Below, one piece after another: positions 1 through 64,000 of a stretch of 64,000 nt of DNA; the first letter of the stretch is position 1; each line of letters opens with the position of its first letter. The notes under the pieces are model-generated. The model had not been told where the DNA came from, did no database searches, and worked only from the letters and a program-made list of their open reading frames with translations. The stretch covers positions 372,001 through 436,000 of the forward strand of contig NZ_AUFX01000005.1 in the NCBI RefSeq assembly GCF_000426725.1, read 5' to 3'. The translations under genes and the position numbers were made by a program. The DNA is from Sporocytophaga myxococcoides DSM 11118 (GTDB taxonomy: Bacteria; Bacteroidota; Bacteroidia; Cytophagales; Cytophagaceae).

Positions 1-196
1 TAAGGTCCATTCCCATAATAGTCATAATTTCTCTGAAATGATTTTCAATAAGCTGCATTTTAACTTCATCGCTCATTTCAAAGGCATCTGATCTTAATGG
101 TGTTTCATAGGACCCAGGTACATGATCGTCTCCAATCTCCTCAATAGTCAGGTCTTTAATCAGCTGGGTATTCAACAAAGTTCCTTTCTGTTTCAT
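1..196 (-). CDS. folE: GTP cyclohydrolase I (FolE), partial, runs off the left edge
   Basis: FolE turns GTP into 7,8-dihydroneopterin triphosphate, the first step to folate and to queuosine or biopterin-type pterins, in the cytoplasm. Only the N-terminal 65 residues are in the window. The visible part carries GSYETPLRSDAFEMSDE followed by a helix with HFREIMTIMG, which matches the N-terminal region of bacterial FolE. The ATG at 196 lies inside the end of queD in another frame (41-nt overlap), so the two genes are probably co-transcribed and translationally coupled; a TTG a few codons in is an alternative start. The catalytic zinc site lies outside the window and cannot be checked. Confidence 0.85.
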   Translation of the reverse strand, partial: MKQKGTLLNTQLIKDLTIEEIGDDHVPGSYETPLRSDAFEMSDEVKMQLIENHFREIMTIMGMDL

Positions 197-566
197 ATAA
201 AATTACCTTAAGATCGTACTTTTTATCAATTTTATCCCTGAGTTTTGTCCAGATTACCATCGCAATATTTTCAGCAGTTGGATTGAGGTTTTTAAATTCC
301 TCAGTATCAAGATTCAGGTTTTTATGGTCAAATTTTTTAATTATGTGCTCCTGTGCAAGGTCACTCAAAAATTTCATGTCTATAACATATCCTGTTATAG
401 GATTAGTTTCTCCAGTGACCTTAAGAATTACCTCATAGTTATGTCCATGAAAATTCGGATTATTACATTTTCCAAATAAAGCGTCATTGTCTTCATTAGA
501 CCATTCGGGAACAAATAGCCGGTGAGCGGCATTAAAATGTTCTTTTCTGTAGACGGCAGTTTTCAT
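156..566 (-). CDS. queD: 6-carboxy-5,6,7,8-tetrahydropterin synthase / PTPS family (QueD)
   Basis: A 136-residue cytoplasmic enzyme that acts on dihydroneopterin triphosphate, the product of FolE, whose gene follows and overlaps it. Zinc ligands are visible as H15 (FNAAHRL) and H40/H42 (NFHGHNYEV); the catalytic Cys is C34 (GKCNNP), and the Asp-His pair is D80-H81 (FDHKNLNLD). The length is normal for the family. The folE neighbour supports a pterin or queuosine role; QueD (6-carboxytetrahydropterin) is more likely than true 6-pyruvoyltetrahydropterin synthase, but the sequence alone does not settle this. The ATG at 566 is the first good start after an AT-rich leader. Confidence 0.88.
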   Translation of the reverse strand: MKTAVYRKEHFNAAHRLFVPEWSNEDNDALFGKCNNPNFHGHNYEVILKVTGETNPITGYVIDMKFLSDLAQEHIIKKFDHKNLNLDTEEFKNLNPTAENIAMVIWTKLRDKIDKKYDLKVILYETERNFVEYPAD

Positions 567-715
567 GTTTAACGTTTATATGAATTTACGCAAAATATAA
601 ATACAATTTAAATCTCAGGATATCGGAATCAGGAAAAACGTTAATTTGTTCCTATCTTTAACGAAATGTTAGTTTTGGATCAATTAATTGTAATTATTTG
701 GTCCATAAAGATAGT

Positions 716-733
716 CTAATAAATCTTTATTAG
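716..733. promoter_or_regulatory. 18-bp dyad upstream of cysH, possible operator
   Basis: CTAATAAA-TC-TTTATTAG is a perfect 8+8 inverted repeat with a 2-nt centre, lying in the 263-bp gap between divergent queD and cysH. It is about 100 bp before the cysH start. AT-rich dyads arise easily by chance, so an operator role is only a possibility. Confidence 0.25.
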
Positions 734-829
734 CTTCTTTGGGAGAATTTTTTTTGGTTTTTATAAAAAAAACTTCAATAAAATTCTTTTAATTTCCATT
801 AATTCCTAAATTCACAGAATAAAATTTGG

Positions 830-1495
830 TTGGCCGTGGATATAGAATCAATAAAAATTAAAATAAACGAATATCTTCAGAAGGATCTGAAGCTGTTCAC
901 CACTTCTTCTTTTCAGACTCACAGCATTGTACTTTTGCACATTCTCAGCAAAATTGACAATACTATACCTGTATACTTTATAAATACAGGGTACCATTTT
1001 CCGGAGACTGTAGAATATAGAGATCAGCTGGCAGAACTGATGAATCTGAATATACAGGAGGTTAGTTCGTTTACTCCACGCCATATGCAGAAAGATGCTA
1101 ATGGCAGATTACTTTTTGCATCTGATCCTGATTTTTGCTGTTTTTTGAATAAGACCCAGCCACTGGAACCGGTTTTAGCTGAGAAGGATGTTTGGATTAA
1201 TGGAGTGCGTGGTGATCAGAGTGCAGTGAGAAAGGCATTTAAAGTAGAGGAGAGTGCGCCGCATAATACAGTACGATTCCATCCCATGCTGGACTGGACA
1301 ACAAAAATGATTGAATTGTATATTAAAGAACATAAATTACCAAGGCATCCTCTTGAGGCAAAAGGCTATCTTAGCATTGGCTGTGAGCCATGTACAAGAA
1401 AATTTGATCTGGAATCCTACTCGAGAGAGGGAAGATGGTTCGGCATGAAGAAAACAGAATGTGGTTTGAATACAGATTTAATAAATAAGCAATGA
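830..1495 (+). CDS. cysH: Adenylyl-sulfate (APS) reductase, assimilatory, CysH type
   Basis: Reduces activated sulfate (APS) to sulfite in assimilatory sulfate reduction, in the cytoplasm. The 221-residue protein has the Cys pairs that bind the 4Fe-4S cluster of the APS-using branch, C103-C104 (DFCCFLNK) and C185/C188 (GCEPCTR). It also has the C-terminal ECGLN motif with the catalytic C211. The two pairs argue for APS rather than PAPS as substrate. No ATG exists in frame: the open frame begins only at 803, so translation must start at TTG 830 or GTG 836. The stop overlaps the ATG of the epimerase gene (ATGA). It is the only assimilatory sulfate gene in the window; no sulfate transporter or ATP sulfurylase was seen. 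Confidence 0.88.
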   Translation: MAVDIESIKIKINEYLQKDLKLFTTSSFQTHSIVLLHILSKIDNTIPVYFINTGYHFPETVEYRDQLAELMNLNIQEVSSFTPRHMQKDANGRLLFASDPDFCCFLNKTQPLEPVLAEKDVWINGVRGDQSAVRKAFKVEESAPHNTVRFHPMLDWTTKMIELYIKEHKLPRHPLEAKGYLSIGCEPCTRKFDLESYSREGRWFGMKKTECGLNTDLINKQ

Positions 1496-2442
1496 ACGTA
1501 TTAGTAACAGGTGGGGCCGGCTACATCGGATCAGAGCTGGTTTATCAGCTTAGCCAGGATAAGAATGTTGAGAAAGTCATCGTATATGACAATCTGGGAA
1601 GAGAAAATTATAATCTTTTTATCAGCAATAGTAACAGAATTGCGGGAGACAAAGTGAAGTTTGAGTTTGGTGATATTCTCGACACCAGAAAAATTAAAAA
1701 GGTTTTGAAAGAAATTGATGTTGTTTATCATTTGGCAGCGCGAGTTTCTACTCCTTTTTCTAATATTGATTCTCACTTTTTTGAGCAGGTTAATAACTGG
1801 GGAACGGCAGAGCTTGTATATGCTGTAGAGGAAACAAAAAGAGTTTCTAAATTTATCTACCTGAGCAGTACTTCTGTTTATGGTTCTTCTAAAGATCTGG
1901 CAAGCGAAACTACGGAGCCAAACCCTAAAACATTCTATAGTATTTCAAAATTGAGAGCAGAGCAGCATGTGCAACGCCTCAGTAAAAAAATCGAAACAAT
2001 AATTCTTAGAGGTGGAAATGTATATGGATATACACCTGCTATTCGTTTTGATTCTGTTATCAATAGATTTATGTTCGATGCGAATTTCAACAACAGGATT
2101 TCCATACATGGATCAGGCAAACAGGCAAGATCATTTATCCATGTGAAAAAAGTTGTAGATGCATTGGTTCAATTAAGAACATTAAAAGTACCATCTGATG
2201 TTTATAATCTGACTGATAAGAATGTTGAAATATTAGATCTTGTAGATATATTGAAAGAAATATATCCGGATCTTGAGTTTCTTTTTATCAACCAACACCT
2301 AGCTCTAAGAGAATTAAAGGTAAATCCGGACTCTAAGCTGGATGCATATTATAAAATATCAGAAAGTGATCTGAAAGAGGAATTACTCGAGTTTAAAAAC
2401 AGATTTGCTTTCAATTCACTTTCATCAGTTACAGCGGGTTAA
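1492..2442 (+). CDS. NAD-dependent epimerase/dehydratase (extended SDR)
   Basis: A 316-residue cytoplasmic extended short-chain dehydrogenase, probably acting on a nucleotide-linked sugar. The Rossmann motif GGAGYIGS is at residues 7-14, the central HLAARVS motif follows, and the catalytic Ser (YLSSTSVYG) and Tyr-Lys pair (YSISK) are intact. Its ATG overlaps the cysH stop by 4 nt, so the pair is an operon, although no shared pathway is obvious. A strong terminator overlaps its stop codon. The exact substrate cannot be read from the sequence. Confidence 0.85.
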   Translation: MNVLVTGGAGYIGSELVYQLSQDKNVEKVIVYDNLGRENYNLFISNSNRIAGDKVKFEFGDILDTRKIKKVLKEIDVVYHLAARVSTPFSNIDSHFFEQVNNWGTAELVYAVEETKRVSKFIYLSSTSVYGSSKDLASETTEPNPKTFYSISKLRAEQHVQRLSKKIETIILRGGNVYGYTPAIRFDSVINRFMFDANFNNRISIHGSGKQARSFIHVKKVVDALVQLRTLKVPSDVYNLTDKNVEILDLVDILKEIYPDLEFLFINQHLALRELKVNPDSKLDAYYKISESDLKEELLEFKNRFAFNSLSSVTAG

Positions 2443-2460
2443 TTAACCCGCTTTTTTTTT
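2433..2460 (+). terminator. Rho-independent terminator of the cysH-epimerase operon
   Basis: A perfect 20-nt palindrome (AGCGGGTTAA / TTAACCCGCT) followed directly by a run of T. The epimerase stop codon TAA lies inside the left arm. In the 200 bp from here to the next gene I see nothing else firm. Confidence 0.85.
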
Positions 2461-2642
2461 GACTCTGCTTAAATCAATGTCATATGATTCAATGAAGCTG
2501 ATTTCAATATTTTGATTAAATCATAACTTTTTTACGGAAATTATAATTAAGAAAAAGTGATATCACGTGTTTTAAAATATAAACATAGATATTACATTCG
2601 TTCAAAATACTTGGAACTGAGACAGATGTTTCTGGATGCAAA

Positions 2643-4262
2643 ATGGACAAAGTAATTTCTATAACACAGCTGGACTCTGAAGTGTCACCTGGGAAGCCGT
2701 CAGGAATTTCCAGAAGCTGGGATGATGAGATTATTTATTTCATTATGTTGGATCGCTTTCATGACGGACGGAATAGAACTTCAATTAATTCAAGATCAGG
2801 TTTTGGTGATGAAGAAAAGTTGAAGTCCTTTTGTGGGGGCAATCTAAAAGGCGTTTTGCTCAAACTTGATTATATAAAATCTCTCGGCTGCACTGCTATA
2901 TGGTTAAGCCCATTTCTGGAAAATGATAATAAATATCACGGATATGCTATCAGAAATTTTCTAAAGGTTGATCCTCATTTTGGCACTCTGGAAGATTTGA
3001 AATTGCTGGTTGATGAATGCCATAAAAAAGACCTTAGGGTAATTATGGATGTAGTGGTGAATCATTCCGGAGATACCTGGTCCTATAAAGAAACTTCCAC
3101 TCCATATGATAGCAGCAAGGTTTATACGTTTGGTAACTGGAAGTCACGGGAGTGGCCTGTGCCCATAGAACTAAGGAATCCTAGTTTATACAACAAAAGA
3201 GGTAGTATTATCAACTTTGACGAATATCCGGAAACGCTGGAAGGTGATCTTTTTGAATTGAAAAGTTTTAGAAACGATCATTCACAGGAAGCACGAAAAG
3301 TTTTGGATATTCTGGTGGCAATTTATGCTTACTGGATTAAAGAAACAGGAGTGGATGGTTTCAGAGTAGATGCCGCTAAGCATTTTGGAATACCAGCATT
3401 AAAACGCTTTGTAGATAGTATCAGAGAATATACAGAGCAGGCGGGTCAGCAGGATTTTTTTTTATTCGCAGAAGTGGCATCTGGGGATGATCTGGCAGAA
3501 GAGTTTTTAAATGAAATTCCCGGGTTGGACGCTGTAATAGATTTTCCAGTTCATTTCATATTGCCTGAAATGATAAGAGGAAATGCATCTCAAGATACAT
3601 TTCACAAACTTATGACTCATAGAAAGAAACTTTCTAAAGGGCAGTCAAAGATAACTTTCCTGGACAATCATGACCAGTTGGGGCAGCAGGTAAAAAAGCG
3701 TTTTGCTGCTGGTCTTTCAGAAGAACAGTTTGAGCTCGGAATAGGATTTTTATTCTGCTTTCCAGGCATTCCATGCTTGTATTACGGAACAGAACAAGGT
3801 CTGGAGGGACATGGAAAAACTGATGAAGCAGTCAGAGAAACCATGTTTGCGCTTGATAATCATTCTGAAGATATTTTTGAGCAGGATAATTTTTACTTTA
3901 AAAAAATTCAGGAGTTTAGTAACATACGGAAGCAATATAAAGCGTTAAGCAGAGGGAGATTTGAACTGTTGGAAGTTCTTGAATTAACAAACGAAGTAAA
4001 ATACGGTAATAAAAAAAGTATATTAGCATTCTCAAGAACTTATGAGTCTGAATTTATGCTGATTATTTGTAATTTTTCTTCAAACAAAAAGATAAAGGGA
4101 CTCGTAAGACCAGGGAAGGAAAGGTATGCCGGATCTTTCGAAAAAATCAATTCATCCAACAACGAAATTTTTGAAGTAAAGACAGTAGAAAAAGACGCTA
4201 GCATACCCGTTGAGTTGGAGCCATTAGAAATTTTGATCTTAAAGAGAATTAATGGAAAATAA
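2643..4262 (+). CDS. Alpha-amylase family glycoside hydrolase (GH13), cytoplasmic
   Basis: A 539-residue GH13 enzyme hydrolysing or transferring alpha-linked glucosides. All four family regions are present: D136-H141 (DVVVNH), nucleophile D243 (GFRVDAAKH), acid/base E277 (FAEVAS) and D344 in FLDNHDQ. The C-terminal ~100 residues look like the usual beta-domain. No signal peptide is present, so it should act in the cytoplasm on imported or storage oligosaccharides. It overlaps the downstream sugar permease by 11 nt, which points to joint uptake and processing of an alpha-glucoside. Subfamily and substrate are not determined. Confidence 0.88.
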   Translation: MDKVISITQLDSEVSPGKPSGISRSWDDEIIYFIMLDRFHDGRNRTSINSRSGFGDEEKLKSFCGGNLKGVLLKLDYIKSLGCTAIWLSPFLENDNKYHGYAIRNFLKVDPHFGTLEDLKLLVDECHKKDLRVIMDVVVNHSGDTWSYKETSTPYDSSKVYTFGNWKSREWPVPIELRNPSLYNKRGSIINFDEYPETLEGDLFELKSFRNDHSQEARKVLDILVAIYAYWIKETGVDGFRVDAAKHFGIPALKRFVDSIREYTEQAGQQDFFLFAEVASGDDLAEEFLNEIPGLDAVIDFPVHFILPEMIRGNASQDTFHKLMTHRKKLSKGQSKITFLDNHDQLGQQVKKRFAAGLSEEQFELGIGFLFCFPGIPCLYYGTEQGLEGHGKTDEAVRETMFALDNHSEDIFEQDNFYFKKIQEFSNIRKQYKALSRGRFELLEVLELTNEVKYGNKKSILAFSRTYESEFMLIICNFSSNKKIKGLVRPGKERYAGSFEKINSSNNEIFEVKTVEKDASIPVELEPLEILILKRINGK

Positions 4263-5526
4263 TAGTAATAGTTTTAAAGGTAAGAACCTGCAAATATTAA
4301 TTTCATTTGGTGTTCTTTTTTTGATGTGGGGCTTTATCACCAATCTTAACTTTGTTTATAAAGATTATTTGGCCTACATCTTTAATTTAAATTATTCACT
4401 TTCTACACTTATTAACCTTACCTTCTTTACAACTTATCTGGTTGTATCATTGCAGGCAGGAAATCTAATCTCAAAAATCGGGTATAAAAAAGGAATCATG
4501 GTTGGTTGGGTTCTTTCCTGCCTTGGGTGTTTTACCTTTTTTCTTGCAGTTTATTTCAGAAACTTTGAATGTTTTCTTGCTGCCCTATTTATGCAGGCTG
4601 CCGGTATCACGATTTTACAAGTTGGAGCAAATCTCTATATTGTACTCTGGAAGAACATACTGTTAAAAGCAAATATAAAAACAGCCGCAAGTCGACTTGT
4701 ACTGATGCAGGCTTTTAATTCACTTGGAGCATTTCTGGCTCCTTTTCTTGCTTCTCCGATTTTATGGATGATGATTGACATACCTTTAGAAACTAAAAAT
4801 ATGATTTCGAGTGCTGACAGGTTTTTAATTGAAGCTCCATATGTACACTATCCATATTTATTTGTAGCAATAGCAATGACAATGTATGCGGTCTACTTGT
4901 TTTTTGTAAAAATACCGCAGATTGATACATCAGGAATTGAGCCTGCGAATAAGATGCCACAGATCAGAAGGCGCCATGTGATGCACTTCCCTCAGCTTAG
5001 ATTGGGAGCTTTTGCAATATTTGCATATGTTGGTGCAGAAGTGTCATTGGGGAATTATCTGACAGATTTTTCTAAAGATACTGTAATCTATTACTGGGGT
5101 GCTGCTATGGTTGGCCGTTTTGTTGGTAGTTTTTTAGTACTTCAGAGTAGTCTCAGAAAGTCTGTAGGTATTTGTGCCGGAATGTCTATTCTGTTAGTTA
5201 TATTATCTGTGATAACAGGCGGAACAATCTCATTCTGGATGATCGTTGCAGTCGGGTTGTTTAATTCTATACTGTTTCCTGCTATATTTACGCTTGGCGT
5301 CAACGGGCTTGGGAAGTTCTCTGAAGATGGATCTTCTGTTCTTATTATGTCTATTGTGGGAGGAGCTATCATCCCGTTCAATGTAATTAACTTCTCATAT
5401 GTGAGTTATAAAATTGCGTTCCTGATAGTGATTGTCTGCTACTTCTACATCGCGCTATATGGGCTTAAGCTGTCGAGGTTCGACAGGATAGAAGAAAAAG
5501 AAGAGCTTCAACCGCAAAAAATTTAA
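4252..5526 (+). CDS. MFS sugar permease, FucP/GluP family
   Basis: A 424-residue inner-membrane permease with about 12 hydrophobic segments. The N-terminal LMWGFITNLN, the motif GYKKGIMVGW after the second helix pair, and the central QAFNSLGAFLAPF are typical of the fucose/glucose/galactose:H+ symporter family. It starts inside the end of the GH13 gene, so the two are translationally coupled. Likely cargo is a mono- or disaccharide that feeds the upstream enzyme; this is inference from context. Confidence 0.82.
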   Translation: MENNSNSFKGKNLQILISFGVLFLMWGFITNLNFVYKDYLAYIFNLNYSLSTLINLTFFTTYLVVSLQAGNLISKIGYKKGIMVGWVLSCLGCFTFFLAVYFRNFECFLAALFMQAAGITILQVGANLYIVLWKNILLKANIKTAASRLVLMQAFNSLGAFLAPFLASPILWMMIDIPLETKNMISSADRFLIEAPYVHYPYLFVAIAMTMYAVYLFFVKIPQIDTSGIEPANKMPQIRRRHVMHFPQLRLGAFAIFAYVGAEVSLGNYLTDFSKDTVIYYWGAAMVGRFVGSFLVLQSSLRKSVGICAGMSILLVILSVITGGTISFWMIVAVGLFNSILFPAIFTLGVNGLGKFSEDGSSVLIMSIVGGAIIPFNVINFSYVSYKIAFLIVIVCYFYIALYGLKLSRFDRIEEKEELQPQKI

Positions 5527-5687
5527 ACATTTTTATAGCTTATTTAATTTTAAAATATATATCTTAATTATTATGATTTATAACTTTTTTATATCGACGT
5601 TGCATGGGTCAAAAGTTGAATACTCAAAGTCTTAATTTTTTAAAATTAGGTCTGATTTATAATTCATTTCCAGGAAAAATAAATTTT

Positions 5688-6230
5688 ATGTACAACAGAA
5701 AACTTGTGAAGAAGCAGCTGGATGCTGACTTTTTCGGAGTGTTTGCAGGTGAAGATATTGAGCCTGGTGAGATTGTCTTCAGCAACTGGAATGACAGTTG
5801 TGTAAGGCTTTCAAGAAAAGAGGTCGATGCTCTTCCGGAACCTTATAAAACTATCTTTGAAAAATATTCTACAGAGATTGAAGAGTTCGTTTATGTAGGT
5901 CCCTTTGAAAATGAAGATGTAACTCCTCAGATGGATTACTTCATCAATCACAGCTGCGATCCTAACGCATGGATGATCAATGATGATGATGTAGCTGCAA
6001 GAAGGCTAATCAAAAAAGGAGAGCAGGTTACCATTGACTATGCTACTTTTATAGTGAATGAATTTGAAAGCTCAAGAATTAAAAAGTGCCTGTGTGGAAG
6101 TACTACCTGCAGAGGCAAACTAGGAAAGCAGGATTGGTGGCTTATGAAAGATATTTATCGCGGTCACTATATCAGCTGGATAGAAGAAAAAATAAGAAAT
6201 AAAGAAAATAATCTGAGCAAAGTTTCTTAG
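5688..6230 (+). CDS. SET-domain protein (putative protein-lysine methyltransferase)
   Basis: SET domains transfer methyl groups from S-adenosylmethionine to protein lysines. Visible motifs are GVFAGEDIEPGE at the start, the pseudoknot motif INHSCDPNA, ITIDYATF-like VTIDYATF, and a post-SET zinc cluster CLCGSTTCRGKLG. The ATG at 5688 places the conserved domain at the N-terminus; an in-frame ATG at 5604 would add 28 residues that look unrelated to the fold (total 208). It stands alone between the permease and the sulfatase locus and has a clear terminator. Bacterial targets of such proteins are mostly unknown. Confidence 0.8.
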   Translation: MYNRKLVKKQLDADFFGVFAGEDIEPGEIVFSNWNDSCVRLSRKEVDALPEPYKTIFEKYSTEIEEFVYVGPFENEDVTPQMDYFINHSCDPNAWMINDDDVAARRLIKKGEQVTIDYATFIVNEFESSRIKKCLCGSTTCRGKLGKQDWWLMKDIYRGHYISWIEEKIRNKENNLSKVS

Positions 6231-6255
6231 TCTTTGTTGGTTATAATTTTAAACT

Positions 6256-6302
6256 ATCCCATTCTGTAAGCTAATGTTCTTGCGGAATGGGATTTGTTTT
6301 TA
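6256..6302 (+). terminator. Terminator after the SET-domain gene
   Basis: An 11-bp stem (ATCCCATTCTG with CGGAATGGGAT, one G-T pair), a 16-nt loop and a T-rich tail. It sits 26 nt after the stop codon. Confidence 0.7.
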
Positions 6303-6350
6303 TGCAAATTTTTCGATTGTTCCGACAAAGCCTTCTGAACCATCATACAT

Positions 6351-6371
6351 CGGTTATTGGTATGATAACCG
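6351..6371. promoter_or_regulatory. Inverted repeat in the leader region before the sulfatase locus
   Basis: CGGTTAT ... ATAACCG (7 bp, 7-nt spacer) followed by TTTTCT. It could be a weak second terminator or an operator for the susC promoter about 130 bp downstream. The rest of the 358-bp gap 6231-6588 holds only the terminator at 6256 and the promoter at 6498. Confidence 0.3.
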
Positions 6372-6497
6372 TTTTCTCAATTTTTGATACATAGTTTCAT
6401 CTATTTGATTTGTAAGTCTCTTCTAAAATTGTAACGCCATTAATTGTATTATTCTGATTTTTTTCGTGGTACGAATTCCTGAAACACCATTCCTTCC

Positions 6498-6530
6498 TTT
6501 GCTTTAAGGTTATAAAGTCTATTAACTTTG
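6498..6530 (+). promoter_or_regulatory. Bacteroidota-type promoter for the first susCD operon
   Basis: TTTG at 6498-6501, a 21-nt spacer and TAACTTTG at 6523-6530, matching the TTTG / TAnnTTTG pattern of the Bacteroidota primary sigma factor. Transcription would start near 6537, leaving a leader of about 50 nt before the ATG. Confidence 0.55.
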
Positions 6531-6588
6531 TATAGTATTGCTTGGCAGTAATATTCGATGTTAAGTGTCTTGTTAATTTAAATTATAG

Positions 6589-9500
6589 ATGATGGTTGAT
6601 TTTACGAAAGAGAAGCTATGGAAAACATTAATTTTAACTTTAGTTATTTTGGGTATTCACTTCACTTCCAGCGCTCAGGAGGTTCTGAAGGGAAGGATTG
6701 CCGATGACAAAACCGGTGAACCTATTGTAGGTGCTGTTCTGAAAATCAAAGACACTGAAGAGGGCTCAGTTACCGATGTTGACGGAAATTATGAGTTTAC
6801 CACAAGCCGTCCTTTTCCATTTACTCTTGTTGTAAAATTTGCGGGTTACGAACAGAAAGAAGTGGAGATCTATGAAGCATTGGATGAAGATTTAAGTATT
6901 AAACTTAAAAGTTCTTCTCTTTTGAATGAAGTAGTTGTAGTTGGCTATGGTACACAAAAAAGATCAGACCTGACAGGTTCTGTAGCCACTGTTTCTGAAG
7001 AAATATTAAAGACGCCAGTCACATCAGTCGACAAGCTATTACAAGGTTCTGTTGCGGGGGTCCAGGTTACACAGACTACAGGTCAGCCTGGTGGAGCAGT
7101 GAGCATTCGTATCAGGGGAGGGAACTCTATAAATGGAGGAAATGAGCCACTTTATGTTATTGATGGCTTTCCCGTATACAATGACAACAATGATGCAGAT
7201 GCAGGCATTACAGCAGGAGCTAACATCAATGCACTGGCAAGTTTGAATCCGAGCGATATCGAATCTATAGATGTTTTAAAAGATGCATCAGCTACTGCAA
7301 TATATGGCTCAAGAGGTGCAAACGGTGTGGTTATCATTACTACCAAAAAGGGTAAGGCCGGGCAGAACAACATTTCATACGATAGTTATTATGGAGTTTC
7401 TCAGGTCATTAAGACAGTAGATGTACTTACTGATGCTAAGCAATGGGCTCAACTAAAAAATGATGCACGCATAAACTCTGGTAAAACTCCTTATTATACT
7501 CAGGGGCAAATAGACAGTATGTCTGGAGGAACTGACTGGCAAAAGGAAGCATTCAGGCAAGCAGGCTTCCAAAATCATCAGATTACCTTCAGAGGTGGTG
7601 ATGAAAAAACAAGATTTTCAATTTCAGGAAATTATTACAAGCAAAATGGAGTACTTGAAAATACTGACTTCAAACGTTACTCAGGAAGGCTCAACCTGGA
7701 ACATAATTTTTCTCATAGATTTAAAGTTGGAACTAACCTTACCGGAAGTCAGACAAGCGCTCAGGTAGCTAATGATGCAATTGTCAGATACCTTCTTTTG
7801 ATGCCTCCAACTATTCCTGTCAAAGATGACAATGGAAACTATACCTACCAAAGCGAATTTGAAACGCCACTAGGCAATCCTATTGCTACTTTGAAAAATA
7901 TAACCAATAGGACTAATACATTCCGTTTGCTTGGAAATATCTATGGAGATTATACATTAATAAAAGGATTAACAGCGAGAGTCTCAATAGGAACCGACCT
8001 TATCAATAATAAACAAAACTTCTATGTGCCTTCTTCAATCTACCAAGGAGCTAATACGAATAGTACCGGAACAGCTGCCATTGGTACCAAGTTTGTAAAT
8101 ACATGGCTGAATGAAAATACTTTAAACTATTCGACAGTCATAGGTAAGAAACATAATCTTAATGCTGTAGCCGGATTTACCCAACAATACTATAGAAGTG
8201 AAGCAGTAACTGCAGGATCTCAGCAGTTTGTGTCAGATGATTTAACTTATAATGATCTTTCAACAGGATCTGTTTATACTAAGCCAACTTCTAACACAGC
8301 AGAATGGGGATTACAATCATTCCTTGGAAGGGTCAACTATTCATATGCTCAAAAATACTATTTGACTATTACGGGTAGAGCAGACGGCTCTTCTCGTTTC
8401 GGAAAAAATAATAAATGGGGCTTTTTCCCATCTGCAGCTCTTGCATGGAATTTAAATAAAGAAAGCTTCCTTGCATCAAGCAACTATATAAGTAATTTAA
8501 AATTAAGATTAAGCGGTGGTATTACAGGTAACCAGGAAATTGGTCTATATCAATCACAGTCAACGTTAGCAACCAATACTTATTTCTTCAATAATCAAAC
8601 AGTCATAGGTTTTGCTCCGAACAGGATCAGCAATCCGGATCTTAGCTGGGAAAGAACAAGACAGTATGATGCAGGTTTTGATCTTGCTATATTGAATAAT
8701 AAGTTAAATTTTACTTTTGATGCATATTATAAGAAGACAAGTGACTTACTTTTAAATGTGCCGATCCCTTATACAACAGGCCAATCCACAGCACTTCAGA
8801 ACTATGGAGTTGTTTCAAACAAGGGTATAGAGCTTGGTTTATCTACTACAAATATAAAGACCGAAAATTTTACCTGGACAACAAACCTGGTTTATTCATT
8901 GAATAGGAACAGAGTTGAAAGTTTAGGAGATGGAGTAGATTATATTATCTCAGGTCAAAGCATTGCACAGGTCGGACAGCCATTGGGTTCTTTCTATGGA
9001 TATAAATCAATTGGTATTTATCAGACAGGAGAGTCAACTCCTGGTAGTATAAAATATGCTGATATAAATGGTGATGGTTCAATCACTCAAGATGGAGATC
9101 GTGTAGTAATTGGAAATGCACAGCCTAAGTTTCTGGCAGGACTTACTAATAACTTTTACTACAAAAATTTTGATGTAAGCATATTCCTTTATGCTTCATA
9201 TGGAAACAAAGTATTCAATCAGAACAGACAACAACTGGAGCAGTTAACAGGACAACAGAATGCTTCTCCTGATGCTCTCGATAGATGGACACCATCTAAT
9301 CCGAGCACTACAATGCCAAGAGCATTTGAAGATCCAGCTACAATAGTATCTGACAGATTTGTGGAAGATGCTTCTTTTTTAAGACTTAAAAATATAGTGT
9401 TGGGGTATACATTACCTGCCAAACTTATAAAGAAAGCCCACTTTGGAAATGTAAGATTTTATGTAGCATCTCAGAATATTCTGACATGGACTAAATATAC

Positions 9501-9615
9501 TGGCTTTGATCCTGAAGTGAGTAAGAATGAGCAAACTACGCTTACTCAAGGTGTTGATTATGGTGTGTATCCTAACAGCAAATCATATCAGGTAGGATTA
9601 AATGTAACATTCTAG
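6589..9615 (+). CDS. SusC/RagA-type TonB-dependent outer-membrane transporter (first copy)
   Basis: A 1008-residue outer-membrane transporter that, with the SusD lipoprotein encoded next, imports a bound nutrient using TonB energy. An N-terminal signal peptide ends near SSAQ (residue 30). A carboxypeptidase-regulatory-like domain follows (GRIADDKTGEPIVGAVLKI), then the plug with VVVGYGTQKRSDLTGSV, PLYVIDGFP and the SusC signature DASATAIYGSRGANGV, and a long beta-barrel ending in aromatic F. It is clearly paralogous to the second SusC of the locus (14236-17355). The mature protein has only about three Met and no Cys, far below normal. Start could be either of two adjacent ATGs. Confidence 0.93.
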   Translation: MMVDFTKEKLWKTLILTLVILGIHFTSSAQEVLKGRIADDKTGEPIVGAVLKIKDTEEGSVTDVDGNYEFTTSRPFPFTLVVKFAGYEQKEVEIYEALDEDLSIKLKSSSLLNEVVVVGYGTQKRSDLTGSVATVSEEILKTPVTSVDKLLQGSVAGVQVTQTTGQPGGAVSIRIRGGNSINGGNEPLYVIDGFPVYNDNNDADAGITAGANINALASLNPSDIESIDVLKDASATAIYGSRGANGVVIITTKKGKAGQNNISYDSYYGVSQVIKTVDVLTDAKQWAQLKNDARINSGKTPYYTQGQIDSMSGGTDWQKEAFRQAGFQNHQITFRGGDEKTRFSISGNYYKQNGVLENTDFKRYSGRLNLEHNFSHRFKVGTNLTGSQTSAQVANDAIVRYLLLMPPTIPVKDDNGNYTYQSEFETPLGNPIATLKNITNRTNTFRLLGNIYGDYTLIKGLTARVSIGTDLINNKQNFYVPSSIYQGANTNSTGTAAIGTKFVNTWLNENTLNYSTVIGKKHNLNAVAGFTQQYYRSEAVTAGSQQFVSDDLTYNDLSTGSVYTKPTSNTAEWGLQSFLGRVNYSYAQKYYLTITGRADGSSRFGKNNKWGFFPSAALAWNLNKESFLASSNYISNLKLRLSGGITGNQEIGLYQSQSTLATNTYFFNNQTVIGFAPNRISNPDLSWERTRQYDAGFDLAILNNKLNFTFDAYYKKTSDLLLNVPIPYTTGQSTALQNYGVVSNKGIELGLSTTNIKTENFTWTTNLVYSLNRNRVESLGDGVDYIISGQSIAQVGQPLGSFYGYKSIGIYQTGESTPGSIKYADINGDGSITQDGDRVVIGNAQPKFLAGLTNNFYYKNFDVSIFLYASYGNKVFNQNRQQLEQLTGQQNASPDALDRWTPSNPSTTMPRAFEDPATIVSDRFVEDASFLRLKNIVLGYTLPAKLIKKAHFGNVRFYVASQNILTWTKYTGFDPEVSKNEQTTLTQGVDYGVYPNSKSYQVGLNVTF

Positions 9616-9686
9616 TTTGAGCTTAAAGCTTAAAGAATGAATCAAGAATATAGTTAGGAACCACAGGAAAATTAAAGTATAAATTT

Positions 9687-11120
9687 ATGAAGGTTTTAAA
9701 TTACACATATATATTATTGTTGATTGCAGCTTTTGTTTCTTGCAAGAAACTGGAAGAAAAACCAGCATCTGTATTTACCACAGATCAGTTTTATAAAACC
9801 CAGGAAGACGCTATAGCAGCCGTAAACAGCATTTATCAGGGAGGTTTGAACAATGGAGGTATTACAATGTACAACCGTTTATTTCACCTGGGTATGGAGA
9901 TAATGTCTGATGATGCTATTGCTGGTCAAAGAGTGACCAATGCGGATGTACGTTCTATAGCAGTCTTAAATCACTCAACAACAAATGATAGAGTAGATGA
10001 ACTTTGGAAAGAACATTATATCGCTATCAACAGAGCAAATATAGCTATTGATCGTATTCCATTAATTGATATGGATGCTACATTGAGGGCGAGACTTGTA
10101 AATGAAGCAAAATTCCTGCGTGGCTTACTTTATTTCAATCTGGTAAGGCTTTGGGGAGAAGTACCTTTGGTCCTGCATGAAGTTACTTCTTTGGATCCCT
10201 CTTCTATTCATGTAGCTAAATCTCCTGTAGAAACTATCTATACACAGGTAATAACAGACCTTTTAGACGCGGAAAAGTTACCTCCAGTAATGGGGGGGGC
10301 AGATGCAGGAAGAGCAACCGGAGGTGCAGCTAAATCTATACTTGCTAAAGTGTATTTAACAAGAAAGGAATGGGAAAAAGCAGCAGCGAAAAGTCTGGAA
10401 GTAATTAATGGACCTTATGGCTATGACTTGTTTGAAGACTATGCAGATGTCTTCAGGGCTGAAACAAAAAATGGCAAAGAACATATATTCTCAGCGCAAT
10501 GTAAATCATTTGTAAACGGGCAAGGAAATCGTCTGGCATCCTCTGCAACACCTGTAGGAATCCCAGGGATTGCAGCAGCAGGAACCGATGAACCATTGCT
10601 TCCTTCGACTTATGCGCTTTATGCTGCAAATGATAAACGTCGTGATGTTACCTTTTTTACACAAATTGTAAGTCCGACAAACGGAAAGGTATATAAATTT
10701 GAGCCAAGATTCTTTAAATACTTTGATCCGTCTACAATTTCCAACCCTACGGAATCGCCAAGAAATATACCGGTAATACGTTTTGCTGAAGTGCTTTTGA
10801 TTTACGCTGAGGCCGTAAATGAAGCATCAGGACCTGGTGGAGCTTATGAGGCGATTAACAGAGTGAGAAAAAGAGCTGGTTTGGATCCTCTTTCTGGTCT
10901 GGATCAAAGCAGTTTCAGAGAGGCTGTTTATCTTGAGCGAAGATTGGAGCTTATGTTTGAATTTCAACGTTGGTTTGACTTGATAAGAACTAAGAGAATG
11001 GTATCTGCTCTTCACGCCGCAGGCAAAACAAATGCATCTGAGAAACATTATCTGCATCCTATACCACAAAGAGAGATCGACTTAAACCCTAAGCTTGAGC
11101 AAAACGATCTCTGGAAATAA
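9687..11120 (+). CDS. SusD/RagB-type nutrient-binding lipoprotein (first copy)
   Basis: Surface lipoprotein of 477 residues that forms the lid of the SusC transporter and binds the ligand. A signal peptide ends in a lipobox-like FVSC at Cys 19. The N-terminal helical repeats (KTQEDAIAAVNSIYQG, NEAKFLRGLLYFNLVRLWG) and the C-terminal YLERRLELMFEFQRWFDLIR and HYLHPIPQREIDLNP are standard SusD family features. It lies 71 nt after susC. Ligand unknown; the surrounding sulfatases suggest a sulfated compound. Confidence 0.93.
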   Translation: MKVLNYTYILLLIAAFVSCKKLEEKPASVFTTDQFYKTQEDAIAAVNSIYQGGLNNGGITMYNRLFHLGMEIMSDDAIAGQRVTNADVRSIAVLNHSTTNDRVDELWKEHYIAINRANIAIDRIPLIDMDATLRARLVNEAKFLRGLLYFNLVRLWGEVPLVLHEVTSLDPSSIHVAKSPVETIYTQVITDLLDAEKLPPVMGGADAGRATGGAAKSILAKVYLTRKEWEKAAAKSLEVINGPYGYDLFEDYADVFRAETKNGKEHIFSAQCKSFVNGQGNRLASSATPVGIPGIAAAGTDEPLLPSTYALYAANDKRRDVTFFTQIVSPTNGKVYKFEPRFFKYFDPSTISNPTESPRNIPVIRFAEVLLIYAEAVNEASGPGGAYEAINRVRKRAGLDPLSGLDQSSFREAVYLERRLELMFEFQRWFDLIRTKRMVSALHAAGKTNASEKHYLHPIPQREIDLNPKLEQNDLWK

Positions 11121-11149
11121 ATTTTTAGCATACCTGTTTAATTAATCCG

Positions 11150-11185
11150 AATGGCATTCACTGAAAAGTTGAATGCCATTTTATA
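11150..11185 (+). terminator. Hairpin between susD and the first sulfatase (possible attenuator)
   Basis: An 11-bp perfect stem (AATGGCATTCA / TGAATGCCATT) with a 9-nt loop and a short T-rich tail. Its position inside a run of same-strand genes suggests partial termination or 3'-end protection of the abundant susCD message rather than a full stop. Confidence 0.5.
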
Positions 11186-11200
11186 GTCTATTATGATCTT

Positions 11201-12634
11201 ATGAAAATAAAAAATTTTATCATACTTACATTGGTATTTCTCTTGGGAGCCAATGCAGAATTTGCTTTTGCACAAAAAAGCAGTCCCAATATTTTATTCA
11301 TCTACATGGACGATCTTGGCTGGACAGATGTGGCGTCAGGGAGCAAATTTTATGAAACACCTAATATAGATAAACTCGCTTCAGAAGGGATCAGATTTAC
11401 GCAGGCTTATTCCTGTGGCCCCAATTGCGCCCCAAGCAGAGGTTCACTTATGACAGGCCTGTATACACCACGTCATGGAATATATACTGTTGGCACGTCA
11501 GAAAGGGGAGACTCTTCTTTAAGAAAATTAATCCCCGTAAAAAATAATACTGTATTGGCTTCTTCTTTTGTTACCATTGCTGAAGAGCTTAAAAATGCTG
11601 GTTATAGTACCGGTTTAATAGGTAAATGGCAGTTAGGTGAAAAAAAGCATGGTACAGATCCGAAATCTCAGGGATTTGATTTCGTAATTGGTGGAGCAGG
11701 AGGGACATCAAATTACTTTTATCCTTATGCTATGAAGAAAGACAAGAAACCATTTGAAGGCATTGATAGCGGAAAGGATGGAGAGTATCTTACAGATCGT
11801 CTCACAGATGAGGCGCTTAAGTTTATTGATACAAATAAAGATAAGCCTTTCTTCCTTTACCTGTCCTATTTTGCCGTTCATACACCAATACAGGCTAAGG
11901 ATTCTCTCATAGCAAAATATAAAGCAAAGCAAGGAACAGAATATCATAACAATCCTACCTATGCTGCTATGCTTGAAAGCGCTGATCAGGGAGTCGGGAG
12001 ATTACTTGAAAATCTTAAGAAGTTAAACCTTGATAAAAATACTCTTGTAATATTTTATTCAGATAATGGTGGATATGGTGGAGCTACTTATCAGCATCCA
12101 TTAAAAGGATCAAAAGGGATGTTATATGAAGGAGGTATCAGAGTACCTTTATTTGTTCGCTGGCCCGGAAAGATCAAAGCAGGAAGCCACTCTGAAACTC
12201 CTGTTATTGGTATTGATTTTTATTCCACACTTCTGGAGGTAGCTAATATCAATAAACCACTTACTACAGCAAGACTTGATGGACAAAGTTTTGCACCAAT
12301 TTTGTTTAATAAGCCTTACAAGACAAGAGATGCATTATACTGGCATTTCCCGGCATATCTGGAAGGGTTTTCAGCGGATAAAAGAAATAAAGATCCCTTC
12401 AGAACAAGACCGGTAAGTGCTGTCAGATCGGGAGATTATAAGCTTCTTGAGTTTTATGAAGATAAAAGAATTGAACTTTATAATATTAAAGAAGACATAG
12501 GAGAAACTATTAATCTTGCACAGAAAAATCCTCAGAAAACGCAGGAGTTATATGAAAAGCTAGACACATGGAGAAAACAAGTGAACGCTCCGATTCCGGC
12601 ATCAGCTAATCCATGGTATGTTCATCAAGAATAA
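11201..12634 (+). CDS. S1-family sulfatase 1, exported
   Basis: A 477-residue sulfate-ester hydrolase. A signal peptide ends near FAFAQ (residue 25). The formylglycine motif is C76-A-P-S-R. Metal-binding Asp residues are in IYMDDLG and YSDNGG, and the GKW element appears as GKWQLGE, where the usual His after Trp is Gln. The overall pattern resembles arylsulfatase A-like or galactose-sulfatase subfamilies, but I do not assign a subfamily. It is the first enzyme after the first SusCD pair and precedes sulfatase 2 by 10 nt. Activity requires oxidation of C76, presumably by the FGE at 31287-32324. Confidence 0.9.
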   Translation: MKIKNFIILTLVFLLGANAEFAFAQKSSPNILFIYMDDLGWTDVASGSKFYETPNIDKLASEGIRFTQAYSCGPNCAPSRGSLMTGLYTPRHGIYTVGTSERGDSSLRKLIPVKNNTVLASSFVTIAEELKNAGYSTGLIGKWQLGEKKHGTDPKSQGFDFVIGGAGGTSNYFYPYAMKKDKKPFEGIDSGKDGEYLTDRLTDEALKFIDTNKDKPFFLYLSYFAVHTPIQAKDSLIAKYKAKQGTEYHNNPTYAAMLESADQGVGRLLENLKKLNLDKNTLVIFYSDNGGYGGATYQHPLKGSKGMLYEGGIRVPLFVRWPGKIKAGSHSETPVIGIDFYSTLLEVANINKPLTTARLDGQSFAPILFNKPYKTRDALYWHFPAYLEGFSADKRNKDPFRTRPVSAVRSGDYKLLEFYEDKRIELYNIKEDIGETINLAQKNPQKTQELYEKLDTWRKQVNAPIPASANPWYVHQE

Positions 12635-12644
12635 ATTAGAAATT

Positions 12645-14021
12645 ATGAAAATCAGATATATAAGTCTTTTGCTGTTTGCTGTATTATTTTCATTCAATAG
12701 CACATCAGCTCAGGTAAAGAAGAACAATACTCCTAATATTATACTCATCCTTGCAGATGATATGGGGAAGGAATGTCTTGGTACTTACGGTGGTACTTAT
12801 AAAACTCCCAATCTCGACAAGCTTGCCTCTGAAGGTTTGAAATTCAATTATGGATTTTCTCAGCCACTTTGCACACCTTCAAGAGTGCAGATCATGACAG
12901 GAAAGTATAACTATAAAAATTATGTTGAATTCGGATATCTTGATCCTAATCAAAAGACATTTGCACATCTTGCTAAAGATGCAGGCTACAAGACCTGTAT
13001 TGCTGGCAAATGGCAATTAGGAGCAAACAATAAGCTGCCAGCTCATTTTGGTTTTGATCAGTATTGTTTATGGCAGCTTGTGTATTCCAGAGAGCAGGGA
13101 GAGCGTTATGCAAAGCCTCTGATAGAGCAGGATGGAAAGACATTAAGTTCTACAGACAATGATTATGGTCCTGATATCTTCACAAACTATGTACTTGATT
13201 TCATTGAAAAGAACAAGGATAATAAATTTCTCGCATATTATCCGATGGCTTTAGTGCACGATCCTTTTTTACCTACTCCAGATAGTAAAAGTTGGAAGAC
13301 AGGGGTTGAAGAGAGACATAAAAGAGATACAGCCAACTTCAGAGACATGGTTGCCTATATGGATAAGAATGTCGGTCAGATCATTAAGAAGCTTAAAGAT
13401 CTTGGTATTTATGAAAATACTGTCATCATTTTTACAGGAGACAATGGTACTGGCAAATCTGTGGTAACACAGCTGAAGGATGGTTCTTATATTAAAGGAG
13501 GAAAAGGTCTTACGATAGACAGAGGGCATCATGTTCCGCTAATTGTTAACTATGGCTCTAATAGGTACAAGGTTCACCAGACAGATGACCTTGTTGATTT
13601 TACAGATATTCTGGCAACCATTAGTGATGCTGTTCAGGTTAAAGTGCCGGTTGAATGGAATACGGATGGAAACAGCATTTTCTCTCAAATAAAAGGAGAG
13701 AAGGGAAATTCTCGTCAATGGATATTTTCTCATTATACTCCAATACATTCAAAAGATGCCGACAAACACTCAGCAAGATTCTTTCGCAATCATAGATATA
13801 AGCTATACCATGATGGTAGGTTTTATGATCTTGTAAAAGATATTGAGGAAACACAATCTATCGCTGAGGGTCAGGGAAGTCCTGAGGCTGAAGCTGCGAG
13901 AAAATTATTTAAGGCAGAGTTTGCAAAACTTCCTGCCTGGAATTTTGGTGATCCTGGACAACCTAAATATGTATTGCCTGGTCTAGAATCGCAGAGAACT
14001 TCTGAGGTTAAAGGTGAATGA
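12645..14021 (+). CDS. S1-family sulfatase 2, exported
   Basis: A 458-residue sulfatase. The ATG at 12645 gives a clean signal peptide (MKIRYISLLLFAVLFSF, cleavage near SAQ). A further in-frame ATG at 12618 would overlap sulfatase 1 and spoil the signal, so it is rejected. The formylglycine motif is C76-T-P-S-R; metal-site motifs ILADDMG and FTGDNGTGKS are present, and the GKW element is again GKWQLG. It closes the first transcription unit and is followed by a strong terminator. Substrate unknown. Confidence 0.9.
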   Translation: MKIRYISLLLFAVLFSFNSTSAQVKKNNTPNIILILADDMGKECLGTYGGTYKTPNLDKLASEGLKFNYGFSQPLCTPSRVQIMTGKYNYKNYVEFGYLDPNQKTFAHLAKDAGYKTCIAGKWQLGANNKLPAHFGFDQYCLWQLVYSREQGERYAKPLIEQDGKTLSSTDNDYGPDIFTNYVLDFIEKNKDNKFLAYYPMALVHDPFLPTPDSKSWKTGVEERHKRDTANFRDMVAYMDKNVGQIIKKLKDLGIYENTVIIFTGDNGTGKSVVTQLKDGSYIKGGKGLTIDRGHHVPLIVNYGSNRYKVHQTDDLVDFTDILATISDAVQVKVPVEWNTDGNSIFSQIKGEKGNSRQWIFSHYTPIHSKDADKHSARFFRNHRYKLYHDGRFYDLVKDIEETQSIAEGQGSPEAEAARKLFKAEFAKLPAWNFGDPGQPKYVLPGLESQRTSEVKGE

Positions 14022-14065
14022 AGACTCATTTCCCTTTTTAGAAAAAATTAAATTGACTCCATATC

Positions 14066-14115
14066 AAAATGAAAAATCTATTTTTTCCCTTAGAAATAAT
14101 AGATTTTTCATTTTT
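14066..14115 (+). terminator. Terminator ending the first susCD-sulfatase unit
   Basis: A 16-bp AT-rich stem (AAAATGAAAAATCTAT with ATAGATTTTTCATTTT) and a loop of 17 nt, followed by T residues. It separates the first unit (6589-14021) from the second susC promoter at 14150. Confidence 0.65.
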
Positions 14116-14135
14116 AGTGGTAAGGTTTTCAAATA

Positions 14136-14147
14136 GGTAAACTTACC
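14136..14147. promoter_or_regulatory. Dyad next to the second susC promoter (possible operator)
   Basis: GGTAA-AC-TTACC lies 2 nt upstream of the -33 element of the promoter at 14150. A second short dyad, CTATC-C-GATAG, is near the predicted transcription start. Either could bind a regulator, but no regulator gene is encoded in the locus. Confidence 0.3.
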
Positions 14148-14149
14148 AA

Positions 14150-14179
14150 TTGTCAATGCTATTAAGTTATTTATATTTG
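14150..14179 (+). promoter_or_regulatory. Bacteroidota-type promoter for the second susCD operon
   Basis: TTG at 14150-14152, a 19-nt spacer and TATATTTG at 14172-14179, an exact TAnnTTTG match. The start site would be near 14186, about 50 nt before the susC ATG. The spacing is the family optimum, making this the best promoter call in the locus. Confidence 0.6.
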
Positions 14180-14235
14180 TATACCTATCCGATAGACTTT
14201 ATATAATAAAGAATTAATTATTAAAAAACAGCCGA

Positions 14236-17200
14236 ATGAAAAAACGCTATACCACTTTTAATTTAAAGTATCTATTATTAGCCTTCTCCTTAATCCTGAT
14301 AGCACAGGGTGTAGCGGTAGCGCAAACAGTAATTAAAGGACGAGTTGTGGATGATAAAACTGCAGAGCCTGCAGTGGGAGCCGTAATTCAGATTAAGGGA
14401 ACTAAAGAAGGTACTATTACAGACATAGATGGAAATTATGAATTAAAGACTGAGCATTCTTATCCATTTACGTTGGTGCTTCAATATTCTGGTTATGAAC
14501 CCAAAGAAGTTGAAATTTATGAGGCACCTGAAGAAGATTTAAATATCCAATTAAAGAGTCGTCAATTACTTAACGAAGTAGTGGTGGTAGGTTACGGAAC
14601 ACAAAAGAGAAGTGATTTGACAGGGTCTGTTGCTACTGTTCCTGTTGAAAGCCTCAAACAACCTGTTAGTTCTGTAGAGCGTCTGTTGCAAGGATCAGTT
14701 GCAGGTGTTCAGGTAACTCAGTCTACCGGACAGCCAGGAGGTGGAACTTCAGTCCAGATACGAGGGAACAACTCAATTACTGCAGGTACAGAACCTCTCT
14801 ATGTTATCGATGGTTTCCCAATCTATAATGACAATGCCAGTAACGATGCAGGTGTAACCAATGGATCCAAGATAAATCCTTTATCAACTATTAATACTTC
14901 AGATATTGAATCCATTGATGTGCTTAAAGATGCTTCTGCTACTGCCATATATGGTTCAAGAGGAGCAAATGGTGTTGTAATTGTAACAACAAAAAAAGGA
15001 AGCTATAATAATTCTTCTATCAACTATGACGGATATGTAGGAGTACAAAGTGTAGTAAGAACAATTCCTTTGATGAATGCTAAAGAATGGGGTGCATTGA
15101 GAAATGATGCTTTGGTGAATTCAGGTAAGTCTCCTCAGTATTCTGCAGCCCAACTAGACAGTTTGGGTGAAGGTACAGACTGGCAAGACGCAGCCTTCAG
15201 AAAGGCTATCATTCATAATCACAATCTTTCTGTGCTTACTGGTAATGATAAAACAAGAGTTGCAATTTCAGGTAACTATTTTAAACAGGATGGTGTCTTA
15301 ATAAACACAGACTTTGAAAGATACTCCGGAAGGTTAAACCTTGATCATGAATATAGCAACAGATTAAGAATCGGTTCATATATCACAGCAAGCCAGATTT
15401 CATCCAATGTTGCGCCTCAGGCTGTTGTTCCTGCTTTATTATTGATGTCTCCAGCTGTTCCTATCTATAATTCAGATGGTTCATTCGTATTAAGAAATCT
15501 TTTTGAAGGTGTATACGGAAACCCGATTAACACACTTAAGAACCAGATAAATGAAACTAAAACGGGACGTTTCCTTGGTAACGTTTCAGCGGAATATAAG
15601 ATCTTTGAAGGTCTTTCTTTTAAAGTACTTGCAGGTGCCGATGTACTTGATAACAAACAAAACAGATATTTACCAGCAAGTGTATATGAAGGCTCTGGTT
15701 TTGGTGGATTAGCTCAGGTTGGATCTATATTCTCCACAAACTGGTTGAATGAAAATACTTTAAACTATACAAGGAAGTTTAGAAATGCACATAACCTTAA
15801 TGTTCTTGCTGGTTTTACTCAGCAGCAATCAGAAACTAAGGGATCTGTTTCCGGATCAAGTGGATATGCAACTGATGCATTTGAATATAACAATCAGCAG
15901 GCAGGTAATGTAACATCCATCAATGCAAGTGGATTTGCACCATCACCTTCTTCATTTGCAAGCGCATGGGCTTTGAGATCGTTTCTGGGAAGGGTTAATT
16001 ATGGTTTTAAAGATAGATATTTATTGACAGTATCTCTGAGAGCGGATGGTTCTTCTAAGTTTGCTCCAGGACATAAATGGGGATATTTCCCATCTGCTGC
16101 TATTGCATGGAATGCAAGCAATGAGGAGTTCCTTTCACAGGTTAAAAATCTTGGACATTTGAAATTCAGATTGAGCGCTGGACTTATTGGTAACCAACAG
16201 ATCCCAGCATATCAATCATTTTCGCAGTTATCATACTTCAGATATAACTTTGGAAATAACACAGTTTCTGGTTTTGCACCAAACTCAATTGCTAACCCAA
16301 ATCTGACTTGGGAAAAAACTGCCCAGTATGATTTGGGAGCTGACCTTGGCATATTAAAAAACAGAGTTGTAATAGCTGCTGATATCTATTATAAAAAGAC
16401 AACAGATCTATTGTTGAACGTACCTCTTCCATCCACATCAGGACTTTGGAATATTGTAGTAGTAAATGGATCACTTTCTACACCTAATCCTCAAGTGTAT
16501 CAAAACTATGGTGCTGTAGAAAATAAAGGTTTTGAACTTGCTGTTTCTACAAAAAATCTGGTAGGTAAATTCCAGTGGAGCACAAGTCTAGTCTATGCTG
16601 TAAACAGAAACAAAGTATTAAGTTTAGGTAATGGAATTGATCAGATCATTCCTAATAGTGCGTTACCTTCTATTGCAGCAGTTGGAAAGCCAATCGGGTC
16701 TTTTATTGTTTATCAGACTGACGGTGTAATACCTGTAGGTACATCTCCAGATAAAGCATTGACACCTGCTGCTAACAAGAATCCTGGTGGTCAGCAATAT
16801 AAAGATATCAATGGTGATGGAAAAATTACTCAGTCTGGTGACAGAGTGATTATTTCTAACCAACCTAAGTTTATTGCTGGTTTGACCAACAACTTCAGTT
16901 ATCGCAATTTTGACTTAAGTATATTTTTACAAACATCTTACGGAAACAAGCTATATAATCAAAACAGAGCAACTCTTGAACTTGGTACAGGCTATACTGG
17001 TGCTTCTACAACTCTTTTGAACAGATGGACTCCAACAAATACCAATACAGACGTTCATAGTGCATATCAGGACCCTGCTGCTACAATATCTGACAGATTT
17101 ATAGAAGATGCTTCTTATATAAGACTTAAGAATCTGACATTCGGATATACATTCCCTGAGAGTCTTGTAAATAAGGCGAAGATTAAGAACATCAGAGTGT

Positions 17201-17355
17201 ATGTGTCATTACAGAACTATCTGACATTGACAAAATATACAGGTTATGATCCTGAGGTTAGCAGTAACGGTCAGTCTGCTATTGATCAGGGGGTAGACAA
17301 TGGTGCTTATCCGAATAGTAAGACATTCCTCGGAGGCCTTTCATTCTCCTTTTAA
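14236..17355 (+). CDS. SusC/RagA-type TonB-dependent outer-membrane transporter (second copy)
   Basis: A 1039-residue outer-membrane transporter, paralogue of the first SusC. Signal peptide ending near AVAQ (residue 30), regulatory-like domain (GRVVDDKTAEPAVGAVIQI), plug motifs VVVGYGTQKRSDLTGSV, PLYVIDGFP and DASATAIYGSRGANGV, then the barrel. By direct reading I find only two internal Met and no Cys in the mature chain of about 1010 residues, an extreme depletion of sulfur amino acids. It works with the SusD encoded 32 nt downstream. Ligand unknown; the following genes again encode sulfatases. Confidence 0.93.
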   Translation: MKKRYTTFNLKYLLLAFSLILIAQGVAVAQTVIKGRVVDDKTAEPAVGAVIQIKGTKEGTITDIDGNYELKTEHSYPFTLVLQYSGYEPKEVEIYEAPEEDLNIQLKSRQLLNEVVVVGYGTQKRSDLTGSVATVPVESLKQPVSSVERLLQGSVAGVQVTQSTGQPGGGTSVQIRGNNSITAGTEPLYVIDGFPIYNDNASNDAGVTNGSKINPLSTINTSDIESIDVLKDASATAIYGSRGANGVVIVTTKKGSYNNSSINYDGYVGVQSVVRTIPLMNAKEWGALRNDALVNSGKSPQYSAAQLDSLGEGTDWQDAAFRKAIIHNHNLSVLTGNDKTRVAISGNYFKQDGVLINTDFERYSGRLNLDHEYSNRLRIGSYITASQISSNVAPQAVVPALLLMSPAVPIYNSDGSFVLRNLFEGVYGNPINTLKNQINETKTGRFLGNVSAEYKIFEGLSFKVLAGADVLDNKQNRYLPASVYEGSGFGGLAQVGSIFSTNWLNENTLNYTRKFRNAHNLNVLAGFTQQQSETKGSVSGSSGYATDAFEYNNQQAGNVTSINASGFAPSPSSFASAWALRSFLGRVNYGFKDRYLLTVSLRADGSSKFAPGHKWGYFPSAAIAWNASNEEFLSQVKNLGHLKFRLSAGLIGNQQIPAYQSFSQLSYFRYNFGNNTVSGFAPNSIANPNLTWEKTAQYDLGADLGILKNRVVIAADIYYKKTTDLLLNVPLPSTSGLWNIVVVNGSLSTPNPQVYQNYGAVENKGFELAVSTKNLVGKFQWSTSLVYAVNRNKVLSLGNGIDQIIPNSALPSIAAVGKPIGSFIVYQTDGVIPVGTSPDKALTPAANKNPGGQQYKDINGDGKITQSGDRVIISNQPKFIAGLTNNFSYRNFDLSIFLQTSYGNKLYNQNRATLELGTGYTGASTTLLNRWTPTNTNTDVHSAYQDPAATISDRFIEDASYIRLKNLTFGYTFPESLVNKAKIKNIRVYVSLQNYLTLTKYTGYDPEVSSNGQSAIDQGVDNGAYPNSKTFLGGLSFSF

Positions 17356-17387
17356 TAATCAGAATACCAATTAAAATCACCAACGAA

Positions 17388-18932
17388 ATGAAGAAGTCGA
17401 TATATATATTATTAGGATTTGCAATAACTGTTTTTTCCTGTGCTAAACTGGAAGAGGAACCAGAGTCCTTTATGGCTGCCAATGATTATTATAAAACTCA
17501 GGCAGATGCCATCACCGCAGTAAACTCTATTTATTTCCTTTTGAACGCAGGAGGTAACGCTGTTCAGACTCCATACAATACTTTGTTTAATACAGGTATG
17601 AACTTTATGGGTGATGATGAAAATCCGGGACCCGGAGCAACTAATCCGGATGTAAGATCTCAATCTGTTCTTGGTCATGCATCTACAGGACTACGTGTTT
17701 TGCAGATCTGGCAACAACATTATTCTGGTATCAAAAAAGCAAATATTGCTATTGAAAAGATTCCAGGAATTGATTTTGGATCAAATACTAAGCTCAGAGA
17801 AAGACTTATAGGAGAAGCTAAGTTCCTCAGAGCTCTGTATTATTTCAACCTTGTAAGACTTTATGGCGGAGTACCTTTGATATTGAAGGATCTTGCTACT
17901 CTTGAAGAAGCACATTCACAACCTAAAAGAAATACGGTTGAAGAAGTCTATGCACAGATTGAAAAAGATCTTATAGAAGCTGCAACTGTCCTTGATCCAA
18001 CAGCTGGAGGAGCTGATGCCGGGCGGGCGACAGCGGGGGCTGCAAAAGCTCTGTTGGCAAAAGTTTATCTGACTGAAAGGAAGTGGGAAAGTGCTATCGC
18101 TAAAGCTAACGAAGTTATCAATGGCCCTTATGGCTATAACCTTGTTCAGAACTATGCAGAAGTTTTCCTTCCGGTTTATAAAAATGGTCCGGAGCATATT
18201 TTCTCAGCTCAGTTTAAATCTGTTTCTCAGGGGCAGGGAAATAACCAGGCTCCAAGATCAGTGCTAACAGGTATTCCGGGAATTGTAGGTTCTTATGCAG
18301 ATCAGGTAGTGTTTTATTCTGTTCCTGATGCAACTAAACCAGGAGGAGTAGATAAGTTTTTCAGTGTATATAAACTATACTCTAAAAAGGATAAGAGACG
18401 TGATGTGACCTTTGTAACAAGGTTCAAAAGTCCTACCAACGGAAAGTTTTATGGCAAGTTAAATGATCCTGCTATCCCTGGTGACTCTGTTCCATTCTTT
18501 AACAAATATTGGGATCCTGCAAGTATTTCAAATCTTTCGGAGTCCGGTGCCAATGTACCTATCATAAGATTCTCAGAAGTTCTGCTGATTCTTGCTGAAG
18601 CTGAAAATGAATTGAATGGACCATCTGGTATTGCATATACCAATATCAATAAGGTTAGGAAAAGAGCTGGATTGGATAACCTGACTGAAGGCTTAGGACA
18701 GCATCAATTTAGAGACTCACTTTATCTTGAAAGAAGACTTGAATTTGTTTTTGAATATCAGAGATGGTTTGATCTTATTAGAGAAAGAGATGCAGCGGGT
18801 AATGGAATTCTTGAATCCAGCATGAGAAAAGTTGGGAAGAACAATGTTGCTCCGAAACATTATTTGTTCCCAATTCCTCAGCAGGAGATTGATCTTAATC
18901 CAAATCTTGAACAAAATCCTGGATGGTTGTAG
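17388..18932 (+). CDS. SusD/RagB-type nutrient-binding lipoprotein (second copy)
   Basis: Surface lipoprotein of 514 residues, partner of the preceding SusC. Lipobox-like TVFSC near residue 19, N-terminal motifs KTQADAITAVNSIY and GEAKFLRALYYFNLVRLYGG, C-terminal YLERRLEFVFEYQRWFDLIR and HYLFPIPQQEIDLNP. The two SusD proteins share these blocks but differ in the middle, so the two pairs may bind different ligands. Apart from the lipobox residue I see no Cys and only four internal Met. Confidence 0.93.
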   Translation: MKKSIYILLGFAITVFSCAKLEEEPESFMAANDYYKTQADAITAVNSIYFLLNAGGNAVQTPYNTLFNTGMNFMGDDENPGPGATNPDVRSQSVLGHASTGLRVLQIWQQHYSGIKKANIAIEKIPGIDFGSNTKLRERLIGEAKFLRALYYFNLVRLYGGVPLILKDLATLEEAHSQPKRNTVEEVYAQIEKDLIEAATVLDPTAGGADAGRATAGAAKALLAKVYLTERKWESAIAKANEVINGPYGYNLVQNYAEVFLPVYKNGPEHIFSAQFKSVSQGQGNNQAPRSVLTGIPGIVGSYADQVVFYSVPDATKPGGVDKFFSVYKLYSKKDKRRDVTFVTRFKSPTNGKFYGKLNDPAIPGDSVPFFNKYWDPASISNLSESGANVPIIRFSEVLLILAEAENELNGPSGIAYTNINKVRKRAGLDNLTEGLGQHQFRDSLYLERRLEFVFEYQRWFDLIRERDAAGNGILESSMRKVGKNNVAPKHYLFPIPQQEIDLNPNLEQNPGWL

Positions 18933-18972
18933 TAGACCCACAATTCATAATACATAGCCTTAAACTATAAAG

Positions 18973-21312
18973 ATGAAAAAGAAATTCTTGGAGCATAATA
19001 CTAAATCTGTAATCAAGCCTGTATTGTCAGGCTTGATTATTAATTTACTGATACCTGTTATTTCCTTTGCTCAACATGATCCTGTAAAGCCATTTACAGG
19101 TAAAATCGGAAATACACTCGAAGGTACGAAGCAGGTTTGGCCTGAAAGAGTGAAGGCTCCTAAGGGTGCTCCTAATGTAGTATGGATACTCCTCGATGAT
19201 GTAGGCTTTGGTGCTACATCAGCTTTTGGTGGACTTATTGAAACTCCTACCTTTGAATATCTTGCCAGTAATGGTTTAAGATATACAAACTTTCACACTA
19301 CTGGCTTATGTAGTCCAACAAGAGCTTCTTTACTGACCGGCAGAAACTCTCATTCTGTAGGAATGGGACATCATGCTGAACTAGGAATCGGAACACCAGG
19401 ATACAATGGTGATATTCCTTTTGAAGCAGGAACTGTTGCAGAGATCTTTAAAGAAAATGGTTACAATACATTTGCGCTTGGAAAATGGCACGGACAGGTT
19501 TCTAAAGATCAAACTGTTTCAGGCCCATTTAACAGATGGCCTACGGGCAGAGGATTTGAGCATTTCTATGGTTTTCTTGGTGGTGCAACAGACCAATGGC
19601 ATCCAACTCTTGTAGAAGAGAATAATTTTATAGATATAGAGCCTAATACCAAACATCTGAATCAGCTTTTGGCAGATAAGGCGATAGCATATATTGCAAA
19701 TCAAAAATCGGCCAATCCTGATAAACCATTCTTTCTTTACTTAGCTCCGGGAGCAACTCATTCACCTCACCAGGTAGCCAAAGAATGGAGTGATAAATAC
19801 AAAGGCAAGTTTGATAAAGGCTGGGATGCATATCGTGAAGCTGTATATAAAAGACAAAAAGATTTAGGCTATATTTCTAAAAATGCAACCTTACCTCCAA
19901 GACAAAATGGAATCAAAGCCTGGAATTCTTTAACTCCTGAAGAACAAAAGGTATTCGCTCGTTTTATTGAGGTTTATGCAGGATTTTTATCTTATACTGA
20001 TTATGAAATCGGACGAGTAGTAAATTACCTGAAGCAGATAGACCAGCTTGATAACACTGCTATATTTCTTGTAATTGGTGACAATGGAGGAAGCAAAGAA
20101 GGTACATATACTGGAACACTTGGGACTGCTGATAAATCAAAAGGAGATGATATATCTTTTCTTTCAGCCAGCATGGATAAAATAGGAACAGAGCTTACTT
20201 CGCCTAATTATCCATTAGGTTGGTCACAGGCAATGAATACTCCATTCAGATATTGGAAAAGCGATGCCAATTCCGAAGGAGGGACACACAATCCTTTGAT
20301 AGTACATTATCCTAAAGGTATCAAGGGAAAAGGTGTTATCAGGCCTCAGTATGGGCATGTAACTGATATTCTTCCTACCACTATTGAACTGGCAGGAATT
20401 AAAGTACCTGAAGTGATCAATGGTTATAAACAATTACCATTTCATGGGACCGCCTTTAATCATACTTTTGAAAATGATCAGGCTGATACCAAACATACTG
20501 TACAGTATTTTGAATTACATGGTGGAAGATCCATTTATAAAGATGGATGGAAAGCTTCTGTATATCATCCAAGAAATACATTTGGCGAAAGCGGCAATAC
20601 AGACCCTAACTTTAGTCCTCGTCCTTTTTCTGAAGATAAATGGGAACTCTATAACCTTATAGATGACCCTACTGAAATAAAAGATCTTGCAGCTAAATAT
20701 CCTGATAAGCTTAATGAATTGAAAGCATTGTTTGATGCGGAAGCAAGAAAAAATAATGTATACCCATTACGAGACTATAGAGCTGGTGTACCAGAGCCAG
20801 AAGTGAGAAAGAAATCTGTGATTTTTCAGGGAACAACTGACAAAACAAAAGTGAATATAGGTAAGGAAGCATTGCAGATTACAGTGAGTGTGGAAATACC
20901 AAATGAAGTACCACAAGGTGTTGTGTTTGCTAGCGGCGGTTTTACTGGAGGAAATGCACTTTACTTCCTGAATGGAAAACTTCATTATACTTTAAATGAC
21001 GGAGTAAAAGAAATCACTTTAATATCTGAAAAACAGCTGCCTCCTGGAAAAGCTACTATCAGAATTGAATATCCTGATCTTACCTCAGTTTCAGTTTATA
21101 TAAATAATGAAAAGGTGGGAAGTCAGAATTTCAAATCAAGGAATAGTTATCTCAGCTCTGCTTCAGGTGAAGGAATCAGCGTGGGAAAGGATCTCAATGT
21201 CCCTGTAACGAAAAATTATAAAGCACCTGCACCATTTAATGGCTTGGTTTCAAAGATTGTCATTGATCAGGCTGTCGAAGAAGTTTCTGCAAATGAAGAA
21301 AAGGACAAATAA
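18973..21312 (+). CDS. S1-family sulfatase 3, large arylsulfatase type, exported
   Basis: A 779-residue arylsulfatase with an N-terminal signal segment ending near ISFAQ (residue 34). The formylglycine motif is C113-S-P-T-R, with LLDDVGFG and IGDNGGSKEG as metal-site motifs and an intact GKWHGQ. The last ~150 residues form an added beta-rich domain (LHYTLN, VSVYINNEKV), as in the long arylsulfatases. It is a close paralogue of sulfatase 4 (24584-26956). Besides the catalytic Cys there are no other cysteines and only three internal Met. Gene lies 40 nt after susD, in the same transcript by spacing. Confidence 0.9.
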   Translation: MKKKFLEHNTKSVIKPVLSGLIINLLIPVISFAQHDPVKPFTGKIGNTLEGTKQVWPERVKAPKGAPNVVWILLDDVGFGATSAFGGLIETPTFEYLASNGLRYTNFHTTGLCSPTRASLLTGRNSHSVGMGHHAELGIGTPGYNGDIPFEAGTVAEIFKENGYNTFALGKWHGQVSKDQTVSGPFNRWPTGRGFEHFYGFLGGATDQWHPTLVEENNFIDIEPNTKHLNQLLADKAIAYIANQKSANPDKPFFLYLAPGATHSPHQVAKEWSDKYKGKFDKGWDAYREAVYKRQKDLGYISKNATLPPRQNGIKAWNSLTPEEQKVFARFIEVYAGFLSYTDYEIGRVVNYLKQIDQLDNTAIFLVIGDNGGSKEGTYTGTLGTADKSKGDDISFLSASMDKIGTELTSPNYPLGWSQAMNTPFRYWKSDANSEGGTHNPLIVHYPKGIKGKGVIRPQYGHVTDILPTTIELAGIKVPEVINGYKQLPFHGTAFNHTFENDQADTKHTVQYFELHGGRSIYKDGWKASVYHPRNTFGESGNTDPNFSPRPFSEDKWELYNLIDDPTEIKDLAAKYPDKLNELKALFDAEARKNNVYPLRDYRAGVPEPEVRKKSVIFQGTTDKTKVNIGKEALQITVSVEIPNEVPQGVVFASGGFTGGNALYFLNGKLHYTLNDGVKEITLISEKQLPPGKATIRIEYPDLTSVSVYINNEKVGSQNFKSRNSYLSSASGEGISVGKDLNVPVTKNYKAPAPFNGLVSKIVIDQAVEEVSANEEKDK

Positions 21313-21331
21313 TCAAAATAGAAATTTATTG

Positions 21332-23779
21332 ATGAATTATAGAATTTTGTTGCTTTTGATTCTTACCTTCTGGGCTGCTGACATATATGGTCAATCAGCC
21401 ATTAAGGGAAGAATCATTGATTCATTAAACAGCAAACCCGTAGAGTTTTGTAATGCTACTATTTATAATAGCGCTGGTAATGCATTGTTGGATGGTCGGC
21501 TAACAGATAGCACCGGCTTATTTGAATTTAAAAATCTTAAGGCAGGACTTTATTATATTAAAATTGAGTCGATCGGATTTAAATCTAAAACTATTCAAAA
21601 TGTCTCAGTTGATAAGTCTACAGCAACTAATCTTGGAGATATTTTAATTGAAGAAGATGAAGCTTCTCTAAAAGAAATTATAGTTAACGGTCAACAGCAA
21701 AATCCTTTCAAACAGGTTTACAAAGCAAATCAGTTTGAAGCTGCAAAAGGAGGAACTGCTATTGATGTTTTAAAGAACATGCCTTCCATAAGTGTTAATG
21801 CAGAAGGCGATATAAGGCTAAGAGGTTCCTTAGGTTTTTTGATTCTTGTTAATGAAAAACCTGTTCAAAGCGATTTGAAAACAGTGTTAAGCCAAATTCC
21901 TGCTAATGCAATTGAGAACATAGAAATAATAACATCTCCTTCTGCTAAATATGATGCAGATGGTAAAGCTGGCATTATCAACATCACTACCAAAAAAGGC
22001 ATGGATGATGGAATATCTTTCACTACCAATATTCAATACGGATTACCAAGTGTAAATGATTTTTCCAATAAAGAGAAACCTACCAGATATGGAATCGATG
22101 GAACTTTAAACTACAAAAAAGGAAAATGGGATTTGTCTGTGGGGGGAAGTTATCAGGAGAATGATATTGCAGGAAGGAGAGAAGGTGATGTAAATACCAC
22201 CATTGATAATAGATACACATACTTTCCATCTGTGGGAGAAAGAAGTTTCCAAAGATCTAATTATTCAGCAAGAGCATTGGTTGCTTATTCCCTTAATGAA
22301 AATAATTCATTTAATGTGGGCTTTTATACAGGCCAAAAGGTACAATACAGAAGAGCAGATATTACCTATCATAACACTAAATGGGATGTTAATACGGAAC
22401 AGCCCTTAAGCAGTATTGATTATTTTAATTCAAACCTTGTAAAGAAACAAGGGAATTTCTCTCTGGCAAATATTGATTACTCTCATAAGTTTAAGAATAA
22501 GTCAGTATTGACTTTTTCAGGACTTTATGAGTACGCTGTTCTTGACGGCTATACAAAGAATCTTAATACCGGAATCAATAATCATGCTGATACATTGGAT
22601 TATGTTCTTAATACAGGAAACAGTCCAATCAGTGGTTTAAGAGGAAAAGTTGATTATAGCATCAATATCGGAAAAGGTAAACTGGAGTCAGGCTATCAGG
22701 CAAGATTTCAAAGACAAACAGGAGCTTACCTTTATAAAAATGCAATACTTGGAACTGGTCAGTATAGTGTAGTACCTGAATTCAGTGCTGATATAAAAGT
22801 GCTCAATTACATCCATAGCTTATATACTCAATATTCGGGTAAGACTGATAAGTTAAGTTATGTTGCCGGACTTCGTTATGAGTATTCTTTTCGTGAATTT
22901 AATGCCGATAAAATCACAGAACCTTATAAGCTAGACTTGTCAAGCTTATTTCCTTCCCTTAATCTAGTTTATGCTCTTAATACCAGTTTAAGAGCAAAGG
23001 GAGGTTTTAGTCGAAGAGTACAACGATCCACCAGTAATGAGTTGAACCCATATCCTGAGCGAGAGCACTCTGAAACTCTTGAACAAGGAGATCCTAGAAT
23101 CCTTCCTGAGTTTGTAAATCTATCTGAGATTGGCCTTGTAAAGGATTTGAAGAATGCAGGCTCAGTATTTATTACTGTTTATAATCAGGATATAAAGAAT
23201 GTTGTAAACAGGGTAAATAGCGCATACAATGATACTATTCTGAACAGGATTTATACCAACGCCGGAAGAGCCTATTTATGGGGCATAGAAAGTGGGATAA
23301 ATATTAAGCCAGTAAAGTGGTGGTCAGCATATCTGAGTGGGAATATCTACAATTACAGGATAAAAGGAAAGCTATTTAGTAATACTGTGGAGGTGAGAAA
23401 TTCAGCGATTGCTTACTCTATCAATACTAATCACAATTTTCAGTTTAGTAAAACCGTGTCTTTGCAGTTTAATTTAAACTATTTATCAGAAAGACCTACG
23501 GCGCAGGGCGAAGATTCAAGATTCATAAGTCCGAATCTGTCATTAAAAAAAACTTTTCTGGAAGGCAGGCTTTCAGCTTCATTACAATGGCAAAATATTG
23601 GCCTTGGTGCTATCAAGTCTAATGAACAGAGGATAACTACAAGAGGAGTTAATTTCTATACAACAACTAATTACATACAGGAAAAAGATGTATTTCTGAT
23701 CAACATCAGTTATAGTCTTTCTCAAGCATCTAAGAAGGTGAAGTTACCTTCAAGTGAATTTGGAGAAAAAGAATTTTAA
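21332..23779 (+). CDS. TonB-dependent receptor, non-SusC type
   Basis: An outer-membrane receptor of 815 residues. The ATG at 21332 gives a proper signal peptide (MNYRILLLLILTFWAADIYG); an open frame from 21239 overlaps sulfatase 3 and lacks one. A regulatory-like domain (IKGRIIDSLNSKPVEF) is followed by a plug (IDVLKNMPSISV, IEIITSPSAKYDADGKAGI) and a long barrel typical of the outer-membrane beta-barrel family without the SusC signature. No SusD partner follows, so it may import a small ligand such as a desulfated product, a metal or a cofactor on its own. One Cys and two internal Met only. Confidence 0.85.
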   Translation: MNYRILLLLILTFWAADIYGQSAIKGRIIDSLNSKPVEFCNATIYNSAGNALLDGRLTDSTGLFEFKNLKAGLYYIKIESIGFKSKTIQNVSVDKSTATNLGDILIEEDEASLKEIIVNGQQQNPFKQVYKANQFEAAKGGTAIDVLKNMPSISVNAEGDIRLRGSLGFLILVNEKPVQSDLKTVLSQIPANAIENIEIITSPSAKYDADGKAGIINITTKKGMDDGISFTTNIQYGLPSVNDFSNKEKPTRYGIDGTLNYKKGKWDLSVGGSYQENDIAGRREGDVNTTIDNRYTYFPSVGERSFQRSNYSARALVAYSLNENNSFNVGFYTGQKVQYRRADITYHNTKWDVNTEQPLSSIDYFNSNLVKKQGNFSLANIDYSHKFKNKSVLTFSGLYEYAVLDGYTKNLNTGINNHADTLDYVLNTGNSPISGLRGKVDYSINIGKGKLESGYQARFQRQTGAYLYKNAILGTGQYSVVPEFSADIKVLNYIHSLYTQYSGKTDKLSYVAGLRYEYSFREFNADKITEPYKLDLSSLFPSLNLVYALNTSLRAKGGFSRRVQRSTSNELNPYPEREHSETLEQGDPRILPEFVNLSEIGLVKDLKNAGSVFITVYNQDIKNVVNRVNSAYNDTILNRIYTNAGRAYLWGIESGINIKPVKWWSAYLSGNIYNYRIKGKLFSNTVEVRNSAIAYSINTNHNFQFSKTVSLQFNLNYLSERPTAQGEDSRFISPNLSLKKTFLEGRLSASLQWQNIGLGAIKSNEQRITTRGVNFYTTTNYIQEKDVFLINISYSLSQASKKVKLPSSEFGEKEF

Positions 23780-23796
23780 CACATAAAATATAAGCT

Positions 23797-24540
23797 ATGA
23801 AAAACAAGATCAGATTAGTACTCACATTTGCGATTGCCATTTTATCCTTAGGTTATTTAAATGCTCAGGACAACAAGAAAGATCAAAGTCTTACGCTGGC
23901 TGAATTTGAGAGTAAGCTTTATAAAGAGGGCGCAAAAGCTCAGATTATTGATGCTCGTTCACTTGAAGAGTACCAGCAAAATCACTTAGTTGGAGCAATC
24001 AGTCTGAATGCATCTGATGATGCTGAGTTTCAGAAGCAGGTAGTTCGATTAAAAAAAGATAAGCCTGTTTTTGTTTATTCAATTGGAAATGGAAGAAGTA
24101 ATGCACTTAAAAAGAAACTTCAAGCAAATGGATTTTCAGAAGTGTATGAATTGCCGGGAGGCTTTAGCAACTGGGTAGGTTCCGGGAAGAAAGTGGTTAG
24201 TAGCACATCTAATGGACTTACTCTAGATGAATATAAAAAACTGATTAAATCGGATAATCTTGTACTTGTTGATATAGGATCAAAATATTGCGGAGCATGT
24301 AAAAGGCTTGCACCTATTGTAGATTCTGTTGCCGGAAATCATCCTAAAGATCTTAAAGTAGTTAAAATAGAGTTTTTTGAAAATAAACAACTTGGTGTGG
24401 ATCTCAATATAAATTCTTTACCGACTTTGATTTTATATAAAGATGATAAAATAGTTTGGCAAAAAAATGGAGTATCTTCTAAAGATCAGATAGAGAAAGA
24501 GATCCTTTCGGCTCAAACTAAATCAGCTTCTCTGAAATAA
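23797..24540 (+). CDS. Secreted rhodanese-like / thioredoxin-like fusion
   Basis: A 247-residue protein with a signal peptide (cleavage near LNAQ, residue 24), so periplasmic or beyond. Residues ~30-130 form a rhodanese fold (IIDARSLEEYQQNHLVGAISL, then LPGGFSNWVGSG), but the active-site loop reads YSIGNGRS, where the catalytic Cys is replaced by Ser. The C-terminal half is a thioredoxin domain with C165-G-A-C168 in KYCGACKRLAP and a cis-Pro region SLPTLILY. The dead rhodanese domain may only bind a partner, leaving the thioredoxin as the redox-active part. It lies between a TonB receptor and sulfatase 4; a role as reductant for the locus FGE or for sulfatases is inference. Confidence 0.85.
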   Translation: MKNKIRLVLTFAIAILSLGYLNAQDNKKDQSLTLAEFESKLYKEGAKAQIIDARSLEEYQQNHLVGAISLNASDDAEFQKQVVRLKKDKPVFVYSIGNGRSNALKKKLQANGFSEVYELPGGFSNWVGSGKKVVSSTSNGLTLDEYKKLIKSDNLVLVDIGSKYCGACKRLAPIVDSVAGNHPKDLKVVKIEFFENKQLGVDLNINSLPTLILYKDDKIVWQKNGVSSKDQIEKEILSAQTKSASLK

Positions 24541-24583
24541 GAAGGATCTGATAATTGTTTTAATAATTTAACTATAGTATTAA

Positions 24584-26956
24584 ATGAGTAACCACCTTAA
24601 AACGAAAGGAGCTGCATTATTTGCAACTCTTTTTTTATCTCTGCCTTCTTTTGCTCAATACAGCCCGGAACAGAAGTTTGAAGGAGAGATAGGGAAGACT
24701 ATATCAGAGTCAGTACCATACAAAATTCAATTTAATAAAAAAGCTTCACCAGATGCGCCTAATATAGTATGGATCTTAATTGACGATGCAGGATTCGGAG
24801 CTACAACGCCTTTCGGAGGTTTGGTTGAAACTCCCAATATTGAAAGGATTGCCAATAACGGTCTGAGATTTACTAATTTTCACACTACTGCAATTTGTTC
24901 TCCAACAAGAGCTGCATTGCTTACCGGTAGAAATCATCACTCAGTGCATGTTGGTTTGTTAACACCTGCAGCAGTTGACTTTCCAGGCTATGATACGCGT
25001 ATCCCATTTGAGAAAGCTACAGTAGCTGAAATACTTAGAGAGAATGGATACAATACTTTTGCTTTAGGTAAATGGCATTTGACACCTGTTGTTGAAAATT
25101 CTCAGGCTGGTCCATTTAACAGGTGGCCTACTGGTAGAGGTTTTGATCACTTTTATGGATTTCACCCTGGAGCTACTGATCAGTGGCATCCTGAGCTTTG
25201 GGAAGATCAGACAAAGCTTAGTATAGAGCCCAATACCAAGCATTTAAATGAGTTGTTGGCAGATAAAGCAATTAAATACATTGCTAATCAGAAGTCATCA
25301 AATCCTGAAAAACCTTTCTTCCTTTATTTAGCAACTGGTGCTACGCATTCTCCGCATCAGGTTGCTAAAGAGTGGATAGATAAATATAAAGGCAAGTTTG
25401 ATCTTGGATGGGACGAGTATAGAAAGGTAGTAATTGAAAGACAAAAGAAACTAGGCATCATTCCTGCCAACACTGTTCTACCTGACCGTAATCCTAATGT
25501 AAAGGCCTGGAAAGAATTGTCTGAAAAAGAGAAGAAAGCTTTTGCTCATTTCATGGAAGTGTATGCGGCATTTTATTCTTATACTGATTATGAAATAGGT
25601 AGAATAGTCAACTACCTGGAACAAATAGATCAGTTAGATAATACTTTGATAGCAATAGTACTGGGAGATAACGGAGCCAGCAAAGGTGGAACTCAGACAG
25701 GAACTGTCAATTCTCAAATCAATAGATTGAAAGGTGAAGAACATATTGATGCTATATTAAATGCCCGTGATATTATTGGTACTGATGAATCAAGTACTGA
25801 CTATCCTATCGGCTGGGCAATGGCTGCGAACACTCCTTTCAGATATTGGAAGGCAGATGCTAATACTGAAGGAGGTACACGTAATCCCCTTATCATTTCT
25901 TATCCGAAAGTTATTAAAGATAAAGGTGGTATCAGGCATCAGTACGGGCATGTTATTGATGTATTGCCTACGACCTTAGAGTTAGCGAAAGCAGAAGTTC
26001 CAGAGGTGATAAACGGTTACAGGCAGAAAGCTGTAGAAGGTGTGAGTCTTGCATATTCTGTTGAAAATGCTAAAGCTGCTTCTCGTCATACTGTTCAATA
26101 TTATGAAATTGCCGGATCCAGATCTATATACAAAGATGGCTGGAAAGCCGGTGCTCATCATGAGATAGGACAGACAATTGATATAGGTGAAGGTGCTGAT
26201 GCTTCAGGACGTAAAGTTGATTTTAGTAAAGATGTTTGGGAATTGTATAATCTGAACGAAGATTTTAATGAGAGAATCAATCTAGCCTCGAAATATCCTG
26301 AAAAGTTAAAGGAATTACAGGCTCTGTTTGATGAAGAAGCGAAGAAATACAATGTATTCCCTTTAAAAGATTTTACAGTACATAACATGCCTGCAGGCAG
26401 AAGTATATATGGGAAATCATCTGTAGTTACCTTGTATCCTGGAGTTGACCATCTTGTAGGGGTTAGCAATCCTTTATATGAAGGTAAATCATTCAGTGTT
26501 AAAGCTGAGGTTGAATTGGTAACAGGTAAAGAAGAAGGAGTTTTATTTTCTCTTGGAGGTGAAAAAGCTGGTATAAGCCTTTTCATAAAAGAAGGTAAGG
26601 TGCAGTTTGCACATAAATCTCTCAGCCAGACAATCCACCTTGTTTCGGATAAACCTCTTCCAAAAGGAAAATCAGTTTTCAGATTTGATTACAATCTTAA
26701 TGGAGTAGATGCTAACGGAAACGCTGGAACAGAAGCTCTTTATATCAATAATGAAAAAATTTCTGAAAGAAGTTTTACTAAAAAAGAAGCAGCAGTTTTT
26801 GCCGGAAGTAAAGTTGATGGTACTGATGTCGGAAGAGATTTGATTGCTGCAGTATCAGACAGATATCAAGTGCCATTTGAGTTTAATGGAAAGTTGAAAA
26901 AGGTTGTCATTGAATTTGTGCAGAAGGATAAGATAACGATTAGTGAAGATAAATAA
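24584..26956 (+). CDS. S1-family sulfatase 4, large arylsulfatase type, exported
   Basis: A 790-residue arylsulfatase, paralogue of sulfatase 3. Signal peptide ends near LPSFAQ (residue 25). Formylglycine motif C105-S-P-T-R, metal-site motifs LIDDAGFG and LGDNGASKGG, and GKWHLTP are present. A C-terminal beta-rich extension with EALYINNEKIS matches that of sulfatase 3. The catalytic Cys is the only Cys, with about three internal Met. The repeated architecture suggests local duplication followed by specialisation on different sulfate esters. Confidence 0.9.
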   Translation: MSNHLKTKGAALFATLFLSLPSFAQYSPEQKFEGEIGKTISESVPYKIQFNKKASPDAPNIVWILIDDAGFGATTPFGGLVETPNIERIANNGLRFTNFHTTAICSPTRAALLTGRNHHSVHVGLLTPAAVDFPGYDTRIPFEKATVAEILRENGYNTFALGKWHLTPVVENSQAGPFNRWPTGRGFDHFYGFHPGATDQWHPELWEDQTKLSIEPNTKHLNELLADKAIKYIANQKSSNPEKPFFLYLATGATHSPHQVAKEWIDKYKGKFDLGWDEYRKVVIERQKKLGIIPANTVLPDRNPNVKAWKELSEKEKKAFAHFMEVYAAFYSYTDYEIGRIVNYLEQIDQLDNTLIAIVLGDNGASKGGTQTGTVNSQINRLKGEEHIDAILNARDIIGTDESSTDYPIGWAMAANTPFRYWKADANTEGGTRNPLIISYPKVIKDKGGIRHQYGHVIDVLPTTLELAKAEVPEVINGYRQKAVEGVSLAYSVENAKAASRHTVQYYEIAGSRSIYKDGWKAGAHHEIGQTIDIGEGADASGRKVDFSKDVWELYNLNEDFNERINLASKYPEKLKELQALFDEEAKKYNVFPLKDFTVHNMPAGRSIYGKSSVVTLYPGVDHLVGVSNPLYEGKSFSVKAEVELVTGKEEGVLFSLGGEKAGISLFIKEGKVQFAHKSLSQTIHLVSDKPLPKGKSVFRFDYNLNGVDANGNAGTEALYINNEKISERSFTKKEAAVFAGSKVDGTDVGRDLIAAVSDRYQVPFEFNGKLKKVVIEFVQKDKITISEDK

Positions 26957-26960
26957 TAAT

Positions 26961-26991
26961 AAGCTTTAAGTTGAAAGCTTAAAGTTCAAAG
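26961..26991. repeat. AAGCTTTAAG-type intergenic repeat
   Basis: A short stretch built from AAGCTTTAAG, AAGCTTAAAG and variants, with local dyad symmetry. Related tracts occur at 33772, 36893 and 57651, always between genes. The rest of the 140-bp gap to the next gene shows nothing firm. Confidence 0.45.
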
Positions 26992-27096
26992 TACACCGTT
27001 CCCGTGGGAGTTGTGTGTCAGCATAGGGTTTCTGTCCTATCTTGAGTGATGCGAAAGAAAAATATTTTGAATTAACTAAACTCTCTAATCTTAAAT

Positions 27097-28560
27097 ATGA
27101 AATTTAAAAGAGTATTACCACCACATTCAATGATCAAAAGGATTCTTCTTGTGGTTATAAGCACATTTATTCTCGGAACTGTCTCAGCAACTGCTCCTCC
27201 AGATAAAACCAAAGCAAATAAAAAATATAATGTTCTATTCATAGCGGTTGATGATCTTAATAATGATTTAGGTTGTTATGGAAACACTTTTGTAAAGTCT
27301 CCTAATATCGACAGGCTTGCAGCAAGGGGTGTTAGATTCGATAAAGCTTATACCCAATTTCCTCTATGCAGTCCAAGCAGGTCGTCTTTGCTTACTGGAA
27401 CAAGGCCTGATGTAACAGGTATCTATGAATTACAAACACATTTCCGTAAAAATCTTCCAGATGTTGTCACTCTGCCTCAATTATTTAAAAATAATAATTA
27501 TTTCAGTGCACGTGTAGGAAAGATATATCATTATGGAGTGCCGAATCAGATAGGAACAAATGGACTTGATGATTCTATCTCATGGACCATAAGGGTTAAT
27601 CCGATTGGCAGAGATAAAGCTGAAGAAGCATTGATAAAAAATCTTACACCAGACAGACACTTAGGAAGTGCTTTGTGCTGGAGGGCGACTGAAGGAACAG
27701 ATGAAGAACAAACAGATGGTTTAATTGCAACTGAGGCTATTAAAATCATGGAAGAAAAAAAGAATGAACCTTTCTTTCTTGCTGTAGGATTTTTCAGACC
27801 GCACACTCCATATGTTGCACCTCAAAAGTACTTTGATTTGTATGATGAGAACAAAGTGCCTTTAGCTAAAGAAAAAGAAAATGATCTTGCGGATGTTCCG
27901 GAAGCTGCTTTATTTACCAAGCCTTCTCATTGGGGACTTGATGAGCAAAAGAGAAGAGAAGCCCAAAAGGCGTATTACGCAACTGTATCATTTATGGATG
28001 CTCAGGTTGGAAGACTTCTTGATGCATTGGATCGGTTGAAATTATCTGAAAATACCATTATCGTTTTATGGAGTGATCATGGTTATAATCTTGGTCAGCA
28101 TGGCCAGTGGATGAAGCAAAGTCTTTTCGAAAACTCAGCAAGAGTTCCATTAATCATATCTGTTCCAGGGCAAGGAGGGAAAGCTTCAGCAAGAACAGTA
28201 GAGCTTCTGGATATCTATCCTACACTTGCAGAATTATGCGGACTTCCTGCTCCGAAATACCTACAGGGAAAGAGTCTTACAGCATTGTTAAAGAACCCTG
28301 CCGCAGCTTGGGATAAACCAGCTTTCACTCAGGTTAAAAGAAAAGACTTTATGGGAAGAAGTATCTGTACAGAAAAATGGAGGTATACAGAGTGGGATGA
28401 AGGTAAAGCCGGTATTGAGCTATATGATCATCAGAAAGATAAAGATGAATTTACAAATCTTGCGAATGACCCTAAATATTCTGAAACGGTAAAGGAGCTT
28501 TCAGCCAGATTAAAGAAAAATTATGCAGCCAATACATCTGAAGTAATCATAAAAGAATAA
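27097..28560 (+). CDS. S1-family sulfatase 5, iduronate-2-sulfatase-like, exported
   Basis: A 487-residue sulfatase whose pattern resembles iduronate-2-sulfatase and related enzymes: NVLFIAVDDLNNDLGCYG, KSPNIDRLAARGVRF, formylglycine motif C91-S-P-S-R, GKIYH in place of GKWH, FFRPHTPYVAPQKYFDLY and LWSDHGYNLGQHGQW. A second ATG at 27130 would give a tighter signal peptide (MIKRILLVVISTFILG), so the start is uncertain by 11 residues. It is followed by a small secreted protein gene at 10 nt spacing. Resemblance to glycosaminoglycan sulfatases does not prove that substrate. Confidence 0.88.
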   Translation: MKFKRVLPPHSMIKRILLVVISTFILGTVSATAPPDKTKANKKYNVLFIAVDDLNNDLGCYGNTFVKSPNIDRLAARGVRFDKAYTQFPLCSPSRSSLLTGTRPDVTGIYELQTHFRKNLPDVVTLPQLFKNNNYFSARVGKIYHYGVPNQIGTNGLDDSISWTIRVNPIGRDKAEEALIKNLTPDRHLGSALCWRATEGTDEEQTDGLIATEAIKIMEEKKNEPFFLAVGFFRPHTPYVAPQKYFDLYDENKVPLAKEKENDLADVPEAALFTKPSHWGLDEQKRREAQKAYYATVSFMDAQVGRLLDALDRLKLSENTIIVLWSDHGYNLGQHGQWMKQSLFENSARVPLIISVPGQGGKASARTVELLDIYPTLAELCGLPAPKYLQGKSLTALLKNPAAAWDKPAFTQVKRKDFMGRSICTEKWRYTEWDEGKAGIELYDHQKDKDEFTNLANDPKYSETVKELSARLKKNYAANTSEVIIKE

Positions 28561-28570
28561 TTCAATAAAG

Positions 28571-29350
28571 ATGAAAAATACGAAGACCACCATTGTTGCG
28601 GGCATTGGTCTGCTTGCATTAATTTTTGCATTCAAAAATATTCCTGATCAAAAGGAATCAAAAGTAGCTTCAAAACAGAAACCTCAAAAAGCGACAGGTC
28701 AAAGTGCTTGTGAGGCAAAGAATGGAAGAGCTGCCTTGCTTGCTCATAAGGTTACATCATCAAAGTATGATTTAGGAAGTCTTTTGTCTAAAGGTGGACT
28801 AGTACCTGTTAATAGGGAAGTAGTTTCATCTGAAGATAAAAGTCACAGTGCTGTAAAGATCAAAGAGAAGGAAGGTGAAGGGGTAGTTTGGATAAAAGGA
28901 GTTAAATTTTCAAAAGGCACTATAGATGTGGATCTTAAAGGTAAAGACGTTTTACAGAAGAGCTTTATCGGAATTGCATTTCATGGAGCGGATGACAAAA
29001 CTTTTGATGGTATTTATTTCAGACCTTTTAATTTTAAAACTCCTGATTCTGTTCGGCATATTCATGCAGTTCAATATATAAGTCACCCAGATTTCCCATG
29101 GAAAAAACTAAGAGATGAAAAGAATGGACAATATGAAAAAGCCGTCACACCTGAGCCGGATCCTAATAACTGGTTTCATGCCAGAATCGAAGTGGGAGAT
29201 AAAGAGGTAAAGGTATATGTAAATAATGCGACTAAATCTTCTTTGGTGGTAAATAAATTGAATGACAGAAAAACAGGAACGATAGGTTTATGGACTGGTG
29301 AAGGTTCCGGAGGAGAATTTGCTAATCTGACCATTACTTCAAATGATTAA
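28571..29350 (+). CDS. Secreted LamG/DUF1080-like (concanavalin A-like) protein
   Basis: A 259-residue protein with an N-terminal hydrophobic segment (IVAGIGLLALIFAF) that should anchor or export it. Residues ~85-255 resemble the jelly-roll fold of LamG and DUF1080 (3-keto-disaccharide hydrolase-like) proteins: TIDVDLKGKD, SFIGIAFHGADD, DGIYFRPFNF, NNWFHARIEVGDKEVKVYV and TIGLWTGEGSGGEFANL. It may bind or process a carbohydrate released by the sulfatases. It sits between sulfatases 5 and 6 with gaps of 10 and 16 nt, so it belongs to the same operon. Catalytic function is not established. Confidence 0.7.
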   Translation: MKNTKTTIVAGIGLLALIFAFKNIPDQKESKVASKQKPQKATGQSACEAKNGRAALLAHKVTSSKYDLGSLLSKGGLVPVNREVVSSEDKSHSAVKIKEKEGEGVVWIKGVKFSKGTIDVDLKGKDVLQKSFIGIAFHGADDKTFDGIYFRPFNFKTPDSVRHIHAVQYISHPDFPWKKLRDEKNGQYEKAVTPEPDPNNWFHARIEVGDKEVKVYVNNATKSSLVVNKLNDRKTGTIGLWTGEGSGGEFANLTITSND

Positions 29351-29366
29351 TTATTAAGAGTAAAAA

Positions 29367-30932
29367 ATGATTAAAAAAGTCATATTATTTAATGTATTTA
29401 TTTTCCGGGTATTGCTGGCATCAGCAGTACCCGGAATGCTTATATCCGGAGCAGATTCAACTCTTGGAGAGAGTTCAGAAAAGAAAGCAAAATTAAATGT
29501 TTTATTGATAACAGCTGATGACCTTGACAGGAATTCTCTGGGCTGTTATGGATCTTCAGTAAAAGACATTTCTCCTAATATAGATAAGTTTGCAGAGAGA
29601 GCGCTTCGATTTAATCATGCCTTTGTAAATGCTGCTATATGTGTACCAAGTCGCGGTGTCCTTGCTACCGGGCTATATGGCCATAATAGCGGTGTTAATG
29701 GTTTTGTGAAGATGAAGGATGGCTCATCAATTCCTTTATTGATGGAGCTTTTAAGAAATGATGGTTACTACTTAGGAATACTAGGTAAAGTAGGTCATTC
29801 GACTCCCAAGAGAGATTTTAAATGGGACTATGAAAAGGATCAGCATGAATTGGGCGATGGGCGCAGTCCTCAATTGTATTATGAGAGGATCAAGGAATTT
29901 TTAACATTAAGTAAGAATAGTGAAAAGCCATTTTACCTGATGGTAAACTCTCATGATCCTCACAGACCTTATCATGTTCCGACTGAGGAATTAAAGAATG
30001 GAGCAGAGAAACCATCTAGAATTTATTCACCTGATGAAATTCAGGTTCCAGGCTTTGTTACGGATCTCCCGCAAGTACGTACAGAGATAAGCTATTATTA
30101 TAATTCTGTAAAAAGACTGGATGATACTTTTGGTAAGACTATTCAGGCACTTGAAGAGTCTGGTTTAGCCGAAAATACCTTGATCCTGTTTGTTTCTGAC
30201 AATGGTATTGCCATTCCTTTTGCAAAAGCAAATACTTATCATGCAAGTAACAGAACTCCATTTATAATATCGTGGCCTGGAGTAACTAAAAAAGGTAGTG
30301 TTAATAGTAAAGATTTTATTTCAACCATTGATTATTTACCTACAGTACTTGAAGCGGTTAATATTCCTCAATCACAAAAGACAGAAGGACGTTCTCTTGT
30401 CCCTTTGCTTAAAGGGACAAGTCAACTAGGCAGAGATAAAGTCTATACCCAGATTGATTATAAGAATGGAGGAGGTCCAACTCCTATGCGAGCAATTCAG
30501 ACAAAGCAGTATAGCTACATATTTAATGCATGGGCTGATGGAGAGCGTGTTTATGCTAATAACAATGAAGGATTGACTATGAAGGCTATGGAAGCAGCTG
30601 CAGGAACTAATGCTGCGGCCGCTGAAAGAGTTAATACATTTCGAATACGTGTACCTGAGGAATTTTATGACCTTGAAAAGGATCCTAATTGTTTAAAAAA
30701 TCTTGTTAATGATCCCAAAGTTCAGAAAGATCTTGAAGTATATAGAAAAGATCTTGAGGGATGGATGACAAAAACAAATGACCCCTTAATAAGCGTGTAC
30801 CTGAAGAGATCCTCTAAAGATAAGATGGTAGCTGAGTTTTATAAAGTATACCCGGAAGCTCAGGCTTTTGATGTTTCCAAGCCCAACTACAGTGGTAAAA
30901 AGGGAAAAGGAAAAGTTAAAGAAGATGAATAG
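29367..30932 (+). CDS. S1-family sulfatase 6, sulfamidase-like, exported
   Basis: A 521-residue sulfatase with an N-terminal signal segment. Motifs are NVLLITADDLDRNSLGCYG, formylglycine C92-V-P-S-R, GKVGHS where other sulfatases have GKWH, NSHDPHRPYH and VSDNGIAIPFAK. This pattern is closest to heparan N-sulfatase (sulfamidase)-like enzymes among those I know, hence a possible N- or O-sulfatase. A C-terminal Lys-rich tail (KGKGKVKEDE) is unusual. Met and Cys content is normal here, unlike sulfatases 3, 4 and 10. Confidence 0.87.
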   Translation: MIKKVILFNVFIFRVLLASAVPGMLISGADSTLGESSEKKAKLNVLLITADDLDRNSLGCYGSSVKDISPNIDKFAERALRFNHAFVNAAICVPSRGVLATGLYGHNSGVNGFVKMKDGSSIPLLMELLRNDGYYLGILGKVGHSTPKRDFKWDYEKDQHELGDGRSPQLYYERIKEFLTLSKNSEKPFYLMVNSHDPHRPYHVPTEELKNGAEKPSRIYSPDEIQVPGFVTDLPQVRTEISYYYNSVKRLDDTFGKTIQALEESGLAENTLILFVSDNGIAIPFAKANTYHASNRTPFIISWPGVTKKGSVNSKDFISTIDYLPTVLEAVNIPQSQKTEGRSLVPLLKGTSQLGRDKVYTQIDYKNGGGPTPMRAIQTKQYSYIFNAWADGERVYANNNEGLTMKAMEAAAGTNAAAAERVNTFRIRVPEEFYDLEKDPNCLKNLVNDPKVQKDLEVYRKDLEGWMTKTNDPLISVYLKRSSKDKMVAEFYKVYPEAQAFDVSKPNYSGKKGKGKVKEDE

Positions 30933-31286
30933 CATTTCACAGATAATTCTAACTCTACTTTATTATAAGTACAAAGTCATGAATCTGAGAGGGAGAGTTT
31001 TAATAATGGTGTAACTCTCTGTGTATCTCTGTGGCTTCTCCGTGTTTCTTTGTGTAATTAATAATCGTGTCCTTGAATAAACTTTCAGTTAAACAAATTT
31101 AGGTGTATTGTAACCAACTATATTGTTTTTTACTTGGAAACTTAAAGTCTACTAATTTACTTTGTCTATAGAACTACTAGAGTATATAATGTTGTAAACT
31201 AATTATCTGTTTTCTAGCGTGTTGTAGTTTGTGGTAATTTATCCGAAAAGCAACATTCCTTTTATGAATCACCAAATATTATTATA
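30933..31286 (+). other. 354-bp intergenic gap with a degenerate repeat
   Basis: No gene is visible. Positions 31013-31055 hold a pyrimidine-rich tract with repeated CTCTGTG / TCTTTGTG units. A possible promoter is at 31134-31164. The gap suggests a transcriptional break before the FGE gene. Confidence 0.5.
31134..31164 (+). promoter_or_regulatory. Weak candidate promoter for the FGE-sulfatase 7 unit
   Basis: TTG at 31135, a 20-nt spacer and TTACTTTG at 31157-31164, one mismatch from TAnnTTTG. It would leave a leader of about 115 nt before the FGE ATG. Confidence 0.3.
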
Positions 31287-32324
31287 ATGAATACATACAG
31301 AACCATACTTCCCTTTTTACTCCTCCTTCTATTTTCTGCTTGCCAGAATGGTAATACACAAAAGAAAGATGTTCAGATCGAGCAACAAAAATCCTCTCAG
31401 ATAAAGGCTGAATCAAAAATGGTTTGGATACCTGGAGGTAAGTTTAATATGGGCTCTGATAACCCTGATTTTCCTGATGCTCAGCCTTTGCATGAAGTAA
31501 CAGTAGATGGATTTTACATGGACGAACATGAAGTTACAAATGCTGAGTTTGCAAAGTTTGTCGAAGCCACACATTATGTAACTGTTGCTGAACAACCTTT
31601 AAATCCCAAAGATTATCCTGGTGTTCCTTCTGATCAGCTGGTTCCAGGATCAGCAGTATTTACGCCTCCAAACGGACAAGTACACCTGGATGATGCATTG
31701 CAGTGGTGGACATATGTTCACGGTGCAACCTGGAATCATCCTTTCGGTCCATCATCTTCTATTAAAGGAAAGGAAAATGAACCTGTTGTTCATGTTTGCT
31801 ATGAAGATGCTGTAGCATATGCAAAATGGGCAGGAAAGAGACTACCAACTGAAGCAGAGTGGGAATTCGCAGCACAAGGAGGAAAAGGTAATAATAAATT
31901 TTATTGGGGTAATGAATTAAAACCAAATGGAAAATGGAAAGCCAATATTTATCAAGGAAGCTTTCCTGATAACAATACCCTTGAAGATGGCTATGCCGGT
32001 GTCGCACCAGTGAAGACTTTTCCTGCAAATCCATATGGTTTATATGACATGGAGGGAAATGTTTGGGAGTGGTGCAGTGATTACTATCGCCCTGATTATT
32101 TTGGAAAGAGTCCTAAAGTAAATCCTAAAGGACCTGAGGATAGCTTTGATCCTGATGAACCAACAGCAGTTAAACGTGTTCAAAAAGGAGGTTCATTTCT
32201 ATGCAGTGATCAGTATTGCATAAGATATAAAAGCGGTAGCAGAGGCAAAGGAGAGATTACAAGTGCTTCTAATAATCTTGGCTTCAGATGCGTGAAAGAT
32301 AAGACTGCAGCAGATAAAAATTAA
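31287..32324 (+). CDS. Formylglycine-generating enzyme (FGE/SUMF1 family), predicted lipoprotein
   Basis: FGE oxidises the motif Cys of sulfatases to formylglycine using O2 and copper. The 345-residue protein has the family core (WIPGGKFNMGSD, EVTNAEFAKFVEAT, LPTEAEWEFAAQGG, EGNVWEWCSDYY, KGGSFLCSDQYCIRY, NNLGFRC). The two active-site cysteines that bind copper are conserved as C306 and C311 with the correct spacing, so it should be a true enzyme and not a structural relative. The N-terminus MNTYRTILPFLLLLLFSAC is a lipoprotein signal with a lipobox-like FSAC, placing it outside the cytoplasm. It is followed by sulfatase 7 at 18 nt. It is the only maturation enzyme in the locus. Confidence 0.88.
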   Translation: MNTYRTILPFLLLLLFSACQNGNTQKKDVQIEQQKSSQIKAESKMVWIPGGKFNMGSDNPDFPDAQPLHEVTVDGFYMDEHEVTNAEFAKFVEATHYVTVAEQPLNPKDYPGVPSDQLVPGSAVFTPPNGQVHLDDALQWWTYVHGATWNHPFGPSSSIKGKENEPVVHVCYEDAVAYAKWAGKRLPTEAEWEFAAQGGKGNNKFYWGNELKPNGKWKANIYQGSFPDNNTLEDGYAGVAPVKTFPANPYGLYDMEGNVWEWCSDYYRPDYFGKSPKVNPKGPEDSFDPDEPTAVKRVQKGGSFLCSDQYCIRYKSGSRGKGEITSASNNLGFRCVKDKTAADKN

Positions 32325-32342
32325 TCAATTAGTTTGTTAAAT

Positions 32343-33773
32343 ATGAGTAGAGTTAATATAGGCTTAATTTTTACAATTTTAAGTTTATTATCAAATGCCC
32401 TATTTGCAGGGCCTGGAAAAAAGGAAAAGCAAAATCAACCAAACATATTATTCATTTTATCAGATGACCATAGCGTACCTTTCCTGGGATGCTATGGTTA
32501 TCCAATAAAAACTCCTAACCTGGATAAACTTGCCAAAGAAGGTATACTATATAAAAGGGCTAATACAACAGCACCTCAATGTGTACTTTCAAGAGCAGCG
32601 ATCATGACTGGAAGATCCACACTCGATATTCGTATGACGCGCTTTACTGCACCATTATCTGCAGATTTTGTTTCATATCCTGAATTATTAAGAAAGGGTG
32701 GTTATTACACAGGTATATCCGGAAGAAACTTTCATTTAAATGGAGCAAGAAATACAGCAGTATCAGATGAAGTGTTTGATAAATATAACCTGGAGACTTT
32801 TAAGAATCGTGTTGATTATTTAAAGACTACGGGAAATATTGATAGTATTTATTATCAGTATAATGACTTTCTTAATAAAGTTCCTAAAGGAAAGCCATTT
32901 TTTCTTCAGCTGGGCTATACAGATCCTCACAGAATTTTTAATGCTAAAGAGTTCGAACCAGATCCCGATACTATTAAAGTGCCTGAAGGATGGCCTGATA
33001 CCAAGCTGTTAAGGAAAGACTTCGCCGGATACCTTGGAGAAATTCAGCGTCTTGATCACGAAGTAGGAAAAGTTTTTGAAGAACTAAAAAGGAGAGGACT
33101 GGATAAGAAGACATTGGTTGTATTTATGGGGGACAACGGTGGAGCACTTGTCAGGGGGAAAGGTACATTGTACAATACAGGTTTAAATATTCCTTTGATC
33201 ATGCGTCATCCTGACCTTATTAAACCAGGACAGGTAAGCAATATCTTAGTGTCAGGTGAAGATATTGCTCCGACTATCTTACAAGTTGCAGGCATTGCAG
33301 CACCAAAAGAATTTACTGGAGTGAGTGTTGCTCCTTCATTCCAAGGCAAGCCTTTCCAGGCACATGAATACATTTATGCTGTTAGAGGTGCTCATGGTTC
33401 AGGCCTTCCGACTAATACTGCCCACTTCGACCTTGGCAGGACAATCATTTCTGATAGATATAAATTGATCTACAATGCATTATGGCAATTGCCTTATTAT
33501 CCTGTAGATTTCTCCGGTCAGCCTTTCTGGCTTGAGCTTCAGCAACTTCATAATGAAGGGAAGCTGGAAGAAAAATGGGATAAACTTTTATTCTCAGAGA
33601 GGAGATCAATGTTTGAGCTTTTTGATGAGCAGGCTGATCCGAATGAGTTCAACAATCTGGCAGGAAAGCCTGAGTATAAAGAAATCGAAGAAAAACTTAA
33701 AGGCAAACTTCAGGAGTGGATGATCCTTAATGAAGATTATCTTCCTCTGCCAGTAGCACCGAGACCTAAATAA
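32343..33773 (+). CDS. S1-family sulfatase 7 with non-canonical CVLSR motif, exported
   Basis: A 476-residue sulfatase fold protein. Start is the ATG at 32343, preceded in frame by a TTG at 32334; signal peptide ends near NALFAG. Motifs include NILFILSDDHSVPFLGCYG, TPNLDKLAKEG, GYTDPHR and FMGDNGGALVRGKG. The formylglycine site reads C80-V-L-S-R: the Pro of the C-x-P/A-x-R consensus is Leu. The GKWH element is also altered (SGRNFH). It lies directly downstream of the FGE gene. Either it is matured despite the change, or it is unmodified and has another function. Confidence 0.85.
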   Translation: MSRVNIGLIFTILSLLSNALFAGPGKKEKQNQPNILFILSDDHSVPFLGCYGYPIKTPNLDKLAKEGILYKRANTTAPQCVLSRAAIMTGRSTLDIRMTRFTAPLSADFVSYPELLRKGGYYTGISGRNFHLNGARNTAVSDEVFDKYNLETFKNRVDYLKTTGNIDSIYYQYNDFLNKVPKGKPFFLQLGYTDPHRIFNAKEFEPDPDTIKVPEGWPDTKLLRKDFAGYLGEIQRLDHEVGKVFEELKRRGLDKKTLVVFMGDNGGALVRGKGTLYNTGLNIPLIMRHPDLIKPGQVSNILVSGEDIAPTILQVAGIAAPKEFTGVSVAPSFQGKPFQAHEYIYAVRGAHGSGLPTNTAHFDLGRTIISDRYKLIYNALWQLPYYPVDFSGQPFWLELQQLHNEGKLEEKWDKLLFSERRSMFELFDEQADPNEFNNLAGKPEYKEIEEKLKGKLQEWMILNEDYLPLPVAPRPK

Positions 33774-33808
33774 GTTGTAAGTTATAAGTAGTAAGTTTTA
33801 AGTTAAAA
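33772..33808. repeat. TAAGTTTTAAG-type intergenic repeat
   Basis: Five imperfect tandem copies of AAGTTnTAAG-like units begin at the stop codon of sulfatase 7. Same family as 36893-36943 and 57651-57684. Confidence 0.5.
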
Positions 33809-33828
33809 GGAGAGCATAAAACTAATTC

Positions 33829-33851
33829 GTAGAGACGCCATGTGGCGTCTC
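33829..33851. repeat. GTAGAGACGCCA palindromic repeat, copy 1
   Basis: GAGACGCCA-TG-TGGCGTCTC, a 9-bp stem preceded by GTA. Downstream sequence CTGTCCATCAAGCAGG resembles that after copy 2 at 36967, so the repeated unit is about 45 bp. The rest of the 230-bp gap to 34003 shows no gene. Confidence 0.6.
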
Positions 33852-34003
33852 CCTGTCCATCAAGCAGGTATTTAATGTATATGATGTTTCCAAGCCTAGA
33901 AGGGTATTTTATGTTAGCATAGGTAGCCTTATGTTTTAAAGCATAGAAGGAAATATTTAATAATAATTTTATAAAATATTATCATAGATACAATAATCAC
34001 ATA

Positions 34004-35398
34004 ATGAGTTTGAGTACATTAAAGAAAGCGATTGTTTTTGTTATCGCAATAGTATCAATTTTTAATCACAATATAAGTCAGGCACAGACTGCTCGTAAGT
34101 ATAACGTATTGTTCATTGCTGTGGATGATATGAATGATTGGATAGGGCCGTTTGGAGGTTATAAAGGAATTATTACGCCCAACCTGGATAAGCTGGCCAA
34201 ATCAGGAGTGAGATTTGAAAAAGCATATTGTTCTGCTCCGGCTTGTAATCCTTCCAGAGCTAGTTTACTTACAGGGGTTCGACCTGCTACTTCAGGTGTC
34301 TATCACAATGATCAGCCATGGAGGCCAGTATTAAAAGATGCAGTGACCCTTCCTCAGTATTTTACAGCGAATGGTTATGAAGTGGAAGCAGGTGGGAAAA
34401 TTTATCATAACAGTTATAATGATGATGCTTCATGGCCGATATATCATGGTGTTCCCAAAGATCCGGAGCCGGCTTCAACACCTGTCAACGGGAAATCAAA
34501 TTTTGACTGGAGTCCTGTGAATGTTAAGGATGAAGATATGGGTGATTATAAAACTGTTTCCAAAGGAATTGATTTTCTTGAGAGAAATCATGACAAGCCT
34601 TTCTTTCTGGCAATAGGTTTTACAAGACCTCACCTACCATGGTATGTTCCTCAAAAGTATTTTGATTTATATCCATTGGATAAAATTACTTTGCCTCCTG
34701 TTACAAAAAATGATTTGTCTGATGTCCCTGCGGCAGGAGTGAAGATAGCAAAGCCGGAAGGGGATCATAAGTTTATAGTTGAATCTGATCAATGGAAAAA
34801 AGCAATTCAGGGTTATCTCGCAAGCAATACTTTTGCCGATGGCCAAATAGGCAGGTTAGTAGATGCTCTGAATAAGAGTAAGTATAAAGATAATACGATT
34901 ATCGTACTTTTTGGTGATCATGGATGGCACTTGGGAGAGAAGGAACATTGGAGGAAGTTTGCTCTTTGGGAAGAAGCTACAAGGGTTCCATTTATTATCA
35001 TAGCTCCAGGTATTACAAAAGCTAATACTGCAGTTAACCGAACTGTAAGCTTAATGGACATTTATCCTACATTAATAGACCTATGTAAATTGCCCGCAAA
35101 ATCAGGTTTGGAAGGGAATAGCATAGTGCCTCTGCTAAAGAATCCTGAATCATCATGGAATCATCCTTCTGTTACTACACATGGCTTGGGAAATCATTCT
35201 GTACGAAATGAGAGATATAGATATATCGTTTATGAAGACGGCGCAGAGGAATTATATGATCATGATACGGATCCTCAGGAGTGGAAGAATCTTGCCAATG
35301 ATCCGAAGTATGCAAGTGTTAAAAAGGAACTGATAGTTTTTTTGCCAAAGATTAATGCTCCCAATGCACCTAGGCACAAAGGCGGAGGGAAGGAATAA
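34004..35398 (+). CDS. S1-family sulfatase 8, iduronate-sulfatase-like, exported
   Basis: A 464-residue sulfatase; signal peptide ends near ISQAQ (residue 28). Motifs NVLFIAVDDMNDWIGPFGG, formylglycine C81-N-P-S-R, GGKIYHN, FTRPHLPWYVPQKYFDLY and LFGDHGWHLGEKEHWRKF match the iduronate-2-sulfatase-like group. It is the same group as sulfatase 5, with which it shares the GKIYH element. It is followed at 20 nt by sulfatase 9. Substrate not established. Confidence 0.88.
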   Translation: MSLSTLKKAIVFVIAIVSIFNHNISQAQTARKYNVLFIAVDDMNDWIGPFGGYKGIITPNLDKLAKSGVRFEKAYCSAPACNPSRASLLTGVRPATSGVYHNDQPWRPVLKDAVTLPQYFTANGYEVEAGGKIYHNSYNDDASWPIYHGVPKDPEPASTPVNGKSNFDWSPVNVKDEDMGDYKTVSKGIDFLERNHDKPFFLAIGFTRPHLPWYVPQKYFDLYPLDKITLPPVTKNDLSDVPAAGVKIAKPEGDHKFIVESDQWKKAIQGYLASNTFADGQIGRLVDALNKSKYKDNTIIVLFGDHGWHLGEKEHWRKFALWEEATRVPFIIIAPGITKANTAVNRTVSLMDIYPTLIDLCKLPAKSGLEGNSIVPLLKNPESSWNHPSVTTHGLGNHSVRNERYRYIVYEDGAEELYDHDTDPQEWKNLANDPKYASVKKELIVFLPKINAPNAPRHKGGGKE

Positions 35399-35418
35399 TT
35401 AGTTTTAAAAATAATAAA

Positions 35419-36888
35419 ATGAAAAAGATATACTTATTTTCACTCCTGGCGCTCAACCTGACTTTTGGAAAGGCTAATGCACAGTCAAATGTAAAGAGTA
35501 CTAAACCCAATATCATCTTTATTTATACAGATGATCAAAGATATGATGCTTTAAGTGTTGTTCAGGATGAACAAGGCGCTAAAGCTCGTTTTCCATGGTT
35601 TAAAACACCCAACTTAGATAGAATTGCGAATGAAGGCGTGCGTTTTAGAAATGCATTTGTAATCAATTCTCTGTGTTCTCCAAGCAGATCTGCACTACTC
35701 ACAGGAAGGTATAACCATTTAAATGGAATCGCCAATAATCATACAAACTTCAAAGATACTCTGGAAACATATCCGGTATTGTTGCAGAAGGTTGGTTATA
35801 AAACAGCATTTTTTGGTAAATGGCATATGGGAAAAGAAACAGGCAAGAGACCTGGATTTGATTACTCTGTAAGCTTCATTGGACAGGGACAATATTTCGA
35901 TTGTCCTCTTGAAGTAAATGGTGTTAGCAAACCTACAGTAGGTTGGGTTGATGATGTAACAACAGACTTTGCTCTTGATTTTATTAAAGGAAATAAAGAA
36001 AAATCATTTGCACTAGTACTCGCTTATAAGTCTGGCCATGGACCTTTTCAGCCTCCTGTAAGACATACCAATACTTATGCAGATGTTGAATTGATAAAGC
36101 CAGCCAATGAACATTTAGAGACTCCATATAAAAACAAGATTGAGTCGAAAAGAAAAAATACGAACATTACTCAGAACAAGAGTACATCATGGACAGATAA
36201 TAATGAGAAGACAATCAGAGGATACTTCGGGTCTTTAAAAGGTATTGATGAAAATGTAGGAAGAATCCTTAATATCTTGGATTCATTGAAGCTAACCGAG
36301 AATACTGTTGTAATCTTTTCAAGTGATAATGGCTTTTTCTTCGGAGAGCATGGATTAGGAGATAAACGTGCTGCTTATGAAGAATCTATGAGAATTCCTC
36401 TTCTGGTTCGCTACCCGGCAAGGTTTCCTAAAGGCAAGACAATTGATAAACTAGTGTTGAATCTTGATCAACCTCCGTCTATTCTTGAGTTAGCAGGTGT
36501 CAGCGCTCCTAAATCTTATCAGGGAAAGAGCTGGGTATCGCTTATAGAAAATAAAGCTAAAGACTGGAGAACATCTTTTCTTTATGAATACTTCTATGAA
36601 GATGGTACTACAACTCCAACAATCAAAGCTGTTCGCACAGAGACAAGCAAGCTTATTGTTTATCCTGGGCAGGATGATTGGACAGAGCTGTTTGATCTGA
36701 CTAAAGATCCAACAGAATCAGATAATCTTATTAATAAAAAAGAAGCATCAAAGCTTAAAGAACAGCTTCAGCAAGAGTTATCAAGACAGGAGAAGGCCTC
36801 TGGTTATGTAATACCAACTTATGCAGATGAAAGACCTCTGGATAAGGATGGTAAGTATATTCCTCCAAAACCAATGGACGTGCAATAG
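35419..36888 (+). CDS. S1-family sulfatase 9, glucosamine-6-sulfatase-like, exported
   Basis: A 489-residue sulfatase with a clean signal peptide (MKKIYLFSLLALNLTFGKANAQ region). Motifs are NIIFIYTDDQRYDAL, formylglycine C86-S-P-S-R, FFGKWHMGKETGKRPGFD and FSSDNGFFFGEHGLGDKRAAYEE split over the fold. The DQR after the metal Asp pair and the FFGEHG element recall N-acetylglucosamine-6-sulfatase-like enzymes. It may share a transcript with sulfatase 8. The C-terminus is followed by repeats and then sulfatase 10. Confidence 0.88.
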   Translation: MKKIYLFSLLALNLTFGKANAQSNVKSTKPNIIFIYTDDQRYDALSVVQDEQGAKARFPWFKTPNLDRIANEGVRFRNAFVINSLCSPSRSALLTGRYNHLNGIANNHTNFKDTLETYPVLLQKVGYKTAFFGKWHMGKETGKRPGFDYSVSFIGQGQYFDCPLEVNGVSKPTVGWVDDVTTDFALDFIKGNKEKSFALVLAYKSGHGPFQPPVRHTNTYADVELIKPANEHLETPYKNKIESKRKNTNITQNKSTSWTDNNEKTIRGYFGSLKGIDENVGRILNILDSLKLTENTVVIFSSDNGFFFGEHGLGDKRAAYEESMRIPLLVRYPARFPKGKTIDKLVLNLDQPPSILELAGVSAPKSYQGKSWVSLIENKAKDWRTSFLYEYFYEDGTTTPTIKAVRTETSKLIVYPGQDDWTELFDLTKDPTESDNLINKKEASKLKEQLQQELSRQEKASGYVIPTYADERPLDKDGKYIPPKPMDVQ

Positions 36889-36892
36889 GGGA

Positions 36893-36943
36893 GTTATAAG
36901 TTTTAAGTCGTAAGTTTTAAGTTAAAAGCTAAAGGCTTAAAGT
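36893..36943. repeat. TAAGTTTTAAG-type intergenic repeat
   Basis: Tandem imperfect AAGTTTTAAG / AAGCTAAAGGCTTAAAG units just after sulfatase 9, as after sulfatase 7. Confidence 0.5.
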
Positions 36944-36966
36944 GAAATAATTGTAGGCTCCCCCTT

Positions 36967-36991
36967 GTAGAGACGCCATGCATGGCGTCTC
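36967..36991. repeat. GTAGAGACGCCA palindromic repeat, copy 2
   Basis: GAGACGCCATG followed directly by its exact reverse complement CATGGCGTCTC (22-bp perfect palindrome), preceded by GTA and flanked by CCTTGT and ACAAGG. Copy 1 is at 33829. No other feature is visible in the 212-bp gap to 37100. Confidence 0.6.
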
Positions 36992-37100
36992 TCTATCCAC
37001 AAGGCAGGGTTTGTTGATGTATAAAGTCTTCTCAGAAAGACTTTGATTCGGGTTATATGTCACCATTTCATTTTTGGAAACTTAAAAATCAACCAATTAT

Positions 37101-38705
37101 ATGAGCAAAAGAATATGGTTAATTTCGGCCGGTTTAGTGCTGGCTGGCGGTGCAATTATTTTTAGTTCTCTGAACAATAGTGAAGAAATTAAAGAAGAAA
37201 CGATTGAAAAGGTTGCTGTTACAAAACCTAATATTGTCTTCATCTTTGCAGATGACTTCGGGCAGAATGTTCCATCTGTTAATGGCAATAAATATATTCA
37301 GACACCGAATATAGATGCTATAGCCAATGAAGGTGTCAGGTTTAAGCAAAACTATGTTACAGCACCAATCTGCTGTGCATCACGTGCTGCTTTACTAACA
37401 GGTAGATATCAGCAACGTTTTGGTTCCGAGTTCCACCTGCATTATCCATCATTTTCAGCTTATACTGCTGACAGTGTCAAATATGTTAAAAGTTTACTTG
37501 AGCAGAACATAGCTCCTGATGAAAAAACTCAAGGCGTTCCTTCAACAGAAATCAATTATGCAGAATTGTTGAAGAAGAATGGTTATACAACAGGTATTAT
37601 AGGTAAATGGCATGCCGGATTTTATGATGGATACAGACCTCATCAGAGAGGATTTGATTATAGCTGGGGCTGGTATGGTGGTTCTACACTTTACTACACA
37701 GATGAAAATGATCTTGAAAAAGTAACCTTTAAGAATAAGGAAGGCTATCATCATTATGAATCAAAGACCAATAAGTATCAGTGGAAGAGGGATCCTATCG
37801 CTACAGGTATTTTTAAGAATGGAGAACTTGTAGACGAGAAAGAATACCAAACTTCTGCCATAGCAAGAGAAGCAGTTAATTTTATTGATAAAAATAAAGA
37901 CAAGCCATTTTTTCTTTATGTTCCCTTCGGTGCAATACATACTCCCTTGCAGGCTGTAAAACAAGAGTATGATAAATTGACAAATATAAAAGATGAACAG
38001 CAGCGTATTTTGCTTGCTATGACTGTAAGTCTTGATCAGGCAGTAGGAAGAATCCTTGATAAATTAAAGCAGGAAGGACTGGATTCTAATACCATCATAG
38101 TGTTTTCCGGTGATAATGGTTCAACTTATCACAGGCTGAATCACAATGTTGCTAAGGAAGGTATTACATTGTATGATGGAAGTTATGAAAACATAAATTA
38201 TCCTTTGAAAGGTGGAAAATTAACGCACTATGAAGGTGGTATACGCACTCCTCTCTTTATAAAATGGCCTGGAAAGATTAAAGCAGGTTCTGTCTATGAG
38301 GCTCCAGTAAGTACATTGGATTTATTCCCGACTTTTGCAGCTGCCACAGCTACAAAGTTACCGCCAGACAGAAGTTATGACGGAGTTGATCTATTGCCAT
38401 ATATAACAGGAACAAATAAGAGCAAGCCACATGAGACTTTATACTGGAGAAATGGTTTTGTAAAGACGATCAGAAAAGGTGATTATAAATTACTTGTAAA
38501 TGAAAATGACAAGACTGTGTTTTTATATGATCTTAAAAATGATCCATATGAAAAAGAGGATCTTTCTTCGAAATTACCTCAAAAGATAGAAGAGCTGAAA
38601 AAAGATTATCTGGCTTGGGAAAAAGGATTAGGCCAGCCAAGATGGAAATCTCCTAAGATAACTAAGATTATTGTTGAAGGAAGCCCAGTATCTTTCCAAC
38701 CATAG
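37101..38705 (+). CDS. S1-family sulfatase 10 with CCASR motif, exported or membrane-anchored
   Basis: A 534-residue arylsulfatase-like protein. The N-terminal hydrophobic segment (LISAGLVLAGGAIIF) is a signal or anchor. Motifs NIVFIFADDFGQNV, GKWHAGF and FSGDNGSTYHRLNH are present. The formylglycine site is C91-C-A-S-R, which has Ala in place of Pro but still fits the broader C-x-P/A-x-R consensus. Only one internal Met and the two motif Cys were found. It is the last gene of the locus and ends 11 nt before the end of a convergent minus-strand gene. Confidence 0.88.
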   Translation: MSKRIWLISAGLVLAGGAIIFSSLNNSEEIKEETIEKVAVTKPNIVFIFADDFGQNVPSVNGNKYIQTPNIDAIANEGVRFKQNYVTAPICCASRAALLTGRYQQRFGSEFHLHYPSFSAYTADSVKYVKSLLEQNIAPDEKTQGVPSTEINYAELLKKNGYTTGIIGKWHAGFYDGYRPHQRGFDYSWGWYGGSTLYYTDENDLEKVTFKNKEGYHHYESKTNKYQWKRDPIATGIFKNGELVDEKEYQTSAIAREAVNFIDKNKDKPFFLYVPFGAIHTPLQAVKQEYDKLTNIKDEQQRILLAMTVSLDQAVGRILDKLKQEGLDSNTIIVFSGDNGSTYHRLNHNVAKEGITLYDGSYENINYPLKGGKLTHYEGGIRTPLFIKWPGKIKAGSVYEAPVSTLDLFPTFAAATATKLPPDRSYDGVDLLPYITGTNKSKPHETLYWRNGFVKTIRKGDYKLLVNENDKTVFLYDLKNDPYEKEDLSSKLPQKIEELKKDYLAWEKGLGQPRWKSPKITKIIVEGSPVSFQP

Positions 38706-38716
38706 CTATATTGACA

Positions 38717-39103
38717 CTAAGACTTGGTGAAAGTCTGAAGCCATTCCTGAGCATCTGAAATCCTGGTAAATAATCTTACCGGGATTTTTGGCTTATTAAA
38801 CTTAATATAAATATTGCCCATCACTTCCTGGATTTTAGAACTGAAAATGATAGCAGTAGCCATAGTCTTTTTGTTAGATGGACCAGCAAAAAATGTCCTG
38901 GCTTCGGTAGTGACGTAATCAATTTTAGTAAAATCCGCGATAACGAGAGTAGGCGTGTTTTTGGTGAACTTCTCTCTTTCCTGAACTGATTTTTTAGCTG
39001 CTTTAAGGTCTATAATAGCTCTCTTTTTATAATCTACTAAAAGCATTTTTCCTAAATAAGACAGCGAAATCAGACTGTTTTCAAAAGTTGCAGTGTTATT
39101 CAT
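38717..39103 (-). CDS. Small STAS/SEC14-like protein of unknown function
   Basis: A 128-residue cytoplasmic protein without signal peptide. The pattern of alternating beta strands and helices with TLVIADFTKIDYVTTEARTFF and a final YIKFNKPKIPVRLFTRISDAQEWL resembles the STAS/SpoIIAA-like family common in Bacteroidota. Such proteins often act in signalling, but no partner kinase or phosphatase is nearby. It converges with sulfatase 10 and is probably transcribed alone. Confidence 0.55.
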   Translation of the reverse strand: MNNTATFENSLISLSYLGKMLLVDYKKRAIIDLKAAKKSVQEREKFTKNTPTLVIADFTKIDYVTTEARTFFAGPSNKKTMATAIIFSSKIQEVMGNIYIKFNKPKIPVRLFTRISDAQEWLQTFTKS

Positions 39104-39213
39104 ACTTGTCAGTTAAAAATTTGTCCGAATAATTAAGCGGCAATTAGCTGCTTGGATTATTCTATTCTGAGATCAAATAAAATAGACAGCCTTTTAAAAG
39201 TGCGAATAAAAAT

Positions 39214-39251
39214 AAAAGGTTGCTAAGGAGTATACGTCTCAGCAACCTTTT
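39214..39251 (-). terminator. Terminator of the suf-bacilliredoxin gene run
   Basis: An 11-bp stem (AAAAGGTTGCT / AGCAACCTTTT) with a 16-nt loop. Read on the minus strand it lies just after the bacilliredoxin stop and is followed by TATTTTTATT. Confidence 0.75.
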
Positions 39252-39260
39252 AGTTAAAAC

Positions 39261-39677
39261 TTAAGCAAGTTCTTCAAATACCATTTGAAGATGCTGAGCG
39301 ATCATTTCTGCAGATCTTCCTTCAATGTGATGTCTTTCAACGAAATGTACCAATTCTCCGTTTTTGAAAATTGCCATTGACGGAGATGAAGGAGGATAAG
39401 GAAGGAAATATTCTCTTGCTTTTTGTACGGCTGCAGTATCTACACCAGCGAAAACTGTAGCCAAAACATTAGGCTTTACATTACTTCTGCTCACTGCAAG
39501 TTTAGCTCCCGGTCTTGCTGCTCCTGCAGCGCAACCGCAAACAGAGTTTACAACAAGTAATACCGTGCCTTTTTCATTTTTAAGCAATTGATCTACCTGT
39601 TCAGCTGATTTTAATTCCTGAAATCCGGCAGTGGTTAGATCTGCGCGCATTGGCGCAACTAATGCTTCTGGATACAT
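39261..39677 (-). CDS. Bacilliredoxin, BrxA/BrxB (YphP/YqiW) family
   Basis: A 138-residue cytoplasmic thioredoxin-fold protein that removes low-molecular-weight thiols from oxidised proteins. The family CGC motif is visible in NSVCGCAAGAARPG, along with ATVFAGVD and the C-terminal GELVHFVERHHIEG. Length is normal. It lies downstream of the suf genes with an 88-nt gap, consistent with a role in thiol homeostasis alongside Fe-S assembly. The low-molecular-weight thiol used by this organism is not known from the sequence. Confidence 0.88.
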   Translation of the reverse strand: MYPEALVAPMRADLTTAGFQELKSAEQVDQLLKNEKGTVLLVVNSVCGCAAGAARPGAKLAVSRSNVKPNVLATVFAGVDTAAVQKAREYFLPYPPSSPSMAIFKNGELVHFVERHHIEGRSAEMIAQHLQMVFEELA

Positions 39678-39765
39678 ATTTTTAAACTATTAGATTTGTG
39701 ATGGTTGATTTGTTAAAATTGGTTATTAACCTTATGAAATATTGAGCATTTGCTCATACATAATT

Positions 39766-40104
39766 CTATAAAAAGCCCAACTCAAGTTTGGCGGCCTCGC
39801 TCATCATATCCTGATGGTAAGGCGGGTCAAAAGTTAGTTCTACACTTACATCATTGATCCCTTCAACTTCCCTGATTTTCTGTTCAACTTCTCCGGGGAT
39901 GGTCCCGGCGCTTGGGCAGGAGGGAGACGTAAGGGTCATAACAACATGTACATTGTTTACCGGAAAAACATTAATATCATAAATCAATCCTAATTCATAA
40001 ATATTAACCGGAATTTCAGGGTCATAAATCGTTTTGATAGCGTCAAGAACTTTTTCTTTTAACGCCTCATCGTCATGATTTAATTTGTTTTCTTCTGAAC
40101 TCAT
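39766..40104 (-). CDS. DUF59/MIP18-family Fe-S assembly protein (SufT/PaaD-like)
   Basis: A 112-residue cytoplasmic protein that helps deliver Fe-S clusters. The core matches DUF59: IYDPEIPVNIYELGLIYDI, MTLTSPSCPSAGTIPGEV with the conserved Cys, and VELTFDPPY. It lies 15 nt after sufE and ends the suf operon, a standard arrangement in Bacteroidota. No truncation or oddity seen. Confidence 0.88.
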   Translation of the reverse strand: MSSEENKLNHDDEALKEKVLDAIKTIYDPEIPVNIYELGLIYDINVFPVNNVHVVMTLTSPSCPSAGTIPGEVEQKIREVEGINDVSVELTFDPPYHQDMMSEAAKLELGFL

Positions 40105-40119
40105 ATGACTAGGAATTAT

Positions 40120-40566
40120 TTACTGTTTTGACTGCAACAGAGCCTGATATGCTACTGCATCCAGCTTCATTTGCTTCAGCATAGATACAAGTCCGTTGGA
40201 CCTTGTAGGAGAAAGATGTTGCTTTAAACCAATCTCATCAATAAAATCAATATCAGCTTGTGCAACTTCAGCAGGTGGATGTCCGGAAAATACTCTTACA
40301 AGCAAACTAACCAATCCCTTTACAATTACTGCATCACTGTCTGCCTGGTAAAAAATTTTGTCATCTTTCAGATAAGAGTTTAGCCATACCTGAGACTGAC
40401 AACCTTTTATTTTCTTTTCTTCTGTTTTATGAGAAGGATCAAGAATCTCCAGTTTTTTACCTAATTCAATAAGGTAAGCATATTTCTCATCCCACTCATC
40501 GAAAAATGAAAATTCTTCGACTATCTGATTTTGTATTTCTTTGACTGTTTTTTCTGCTGTGCTCAT
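40120..40566 (-). CDS. sufE: Cysteine desulfuration protein SufE
   Basis: A 148-residue protein that accepts the persulfide sulfur from SufS and passes it to the SufBCD scaffold. The active-site Cys is in IKGCQSQVWL. The C-terminal region with LSPTRSNGLVSMLKQMK is typical. The gene lies 14 nt after sufS, in the suf operon. Confidence 0.92.
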   Translation of the reverse strand: MSTAEKTVKEIQNQIVEEFSFFDEWDEKYAYLIELGKKLEILDPSHKTEEKKIKGCQSQVWLNSYLKDDKIFYQADSDAVIVKGLVSLLVRVFSGHPPAEVAQADIDFIDEIGLKQHLSPTRSNGLVSMLKQMKLDAVAYQALLQSKQ

Positions 40567-40580
40567 TTTTTGAAACTCCC

Positions 40581-41819
40581 TTACTTCAACATCTTTACAG
40601 CTTTTTTAATTCCCGCTTCCAATCTGTCTATTTCTTCAAAAGTATTATAAACTGCGAAGGATGCTCTGGCTGTACCGGTAATTCCGAAATGCCCCATTAA
40701 TGGTTGAGTACAATGGTGACCTGTTCTTACAGCAATTCCTTCCTGATCAAGAAGAATGCCCAGATCCTGATGGTGAATGCCTTCGATCACAAACGAGATT
40801 ACACTCACTTTTTCTTTTGCAGTCCCTTTAATCGTAAGACCAGGAATTGCGGAGAGTTTTTGAGTTGCATAGTCCAAAAGTTGATTTTCAACTTCTCTTA
40901 TTGCTGGTTTTCCGAATCTGTTAATGAAGTCTACAGATGCTTTTAAAGCAATAGCATCGGCTATGTTAGGAGTACCAGCTTCAAATTTGTATGGCAATTC
41001 ATTGAATGAACACGAAGCATAAGTTACCTCTTTGATCATTTCTCCTCCTCCCTGATAGGGCGGCATTTCTTCTAATAAGGCTTTTTTACCATATAATATG
41101 CCAATCCCGGTAGGTCCATACATTTTGTGTCCGGAGAATGCATAGAAATCAGCATCCAGTTTTTGAACGTCGATATCAAGGTGAGAAACGGCCTGAGCTC
41201 CGTCTACAAGCACTTTAACGTTTTTGCTGTGTGCTATTTTAATAACCTCAGCTATTGGATTAATTGTGCCTAATGCATTGGAAACATGATTAAGGGCAAT
41301 GATTTTAGTCTTGGCTGTAATCAGGTTATTAAGCTCAGTAAGGATCAGTTCTCCGTTTTCATTTACAGGAATGATCTTTACTGTAGCTCCTTTCTCATTT
41401 GCAAGTATCTGCCAGGGCACCATATTGGAGTGATGCTCCAGTCCGGAAACTATGATTTCATCACCTTTTTGAATGTTTTCTTTTCCCCAGGTAGCAGCTA
41501 CAAGATTTATAGACTCTGTAGTTCCTTTGGTAAATATGATCTCTTCCGTAGAAGAGGCATTTATAAAAGCTCTGATAGCTTCTCTGGTACTTTCAAAAGC
41601 AGCAGTAGCTTTTTCTGCAAGCGTATGAATGCCGCGGTGGATATTGGCGTTGTAAGATGAATAGTAGCTCACAAGGCTGTCAATAACGGCCTTGGGCTTT
41701 TGAGTGGTAGCTGCATTGTCAAAATAAACAAGAGGTTTACCATTTACCTGCTGATCCAAAACAGGAAATTCTTCTCTTATAGTCGTAAGGTCTAGCCCTT
41801 TTATCTTTGTTCCACTCAT
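40581..41819 (-). CDS. sufS: Cysteine desulfurase SufS
   Basis: A 412-residue PLP enzyme that takes sulfur from L-cysteine for Fe-S clusters. The PLP lysine is in FSGHKMYGPTGIG, and the persulfide Cys in VRTGHHCTQPLM near the C-terminus. YFDNAATTQKP and HHSNMVPW are also family motifs. It follows sufD at 17 nt. Group II desulfurases of this type need SufE, which is encoded next. Confidence 0.95.
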   Translation of the reverse strand: MSGTKIKGLDLTTIREEFPVLDQQVNGKPLVYFDNAATTQKPKAVIDSLVSYYSSYNANIHRGIHTLAEKATAAFESTREAIRAFINASSTEEIIFTKGTTESINLVAATWGKENIQKGDEIIVSGLEHHSNMVPWQILANEKGATVKIIPVNENGELILTELNNLITAKTKIIALNHVSNALGTINPIAEVIKIAHSKNVKVLVDGAQAVSHLDIDVQKLDADFYAFSGHKMYGPTGIGILYGKKALLEEMPPYQGGGEMIKEVTYASCSFNELPYKFEAGTPNIADAIALKASVDFINRFGKPAIREVENQLLDYATQKLSAIPGLTIKGTAKEKVSVISFVIEGIHHQDLGILLDQEGIAVRTGHHCTQPLMGHFGITGTARASFAVYNTFEEIDRLEAGIKKAVKMLK

Positions 41820-41836
41820 CTTACTTAGCTTTTATC

Positions 41837-43105
41837 TTAACTTAATCTGTCGAGGATGGTCTGATCGAGCAATTCTTTCAATGGCTCTAATCTGATGTAT
41901 TCAAGTATGTCAGCTGCAAAAGCATGCATTAACAATGCTTTTGCTTTTTTCTCACTGATACCTCTTGATCTCAAATAGAACAATGGCTCTTCATCCATCA
42001 TACCTGTTGTTGCTCCATGTGAACATTTAACATCATCAGCAAAGATTTCAAGCTGAGGTTTTGTGTTCATGGTAGCGTCCTTGCTTAGAAGGATATTTTT
42101 GTTTGACTGAAATGCATTTGTTTTTTGTGCATCCTGTCTTACATAGATTTTACCATTAAATACACCTGTCGATTTATCATCAAGTAAACCTTTGTAAAGC
42201 TCATTGCTATAGCAGTTAGCTTTTGCATGATCTACAAGAGTGTGATTATCCACGTGTGTATTGCCTTTTACCATATACAATCCTACCAATGAAGCTTCCG
42301 AATATTCAGAAGAAAGGCGGATGTTAAGGTTGTTTCTGATAATACCTCCGTCCAATGTAATTGTGGTGGCAGCAAAATTGCTTTTCTCAGGCTGGTAAAC
42401 CTGGGTAGTGCCAACATGGTCAGACTGGGCGTCATTCTGTATTTTGTAATAGGTTGCATAAGCATCTTTCTTTACAACAATTTGAGTAATGTTGTTTGAG
42501 AAATGAGCATTTGAACCTATTGTAGAATAGTTTTCAATAAAAGTAGCTTGAGCATTCTCTTCAAGAATAAATAGATTTCTGGAGTTTGAGAAGATATTAC
42601 CCTTTCTGCCGTCCCCAACAAAATGCATAATAATTGGCTTGCTTACTACTTTACCTCTTTTGACTGAAATTACAACACCATTAGCTAATGCAGTGTTGAG
42701 CTCAGTAAGACTATCGTTTAGTGTGATAGACGAAGCTGTAAGATATTCATTGATATCACCAGCCTGGCTTAGATCACTTATAACAATTGGTTCATCAGCG
42801 TTTACTGATGAAAGCTCTTTGTTATAGTTTCCGTTAACAAAAACAAGATGATTCGCTTCCAAAGATGAAAGCAATAAACCGTCTATGTCTTTTTTATTAA
42901 GGGTTGTGGTATCTTCAATCAGATAATCTCTTCCCAGAACAGGAGCGAGATTTGTATATTTCCACTCTTCGTTTTTTCTTCCCGGAAAACCTTGTTTCTG
43001 AAAAGCAGAGATTGCGTCTTTCCTGACATCAGTCTGAGCAGGAGAGAGCTTCTTTGAATTTTCATTGAAGGTTTTTACCAGTTCTTCTGTAGTTGTTAAA
43101 TTCAT
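41837..43105 (-). CDS. sufD: Fe-S assembly scaffold protein SufD
   Basis: A 422-residue scaffold subunit pairing with SufB and SufC. The right-handed beta-helix core includes LVFVNGNYN, NNITQIVVKKDAYATYY, and the C-terminal motif DDVKCSHGATTGMMDEEPLFYLRSRGIS is split over the conserved Cys-Ser-His. Stop and start with sufC are 3 nt apart, so translation is probably coupled. Confidence 0.93.
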   Translation of the reverse strand: MNLTTTEELVKTFNENSKKLSPAQTDVRKDAISAFQKQGFPGRKNEEWKYTNLAPVLGRDYLIEDTTTLNKKDIDGLLLSSLEANHLVFVNGNYNKELSSVNADEPIVISDLSQAGDINEYLTASSITLNDSLTELNTALANGVVISVKRGKVVSKPIIMHFVGDGRKGNIFSNSRNLFILEENAQATFIENYSTIGSNAHFSNNITQIVVKKDAYATYYKIQNDAQSDHVGTTQVYQPEKSNFAATTITLDGGIIRNNLNIRLSSEYSEASLVGLYMVKGNTHVDNHTLVDHAKANCYSNELYKGLLDDKSTGVFNGKIYVRQDAQKTNAFQSNKNILLSKDATMNTKPQLEIFADDVKCSHGATTGMMDEEPLFYLRSRGISEKKAKALLMHAFAADILEYIRLEPLKELLDQTILDRLS

Positions 43106-43108
43106 GGT

Positions 43109-43873
43109 TTAAACTGCAGATCCTGCCTTTACTTCGTTTTTAATCCAATCGTAACCTTTTTCTTCAAGCTCAAGCGCAAGTTCTTTTGTGCCTGATTTTA
43201 CAATACGTCCATTATATAGCACGTGAACAAAGTCAGGAACGATATAATCCAAAAGTCTTTGATAGTGGGTAACTACTATTGATGCAGTTTCTTTTGACTT
43301 CAGTTTGTTTACACCATTAGCAACAATTCTCAATGCATCTATATCGAGTCCTGAGTCAGTTTCATCAAGAATCGATAGCTTTGGCTCAAGCATTGCCATC
43401 TGGAAGATTTCGTTTCTTTTTTTCTCACCGCCAGAGAAGCCTTCGTTCAAAGATCTTTTCAATAAAGCCTGATCGATTTCAACAAGCTTCATTTTTTCCT
43501 TCATGATATTCAGGAATGTTACAGAATCAAGAGGCTCTTGCTTACGGTACTGACGTATTTCATTCACGGCCGTTTTAAGAAAGTTTGTATTAGAAACTCC
43601 AGGTATTTCCACAGGATACTGAAAAGCAAGGAATACACCTTCTCCAGCTCTCTCTTCAGGAGCAAGATCCAATAAATCTTTTCCTAAAAACTCAACACTT
43701 CCGCCTGTTACTTCGTAATCTGCTCTACCTGCAAGTACAGAGGCAAGTGTACTTTTTCCTGATCCGTTAGGTCCCATGATCGCATGAACCTCGCCAGCCT
43801 TTACTTCCAGGTTTATTCCTTTCAGAATTTCTTTTCCATCTACGGAAGCTTTAAGGTCTTTTATCTTTAACAT
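43109..43873 (-). CDS. sufC: Fe-S assembly ATPase SufC
   Basis: A 254-residue ABC-type ATPase of the SufBCD complex. Walker A is GPNGSGKST, the signature is FSGGEKKRNE, and Walker B is LSILDETDSGLD. SufC drives conformational change of the scaffold rather than membrane transport, and no membrane partner is present. A hairpin lies in the 115-nt gap between sufB and sufC. Confidence 0.95.
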   Translation of the reverse strand: MLKIKDLKASVDGKEILKGINLEVKAGEVHAIMGPNGSGKSTLASVLAGRADYEVTGGSVEFLGKDLLDLAPEERAGEGVFLAFQYPVEIPGVSNTNFLKTAVNEIRQYRKQEPLDSVTFLNIMKEKMKLVEIDQALLKRSLNEGFSGGEKKRNEIFQMAMLEPKLSILDETDSGLDIDALRIVANGVNKLKSKETASIVVTHYQRLLDYIVPDFVHVLYNGRIVKSGTKELALELEEKGYDWIKNEVKAGSAV

Positions 43874-43910
43874 AAAAGTTATTGTTGAATGTTGAATTTA
43901 AATGTTGAAA

Positions 43911-43949
43911 GCTCCCAGGGACAAAGCTTATAGCTGAATCTCCGGGAGC
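43911..43949 (-). promoter_or_regulatory. Hairpin between sufB and sufC
   Basis: GCTCCC pairs with GGGAGC around an imperfect interior. With no T-run it is more likely an mRNA-processing or stability element than a terminator. The adjacent 43885-43910 carries TGTTGAATGTTGAA direct repeats. Confidence 0.35.
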
Positions 43950-43988
43950 ATTATTGTTAATGCTGATAATATTTAACTATGATATCGG

Positions 43989-45434
43989 TTAACCGACACT
44001 TCCTTCAAGGCTAATAGCAAGAAGCTTTTGCGCTTCAACTGCAAATTCCATAGGAAGCTGGTTTAGTACTTCCTTACAGTATCCATTTACGATCAATGCA
44101 ACGGCAGCCTCTGTTCCTATTCCTCTTTGGTTGCAGTAGAAAATCTGATCTTCACCGATTTTTGAAGTAGTAGCTTCGTGTTCTACAGTAGCAGTATTGT
44201 TTTTTACTTCTATATAAGGGAATGTATGTGCACCGCATTTGTCGCCCATTAGAAGAGAATCACACTGAGAGAAGTTTCTTGCGTTCTCAGCTCTCTTCAT
44301 CACTTCTACCAAACCTCTGTAACTGTTCTGACTTTTTCCTGCAGATATTCCTTTTGATACAATTCTGCTTCTTGTGTTCTTGCCAATATGGATCATCTTA
44401 GTTCCTGTATCTGCCTGCTGCATATTGTTTGTTACAGCAACAGAGTAGAACTCTCCGATAGAGTTATCTCCTTTAAGGATAACGCTTGGATATTTCCATG
44501 TAATGGAAGATCCGGTTTCAACCTGTGTCCAGGATATTTTTGAATTCGCACCGCTGCAGATACCTCTTTTGGTAACGAAGTTGTAAATACCTCCTTTGCC
44601 TTCTTTGTCTCCAGGGTACCAGTTTTGTACTGTAGAATATTTTATTTCAGCATTGTCCATTGCTATAAGCTCAACAACGGCAGCATGAAGTTGATTTTCA
44701 TCTCTCATTGGCGCTGTGCAGCCTTCAAGATAACTTACATAACTTGAATCTTCTGCAACGATCAATGTACGCTCAAACTGACCAGTATTCGCAGCGTTGA
44801 TACGGAAATAAGTAGATAGTTCCATCGGGCATCTTACGCCTTTAGGAATAAATACAAATGATCCATCGCTGAATACCGCTGAGTTTAGCGCAGCATAATA
44901 GTTATCGGTCATAGGTACTACAGATCCCAGATATTTCTTAACAAGTTCAGGATGCTCCTGTACAGCTTCGCTCAGAGAGCAGAATATAATACCTTGTTCT
45001 GCAAGTTTTCCTTTATAGGTGGTAGCTACAGAAACGCTATCCATTACAGCATCTACAGCAACACCAGAAAGTCTCTTTTGCTCATCGAGAGAAATGCCCA
45101 GTTTGTCAAACGTAGCTTTTAATTCAGGATCGATCTCATCCAGGCTGTTCAGTTTTACTTTTGGCTTAGGCGCAGAGTAATATATAATGTCCTGATAGTT
45201 AATTTTTGGATAATTAACATTTTGCCAGTTCGGTTCTGTAAGTTTCAACCAATGTCTGTATGCTTTCAGTCTCCATTCCAGAAGCCACTGCGGTTCATTT
45301 TTCTTTGCTGAAATGAACTTCACAATATCCTCGTTCAGCCCTTTAGGTGCAGAATCTGCTTCGATCTTAGTTTCAAAGCCGTATTTGTACTCAGAGCTGG
45401 TTATTTCTTCCAGAATTTTTATATTCTCACTCAT
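43989..45434 (-). CDS. sufB: Fe-S assembly scaffold protein SufB
   Basis: A 481-residue core scaffold on which Fe-S clusters form. It shows the conserved [41 protein letters not shown], the [21 protein letters not shown] block and [22 protein letters not shown], all split here by intervening residues. First gene of the suf operon (sufBCDSE plus DUF59). It has a normal, Cys-rich composition of about 8 Cys, in contrast to the sulfatase-locus proteins. Confidence 0.95.
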
Positions 45435-45456
45435 CGCTTTTTTGTTGTGGGAGCTT

Positions 45457-45497
45457 ATTTAGAACAAATCTAATTTAATTTACAAATTTAGAACAAA
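45457..45497 (-). promoter_or_regulatory. suf operon promoter with a 12-bp direct repeat
   Basis: On the minus strand, TTTTG around 45494 and TAGATTTG at 45472-45465 (21-nt spacer) fit TTTG / TAnnTTTG. TTTGTTCTAAAT occurs twice, 29 bp apart (plus-strand ATTTAGAACAAA at 45457-45468 and 45486-45497), covering both promoter elements. This may be a regulator site or chance reuse of promoter-like sequence. Confidence 0.45.
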
Positions 45498-45565
45498 ACA
45501 TCCAAATATAGGTTCAAAAAACCTTTTTTTTTAGGGAAAGTAAGGAATGTGTTGGTTTTCAATCT

Positions 45566-46030
45566 TCAAAATAGTTTGATATTTCTGTTTATCGATTCCT
45601 CCAGAGAAATACTTGTTTCAGTCCGCTGAATTCCTGACACTTTTTGAATTTTGTCATGGAGCACCTGTCTTAAATGCTGGGTGTCTTTACAGATTATTTT
45701 TACAAACATGCTGTAATTTCCTGTTGTATAATGGACATTAACCACTTCAGGAATTTCCTGTAATTCTTTTACAGCCTGATCATAAAAAGAGCTCTTTTCC
45801 AGGTAAATGCCAAGGAAAGCTGTTACGTCATAACCAAGACGTGCATAGTCAATAGATAAATGTGAACCTTTGACAATTCCGAGTTGCTCCAGTTTTTTCA
45901 TCCTAACATGTACTGTACCAGGGGAAACAAAGATTTCTTTTGCTATATCTGTATAAGCAATCCCTGCATTATCCATGAGAAGGGAAAGAATCTTGAGATC
46001 CACATTATCAATCTCTGAAATTTTATCCAT
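45566..46030 (-). CDS. Lrp/AsnC-family transcriptional regulator
   Basis: A 154-residue DNA-binding regulator. The N-terminal helix-turn-helix (DLKILSLLMDNAGIAYTDIA, FVSPGTVHVRMKKLEQLGIV) is followed by the RAM ligand-binding domain (VTAFLGIYLEKSSFY, VVNVHYTTGNYSMFVKIICKD). Family members sense amino acids. It is encoded between the suf operon and the divergent tRNA-like RNA pair; whether it controls either is not shown by the sequence. Confidence 0.9.
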   Translation of the reverse strand: MDKISEIDNVDLKILSLLMDNAGIAYTDIAKEIFVSPGTVHVRMKKLEQLGIVKGSHLSIDYARLGYDVTAFLGIYLEKSSFYDQAVKELQEIPEVVNVHYTTGNYSMFVKIICKDTQHLRQVLHDKIQKVSGIQRTETSISLEESINRNIKLF

Positions 46031-46115
46031 TTTGGAAAAGTAGTTTTGAGTAATTTTTAATAAATGTAGTGTTTTGTTGAATAAAATGTAAATTTTTACA
46101 AATTTTAATGAATGA

Positions 46116-46147
46116 TTTGTAAATATTGGATAAGTATATTAATTTTG
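46116..46147 (+). promoter_or_regulatory. Promoter of the tRNA-like RNA pair
   Basis: TTTG at 46116-46119, a 20-nt spacer and TAATTTTG at 46140-46147, an exact TAnnTTTG match. Predicted start near 46154 gives a leader of about 20 nt before the first tRNA-like RNA. No comparable promoter is seen before the second copy. Confidence 0.6.
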
Positions 46148-46173
46148 TATCAGTTCTTCAATGAACAACACAA

Positions 46174-46318
46174 TGTAGGGTGATGAAACTGGCAGACATG
46201 CCCTCCTGTCTCGGGGGTGGGGAATAACGGGATAAACATAACTTAATGGGTTGACCACTATTAATCTTTCTGAGTTATAGCTAACTGCCTCTTGGAGGTT
46301 CGACTCCTTCTCCTACAG
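46174..46318 (+). ncRNA. tRNA-like RNA, copy 1, with a 76-nt insertion at the variable loop
   Basis: A 145-nt RNA that folds like a tRNA at both ends. The acceptor stem is TGTAGGG (46174-46180) with TCCTACA (46311-46317). The D arm is ATG/CAT around a loop with GG at 46191-46192. The anticodon stem is CCCTC/GGGGG with loop CTGTCTC (GTC at 46208-46210), and the T arm is GGAGG/CCTTC with loop TTCGACT (46299-46305). Between anticodon and T arms lie 76 nt instead of 4-24, containing a stem ATAACT (46238) / AGTTAT (46273) and a nested hairpin. Discriminator G, then CAA, so CCA is not encoded. The loop equals that of tRNA-Asp except U at position 37; the D arm looks Leu-like. No tRNA family I know fits. 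Confidence 0.7.
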
Positions 46319-46327
46319 CAAATAAAA

Positions 46328-46365
46328 GGTCGCTTGGATGAAGCGACCATAGTATTAGTTTTTCA
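46328..46365 (+). terminator. Terminator after tRNA-like copy 1
   Basis: Perfect 8-bp stem GGTCGCTT / AAGCGACC with loop GGATG (46328-46348), followed within 15 nt by a run of T. It differs in sequence from the terminator after copy 2. Confidence 0.65.
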
Positions 46366-46377
46366 ATGATCACAGAA

Positions 46378-46525
46378 TGTAGGGTGATGAAACTGGCAGA
46401 CATGCCCTCCTGTCTCGGGGGTGGGGAATAACGGGATAAACGTAACTTAATGGGTTGACCACTATTAATCTTTCTGAGTTATAGCTAACTGCCTCTTGGA
46501 GGTTCGACTCCTTCTCCTACAGCCA
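46378..46525 (+). ncRNA. tRNA-like RNA, copy 2, with encoded CCA
   Basis: Differs from copy 1 at one of 145 positions: A46238 in copy 1 is G46442 here. The change lies in the outer pair of the insertion stem and turns A-U into G-U, so pairing is kept. Core 46378-46522 is followed by CCA (46523-46525), so this copy has a ready 3' end. The duplication unit is 204 bp and includes some 18 nt of leader (TATYAGTTYTTCAATGA in both). No separate promoter is obvious, so it may be made from read-through of the copy 1 terminator and then processed. Confidence 0.7.
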
Positions 46526-46533
46526 AACTAAAT

Positions 46534-46560
46534 GGCTGCCTATTTTTAGGTGGCCTTTTT
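46534..46560 (+). terminator. Terminator after tRNA-like copy 2
   Basis: Nine-bp stem GGCTGCCTA / TAGGTGGCC (two G-T pairs) with a TTTT loop, followed by TTTTT. Confidence 0.7.
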
Positions 46561-46578
46561 ATTTTCAGGAAAATAAAA

Positions 46579-46605
46579 AAAGCCCTGGTTTTCTACCAAG
46601 GCTTT
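46579..46605. terminator. Bidirectional terminator between the RNA pair and the YceI gene
   Basis: AAAGCC-C-TGGT / ACCA-A-GGCTTT with loop TTTCT and A/T runs on both sides. It can end plus-strand transcripts from the RNA genes and minus-strand transcripts from the YceI gene. Confidence 0.65.
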
Positions 46606-46618
46606 TATCTTTTTGGAT

Positions 46619-46640
46619 TTGACCACTATAATCTTTCTGA
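46619..46640 (+). repeat. Decayed third fragment of the tRNA-like insertion
   Basis: Twenty-two nt matching positions 46251-46273 of copy 1 (TTGACCACTAT-AATCTTTC...) with one deleted T; flanks do not match. It lies in the 3' region of the minus-strand YceI transcript, where it would be antisense to the insertion hairpin. Confidence 0.6.
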
Positions 46641-46687
46641 TAGTCGACTTTATATTTATAGAACAAAAATCAGGTAATTTTGATCAG

Positions 46688-47284
46688 TTAATTCCAATTT
46701 TTTGATAAATGCTCATTTTGCCTAACTACTTCCACATCACATTCAATATCAATTTTTTCCCCTACAATAGCCCCCCCTGTATCCATAACATTATTCCAGT
46801 TTAATCCGAAATCAAAGCGATTTACCCATGCAGACATGCTAAATCCCGCTCTTTCTTGTCCGGAAGGATCAATTGCTATACCGCCCAGACGAACATTCAC
46901 GGTTATATTTTTTTTGACATCTTTTATTGTAAGATCTCCCTCAACTTCAAATTCCTTAGAATTTATTTTCCGTATGGAAGTACTTATGAAATGAATCTGT
47001 GGATACTTTGATGCCTTGAAAAAGTCTTCAGAAAGCAGATGGGTATCGCGTTCTTTTTTGCCAGTATCAAGACTTTTTACTTCCGCTTTAAATTCAATTT
47101 CTCCTGTTGAAAAATCATTACCAACAGTTTTTACCTTTCCTTCAAATGATTTGAATATGCCTGCGATTTTTGAAATGATAAGATGCTTAGCAAAAAACCT
47201 GATGTTAGTATGAGCCTGATCAATAATCCATAAGGTGTCTCTTTCTTCTGAGATATTGGTTTGTTGCTTTGATTCTGTCTTCAT
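46688..47284 (-). CDS. YceI-family lipocalin-like protein
   Basis: A 198-residue protein of the YceI family, which binds isoprenoid or polar lipids in a beta-barrel. Motifs: WIIDQAHTNIRFFAKHLIIS, FEGKVKTVGNDFSTGEIEF, ERDTHLLSEDFFKASKYPQI and the C-terminal FGLNWNNVMDTGG. There is no signal peptide, so this member appears cytoplasmic. It is divergent from the SDR-cytochrome oxidase operon, with a 120-bp shared upstream region. Confidence 0.88.
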   Translation of the reverse strand: MKTESKQQTNISEERDTLWIIDQAHTNIRFFAKHLIISKIAGIFKSFEGKVKTVGNDFSTGEIEFKAEVKSLDTGKKERDTHLLSEDFFKASKYPQIHFISTSIRKINSKEFEVEGDLTIKDVKKNITVNVRLGGIAIDPSGQERAGFSMSAWVNRFDFGLNWNNVMDTGGAIVGEKIDIECDVEVVRQNEHLSKNWN

Positions 47285-47404
47285 CTTAAAATAGATCTGT
47301 TTTTCCTCAACCGAACGTTTTGGTTTTTGTTTCCTGACTGCGAGGATGAATTAACTTTTATATATCAGCTGGAGTTCTCTATCTAATAAGCATTCGTTCA
47401 TACC

Positions 47405-48490
47405 ATGGCAGATCAAAAGATTAAAAGACTTGCGGATAAGATCAGAGAATTGATTAGAAAAGAGGGGACTCATTCAGTTAATCCTGAAGTAGTTGTAATT
47501 ACCGGTGGCACATCAGGGGTAGGTAGGGCTACTGCAAGAGAATTTGCCTGTAAAGGAGCAAAGGTCGCAATTATTGCAAGAGGTGAGGATGGTTTGCGCG
47601 GAACCAAAAAAGATATTGAAGACTTGGGCGGTATTGCACTCACCATCAAGACTGATGTTGCAGATCCTGTTCAGGTAGAAGAGGCATGCAGGCAAGTGGA
47701 AGAAAAACTCGGTCCCATAGATATCTGGATCAACAATGCCATGACAAATATTTTTTCTCCCGTTAGCCGCATGAGAGCCGATGAGTTTAGAAGAGTAACG
47801 GATGTAACATACCATGGTCAGGTTTACGGTACGCTTGCAGTTCTTAAAAGAATGTTATCGAGAAACAGAGGCGTAATCTTGTTTATAGGATCTGAAAATG
47901 CGTCTAAAGGCATTCCATTGCAATCAGCATATTGCGGAGCAGAGCAGGCTATTATTGGTTTTGTTGACTCTCTGAGAAAAGAATTGGTTCATGATAACAG
48001 TAATGTGAGGGTAACGCTTGTACAGTTACCTGCAATAAATACACCTCAATTTAACATTGTTAAAAGCAGTCTTTCCAATAAAACAAAGCCTTTAGGGAAA
48101 ATCTTTCAACCAGAGGTAGCTGCTGAGGCTATCTATTTCGCCTCAAGGCACAACAGAAAAGAAGTTCATGCCGGGTATCCTTCCTTAGAAAATATTCTGG
48201 TGGATAATAATCCACTGGTAGGTGGGAAGTTCCTTGCTGATTCTGAAATAGAGGGCCAGCTATTAAATGAACCCGAAGATCCCGGAAGAAGAAATAATCT
48301 TTGGGAGCCTGTACCTGGAGACCCTATGGCTCATGGAAAGTTTGATGCAAATGCTTCGGATTTTAGTCCACAGCTTTGGTTAACAAAACACAGGGGAGTA
48401 ATTATGGCTGTCACTGGAGCACTCATAGCCAGTATATTTGTTATAAAAGCACTGTCAGAGAAAAAAAGCAATGTACCTCTTTCTGAATAA
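47405..48490 (+). CDS. SDR-family protein lacking the catalytic Lys, C-terminal membrane anchor
   Basis: A 361-residue short-chain dehydrogenase-like protein. The NAD(P) motif TGGTSGVGRA, the NNAM element and the catalytic Ser/Tyr (IGSENAS, QSAYCGAE) are present, but the YxxxK lysine is Glu. A C-terminal hydrophobic helix (GVIMAVTGALIASIFVI) would tether it to the membrane. It is the first gene of a run with coxB, coxA and cytochrome c (73-nt gap to coxB). Loss of the Lys suggests altered or lost activity. Function unknown. Confidence 0.8.
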   Translation: MADQKIKRLADKIRELIRKEGTHSVNPEVVVITGGTSGVGRATAREFACKGAKVAIIARGEDGLRGTKKDIEDLGGIALTIKTDVADPVQVEEACRQVEEKLGPIDIWINNAMTNIFSPVSRMRADEFRRVTDVTYHGQVYGTLAVLKRMLSRNRGVILFIGSENASKGIPLQSAYCGAEQAIIGFVDSLRKELVHDNSNVRVTLVQLPAINTPQFNIVKSSLSNKTKPLGKIFQPEVAAEAIYFASRHNRKEVHAGYPSLENILVDNNPLVGGKFLADSEIEGQLLNEPEDPGRRNNLWEPVPGDPMAHGKFDANASDFSPQLWLTKHRGVIMAVTGALIASIFVIKALSEKKSNVPLSE

Positions 48491-48563
48491 TCCGATTTGT
48501 AGTTCGGATAAACATCCTAAGTAAATCCAGGTTAAGCCTAAGTATATAAAACTGCTTAGGTAT

Positions 48564-49619
48564 ATGAAAGTTTTTTTCTGGTCCATTGCGGGAATCGCAG
48601 GGATATCGCTGTTTTATGTTTTTCTGAAAATTTTATCCGGTTATATTCTTTATAGGAAAAATGAAATAGACTTAAAAGCGGATTATAATAATTTAAATGC
48701 CCATTTGCTCTTTTCTTTCCTTATTACAGGCTTGCTTCTTTTCTTTGGCTATAACTATTTTCATGATGGGCCTTTTCTACCTGTAAATGCATCTGAACAT
48801 GGTGTGTATGTAGACAGGATGTTCTGGATAACTACTGCATTGACAGGAATTGTATTTCTATTGACGCAAGTCTTGTTGTTCTATTTTTCATACAGGTATG
48901 CGAAAGGGAAAAGTAATAAAGCATTTTATTGGAAAAACAATCTATATATTGAAGCGGTCTGGTTTTCCGTGCCTACTGTGGCTTTCATTGTTTTATTTAT
49001 GACAGGTAATTATTACTGGGAAGTGATTAATCAGGGAGTGAGTGAAGATGTACTTGAGATAGAAATCCTTGGGGAGCAGTTTAATTGGAGAGTGAGATAT
49101 CCTGGTAAAGACGGAAAACTGGGCAATTATAATTTTCATTATATCGATGGAATCAATGCAATGGGATTGGATCTCAGGGATACCAATGGTTATGATGATT
49201 TTACTCCCGTACAGTTACACCTTCCTAGAAACAAAAAAGTCATGTTGAGGATCCGCTCAAGAGACGTCATTCACAGTGTGTATATCCCCAATCTTAGAGT
49301 AAAGATGGATGCTGTGCCTGGCATGCTTACAAGGTTTTCTTTTGTTCCCAGGTATACAACTGAGGAAATGAAGGAAATAACCAATAATCCTGATTTTAAT
49401 TACGAAATGGGATGTGCCGAACTTTGCGGAAGAAATCATTTTTCAATGCTCTTAATTCTGGTTGTAGAAGATGAAGATGATTATCAACGATGGTATAATA
49501 AGCAAATCCCATGGCTGGCAAGGAATTCAGAATATCTGGTGAATGTTCCTGCAGCAGGCAAGGAAAAAGCGAAACAAATAGTCGAAGCATTTTCAGGAAA
49601 GATAATTTCTAATCTATAA
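48564..49619 (+). CDS. coxB: Cytochrome c oxidase subunit II
   Basis: A 351-residue inner-membrane subunit that takes electrons from cytochrome c through the CuA centre. Several N-terminal hydrophobic helices precede a periplasmic cupredoxin domain with RDVIHSVYIP and the CuA ligands in GCAELCGRNHFSM (Cys-x3-Cys-x3-His, then Met). No haem motif is fused to it, but a separate di-haem cytochrome c is encoded downstream. The gene lies 6 nt before coxA. Confidence 0.92.
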   Translation: MKVFFWSIAGIAGISLFYVFLKILSGYILYRKNEIDLKADYNNLNAHLLFSFLITGLLLFFGYNYFHDGPFLPVNASEHGVYVDRMFWITTALTGIVFLLTQVLLFYFSYRYAKGKSNKAFYWKNNLYIEAVWFSVPTVAFIVLFMTGNYYWEVINQGVSEDVLEIEILGEQFNWRVRYPGKDGKLGNYNFHYIDGINAMGLDLRDTNGYDDFTPVQLHLPRNKKVMLRIRSRDVIHSVYIPNLRVKMDAVPGMLTRFSFVPRYTTEEMKEITNNPDFNYEMGCAELCGRNHFSMLLILVVEDEDDYQRWYNKQIPWLARNSEYLVNVPAAGKEKAKQIVEAFSGKIISNL

Positions 49620-49625
49620 GAACTT

Positions 49626-51458
49626 ATGGAGGTAATAAGACCCAAAAGGAATAAACTGCTTAGATTCATCTTTACCTATGTGTTTAGTCAAGATCACAAA
49701 ATGATCGCTAAACAATATCTTTTTACAGCCATCTTCTGGGCTCTTCTCGGTTCTTTGTTTTCTGTAATCATGAGAATTCAATTAGGATTTCCCAATGCAG
49801 ATGTCTCCTGGCTTAAACCTCTTCTTGGAAAATGGATACAGGATGGAAGACTTGATCCTGAATTTTATCTTTCAATGGTCACGATTCATGGAACCATCAT
49901 GATCTTTTTTGTGCTCACAGCAGGGTTTAGTGGGACTTTTAGCAATCTTCTTATTCCTCTGCAAATAGGTGCACGAGATATGGCATCTCCATTTATTAAT
50001 ATGCTAAGCTATTGGCTGTTTTTTATTTCCGGCTTCATTATGTTTTGCTCTTTGTTTCTCTCTACTGGTCCTGCTGCGGGAGGCTGGACAAGTTATCCTC
50101 CTCTGAGCGCTCTACCAGAAGCATTGAGAGGGTCGGGTGGTGGAGTAACCTTGTGGATCATCAGTATGGTTTTCTTTATTGTCTCTACACTTCTAGCAGG
50201 ATTGAATTACATTACGACTGTTCTTAATTTAAGAACTCAGGGAATGTCTATGACAAGGCTTCCTCTTACAGTCTGGGGCTTATTCTTTACCGCAATTCTC
50301 GGGCTCGTTTCTTTTCCTGTTTTGTTTTCAGCAATGCTGTTATTACTTGCTGACAGGACATTTGGTACTAGTTTTTTCCTTTCAGAAATTTACATAGGAG
50401 GAAAACCTCTTCATTTTAATGGTGGTAGCCCCATTCTCTTTGAGCATTTGTTCTGGTTTCTTGGCCATCCTGAAGTATATATAGCTATTATGCCAGCATT
50501 TGGTATTACATCCGAGGTGATCAGCACGTTTTCCAGAAAACCTATATTTGGTTATTCTGCTATGGTAGTTTCTTTTTTTATCATAACTATATTATCTGCA
50601 TTGGTTTGGGCACACCATATGTTTGTATCAGGCATGAACCCATTTCTCGGTTCTGTATTTAGTCTGACCTCATTTATAATAGCAGTACCTTCATCAGTGA
50701 AAGTGTTTAACTGGCTTGCTACGCTCTGGAGAGGAAGTATTGAATTTACTCCCGCTATGTTATTTGCAATTGGCATGGTTTCATTTTTCATCACAGGCGG
50801 ACTTACCGGGTTGTTTGTCGCCAATCCTGCTATAGATATCATGGTGCATGATACGCATTTTGTGGTAGCTCATTTTCATTTGGTAATGGGCAGCGCTGCT
50901 ATGTTTGGCTTTATCTGTGGTGTTTATCACTGGTTTCCCAAAATGTTTGGGCGGTTGTTAAATCCTCAATTAGGTTATCTTCACTTCTGGATTACTTTTG
51001 CAGGTATTTATCTTATATTTTTTCCAATGCACTATGTAGGAATGGCAGGATTTCCAAGGAGGTATTATTCATTTACAATTTTTGAATCCTTCAGTAAATA
51101 TTATGATTTGAATATTCTAATCAGTGTCGCGGCATTCGCCACCTTTGGAGGGCAACTTATCTTTATTTTTAATTTTATTCATAGTATGTATAGGGGTAGA
51201 GCGGCTGGTAAAAATCCCTGGAAATCCAATACACTAGAGTGGACTACTGAATCAGTACCAGGCCATGGAAACTGGAAGGGACCGCTACCAATTGTTCATC
51301 GCTGGCCATATGACTATAGCAAACCGGGAGCTAAGGAGGATTATATCAGTCAGACTGTTCCTTATTCTGAAACTATGGATTCTAATACGCCCGAAGATCA
51401 GCAAAGAGGAGGCAAATCCAATATTGTGGAAGGGGAGAAGAAAGATGAAGATATTTGA
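49626..51458 (+). CDS. coxA: Cytochrome c oxidase subunit I
   Basis: A 610-residue catalytic subunit of an A-type haem-copper oxidase reducing O2 to water. Ligand motifs are visible: WFLGHPEVYI (CuB His with Glu and the Tyr of the cross-link), WAHHMF, and HDTHFVVAHFHLVMG for the haem and CuB His residues. The D-channel Asp is in IGARDMASP. Twelve or so hydrophobic helices follow the normal order. The 3' end overlaps the cytochrome c gene by 14 nt. No subunit III gene is seen nearby. Confidence 0.95.
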   Translation: MEVIRPKRNKLLRFIFTYVFSQDHKMIAKQYLFTAIFWALLGSLFSVIMRIQLGFPNADVSWLKPLLGKWIQDGRLDPEFYLSMVTIHGTIMIFFVLTAGFSGTFSNLLIPLQIGARDMASPFINMLSYWLFFISGFIMFCSLFLSTGPAAGGWTSYPPLSALPEALRGSGGGVTLWIISMVFFIVSTLLAGLNYITTVLNLRTQGMSMTRLPLTVWGLFFTAILGLVSFPVLFSAMLLLLADRTFGTSFFLSEIYIGGKPLHFNGGSPILFEHLFWFLGHPEVYIAIMPAFGITSEVISTFSRKPIFGYSAMVVSFFIITILSALVWAHHMFVSGMNPFLGSVFSLTSFIIAVPSSVKVFNWLATLWRGSIEFTPAMLFAIGMVSFFITGGLTGLFVANPAIDIMVHDTHFVVAHFHLVMGSAAMFGFICGVYHWFPKMFGRLLNPQLGYLHFWITFAGIYLIFFPMHYVGMAGFPRRYYSFTIFESFSKYYDLNILISVAAFATFGGQLIFIFNFIHSMYRGRAAGKNPWKSNTLEWTTESVPGHGNWKGPLPIVHRWPYDYSKPGAKEDYISQTVPYSETMDSNTPEDQQRGGKSNIVEGEKKDEDI

Positions 51459-52392
51459 TTATTTACTGTTTATCCTTCTGTTCTTTCTTCTTTGTATTTC
51501 TGAAAGTTCCTCAGGACAAAGTAAGGAGCTTCCTTCGGACAAGGCAAGCATTAATAAGGGAAGGGAATTGTTTCTCAATAATTGCAATGTATGCCATGCC
51601 ATATCTATAGAAAAGATAGGCCCAGCATTATCAAGCATACCTAAAAGAAGACCGCTTAGCTGGTTATTGAGCTTTATTAAAAACTCCCAAAGTATGATTG
51701 CTGCAGGAGATACTCATGCAGTCTTTATTTTTAAAAGTTACAATAACACTGTAATGCCATCCTTTAAAAAACTATCAGATGATGATATTTATGATGTGTT
51801 GGCATATATCCAGGCTGCTTCTAAAACAGGTGTTTCAAAAGATTTATACCCGGAAGCTCTGTTAAGCGGAAGTTATGGGGAAGCGGCATTACATGGTAAA
51901 TTTCTTTTTGAACAGCAATGTGCCGTTTGTCATGCCTTCGATAAAGAGGTTATTGGTCCGGCTCTTGGAAGTACACCTAAAACCCGCCCTATCAGCTGGC
52001 TGATTCCTTTTGTGCATAATTCTCAGGAATTGATTAAAAAAGGAGATCCTTATGCTAATTTTATATCAGAGCAGTATGACCATTATAAAATGCCGGCTTT
52101 TACATACCTGAGTGAAAAGGATATCCGTGATATTTTTCTTTATTTGAATGCTAAAACTTCCGGCCCCATCCACATTTCCGGTTCCAATGCCGCTTTGAAT
52201 CCTGATCTTTCTCCAATGCCAAAATTAAAAGTTGATCCCGGACCTCCCAGAATGAGTTTTGAGGAAGGAAGTCATTATAGGAGGTTTATAAGTCTGAATC
52301 TTATGCAAGGGTTATTCCTGTTGGGAGCTTTGATACATATAGCATTTATAATCGCAATGGCTTTTGGATTTTTCAAGCTGATAAACAAGTAG
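51445..52392 (+). CDS. Di-haem cytochrome c, membrane-anchored
   Basis: A 315-residue cytochrome c with two haem-binding motifs, C47-N-V-C-H51 and C159-A-V-C-H163, in two similar domains. Each has a downstream Met ligand candidate (NTVMPSF, YKMPAF). The signal segment is MKIFDYLLFILLFFLLC and a C-terminal helix (LFLLGALIHIAFIIAMAFGF) anchors it. The ATG at 51445 lies inside coxA; an open frame from 51265 is discarded because it lacks a signal. It most likely feeds electrons to subunit II of this oxidase. Confidence 0.88.
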   Translation: MKIFDYLLFILLFFLLCISESSSGQSKELPSDKASINKGRELFLNNCNVCHAISIEKIGPALSSIPKRRPLSWLLSFIKNSQSMIAAGDTHAVFIFKSYNNTVMPSFKKLSDDDIYDVLAYIQAASKTGVSKDLYPEALLSGSYGEAALHGKFLFEQQCAVCHAFDKEVIGPALGSTPKTRPISWLIPFVHNSQELIKKGDPYANFISEQYDHYKMPAFTYLSEKDIRDIFLYLNAKTSGPIHISGSNAALNPDLSPMPKLKVDPGPPRMSFEEGSHYRRFISLNLMQGLFLLGALIHIAFIIAMAFGFFKLINK

Positions 52393-52625
52393 AAAGAGAT
52401 TTTATCGCATCATTTTTTTAAGAAAATATTCCTCTTTAAAATTTTAAAATACTATTGATTCTCAAGGGTATTTAAGGCCTGAATTTTACATTTCAACCAA
52501 AGATAAAGGAAAGAGAAGGGAACTAATTGAAAAAAATATCCTTTATAAGACATAATGAATTTTATACCAGGGAATAATTTTTTAATTTTATCCCTTTCTA
52601 AGGAAAGGTTAGGACAAAATAAAGC

Positions 52626-53957
52626 ATGAGACAAAAGATATTAAGCGGTGGAGCAAAAGAACTTAGCTATGAAATAAGGGAAATAGTTAAGAAAGCTGAT
52701 CAGTTGAAAAACCTTGGCTTAACTATTTACTGGGAAAATATTGGCGATCCGATCCAGAAAAATTCCGAAATTCCTCTTTGGATGAGGGAAATTATTTCAG
52801 ATTTGGTCATGGATAATAAATCTTACAGTTATTGTCCCTCCAAAGGTAATCTTGAAACAAGAAACTTTCTTGCTAAACTGAATAATGCCAGAGGTGGAGC
52901 TCAAATTACTGCGGACGATATATTGTTCTTTAATGGTCTGGGTGATGCAATTGCAAAGGTATATCAATTTATAGACCCTACTTTAAGGGTTATAGGACCA
53001 TCTCCGGCTTATAGCACCCACTCTTCAGCTGAAGCTGCACATGCAAATCAGGTTCCGATTACTTATAAGCTTGATCCAAACAATCATTGGTATCCTGATC
53101 TGGATGATCTTTATAATAAAGTAAAATACAATCCGAATATCATAGGAATTCTGATTATCAATCCTGATAATCCTACAGGGATGGTTTATCCTTATGAAAC
53201 TTTGAAAAGGATTGTAGAAATAGCCAGGGAATTCAAACTAATGCTGATCAGTGATGAGATTTATCTTAATATTACATACAATGGAGCAAGAGCATACTCT
53301 CTTGCTGAGGTAATTGAAGATCTTCCTGGAATAGCAATGAAAGGTATTTCTAAAGAGCTTCCTTGGCCTGGTTCAAGATGTGGCTGGATGGAGTATTATA
53401 ATAAGGATAAAGACAAAGAGTTTACTAAATTCTGTGCTGCATTGGACAATGCAAAGATGATTGAAGTTTGCTCTACTACTTTGCCTCAGCTGGCCATTCC
53501 AAAAATTATGGGTGATCCTAGGTTTAAACCATATAGAAAAGAACTTAATGAGCGCATTGGAAGAAGAAGCAAGATTATAGCTGATATTCTTTGTGAAATA
53601 CCTGAACTGATGTTTAACGAAACATTCGGTGCGTTTTACAATACCATAATTTTTAAAGAAGGTGTATTAAGATCAGATCAGAAACTGAAGATTGAAAATC
53701 CGGAGGTGAAGAAGCTTGTAGAAAGCTGGGTTGAAAAAGAAGACGTGGCCTTGGACAAGAGATTTGTTTATTATCTGCTAGCTTCTACAGGAATATGTGT
53801 TGTTCCTATTTCATCCTTCTGTTCTGATCTGAAAGGCTTTAGAATTACACTTCTTGAAGAGAATGAAGAAATGCTTAGAAATAATTTTATAAGGCTCAGG
53901 GAAGCGATTAGAGAATATCTGGCAAGCAAAGCGGAGACTGTAAGAGTAATAGCTTAA
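52626..53957 (+). CDS. PLP-dependent aminotransferase, class I/II
   Basis: A 443-residue fold-type I aminotransferase of the cytoplasm. Family motifs are YCPSKGNLETRNFLA, IINPDNPTGMVYP, LISDEIYLNITY and KGISKELPWPGSRCGW, where K in GISK is the PLP lysine. It is related to the AlaA-like alanine/valine aminotransferases, but the amino-acid substrate is not clear. The 233-bp gap before it holds no recognisable feature. A strong terminator follows. Confidence 0.85.
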   Translation: MRQKILSGGAKELSYEIREIVKKADQLKNLGLTIYWENIGDPIQKNSEIPLWMREIISDLVMDNKSYSYCPSKGNLETRNFLAKLNNARGGAQITADDILFFNGLGDAIAKVYQFIDPTLRVIGPSPAYSTHSSAEAAHANQVPITYKLDPNNHWYPDLDDLYNKVKYNPNIIGILIINPDNPTGMVYPYETLKRIVEIAREFKLMLISDEIYLNITYNGARAYSLAEVIEDLPGIAMKGISKELPWPGSRCGWMEYYNKDKDKEFTKFCAALDNAKMIEVCSTTLPQLAIPKIMGDPRFKPYRKELNERIGRRSKIIADILCEIPELMFNETFGAFYNTIIFKEGVLRSDQKLKIENPEVKKLVESWVEKEDVALDKRFVYYLLASTGICVVPISSFCSDLKGFRITLLEENEEMLRNNFIRLREAIREYLASKAETVRVIA

Positions 53958-53972
53958 AGAATAAAAGTTAAT

Positions 53973-54014
53973 AAAAAAGCCCTTGCGTATTGAAATACTG
54001 CAAGGGCTTTTTAT
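53973..54014 (+). terminator. Terminator of the aminotransferase gene
   Basis: A 12-bp stem AAAAGCCCTTGC / GCAAGGGCTTTT extended by GTATT / AATAC inside, with A and T runs on its sides. Confidence 0.85.
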
Positions 54015-54153
54015 TTTCTCGCTCTTCTTGATGGTACTGATAAAAATATCATTTAATACTTTTCATTTTAAATTGAATTTAAGAACTTAAAGAAAAGTAT
54101 TTTCAAATAAGCTCTGTTTGAATTTTAACAGGAAATTTTTAAAGATAACTAAT

Positions 54154-54399
54154 ATGCAATCTACTTTCATGAAATTTGCATTAAGACCTGCGACTGTGAA
54201 AAAAGGACTGATGGTAAGTTTAGTAGTGGGAACTGTTTTAAATGTCATCAATCAAGGTGACCTCTTTATATATCAGAAATGGGAAAGTCTTAGTTTCTTT
54301 AAATTATTTCTGACATATGTTACGCCCTTTCTGGTTTCAGTGTATAGTACGGCTACAGCTCTGGTAAACTTTGCCAAAGTAGAAAAGTATAATACTTAA
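54154..54399 (+). CDS. NrtS-like small membrane protein (putative nitrate/nitrite transporter)
   Basis: An 81-residue protein with two hydrophobic helices: KKGLMVSLVVGTVLNVINQGD and LFLTYVTPFLVSVYSTATALV in shortened form. The LNxINQGD and LTYVTPFLVS patterns match the NrtS family. The ATG at 54154 is preferred; an in-frame TTG at 54118 would add 12 residues. It stands alone between the aminotransferase and a secreted protein. No nitrate genes are nearby, so the transport role is by family only. Confidence 0.7.
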   Translation: MQSTFMKFALRPATVKKGLMVSLVVGTVLNVINQGDLFIYQKWESLSFFKLFLTYVTPFLVSVYSTATALVNFAKVEKYNT

Positions 54400-54575
54400 T
54401 GTTGTTGAATTTATCAGGTGATTGAATCCAATTTTGTAAATACATTTGTTAATTAAAAGTTGTATTTCATTTGGTTATACTTGCTAATAGTTTATTGTAG
54501 AAGTGATTTTTGTTTTTTTTACTTTATCTTTTGGTGAATTTTTTTAAAATTTTTCTAAACTCAAAACTAATCATC

Positions 54576-56324
54576 ATGAAGAAAACATTTGGGACTACAT
54601 TGTTTTTTTGCTTTTTAATTTTGTCAGAACTTCATTCCCAGGTAATAGATTGGGTAAAGCCTTATGAAGGGGAATTTGCTACTAAGCTGGAGAATATTGA
54701 TGCAGACAGTAACAGGTATGTTTACGAAAGTAACGAAGAACTTTCTCCTGAAGGCTGGTCAATTATTGTTAGCTATCTTGTAAAGTATGATAAAAATGAA
54801 GTGCTGATATGGAAGGCGCCGCTGCCAGGTGTTAACTATGTTGATGGAATAGCAAAGCTTGATTCTGACGGAAATATTATATCAGTTGCTGTCACCGACT
54901 ATTATTCAAATTTACTAGTATCAAAATTTACCCCATCAGGTAATAAGGTTTTTGAAACTTCAACCACTCAGAATTCCGCAGGTTGCTTCGTTTTTCCAAG
55001 GTATGTTAGTATCGACAGTGATAATAATATCTACATTGCTGGCAATCTGAATGGATTCTATCAGTTTGGTTCTTTCTCGTTAAAATGTCAGATTGATTAT
55101 GAGACCCCATATTTTATTCAATATTTTGATGAGCCTTTTCTAGTTAAGATTAACTCACAAGGACAATATACATGGGGAAAACTTGCTAGTAGTTCTGAAC
55201 CATACGGAAATATATCCACTGCTTTAACTACAGATAAGTTTGGAAATGTTTATTTAGGAGGAAGCTATCTTTCTAATATCAACTTCCAGGGGGAAACTTT
55301 GCTTAATACTTCAAACTATCATGATCTTTTTTGTATAAAGTATGATAGCACTGGAAACAGGATATTTGCGTTAGGCCGAGGCACAGCAGAAGGTATGGAA
55401 GTGGTGGAAAAATTATCTCATGATGATGAAGGTAATATTTATCTACAAGGAATTGCAGATTTCCCTTTTGCTTTAGACAGCTGGACTGCATCCGGATCTT
55501 TTCTGGTTAAATTCTCTAATGGTGTGATCGGACATCCTATTGAATACAGAATCAATGCTGGAGGTCCTGATATCGATGCTGCGGATAAAAACTGGGAAAA
55601 GGATTATCAATTGCAACGTTCCGTTTATCTGGATCCTTTCAGCTCAAATCATACAACAGGAAGCTGGCATTATTGGCAAGGTATTAATACTACAGGAGCT
55701 CCTAATGTATTGTTTGGATCGAACAGATATGATTTACCTTTTGGCGGAGAACTGTCATATAACTTTCCTCTTTCAAACGGTATCTATAGGTTGAGTTTGT
55801 TTTTTGCAGAAAAGGTACCAGGAGTAACTCAAACGGGAGTGAGGATTTTTGACGTGAATGTTGAAGGTAAAGAAGTACTTTCTAATTATGATATTTTCGC
55901 AAGTGCTGGTTTCAATGCAGATAAAAAGAACTTTTATGTAAAGGTAACTGATGGTGTACTGGACGTAGATTTCATAAGAAATATCGGCAACCCTCAGGTG
56001 AATGGTATAGAAATAGTTTCATTGGAAACAGCAACGTTATATGCTTCCTCAAGATCTGCAGATCACATTATTCCAGCCACCAATGGAGGTTCAAAATACA
56101 ATGTCTTCGGTAGAGATGCTGATGTAATATATATATCTTCTGAAGTAGAAAATACGCTTCCTGTGAATTTTAAAATATATGATATGCTAGGTAAGCTTGT
56201 GTATGAAGAAAATGTATCTTCATCTGATAAACAATTTAAGTTAGATACTAAGCAATTTGGTGATCAGCAAGGGCTTTATCTTATCAATCTTAATAATGAA
56301 GAAATTATTAAGATGATTAAATAG
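54576..56324 (+). CDS. Secreted beta-propeller / malectin protein with T9SS sorting domain
   Basis: A 582-residue secreted protein. The ATG at 54576 gives a signal peptide (MKKTFGTTLFFCFLILSEL). Residues ~30-310 carry SBBP-like repeats (DSDGNIISVAV, DSDNNIYIAGN, DKFGNVYLGGSY, DDEGNIYLQG). A malectin domain follows (YRINAGGPDIDAADKNW, LSLFFAEKVPG, RIFDVNVEGKEVLSNYDI), which typically binds carbohydrate. The last ~70 residues are a type A C-terminal sorting domain (LPVNFKIYDMLGKLVYEE, GLYLINLNNEEIIKMIK), directing it through the type IX system to the cell surface. Confidence 0.85.
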   Translation: MKKTFGTTLFFCFLILSELHSQVIDWVKPYEGEFATKLENIDADSNRYVYESNEELSPEGWSIIVSYLVKYDKNEVLIWKAPLPGVNYVDGIAKLDSDGNIISVAVTDYYSNLLVSKFTPSGNKVFETSTTQNSAGCFVFPRYVSIDSDNNIYIAGNLNGFYQFGSFSLKCQIDYETPYFIQYFDEPFLVKINSQGQYTWGKLASSSEPYGNISTALTTDKFGNVYLGGSYLSNINFQGETLLNTSNYHDLFCIKYDSTGNRIFALGRGTAEGMEVVEKLSHDDEGNIYLQGIADFPFALDSWTASGSFLVKFSNGVIGHPIEYRINAGGPDIDAADKNWEKDYQLQRSVYLDPFSSNHTTGSWHYWQGINTTGAPNVLFGSNRYDLPFGGELSYNFPLSNGIYRLSLFFAEKVPGVTQTGVRIFDVNVEGKEVLSNYDIFASAGFNADKKNFYVKVTDGVLDVDFIRNIGNPQVNGIEIVSLETATLYASSRSADHIIPATNGGSKYNVFGRDADVIYISSEVENTLPVNFKIYDMLGKLVYEENVSSSDKQFKLDTKQFGDQQGLYLINLNNEEIIKMIK

Positions 56325-56383
56325 CTTTTTTGCATTACTTCATAATGCTCAATAAATAGAGTTTGAAAAGTGTTGTTGTTTTA

Positions 56384-56428
56384 AAATTTTAAAGCATGAA
56401 GATCTTATTTCTTCATGCTTTAAAATTT
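56384..56428 (+). terminator. Long perfect hairpin after the malectin gene
   Basis: A 19-bp perfect stem (arms 56384-56402 and 56410-56428, core AAAGCATGAAGA / TCTTCATGCTTT) around loop TCTTATT. It sits 60 nt after the stop codon and most likely ends transcription. Confidence 0.7.
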
Positions 56429-56506
56429 AAATATCTACAATGTTTCTTTAGGAGAATTTTTTATATTTATAATTAACTAAATTTTAAGTAAAATTTTTTA
56501 AAGCAA

Positions 56507-57646
56507 ATGTCAGAAAAACCACCCTTTAAGATTGGAGAAGGCTATATAAGTAGTTATAGCTGTATATTCTTAGGATTATTATCATTGTTTGCAATTTTTT
56601 GTTTCCATTTTCCGGAACATTTTACAACACCGGAATTTCGTGAAGTATACACAGGTGAAATGATGAAGACCTTATTGATGGCTGTTATCATTGCTTCCTT
56701 CTTTTTTGCCACACTTGGCTTTTTGTTAAGTAAAAAGAAAAAGCTTCCTGTTATCGGAATTGTACTTTGCACACTCTCTGTAGCCTTGGGCGGTTTTGAA
56801 GTAAAATCAAGAGCTGTTGATAAAACAGCGTGGAGCATAGGCCTTGATTGGTTGTTAATTGATCTGTTTATACTTGCCTTGATTTTTATTCCTATAGAAA
56901 TGGCATTCCCAAAACGGATAGGGCAAAAGAGATTTCATGCAGAATGGAGGACAGATCTTGTGTATTTTGCAATCAGCCATTTGTTTGTCCAGTTTTTCGG
57001 AGTTATCACGCAAGCACCTGCAAAGGTATTGTTTGGGCAATTAGGTCTTGATTCATTTCATAGATGGGTTCAGGGACTTCCTTTTGCAGTTGAGTTTTTA
57101 CTTGCTTTACTGGTAACAGATCTGTTTCAATACTGGGCTCATCGTCTTTTTCATTCTCATGTGTATTTATGGAGATTTCATTCTGTGCATCATTCCACGC
57201 AATCAATGGACTGGCTTGCGGGTTCAAGGACACACTTTGTAGATATTTTTGTAACAAGATCAATTTCATTTATTCCTCTTTATATCTGCGGCTTTTCAAC
57301 GATTACATTTAATACGTATATTATTTTTGTATCTATTCATGCAGTACTGATTCATGCCAACACAGGAATCAATTTCGGAATATTTAAATACATCTTTGTT
57401 ACGCCTCAGTTCCATCACTGGCATCACAGTGATGACCCGAATATCTATGGTAAAAATTTTGCAATTCATTTCCCGTTCTTAGATAAAATATTCGGAACAT
57501 ATTATTTGCCTGGTAATGTATGGCCTGAAGGGACAGGAGTGAGGGAAGCAAATTATCCTAAAGGGTATTTTAAACAATTAGTTCATCCATTTACTAAAAG
57601 TCCATTTGATAAAGACTTAAATATGATTGATAAAAGTGAAAGATGA
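56507..57646 (+). CDS. Sterol desaturase / fatty acid hydroxylase family membrane protein
   Basis: A 379-residue integral membrane di-iron enzyme of the fatty acid hydroxylase superfamily. Several hydrophobic helices surround the His boxes HRLFHSH, HSVHHS and HHWHHSDDPN that bind the two irons, plus AHR in QYWAHR. Such enzymes hydroxylate or desaturate lipids, carotenoids or sterol-like molecules with O2. The N-terminal ~130 residues add four extra helices. Substrate unknown. Confidence 0.85.
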   Translation: MSEKPPFKIGEGYISSYSCIFLGLLSLFAIFCFHFPEHFTTPEFREVYTGEMMKTLLMAVIIASFFFATLGFLLSKKKKLPVIGIVLCTLSVALGGFEVKSRAVDKTAWSIGLDWLLIDLFILALIFIPIEMAFPKRIGQKRFHAEWRTDLVYFAISHLFVQFFGVITQAPAKVLFGQLGLDSFHRWVQGLPFAVEFLLALLVTDLFQYWAHRLFHSHVYLWRFHSVHHSTQSMDWLAGSRTHFVDIFVTRSISFIPLYICGFSTITFNTYIIFVSIHAVLIHANTGINFGIFKYIFVTPQFHHWHHSDDPNIYGKNFAIHFPFLDKIFGTYYLPGNVWPEGTGVREANYPKGYFKQLVHPFTKSPFDKDLNMIDKSER

Positions 57647-57650
57647 TTTT

Positions 57651-57684
57651 TAAGTTTTTTAAGTGATAAGTTTTAAGTTGTAAG
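57651..57684. repeat. TAAGTTTTAAG-type intergenic repeat
   Basis: Direct repeats of TAAGTTTT(T)TAAG immediately after the hydroxylase stop. Same family as the tracts at 33772 and 36893 in the sulfatase locus. Confidence 0.45.
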
Positions 57685-57768
57685 AAAATAAAGGAGTAGA
57701 AGGAGGAAGTTACAAATGAACTTTAATTGTTCTTCTTAATAAAAAGATTTAATTGATTAATTAAAAAG

Positions 57769-57797
57769 AGCCCACGTTTTTTAAGCGTGGGCTTTAT
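57769..57797. terminator. Terminator between convergent hydroxylase and VOC genes
   Basis: AGCCCACG / CGTGGGCT, 8-bp stem with a 9-nt T-rich loop, A-rich on the left and T-rich on the right, so it can serve both strands. Confidence 0.65.
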
Positions 57798-57800
57798 CAC

Positions 57801-58172
57801 TTAATTAACTGAATGTAATCCAATACGATTTCCTTCTGTATCTATTATATGCGAAATAAATCCATATTCACCTATAGGAGTTTTAGGGAATACGATTTTT
57901 CCTCCGCTTTTTTCAACTCTTGAAAGCTCATTCTGTATATCATCACAAGAGAAATATACCACTGTGCCTGATGAACTAGGTGTAGTTTCCTCGCCTTTAA
58001 CCAAAGCTCCTCCTGAATTAGGACCATCATCAACCATGTCAAAAGTTGCCATCTCGAGATCATCCATTGGCATGTCGGTTAATTTTTTCTCAAAAACCGT
58101 ACTGTAGAATTTTTTTGCTCTGTCCATTTCTTTTACTGGTATTTCAAACCAGCCTACTACGTTCCTTTCCAT
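57801..58172 (-). CDS. VOC/glyoxalase-family protein
   Basis: A 123-residue vicinal-oxygen-chelate fold protein. It shows VGWFEIPVKEMDRAKKFYSTV at the N-terminus, GTVVYFSCDDIQNELSRVE in the second module and IDTEGNRIGLHS at the end. Members include glyoxalases, dioxygenases and drug-binding proteins. Only some of the usual metal ligands can be recognised by eye, so the activity is not assigned. Confidence 0.82.
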   Translation of the reverse strand: MERNVVGWFEIPVKEMDRAKKFYSTVFEKKLTDMPMDDLEMATFDMVDDGPNSGGALVKGEETTPSSSGTVVYFSCDDIQNELSRVEKSGGKIVFPKTPIGEYGFISHIIDTEGNRIGLHSVN

Positions 58173-58305
58173 ATTCTTTTATATTATAAAATGCCACTTA
58201 CCAAGAAAACGAAACGCAATGAATATGGGTTCTCTATCGATAGTTATAAGGAATGTATGAACTCTTTGTGCAAGGATGAGGAGGGAAGCTTGTTTATGAA
58301 CACTA

Positions 58306-58334
58306 ACAAAAAAGGAGAACTAAAAATGTTCTCC
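58306..58334 (-). terminator. Terminator of the degenerate DEAD-box gene
   Basis: On the minus strand GGAGAAC / GTTCTCC (7-bp stem, 7-nt loop) followed by TTTTTTG. It lies 6 nt after the helicase stop. The 58173-58339 gap has no gene; an open frame crossing it on the plus strand is not supported. Confidence 0.65.
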
Positions 58335-58339
58335 ATATG

Positions 58340-59641
58340 TTACTCACCTTTTTTATGCTTACGATTTTTTTTGCCAAAAAGCTTAAGTCTTTCCATGTAC
58401 TTATAGTTATAAGTTTTGGCATTACTAGCCTTCTTTTCATGAAAAGCAGCACCTTTGGTTTCGTCCTGTTCGTCAGCTTCATTTTCTTTGTGACTTTTAC
58501 GATCGCCTTCTATAATCAAGCCAATAGGTAACTCCTCAACCGGCAGGTTCTGACCAATCTCCTGTTCTATTTTTCTGATAAGAATCAACTCAATGTCAGT
58601 TGCAAATGAAAATGAGAGTTTTTCATTGTTTTGAGTTTCTTTTTTGATCCTGTCAATAAATAATACTTTGGAAGGAGGAATATCAAAATGAAAAATGAAT
58701 GGAATATCTGCAGTATCAGTAATAGGATTTTCTTCATTTGAAACAACAAGCATTCTTATCTCAGAATTTTCAATAAAGGCGTCTAGCGAAGGAAGAGATG
58801 GATAGGAAGATCTATTTACTTTAAATAAAGCCACTTCTCCGGGATTCCTTTTATCAAGACTTTTGCAGATACTTTCTGCTGTTATTTTAGTATTGGCAAA
58901 AATAAGGACTTTAGAAAAAACTTCTGTATCCCTCATCAGAAGGTTAATCAGATTAAGCTTGGTCTTATAGTTTGGAACATGATAAAGGACCTGATCAATC
59001 ACATCCATTTGTTCCATGCTGTCGATATCTACTTCAACAGTGTTGTAATGATTGAGAATAGGTTCTATCAAACGTTCCAATTTTTCATGATATACCTCAG
59101 AGAAAATAAGACGTTGGCATTTTAGAAGGCTCTCTGCTATTTGGAGAATGATTGTCTGAAACCCCTGCTTAATATGGCGTTCAGCATCATCTATAATAAA
59201 TACTTTAAGCTGACTGAGGTTGATGCTGTTCTTGTAATACATGGCCTGTATTCTGTCTGGAGTGCCAACAACAATGTCTACACCTTTCTCCAACTCTTCT
59301 TTCAGACCTTCCATACCTGCTCCAGGAAAAATACCAAAATACCTCAGGTCAGTATTTTTACCCAACATTGTAAAGTGTTCAAGCAAGGCAAGTCCTGTAT
59401 CTTTATCCGGAACTAAGACCAAAGCTCTGGGAGCTTCGCCCTGGGCATATTTTAAGCGCATCAGCGTTGTTAATACCAGAGAAGTAGTTTTTCCGCATCC
59501 TTCAGGACCAATACCAAGTAGATCCTGTCCTCCGAGAATCCTGGAAACTGATCTTGCCTGAAATTCTCTTATTCTACTGAATCCTGCATCCTGCATTGCA
59601 GTGATCAGTTGCTTGTTCAATTTTAATTGGTCCAAAGACAT
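58340..59641 (-). CDS. DEAD-box-like protein with degenerate helicase motifs
   Basis: A 433-residue two-domain helicase-fold protein (the ATG at 59641 is preferred; an in-frame ATG at 59671 adds 10 residues). The Q-motif region (IREFQARSVSRILGGQDLLG) and Walker A (GPEGCGKTT) remain, and VGTPDRIQAM is present. But motif II reads DDAE instead of DEAD, motif III SAT is SEV, and the arginine-finger motif HRxGRxxR is gone (FIDRIKKETQ). It may bind ATP or RNA without normal unwinding. A Lys-rich tail (KKNRKHKKGE) could bind nucleic acid. Confidence 0.82.
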   Translation of the reverse strand: MSLDQLKLNKQLITAMQDAGFSRIREFQARSVSRILGGQDLLGIGPEGCGKTTSLVLTTLMRLKYAQGEAPRALVLVPDKDTGLALLEHFTMLGKNTDLRYFGIFPGAGMEGLKEELEKGVDIVVGTPDRIQAMYYKNSINLSQLKVFIIDDAERHIKQGFQTIILQIAESLLKCQRLIFSEVYHEKLERLIEPILNHYNTVEVDIDSMEQMDVIDQVLYHVPNYKTKLNLINLLMRDTEVFSKVLIFANTKITAESICKSLDKRNPGEVALFKVNRSSYPSLPSLDAFIENSEIRMLVVSNEENPITDTADIPFIFHFDIPPSKVLFIDRIKKETQNNEKLSFSFATDIELILIRKIEQEIGQNLPVEELPIGLIIEGDRKSHKENEADEQDETKGAAFHEKKASNAKTYNYKYMERLKLFGKKNRKHKKGE

Positions 59642-59785
59642 GTGGGAAGTATTTAATTTACAAAAATACAAAACTTATTTCTGCAAATAGTAAGAATACA
59701 TGGCAATTACTTACATAATTTAATGTATATATAAGGCTAGGAAATATGCTTTCGTTTGAAAATCAAAGCTTTCATTTAATTGTTG

Positions 59786-60928
59786 TCAATCCTGATCTCG
59801 TTTGAGCACAAAAGAGAGTAAAGCGACACATAGGCCCAGAAATGAAATAATTAAGAAGGAAATCCTTAGGCTTGTTAAGCCTGCTACAATGCCAATAATG
59901 GGTGGGCCAATCAATAATCCGATAAAGCCAATAGAGGCAACTGCTGTGAGAGCAATTTCTGCGGGCACTTTGTTCGATTTTCCCGCAGCTCCATAAGCAA
60001 GTGGAACAACAGAGGAAACTCCCAATCCGATAAGCAAAAAGCCTATGGTCGCCGTTAATAGCTTTGGAAATATGATTGCAATAAGCAAACCGATTGTTAT
60101 CAATAGTCCGCTGGCAAGCAGGGTTTGTTTTAATCCGAAACGAGTGGTATAGTTGTCGGCCAAAAACCTTCCCATTGCCATTGTTCCCATAAAAGCTGAG
60201 TAACCTACTCCAATCCAATCCTTTTCTGCTAAAACAACTTTTTTGAAGTAAACGCCACTCCAGTCAAACATAGCACCTTCACATGTCAAACAGCAAAAAG
60301 CAATGACTCCGTATATCAGAATTGATTTATCAGGTAATACGAATAGGGGAGCTTTACTTTTCTTTTTAATTGCTTTGGGAATAAAAAATGAGCAAATAGC
60401 AGCAATACTGAAAATAAAAAAAGTAACTATTAGAAAATGTATTGGTATTGAAACAGTTTTACTGATCATCAATGATCCCAGGGCTGCACCGCTGAATCCT
60501 GCAAGGCTCCAGAGACCATGAAACGATGCCATGATGGAACGATGATATAGTGCTTCCACCAACAATGCCTGGGTATTGACGGAGATATTTACTGTGTTGC
60601 TTGCAACTCCAAAGAGTAATAAAGCCAGAACTAATTCAAATTGATTTTCTGCAAGACCTATAAAGGAAAGGATCAATCCATAAGATATAATGGCAACCAA
60701 AACGACCTTACTACTCCCATATCTCGCCGCCAGCCATCCGGATAAAGGCATGGAAGCCAGCAAACCTGCAGGCAATGCAAACAAAACCATACCTAGTGAA
60801 GCTTCTGTTAGTTTTAATTTTTGCTGAATATCAGGAATTCTTGATGCCCACGTAGAAAAACAAAGACCATGCAGGAAGAATAGTGAACCTACTGCAATTC
60901 TTTGAGTTGTGCGACTATGTTCATTCAT
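59786..60928 (-). CDS. MFS transporter
   Basis: A 380-residue permease with 12 predicted hydrophobic helices. Motif-A-like sequence LSGWLAARYGSSKVV after helix 2 and FLADNYTTRFGLKQT in the second half show the major facilitator fold. It resembles uncharacterised permeases of the YbjJ type. No neighbour hints at a substrate. Confidence 0.82.
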   Translation of the reverse strand: MNEHSRTTQRIAVGSLFFLHGLCFSTWASRIPDIQQKLKLTEASLGMVLFALPAGLLASMPLSGWLAARYGSSKVVLVAIISYGLILSFIGLAENQFELVLALLLFGVASNTVNISVNTQALLVEALYHRSIMASFHGLWSLAGFSGAALGSLMISKTVSIPIHFLIVTFFIFSIAAICSFFIPKAIKKKSKAPLFVLPDKSILIYGVIAFCCLTCEGAMFDWSGVYFKKVVLAEKDWIGVGYSAFMGTMAMGRFLADNYTTRFGLKQTLLASGLLITIGLLIAIIFPKLLTATIGFLLIGLGVSSVVPLAYGAAGKSNKVPAEIALTAVASIGFIGLLIGPPIIGIVAGLTSLRISFLIISFLGLCVALLSFVLKRDQD

Positions 60929-60988
60929 TGCCTCAGAATATAGATTTTGTTATGCTTGGAGAAATATTAATCTAAACTTATAAAACAC

Positions 60989-61019
60989 AAAAGCAGAAAG
61001 AAAATCTTTCTGCTTTTTG
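60989..61019. terminator. Terminator between the DUF4114 protein and the MFS gene
   Basis: A 12-bp stem AAAAGCAGAAAG / CTTTCTGCTTTT with a 5-nt loop. It lies just after the DUF4114/DUF4476 gene on the minus strand. Confidence 0.7.
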
Positions 61020-61041
61020 TTTGTAATTAAATAGTTAAATT

Positions 61042-62949
61042 TTATTTCTTCTCAATATAATTATTCAATTCACTGATAGAGGAGGAGAACGAGAATACAT
61101 CGTTCACTCTGTAATAATTTTGTTTATCTCCTGTAAAGTCATACAGGTATTTCGCAAGATCCAGCTTATCCTTTTCAAAAGAGAATAGAGTCATTAGCTC
61201 CACCACCTGTCCCGTTAATAAGCACCTTCCTTTTACTCCTTGCTTAGTAACCGTCATCATTGTTTCACTGAAGCTTTTTGAGGATATACTAGTTTTAAAC
61301 CTTGAAAAATCATCACTTGTGAAACCTCCGTTTGTACATGAACTGCAAATAGCTGTATTAGAGTTTTGAATGCTGGTTGTATTATTGTCAGGCGTATTGC
61401 AGGCCTTTGCATTCATCGGTGAATGATTGTTGTTTAAATCTTTGGACGATAGAAATTGATCAAATTCTCTTTCATAGGTTGAAACTGAGAAAACAGAACT
61501 TACCATATAATATCCTGGTTTATCGCAAGTATAATCATATAGATACTTTGCCATATCAAACCTGTTTCTTTGTACATCCAATAACTTAATCAATTGAGTA
61601 CATTGATTTACAGTAAGCATCTTAGGGCGAGCTACTTGCTGCATTAAGGATTTACGACTTGCCTCTGTTGGTTTGCTTTTTATCAGATTATATGATTTTG
61701 AAAATTCTTGTTCAGACATGCCATTCTTGTGGCATTTGTCTGATGAAGGATTTGAATGATTATTATTACTGTTGTTGTTTTGATTATTTCCTCTGCCGCC
61801 GGAATTTCCATTGCCTCCAGTATTATTTTGACCACTTCCGGAGTTTTGTTGATTAGCGGTGTTATTATTATTTCCGTTTCCATTATTTATAATGGTTGTA
61901 TTATTAATAATAGTTGTGGAGTTATTGTTATTCGTTGTATTGTTTGAATTGTTGTTGGAATTGTTGTTGTTAACACTTGTATTATTAATCGCTGTTGAGT
62001 TGTTTCCTCCGCTATTATTGACATTATTACTTGAAGAGGCTATGTTGCTGCTTCCTCCTCCATTATTGTTGGAATCAATGTTAGTGTTTGATGCATTTAC
62101 CTGGGTATTGGAGGTACCTTGAGTATTATTGTTATTATTGTCTGAAGAAGGATTACTAGTTGTATTATTGTTTGAGGGGTTATTGTTTGAAGTTGGATTT
62201 TCGCCCACAGTAACTATGTTATCTTTATTTATAGCATCAAATGGATTAGCGGTGATATAAAATAAGACATCGTTAAAATCATTGTCACTTCCCTGATCTC
62301 TTCTGGTATCTTCAAACCCAAGGATCAGTTTGTTACTACCTGATAAATTTAAAAGCACAGTATGAGCTTTATCTGTTTCTTTATTCTCGGGATTAAAAGC
62401 AGCATTGGAATAGATCAGGTAATTACCTTTAGTGACGTTTTCATTTCTCCATCCATCTGCGATTAAAAACCAACCAATGCCTGTATTGGCTGTGAAATTT
62501 CCAATTTTTACTGTATTTCCTGGGTTCAGATTACCTCCTCCTCCTGCTTGTGATGCATTAGGGAAAATGACAAAATAATCTTTTATATCAGATACTGATC
62601 GGGGAGGATTATTTATATCATAGGTGTAAAAACCCAAGCTGTTTTTCCACCCGGCAACTTCACCGACAAATGTAACCCAGACATCGGCTTGCTTGAAAAG
62701 TTTTAAATCTGTTTCTGCCTGTTTGGAAATATATTCAGGGTGAAATTGAGGGACAGGTTTTCTGTCCGGTAATGCTTCATTTATTTGCTTTAGTAATGCC
62801 TGATCCGGAGTAACTGTGGTTGTTTCCAGGTATTTAGGGGTTCCTTGTTGGTCATAGGATCCTAAATATTTAAAATTTTGAGCAAACGCTAAATTGGTTA
62901 TAAGCGACAATGGAACAAGCCATTTTAAAAAGGAGGTTCTATAAAGCAT
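61042..62949 (-). CDS. Secreted DUF4114 protein with Asn-rich linker and two DUF4476 domains
   Basis: A 635-residue secreted protein; signal peptide ends near LAFAQ (residue 24). Residues ~95-240 form a DUF4114 domain, with the acidic pattern GFEDTRRDQGSDNDFNDVLF that probably binds Ca2+. Residues 251-404 are a low-complexity linker of mostly Asn with Ser, Thr and Gly. Two DUF4476 domains follow (~412-500 and ~545-632), each with an MAKYLYDYTCDKPGYY- or LAKYLYDFTGDKQNYY-like core. The arrangement suggests a surface protein with a flexible stalk. Function unknown. Confidence 0.8.
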   Translation of the reverse strand: MLYRTSFLKWLVPLSLITNLAFAQNFKYLGSYDQQGTPKYLETTTVTPDQALLKQINEALPDRKPVPQFHPEYISKQAETDLKLFKQADVWVTFVGEVAGWKNSLGFYTYDINNPPRSVSDIKDYFVIFPNASQAGGGGNLNPGNTVKIGNFTANTGIGWFLIADGWRNENVTKGNYLIYSNAAFNPENKETDKAHTVLLNLSGSNKLILGFEDTRRDQGSDNDFNDVLFYITANPFDAINKDNIVTVGENPTSNNNPSNNNTTSNPSSDNNNNNTQGTSNTQVNASNTNIDSNNNGGGSSNIASSSNNVNNSGGNNSTAINNTSVNNNNSNNNSNNTTNNNNSTTIINNTTIINNGNGNNNNTANQQNSGSGQNNTGGNGNSGGRGNNQNNNSNNNHSNPSSDKCHKNGMSEQEFSKSYNLIKSKPTEASRKSLMQQVARPKMLTVNQCTQLIKLLDVQRNRFDMAKYLYDYTCDKPGYYMVSSVFSVSTYEREFDQFLSSKDLNNNHSPMNAKACNTPDNNTTSIQNSNTAICSSCTNGGFTSDDFSRFKTSISSKSFSETMMTVTKQGVKGRCLLTGQVVELMTLFSFEKDKLDLAKYLYDFTGDKQNYYRVNDVFSFSSSISELNNYIEKK

Positions 62950-62953
62950 AAAT

Positions 62954-62987
62954 GCGTATAAGACTAATGTTTAGTTAGTTTATACGC
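62954..62987 (-). promoter_or_regulatory. Leader hairpin just before the DUF4114 start codon
   Basis: GCGTATAA / TTATACGC (8-bp stem) with a partly paired interior, ending 5 nt before the start codon. It may control translation initiation. Confidence 0.35.
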
Positions 62988-63061
62988 AGACCTTTATAAA
63001 AAAGATTGTATTAGCTACTTGGAATTCTGAAAGAAATATTGACTAAACTTTAGTGTTTAGA

Positions 63062-63940
63062 TTATTCGTAACTGATAATCTCTTGAATATTAGCTTTCAT
63101 TCTACCCGCCATTTCATCAAAAGGAAGATCATTAAGGTCCTTGCCGAAAGGTTCTTCAATTTCTTCTGCAGTCAGAACGATGCTCATCATGACATAATAC
63201 AGAATAATTTCCAGAGGTAAAGCTCCCCAGCCAAGATCGTTAGCAAGGCCAACAGGTAAAAGGATTACATAGATGTTAATGAAAAACTTAAGAAGCAATC
63301 CATAAGCAATTGGAATAGGGGTGTTTCTTATCCGTTCACATTTACCGCAAATGTCGATCAAAGTATTTACCTTGGTAACAAGAAGATATTGTTGCATATC
63401 AGTCAGCATCTTCTCTTTCCAAAGAATTTCAATCCTGGCCATAATAAGGTTAGCGATCGCAGAAGGTTTATGATGCGCCTGTTCAATAATTTTGAAGTCA
63501 GCATCTTCAAGGTCCTGCATGTCCTTCATTTTTACACCGCTTCTCAAATGTTCTTTAAGCGCATAAACAAAGGCTGTGAGCAAGTTTGCAATTCTCGTTT
63601 TTTCCTTGTTTCCAGGAGGTAATAAACCATTGATATCTATGGCAAAATTTCTGGAAATATTTACAAGTGCTCCAAGTTCTTTTCTTGCTTCCCACCATTT
63701 ATCATAAGCAGTATTATTCCTGAACACGAGAAGTAAACCCAGTGCAGCACCCATATATCCAGGCAGTGCATTACTTATCTGGATATGAAAGATATCCTTC
63801 TGTTCCATGTAAAGTAATACTGCTGTAACGGCAGTAATATATACAAGGCCCCTTAATAATCTTTTAATTAATGAGCTTTTGAAGGAGAATAATAATCTTA
63901 TGTCTTTAGGGCTGTATTTTATACCTAGAAAACGTTTCAT
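63062..63940 (-). CDS. Bestrophin-like / UPF0187 membrane channel
   Basis: A 292-residue membrane protein of the bacterial bestrophin family, which form pentameric ion channels. Visible family elements are LPGYMGAALGLLLVFRNNTAYDKWWEAR in shortened form, ISRNFAIDING, and the C-terminal EPFGKDLNDLPFDEM. The ATG at 63940 overlaps the stop of the upstream gene by one nt (TGATG); a TTG one codon earlier is not needed. Ion selectivity cannot be predicted. Confidence 0.88.
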   Translation of the reverse strand: MKRFLGIKYSPKDIRLLFSFKSSLIKRLLRGLVYITAVTAVLLYMEQKDIFHIQISNALPGYMGAALGLLLVFRNNTAYDKWWEARKELGALVNISRNFAIDINGLLPPGNKEKTRIANLLTAFVYALKEHLRSGVKMKDMQDLEDADFKIIEQAHHKPSAIANLIMARIEILWKEKMLTDMQQYLLVTKVNTLIDICGKCERIRNTPIPIAYGLLLKFFINIYVILLPVGLANDLGWGALPLEIILYYVMMSIVLTAEEIEEPFGKDLNDLPFDEMAGRMKANIQEIISYE

Positions 63941-64000
63941 CAAATCTTCTCTTTATTCATTACTTGAGCCTGACCATCAATGATGATTTTACCAGTTTCC
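63940..64000 (-). CDS. Unknown CDS, 3' end only
   Basis: The last 19 codons of a minus-strand gene (ETGKIIIDGQAQVMNKEKI then stop), which enters from the right edge and overlaps the bestrophin start by one nt. Too short to identify; the coupling suggests an operon. Confidence 0.55.
   Translation of the reverse strand, partial: ETGKIIIDGQAQVMNKEKI

Follow-up and report, generated by a model that had tools for sequence, protein, structure and literature searches.

Sulfur-poor proteins are made under sulfur limitation; examples are the phycobilisome isoforms of cyanobacteria, the sulfur-sparing isozymes of yeast, and the enzymes with which E. coli and yeast assimilate sulfur. The sulfatase locus of Sporocytophaga myxococcoides DSM 11118 described here has the same feature, namely few Met and Cys in proteins that would be used when sulfur is short. 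However, the targets differ, being SusC/TonB receptors and sulfatases of Bacteroidota, and the depletion reaches zero in an 850-residue receptor family and coincides with an operator-like site. No description of Met/Cys-depleted SusC or TonB receptors was found among the titles and first lines of abstracts listed in searches of the open-access literature.

In gene content the locus resembles SusC/SusD PULs with S1 sulfatases, since SusC, SusD, sulfatases and the formylglycine-generating enzyme (FGE, the sulfatase activator) lie in one stretch. It differs from them in its few glycan-active genes, in its strong Met/Cys depletion and in its proposed purpose, which is sulfur and not carbon. A further point of comparison is the type 2A encapsulin SrpI with its cysteine desulfurase, which passages of Nichols 2021 (PMC8049743) describe as induced by sulfur starvation in Synechococcus.

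Gene content of the sulfatase locus

The window, that is the whole 64,000-nucleotide stretch analysed, spans positions 372,001 to 436,000 (forward strand) of contig NZ_AUFX01000005.1 (GCF_000426725.1). It holds the largest of several such loci, with ten of the 28 PF00884 matches of the genome. All genes below are on the + strand and were assigned with Pfam except where other models are named; percentages are Met+Cys, and Met counts leave out the initiator Met. SusC1 (6589..9615, 1008 aa, 0.40%) and SusC2 (14236..17355, 1039 aa, 0.19%) are SusC/RagA TonB-linked proteins, matching TIGR04056 with 929 and 881 bits (E 3.7e-279 and 1.7e-264) against a cut-off of 368, and the TIGR04057 signature exceeds its cut-off in both. 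SusC1 is followed by SusD1 (9687..11120, 477 aa, 1.89%) and two sulfatases (11201..12634, 477 aa, 1.47%; 12618..14021, 467 aa, 2.14%). Behind SusC2 lie SusD2 (17388..18932, 514 aa, 0.97%), a long sulfatase with the motif CSPTR (18973..21312, 779 aa, 0.51%), a TonB receptor with an OMP_b-brl_3 barrel (21239..23779, 846 aa from the first ATG, 0.59%), a rhodanese-thioredoxin fusion with a signal-like N-terminus (23797..24540, 247 aa, 0 Met and 2 Cys) that recurs in a Flavobacterium locus (L119), and a second long CSPTR sulfatase (24584..26956, 790 aa, 0.51%). Two shorter sulfatases (27097..28560, 487 aa, 2.05%; 29367..30932, 521 aa, 2.30%) flank a 3-keto-disaccharide-hydrolase-domain protein (28571..29350, 259 aa, 0 Met and 1 Cys). 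FGE (31287..32324, 345 aa, 2.90%; PF03781 E 5.8e-79) then precedes four sulfatases: 32334..33773 (479 aa from a TTG start, 1.88%), 34004..35398 (464 aa, 1.29%), 35419..36888 (489 aa, 1.02%) and sulfatase 10 with the motif CCASR (37101..38705, 534 aa, 0.56%). The enzymes are classed as type I (formylglycine) sulfatases on PF00884, an FGE in the genome and the C-x-P/A-x-R motif, which is present in nine of the ten and has no match in the sulfatase at 32334 (C3:404343). No riboswitch was matched within the window at the Rfam gathering threshold.

The clustering of SusC/D pairs, ten sulfatases and a 3-keto-disaccharide-hydrolase-domain protein, with an alpha-amylase gene (2643-4262) 2.3 kb upstream of SusC1, would fit a carbon-type PUL for a sulfated glycan of the ulvan, fucoidan or chondroitin type. 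However, the 20 window proteins scanned with Pfam (covering 5604-38705 and 54510-56321) show the 3-keto-disaccharide-hydrolase domain as their sole match of a glycoside hydrolase or polysaccharide lyase kind, and the sulfatase-bearing SusC loci L140, L150, L162 and L171 have ordinary Met+Cys, so that depletion is no general trait of such loci. We consider a carbon-type PUL improbable, if still deserving of some weight.

Met and Cys content in the genome and its relatives

Among 1224 ORFs, each 200 aa or longer, sampled from 2.335 Mb of the 6.34-Mb genome and picked partly around sulfatases and receptors, Met+Cys has a median of 2.63%, a 5th percentile of 0.86% and a 1st percentile of 0.39%. 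SusC1, SusC2, the TonB receptor and the two long sulfatases of the window lie at 0.19-0.59%. The residue counts of the original prediction were largely borne out. SusC1, said to have three Met in the mature chain and no Cys, has four Met, three of them after residue 30, and no Cys, and SusC2 has the predicted two Met and no Cys; the long sulfatases have three Met and one Cys each, as claimed, and sulfatase 10 has one Met and the two Cys of its motif. For the TonB receptor the single Cys was confirmed, and the two internal Met are obtained with a start at ATG 21332, four being counted from the first ATG. The nearby SufB-like protein (43989-45434), put at about 20 sulfur residues in 481, has 10 Met and 8 Cys. 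The wider claim that the proteins of the locus are depleted holds for the receptors and long sulfatases, while SusD1, FGE and several of the short sulfatases (those at 12618, 27097 and 29367 have 2.05-2.30%) are ordinary. The depletion is thus graded and not locus-wide.

Same-genome relatives give a contrast. Five of the 38 TonB receptors of the genome fall below 0.6%, while the other 33 lie at 1.07-3.68% and hold 4-25 Met each, and the four receptors of sulfatase loci differ from the other 34 of the family (Mann-Whitney p = 1.6e-4). Four SusC exceed the family cut-off, and the only one outside sulfatase loci (C3:199086, nearest sulfatase 183 kb away) has 16 Met (1.55%); the refuting observation named in advance, an equally poor SusC from an unrelated locus, is therefore not what was found. 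The five depleted receptors also contain less His, Phe and Lys, and their Trp and Leu are not reduced; as these receptors were chosen on Met+Cys, their Met z-score is circular and the other residues alone are informative.

The most extreme case is a TonB receptor outside the window, 850 aa long with no Cys and no Met beyond the start. Together with 19 relatives of 56-98% identity it forms a family of 20 whose 16,931 residues include 17 Met and 1 Cys (a count that ignores kinship); the mean of the other 33 receptors would predict about 269 Met. Half of the members read have no sulfur amino acid past the start, and near-zero Met persists in relatives as little as 56% identical, from genomes of one order. 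Depletion extends to two PLP proteins of Cys/Met metabolism (PF01053; 0.25% and 0.51%, where a sampled relative has 3.5%), an acetyltransferase-like ORF behind the SrpI encapsulin gene, and a binding-protein-like ORF for which no informative solved relative was found. The SAT-like protein has 0.37%, where a sampled relative has 3.36%. An RND adaptor (C20:36145, 0.28%) and a LysR protein (C2:201151, 298 aa with no Met and a single Cys) have no good operator-like site, and their depletion may be chance.

It could be argued that abundant outer-membrane and secreted proteins carry little Met and Cys simply because the cell loses them, whatever the sulfur supply. Large exported-looking proteins with no evident sulfur role do occur among the Met/Cys-poor ORFs, and every one of the 38 TonB receptors has only 0-5 Cys. 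However, the 33 ordinary receptors are exported alike, and the PLP and SAT-like proteins are depleted with no evident signal peptide, and we judge a general economy of export to be unlikely. Avoidance of oxidation in exposed proteins is less credible still: signal-like N-termini are present in the majority of the strongly depleted proteins, but the other receptors retain their Met, proteins with no evident signal peptide are depleted too, and the common operator-like site and the encapsulin link are left unexplained.

The contrast recurs in other genomes. In Flavobacterium tyrosinilyticum a SusC has 0.49% against a median of 1.45% in nine same-genome controls; one of these controls, the second SusC of that sulfatase locus (L274, 0.19%), lies lower still. 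The values are 0.10% against 1.57% for ten controls in Chitinophaga filiformis (lowest control 0.54%), and 0.10% against 1.36% for ten controls in the Sphingobacteriales MAG 44-15. In a tree of 84 SusC a depleted clade (SH-aLRT 99) comprises six rows from at least three families; SusC4, on a long branch of uncertain placement, and a Hymenobacter pair lie outside it. SusC and sulfatase depletion correlate over 14 loci (rho 0.73, p = 0.003). Sulfatase presence alone was rejected as a predictor of SusC depletion, the association being weak over all 80 loci (p = 0.04) and stronger below 50% GC (0.59 vs 1.55, p = 0.004), and SusC at 0.5-0.9% are also found in loci with no sulfatase.

A depletion arising from base composition, drift or horizontal transfer from donors of unusual composition would draw on the fall of SusC Met+Cys with rising GC (rho -0.29, 80 loci), on the generally low SusC of GC-rich Hymenobacter (medians 0.68 and 0.55%; other SusC 0.00 and 0.09%) and on the GC3 of 0.24-0.28 in depleted window genes. 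However, non-depleted window sulfatases are similar (GC 0.38, GC3 0.26-0.31), and the sulfatase contrast is stronger in the loci below 50% GC. The retention of Trp and Leu and the persistence of the near-zero-Met state to 56% identity also argue against such an origin, which we regard as very improbable.

An operator-like site and a candidate regulator

A palindromic operator-like site, TCTAY-N7-RTAGA, is found in the window upstream of SusC1 (GTCTATTAACTTTGTATAGTAT, 6517..6538, + strand, PWM score 21.3), more weakly upstream of SusC2 (14179..14200, + strand, 15.2), and as a near-palindrome upstream of FGE (31161..31182, - strand, 19.4). Elsewhere it precedes SusC4, the zero-Met receptor, one PLP protein and the binding-protein-like gene. 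With a PWM trained on sites upstream of another gene's relatives in other genomes, sites first spotted by eye and selected for likeness, a score of at least 15 was reached by 5 of 18 depleted operon heads (<0.6%) and by 2 of 816 others (p = 5e-8), one of these two being FGE. Five depleted heads in the top seven were reached by none of 500 column-shuffled PWMs and none of 20,000 label shuffles. The other 13 depleted heads stay below that score; they include the long sulfatases at C5:10935 (10.1) and C7:200170 (12.9) and the sulfatase at 37101 (0.2). Conversely, no depleted gene follows an intergenic site at C5:112379 that scores 20.2. A PWM from a four-congener footprint ranks the zero-Met receptor, the PBP and SusC2 (18.6) first to third among heads, FGE fifth and PLP ninth, with SusC1 and SusC4 absent from its top 12. 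Across the 80 SusC loci (1.71 Mb), sites above 17 occur only in L119, L135 and L168, and no site above 14 was found in L120, L154, L177 and L181 although their SusC are depleted.

In the Flavobacterium locus L119 one site precedes a SAT/SrpI/cysteine-desulfurase operon, and this links the site to the encapsulin. The S. myxococcoides SrpI (C1:297050-297967, 81% identical to that of Flavobacterium) lies elsewhere in the genome with a weak best upstream score of 9.3, next to a cysteine desulfurase and the acetyltransferase-like gene. SrpI and the desulfurase are mildly low in Met+Cys (1.63% and 1.24% here, 1.31% and 1.09% in L119). SrpI is present in 8 of 79 relatives, all eight of which have the zero-Met receptor, a co-occurrence that ignores kinship.

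A candidate regulator is an Rrf2 protein (TIGR00738 E 1.4e-34) whose gene adjoins the zero-Met receptor in eight relatives, again counted regardless of kinship. Like CymR and IscR it belongs to the Rrf2 superfamily, and it scores similarly with both models, far under both cut-offs (CymR NF047409, 74.9 and 72.7 bits against 195; IscR TIGR02010, 80.3 and 71.6 bits against 207.55). A passage of PMC9338935 gives B. subtilis CymR as binding no Fe-S cluster, whereas the candidate here has four Cys (91, 100, 103 and 109) and putative cluster and DNA binding. The LysR protein at C2:201151 was rejected as a general binder of the operator since it has no match at E <= 1e-60 in 15 same-family genomes outside the genus, although G009, G010 and G014 carry the site.

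A proposed sulfur-starvation regulon

The depletion, its family specificity within one genome, the way it recurs across distinct protein families and genera, and its association with the operator-like site are observed directly. Together, the same depletion and the common site seem to mark out a sulfur-starvation gene set. The SusC controls in three genomes, the near-zero-Met receptor family, the PF01053 contrast, the operator-like site and the encapsulin linkage lend support to the originally proposed tie between sulfur-sparing composition and sulfur starvation, qualified by the graded depletion and the low Hymenobacter baseline. We put at roughly 80% the probability, judged from sequence comparison, that these genes form a regulon for scavenging sulfate esters during sulfur starvation, under selection for sulfur economy.

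The window would then hold the largest of several loci whose main role, under sulfur shortage, is to draw sulfur rather than carbon from sulfate esters. Going by their families, the SusC/SusD pairs and the TonB receptor would import organosulfates, the secreted sulfatases, matured by FGE, would release sulfate, and the rhodanese-thioredoxin fusion may handle periplasmic sulfane sulfur. This dispersed regulon would be switched by the palindromic operator TCTAY-N7-RTAGA beside the promoter. The switch would most likely act through an Rrf2 repressor with Fe-S-type cysteines, which would leave the operator once sulfur shortage reduces the supply of clusters. Because the products would be abundant and made when Met and Cys are limiting, selection would have stripped them of both amino acids, with the greatest effect on the large outer-membrane receptors and the long sulfatases.

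More tentatively, and with the odds somewhat against it, Met/Cys content might be a direct readout of a dispersed regulon spanning several orders of Bacteroidota, with its own operator, an Fe-S-type Rrf2 repressor sensing sulfur via cluster supply and the purged TonB receptor family as its hallmark. Its sensor partner, in the way that CysK serves CymR, would perhaps be the OAH/OAS-sulfhydrylase-like protein C3:97945, which has Glu at the catalytic lysine position.

If the sulfur-starvation reading is true, protein composition alone could show whether a sulfatase locus serves to gain sulfur or carbon, a distinction that is otherwise hard to make and that matters for the sulfur cycle. It would also provide a concrete operator to test in cultured species, along with a candidate regulator and a marker receptor that can be tested there too, and the conserved 850-residue membrane receptor would be a strong example of protein sequence shaped by nutrient supply.

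Distribution of Met and Cys in the sulfatase locus and the genome

The original prediction that several proteins of the sulfatase locus contain very few Met and Cys residues was borne out on recounting. SusC1 (window 6589-9615, 1008 aa) has four Met and no Cys, SusC2 (14236-17355, 1039 aa) has two Met and no Cys, the sulfatases at 18973 and 24584 have three Met and one Cys each, and that at 37101 has one Met and two Cys. The TonB receptor contains four Met and one Cys from the first ATG, or two internal Met if translation begins at the 21332 ATG, and the SufB-like protein has ten Met and eight Cys in 481 aa. Depletion had been claimed for the locus proteins at large; it holds for SusC1, SusC2, the TonB receptor and three sulfatases but not for SusD1 (1.89% Met+Cys), the formylglycine-generating enzyme (FGE, 2.90%) or several short sulfatases (2.05-2.30%), and is therefore graded rather than locus-wide. 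Directly downstream of the sulfatase locus, on the opposite strand, are genes read as SUF-type Fe-S assembly genes (window 38717-45434), with no depletion of Met or Cys, and an alpha-amylase gene (window 2643-4262; PF00128, E 3.7e-58) lies 2.3 kb upstream of SusC1.

The window occupies C3:372001-436000 of a 6.34 Mb genome with 28 matches to PF00884, 36 to Plug and four SusC proteins over the family cut-off. Met+Cys was computed for 1224 ORFs of at least 200 aa in 114 joined stretches (2.335 Mb), a sample that is not random since some stretches were picked around sulfatases or TonB receptors and some were spread over the contigs; the median was 2.63% and the 1st percentile 0.39%. Five of the 38 TonB receptors fell at 0.00-0.59% and the other 33 at 1.07-3.68%, and four of these five are encoded in sulfatase loci (those four against the other 34, p = 1.6e-4). 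SusC proteins of unrelated loci were not equally poor, as the original prediction implied, the sole SusC encoded without sulfatases (C3:199086) having 16 Met. Values for the PF00884 proteins grade from 0.26% (C5:10935, C7:200170) up to 3.9%, and a 780-aa sulfatase (C5:146010) stands at 2.82%, indicating that family and length do not force depletion.

Depletion is not limited to the window. A TonB receptor at C19:772594-775143 (L077:6594-9143; 850 aa) has no Met or Cys after the start (the zero-Met receptor), SusC4 and SusD4 of a second sulfatase locus stand at 0.56% and 0.20%, and seven long sulfatases outside the window at 0.26-0.81%. Two PF01053 Cys/Met-metabolism PLP proteins are at 0.25% (C3:97945) and 0.51% (C1:189985), against 3.5% for a relative (C5:222685), and a hexapeptide acetyltransferase-like protein (C1:300003) is at 0.37%, against 3.36% for its relative C7:275463. 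The latter gene lies directly behind those for an SrpI encapsulin (1.63%) and a cysteine desulfurase (1.24%), both only mildly low. Export alone may lower Met+Cys somewhat, since the most depleted ORFs also include large exported-looking proteins with no evident sulfur role.

The PLP protein at C3:97945-99153 (minus strand; L107:10945-12153) belongs to the OAH/OAS-sulfhydrylase family and has one Met and no Cys. Aligned to FUB7, it carries Glu in place of the catalytic Lys of the FUB7 SATKW stretch, and it is possibly a pseudoenzyme or sensor. A 298-aa LysR regulator (C2:201151-202044; L082:1151-2044) has no Met after the start and one Cys; it is close to the selenium-metabolism and YeiE LysR models, under their cut-offs.

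Depleted receptors in other Bacteroidota

The zero-Met receptor has matches (E <= 1e-60) in 27 of 79 relatives, its own genome counted. This family is represented by L077 and L310-L329. In the 20 members read (one a fragment; pairwise identity 56-98%), Met numbers 0-3 and Cys 0-1 per protein, with totals of 17 Met and one Cys over 16,931 residues, and ten lack both; once the start region is set aside, at most two members share a Met at any alignment column. One member (L314) is divergent to an arylsulfatase-like gene with an operator-like site between them, and another (L320) adjoins a PF03601 (YeiH-like) gene, a family also present in SusC loci L119 and L181.

A profile built on the four SusC proteins yielded 587 confirmed matches, of which the best 80, from named Bacteroidota loci, were used; their SusC Met+Cys ranges from 0.00 to 2.66%. 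Among these 80, the closest relatives of SusC1 and SusC2 form a clade from Chitinophaga, Flavobacterium, a Tannerella MAG and a Sphingobacteriales MAG, in which every SusC lies within 0.10-0.49%. When set beside 9-10 further SusC proteins of its own genome, the focal SusC had the smallest Met+Cys fraction in both Chitinophaga and the Sphingobacteriales MAG. Of the nine Flavobacterium controls only L274 (0.19%) fell below it, and L274 is the second SusC encoded in the focal protein's sulfatase locus. At ten columns (initiator excluded) with Met in at least 15% of 79 other SusC proteins, members of the depleted clade carry Leu, Ile or Val for the most part, Met being kept in five of seven sequences at one column and in two sequences at another. 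Two Hymenobacter SusC proteins with zero and one Met lie apart in the SusC tree; they are weaker evidence because SusC proteins of this genus tend to be low anyway, with medians of 0.68 and 0.55% and further individual proteins at 0.00 and 0.09%.

Across 14 sulfatase-bearing loci, SusC Met+Cys correlated with the sulfatase mean (rho 0.73, p = 0.003). Low SusC (0.56 and 0.59%) occurs with ordinary sulfatases in L121 and L145, and both are ordinary in L140, L150, L162 and L171.

In two Hymenobacter loci (L181:2234-13182 and L177:9989-20914), SusC/D genes whose products have 0-3 Met precede two more ORFs, which in L181 have no Pfam match, and genes for an FAD oxidoreductase and a YeiH-like protein; these are perhaps loci for uptake of another sulfur source. 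In Flavobacterium tyrosinilyticum KCTC 42726, SusC/D and sulfatases directly adjoin genes for a hexapeptide acetyltransferase-like protein, an SrpI type 2A encapsulin and a cysteine desulfurase (L119:16893-20711). A fatty-acid-hydroxylase-family membrane protein adjoins depleted SusC/D and sulfatases in both Sporocytophaga (L060:13013-13924) and Flavobacterium (L119:4252-5307).

An operator-like site and a candidate Rrf2 regulator

A near-palindrome of the form TCTAY-N7-RTAGA was recognized on reading the upstream regions of 15 chosen genes and of the relatives; in several of them it comes immediately behind a TAnnTTTG-like promoter box. When a PWM from ten sites of other genomes was scanned over 835 operon heads, eight scored at least 15: the genes for a PBP-like protein (C3:561199, 27.8; 0.32% Met+Cys), the zero-Met receptor (26.7), the PLP protein at C3:97945 (24.3), SusC1 (21.3), FGE (19.4; 2.90%), SusC4 (16.3) and SusC2 (15.2), and C6:47556 (15.0; 1.82%, no evident sulfur role). 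With the receptor excluded, this score was reached by five of 18 heads under 0.6% Met+Cys against two of 816 others (p = 5e-8), and at least five depleted genes among the top seven heads were obtained with none of 500 column-shuffled PWMs and none of 20,000 label shuffles. The other 13 of the 18 stay below 15. A PWM from the footprint of four congeners alone put the receptor, PBP-like and SusC2 genes in the top three places in that order, with FGE at rank five and PLP at rank nine; SusC1 and SusC4 were absent from the top 12. A strong intergenic site (20.2) at C5:112379 (L061), some 7 kb away from SusC4, is flanked by non-depleted genes.

Over 1.71 Mb of the best 80 of 587 SusC loci, a refined PWM gave five sites above 17, two in L119, two in L135 and one, preceding SusC, in L168; the SusC proteins of L135, L119 and L168 rank 3rd, 6th and 16th lowest in Met+Cys among these 80. 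No site above 14 was found in L120, in the Chitinophaga filiformis DSM 527 locus L154, or in L177 or L181. One L119 site lies about 440 bp before SusC and the other before the SAT/SrpI/cysteine-desulfurase operon. Sulfur starvation is reported to induce the encapsulin of Synechococcus (PMC8049743), and this links the site with sulfur by a route separate from composition.

In eight relatives (G009, G010, G012, G015, G018, G019, G022 and G023) the zero-Met receptor match is preceded, about 200-490 bp away and on the same strand, by an Rrf2-family gene. This gene is present in 25 of the 27 receptor-bearing genomes and in 15 of the 52 others (p = 3e-8, kinship not removed). The two Rrf2 proteins read score below the cut-offs for both CymR and IscR. 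Each has four Cys, at positions 91, 100, 103 and 109, in the region that in Fe-S Rrf2 proteins supplies the cluster ligands. The homologue here (C19:360146-360556, 52% identical) is 412 kb from the receptor. Three Rrf2 members are described as having operators with a central 7-bp region free of base-specific contacts (PMC9338935), which fits the N7 spacer. This Rrf2 protein is a candidate regulator of the site.

Proposed basis of the depletion

We propose that when sulfur is scarce the repressor would leave its operator, and that SusC/D, TonB receptors, sulfatases and helpers would then be made in quantity, just when the cell could not spare Met and Cys. Selection would on this account have put other residues in their place, above all in the largest proteins, presumably those of highest abundance, and to the smallest extent in FGE and the small enzymes. 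Composition and its specificity, association with the site and gene linkage were observed directly; induction, binding and substrates are what we infer. That proteins made under sulfur limitation can be poor in sulfur is an established idea; among the papers listed by searches of open-access literature, none described sulfur-poor SusC/TonB/sulfatase machinery in Bacteroidota with a candidate operator and regulator.
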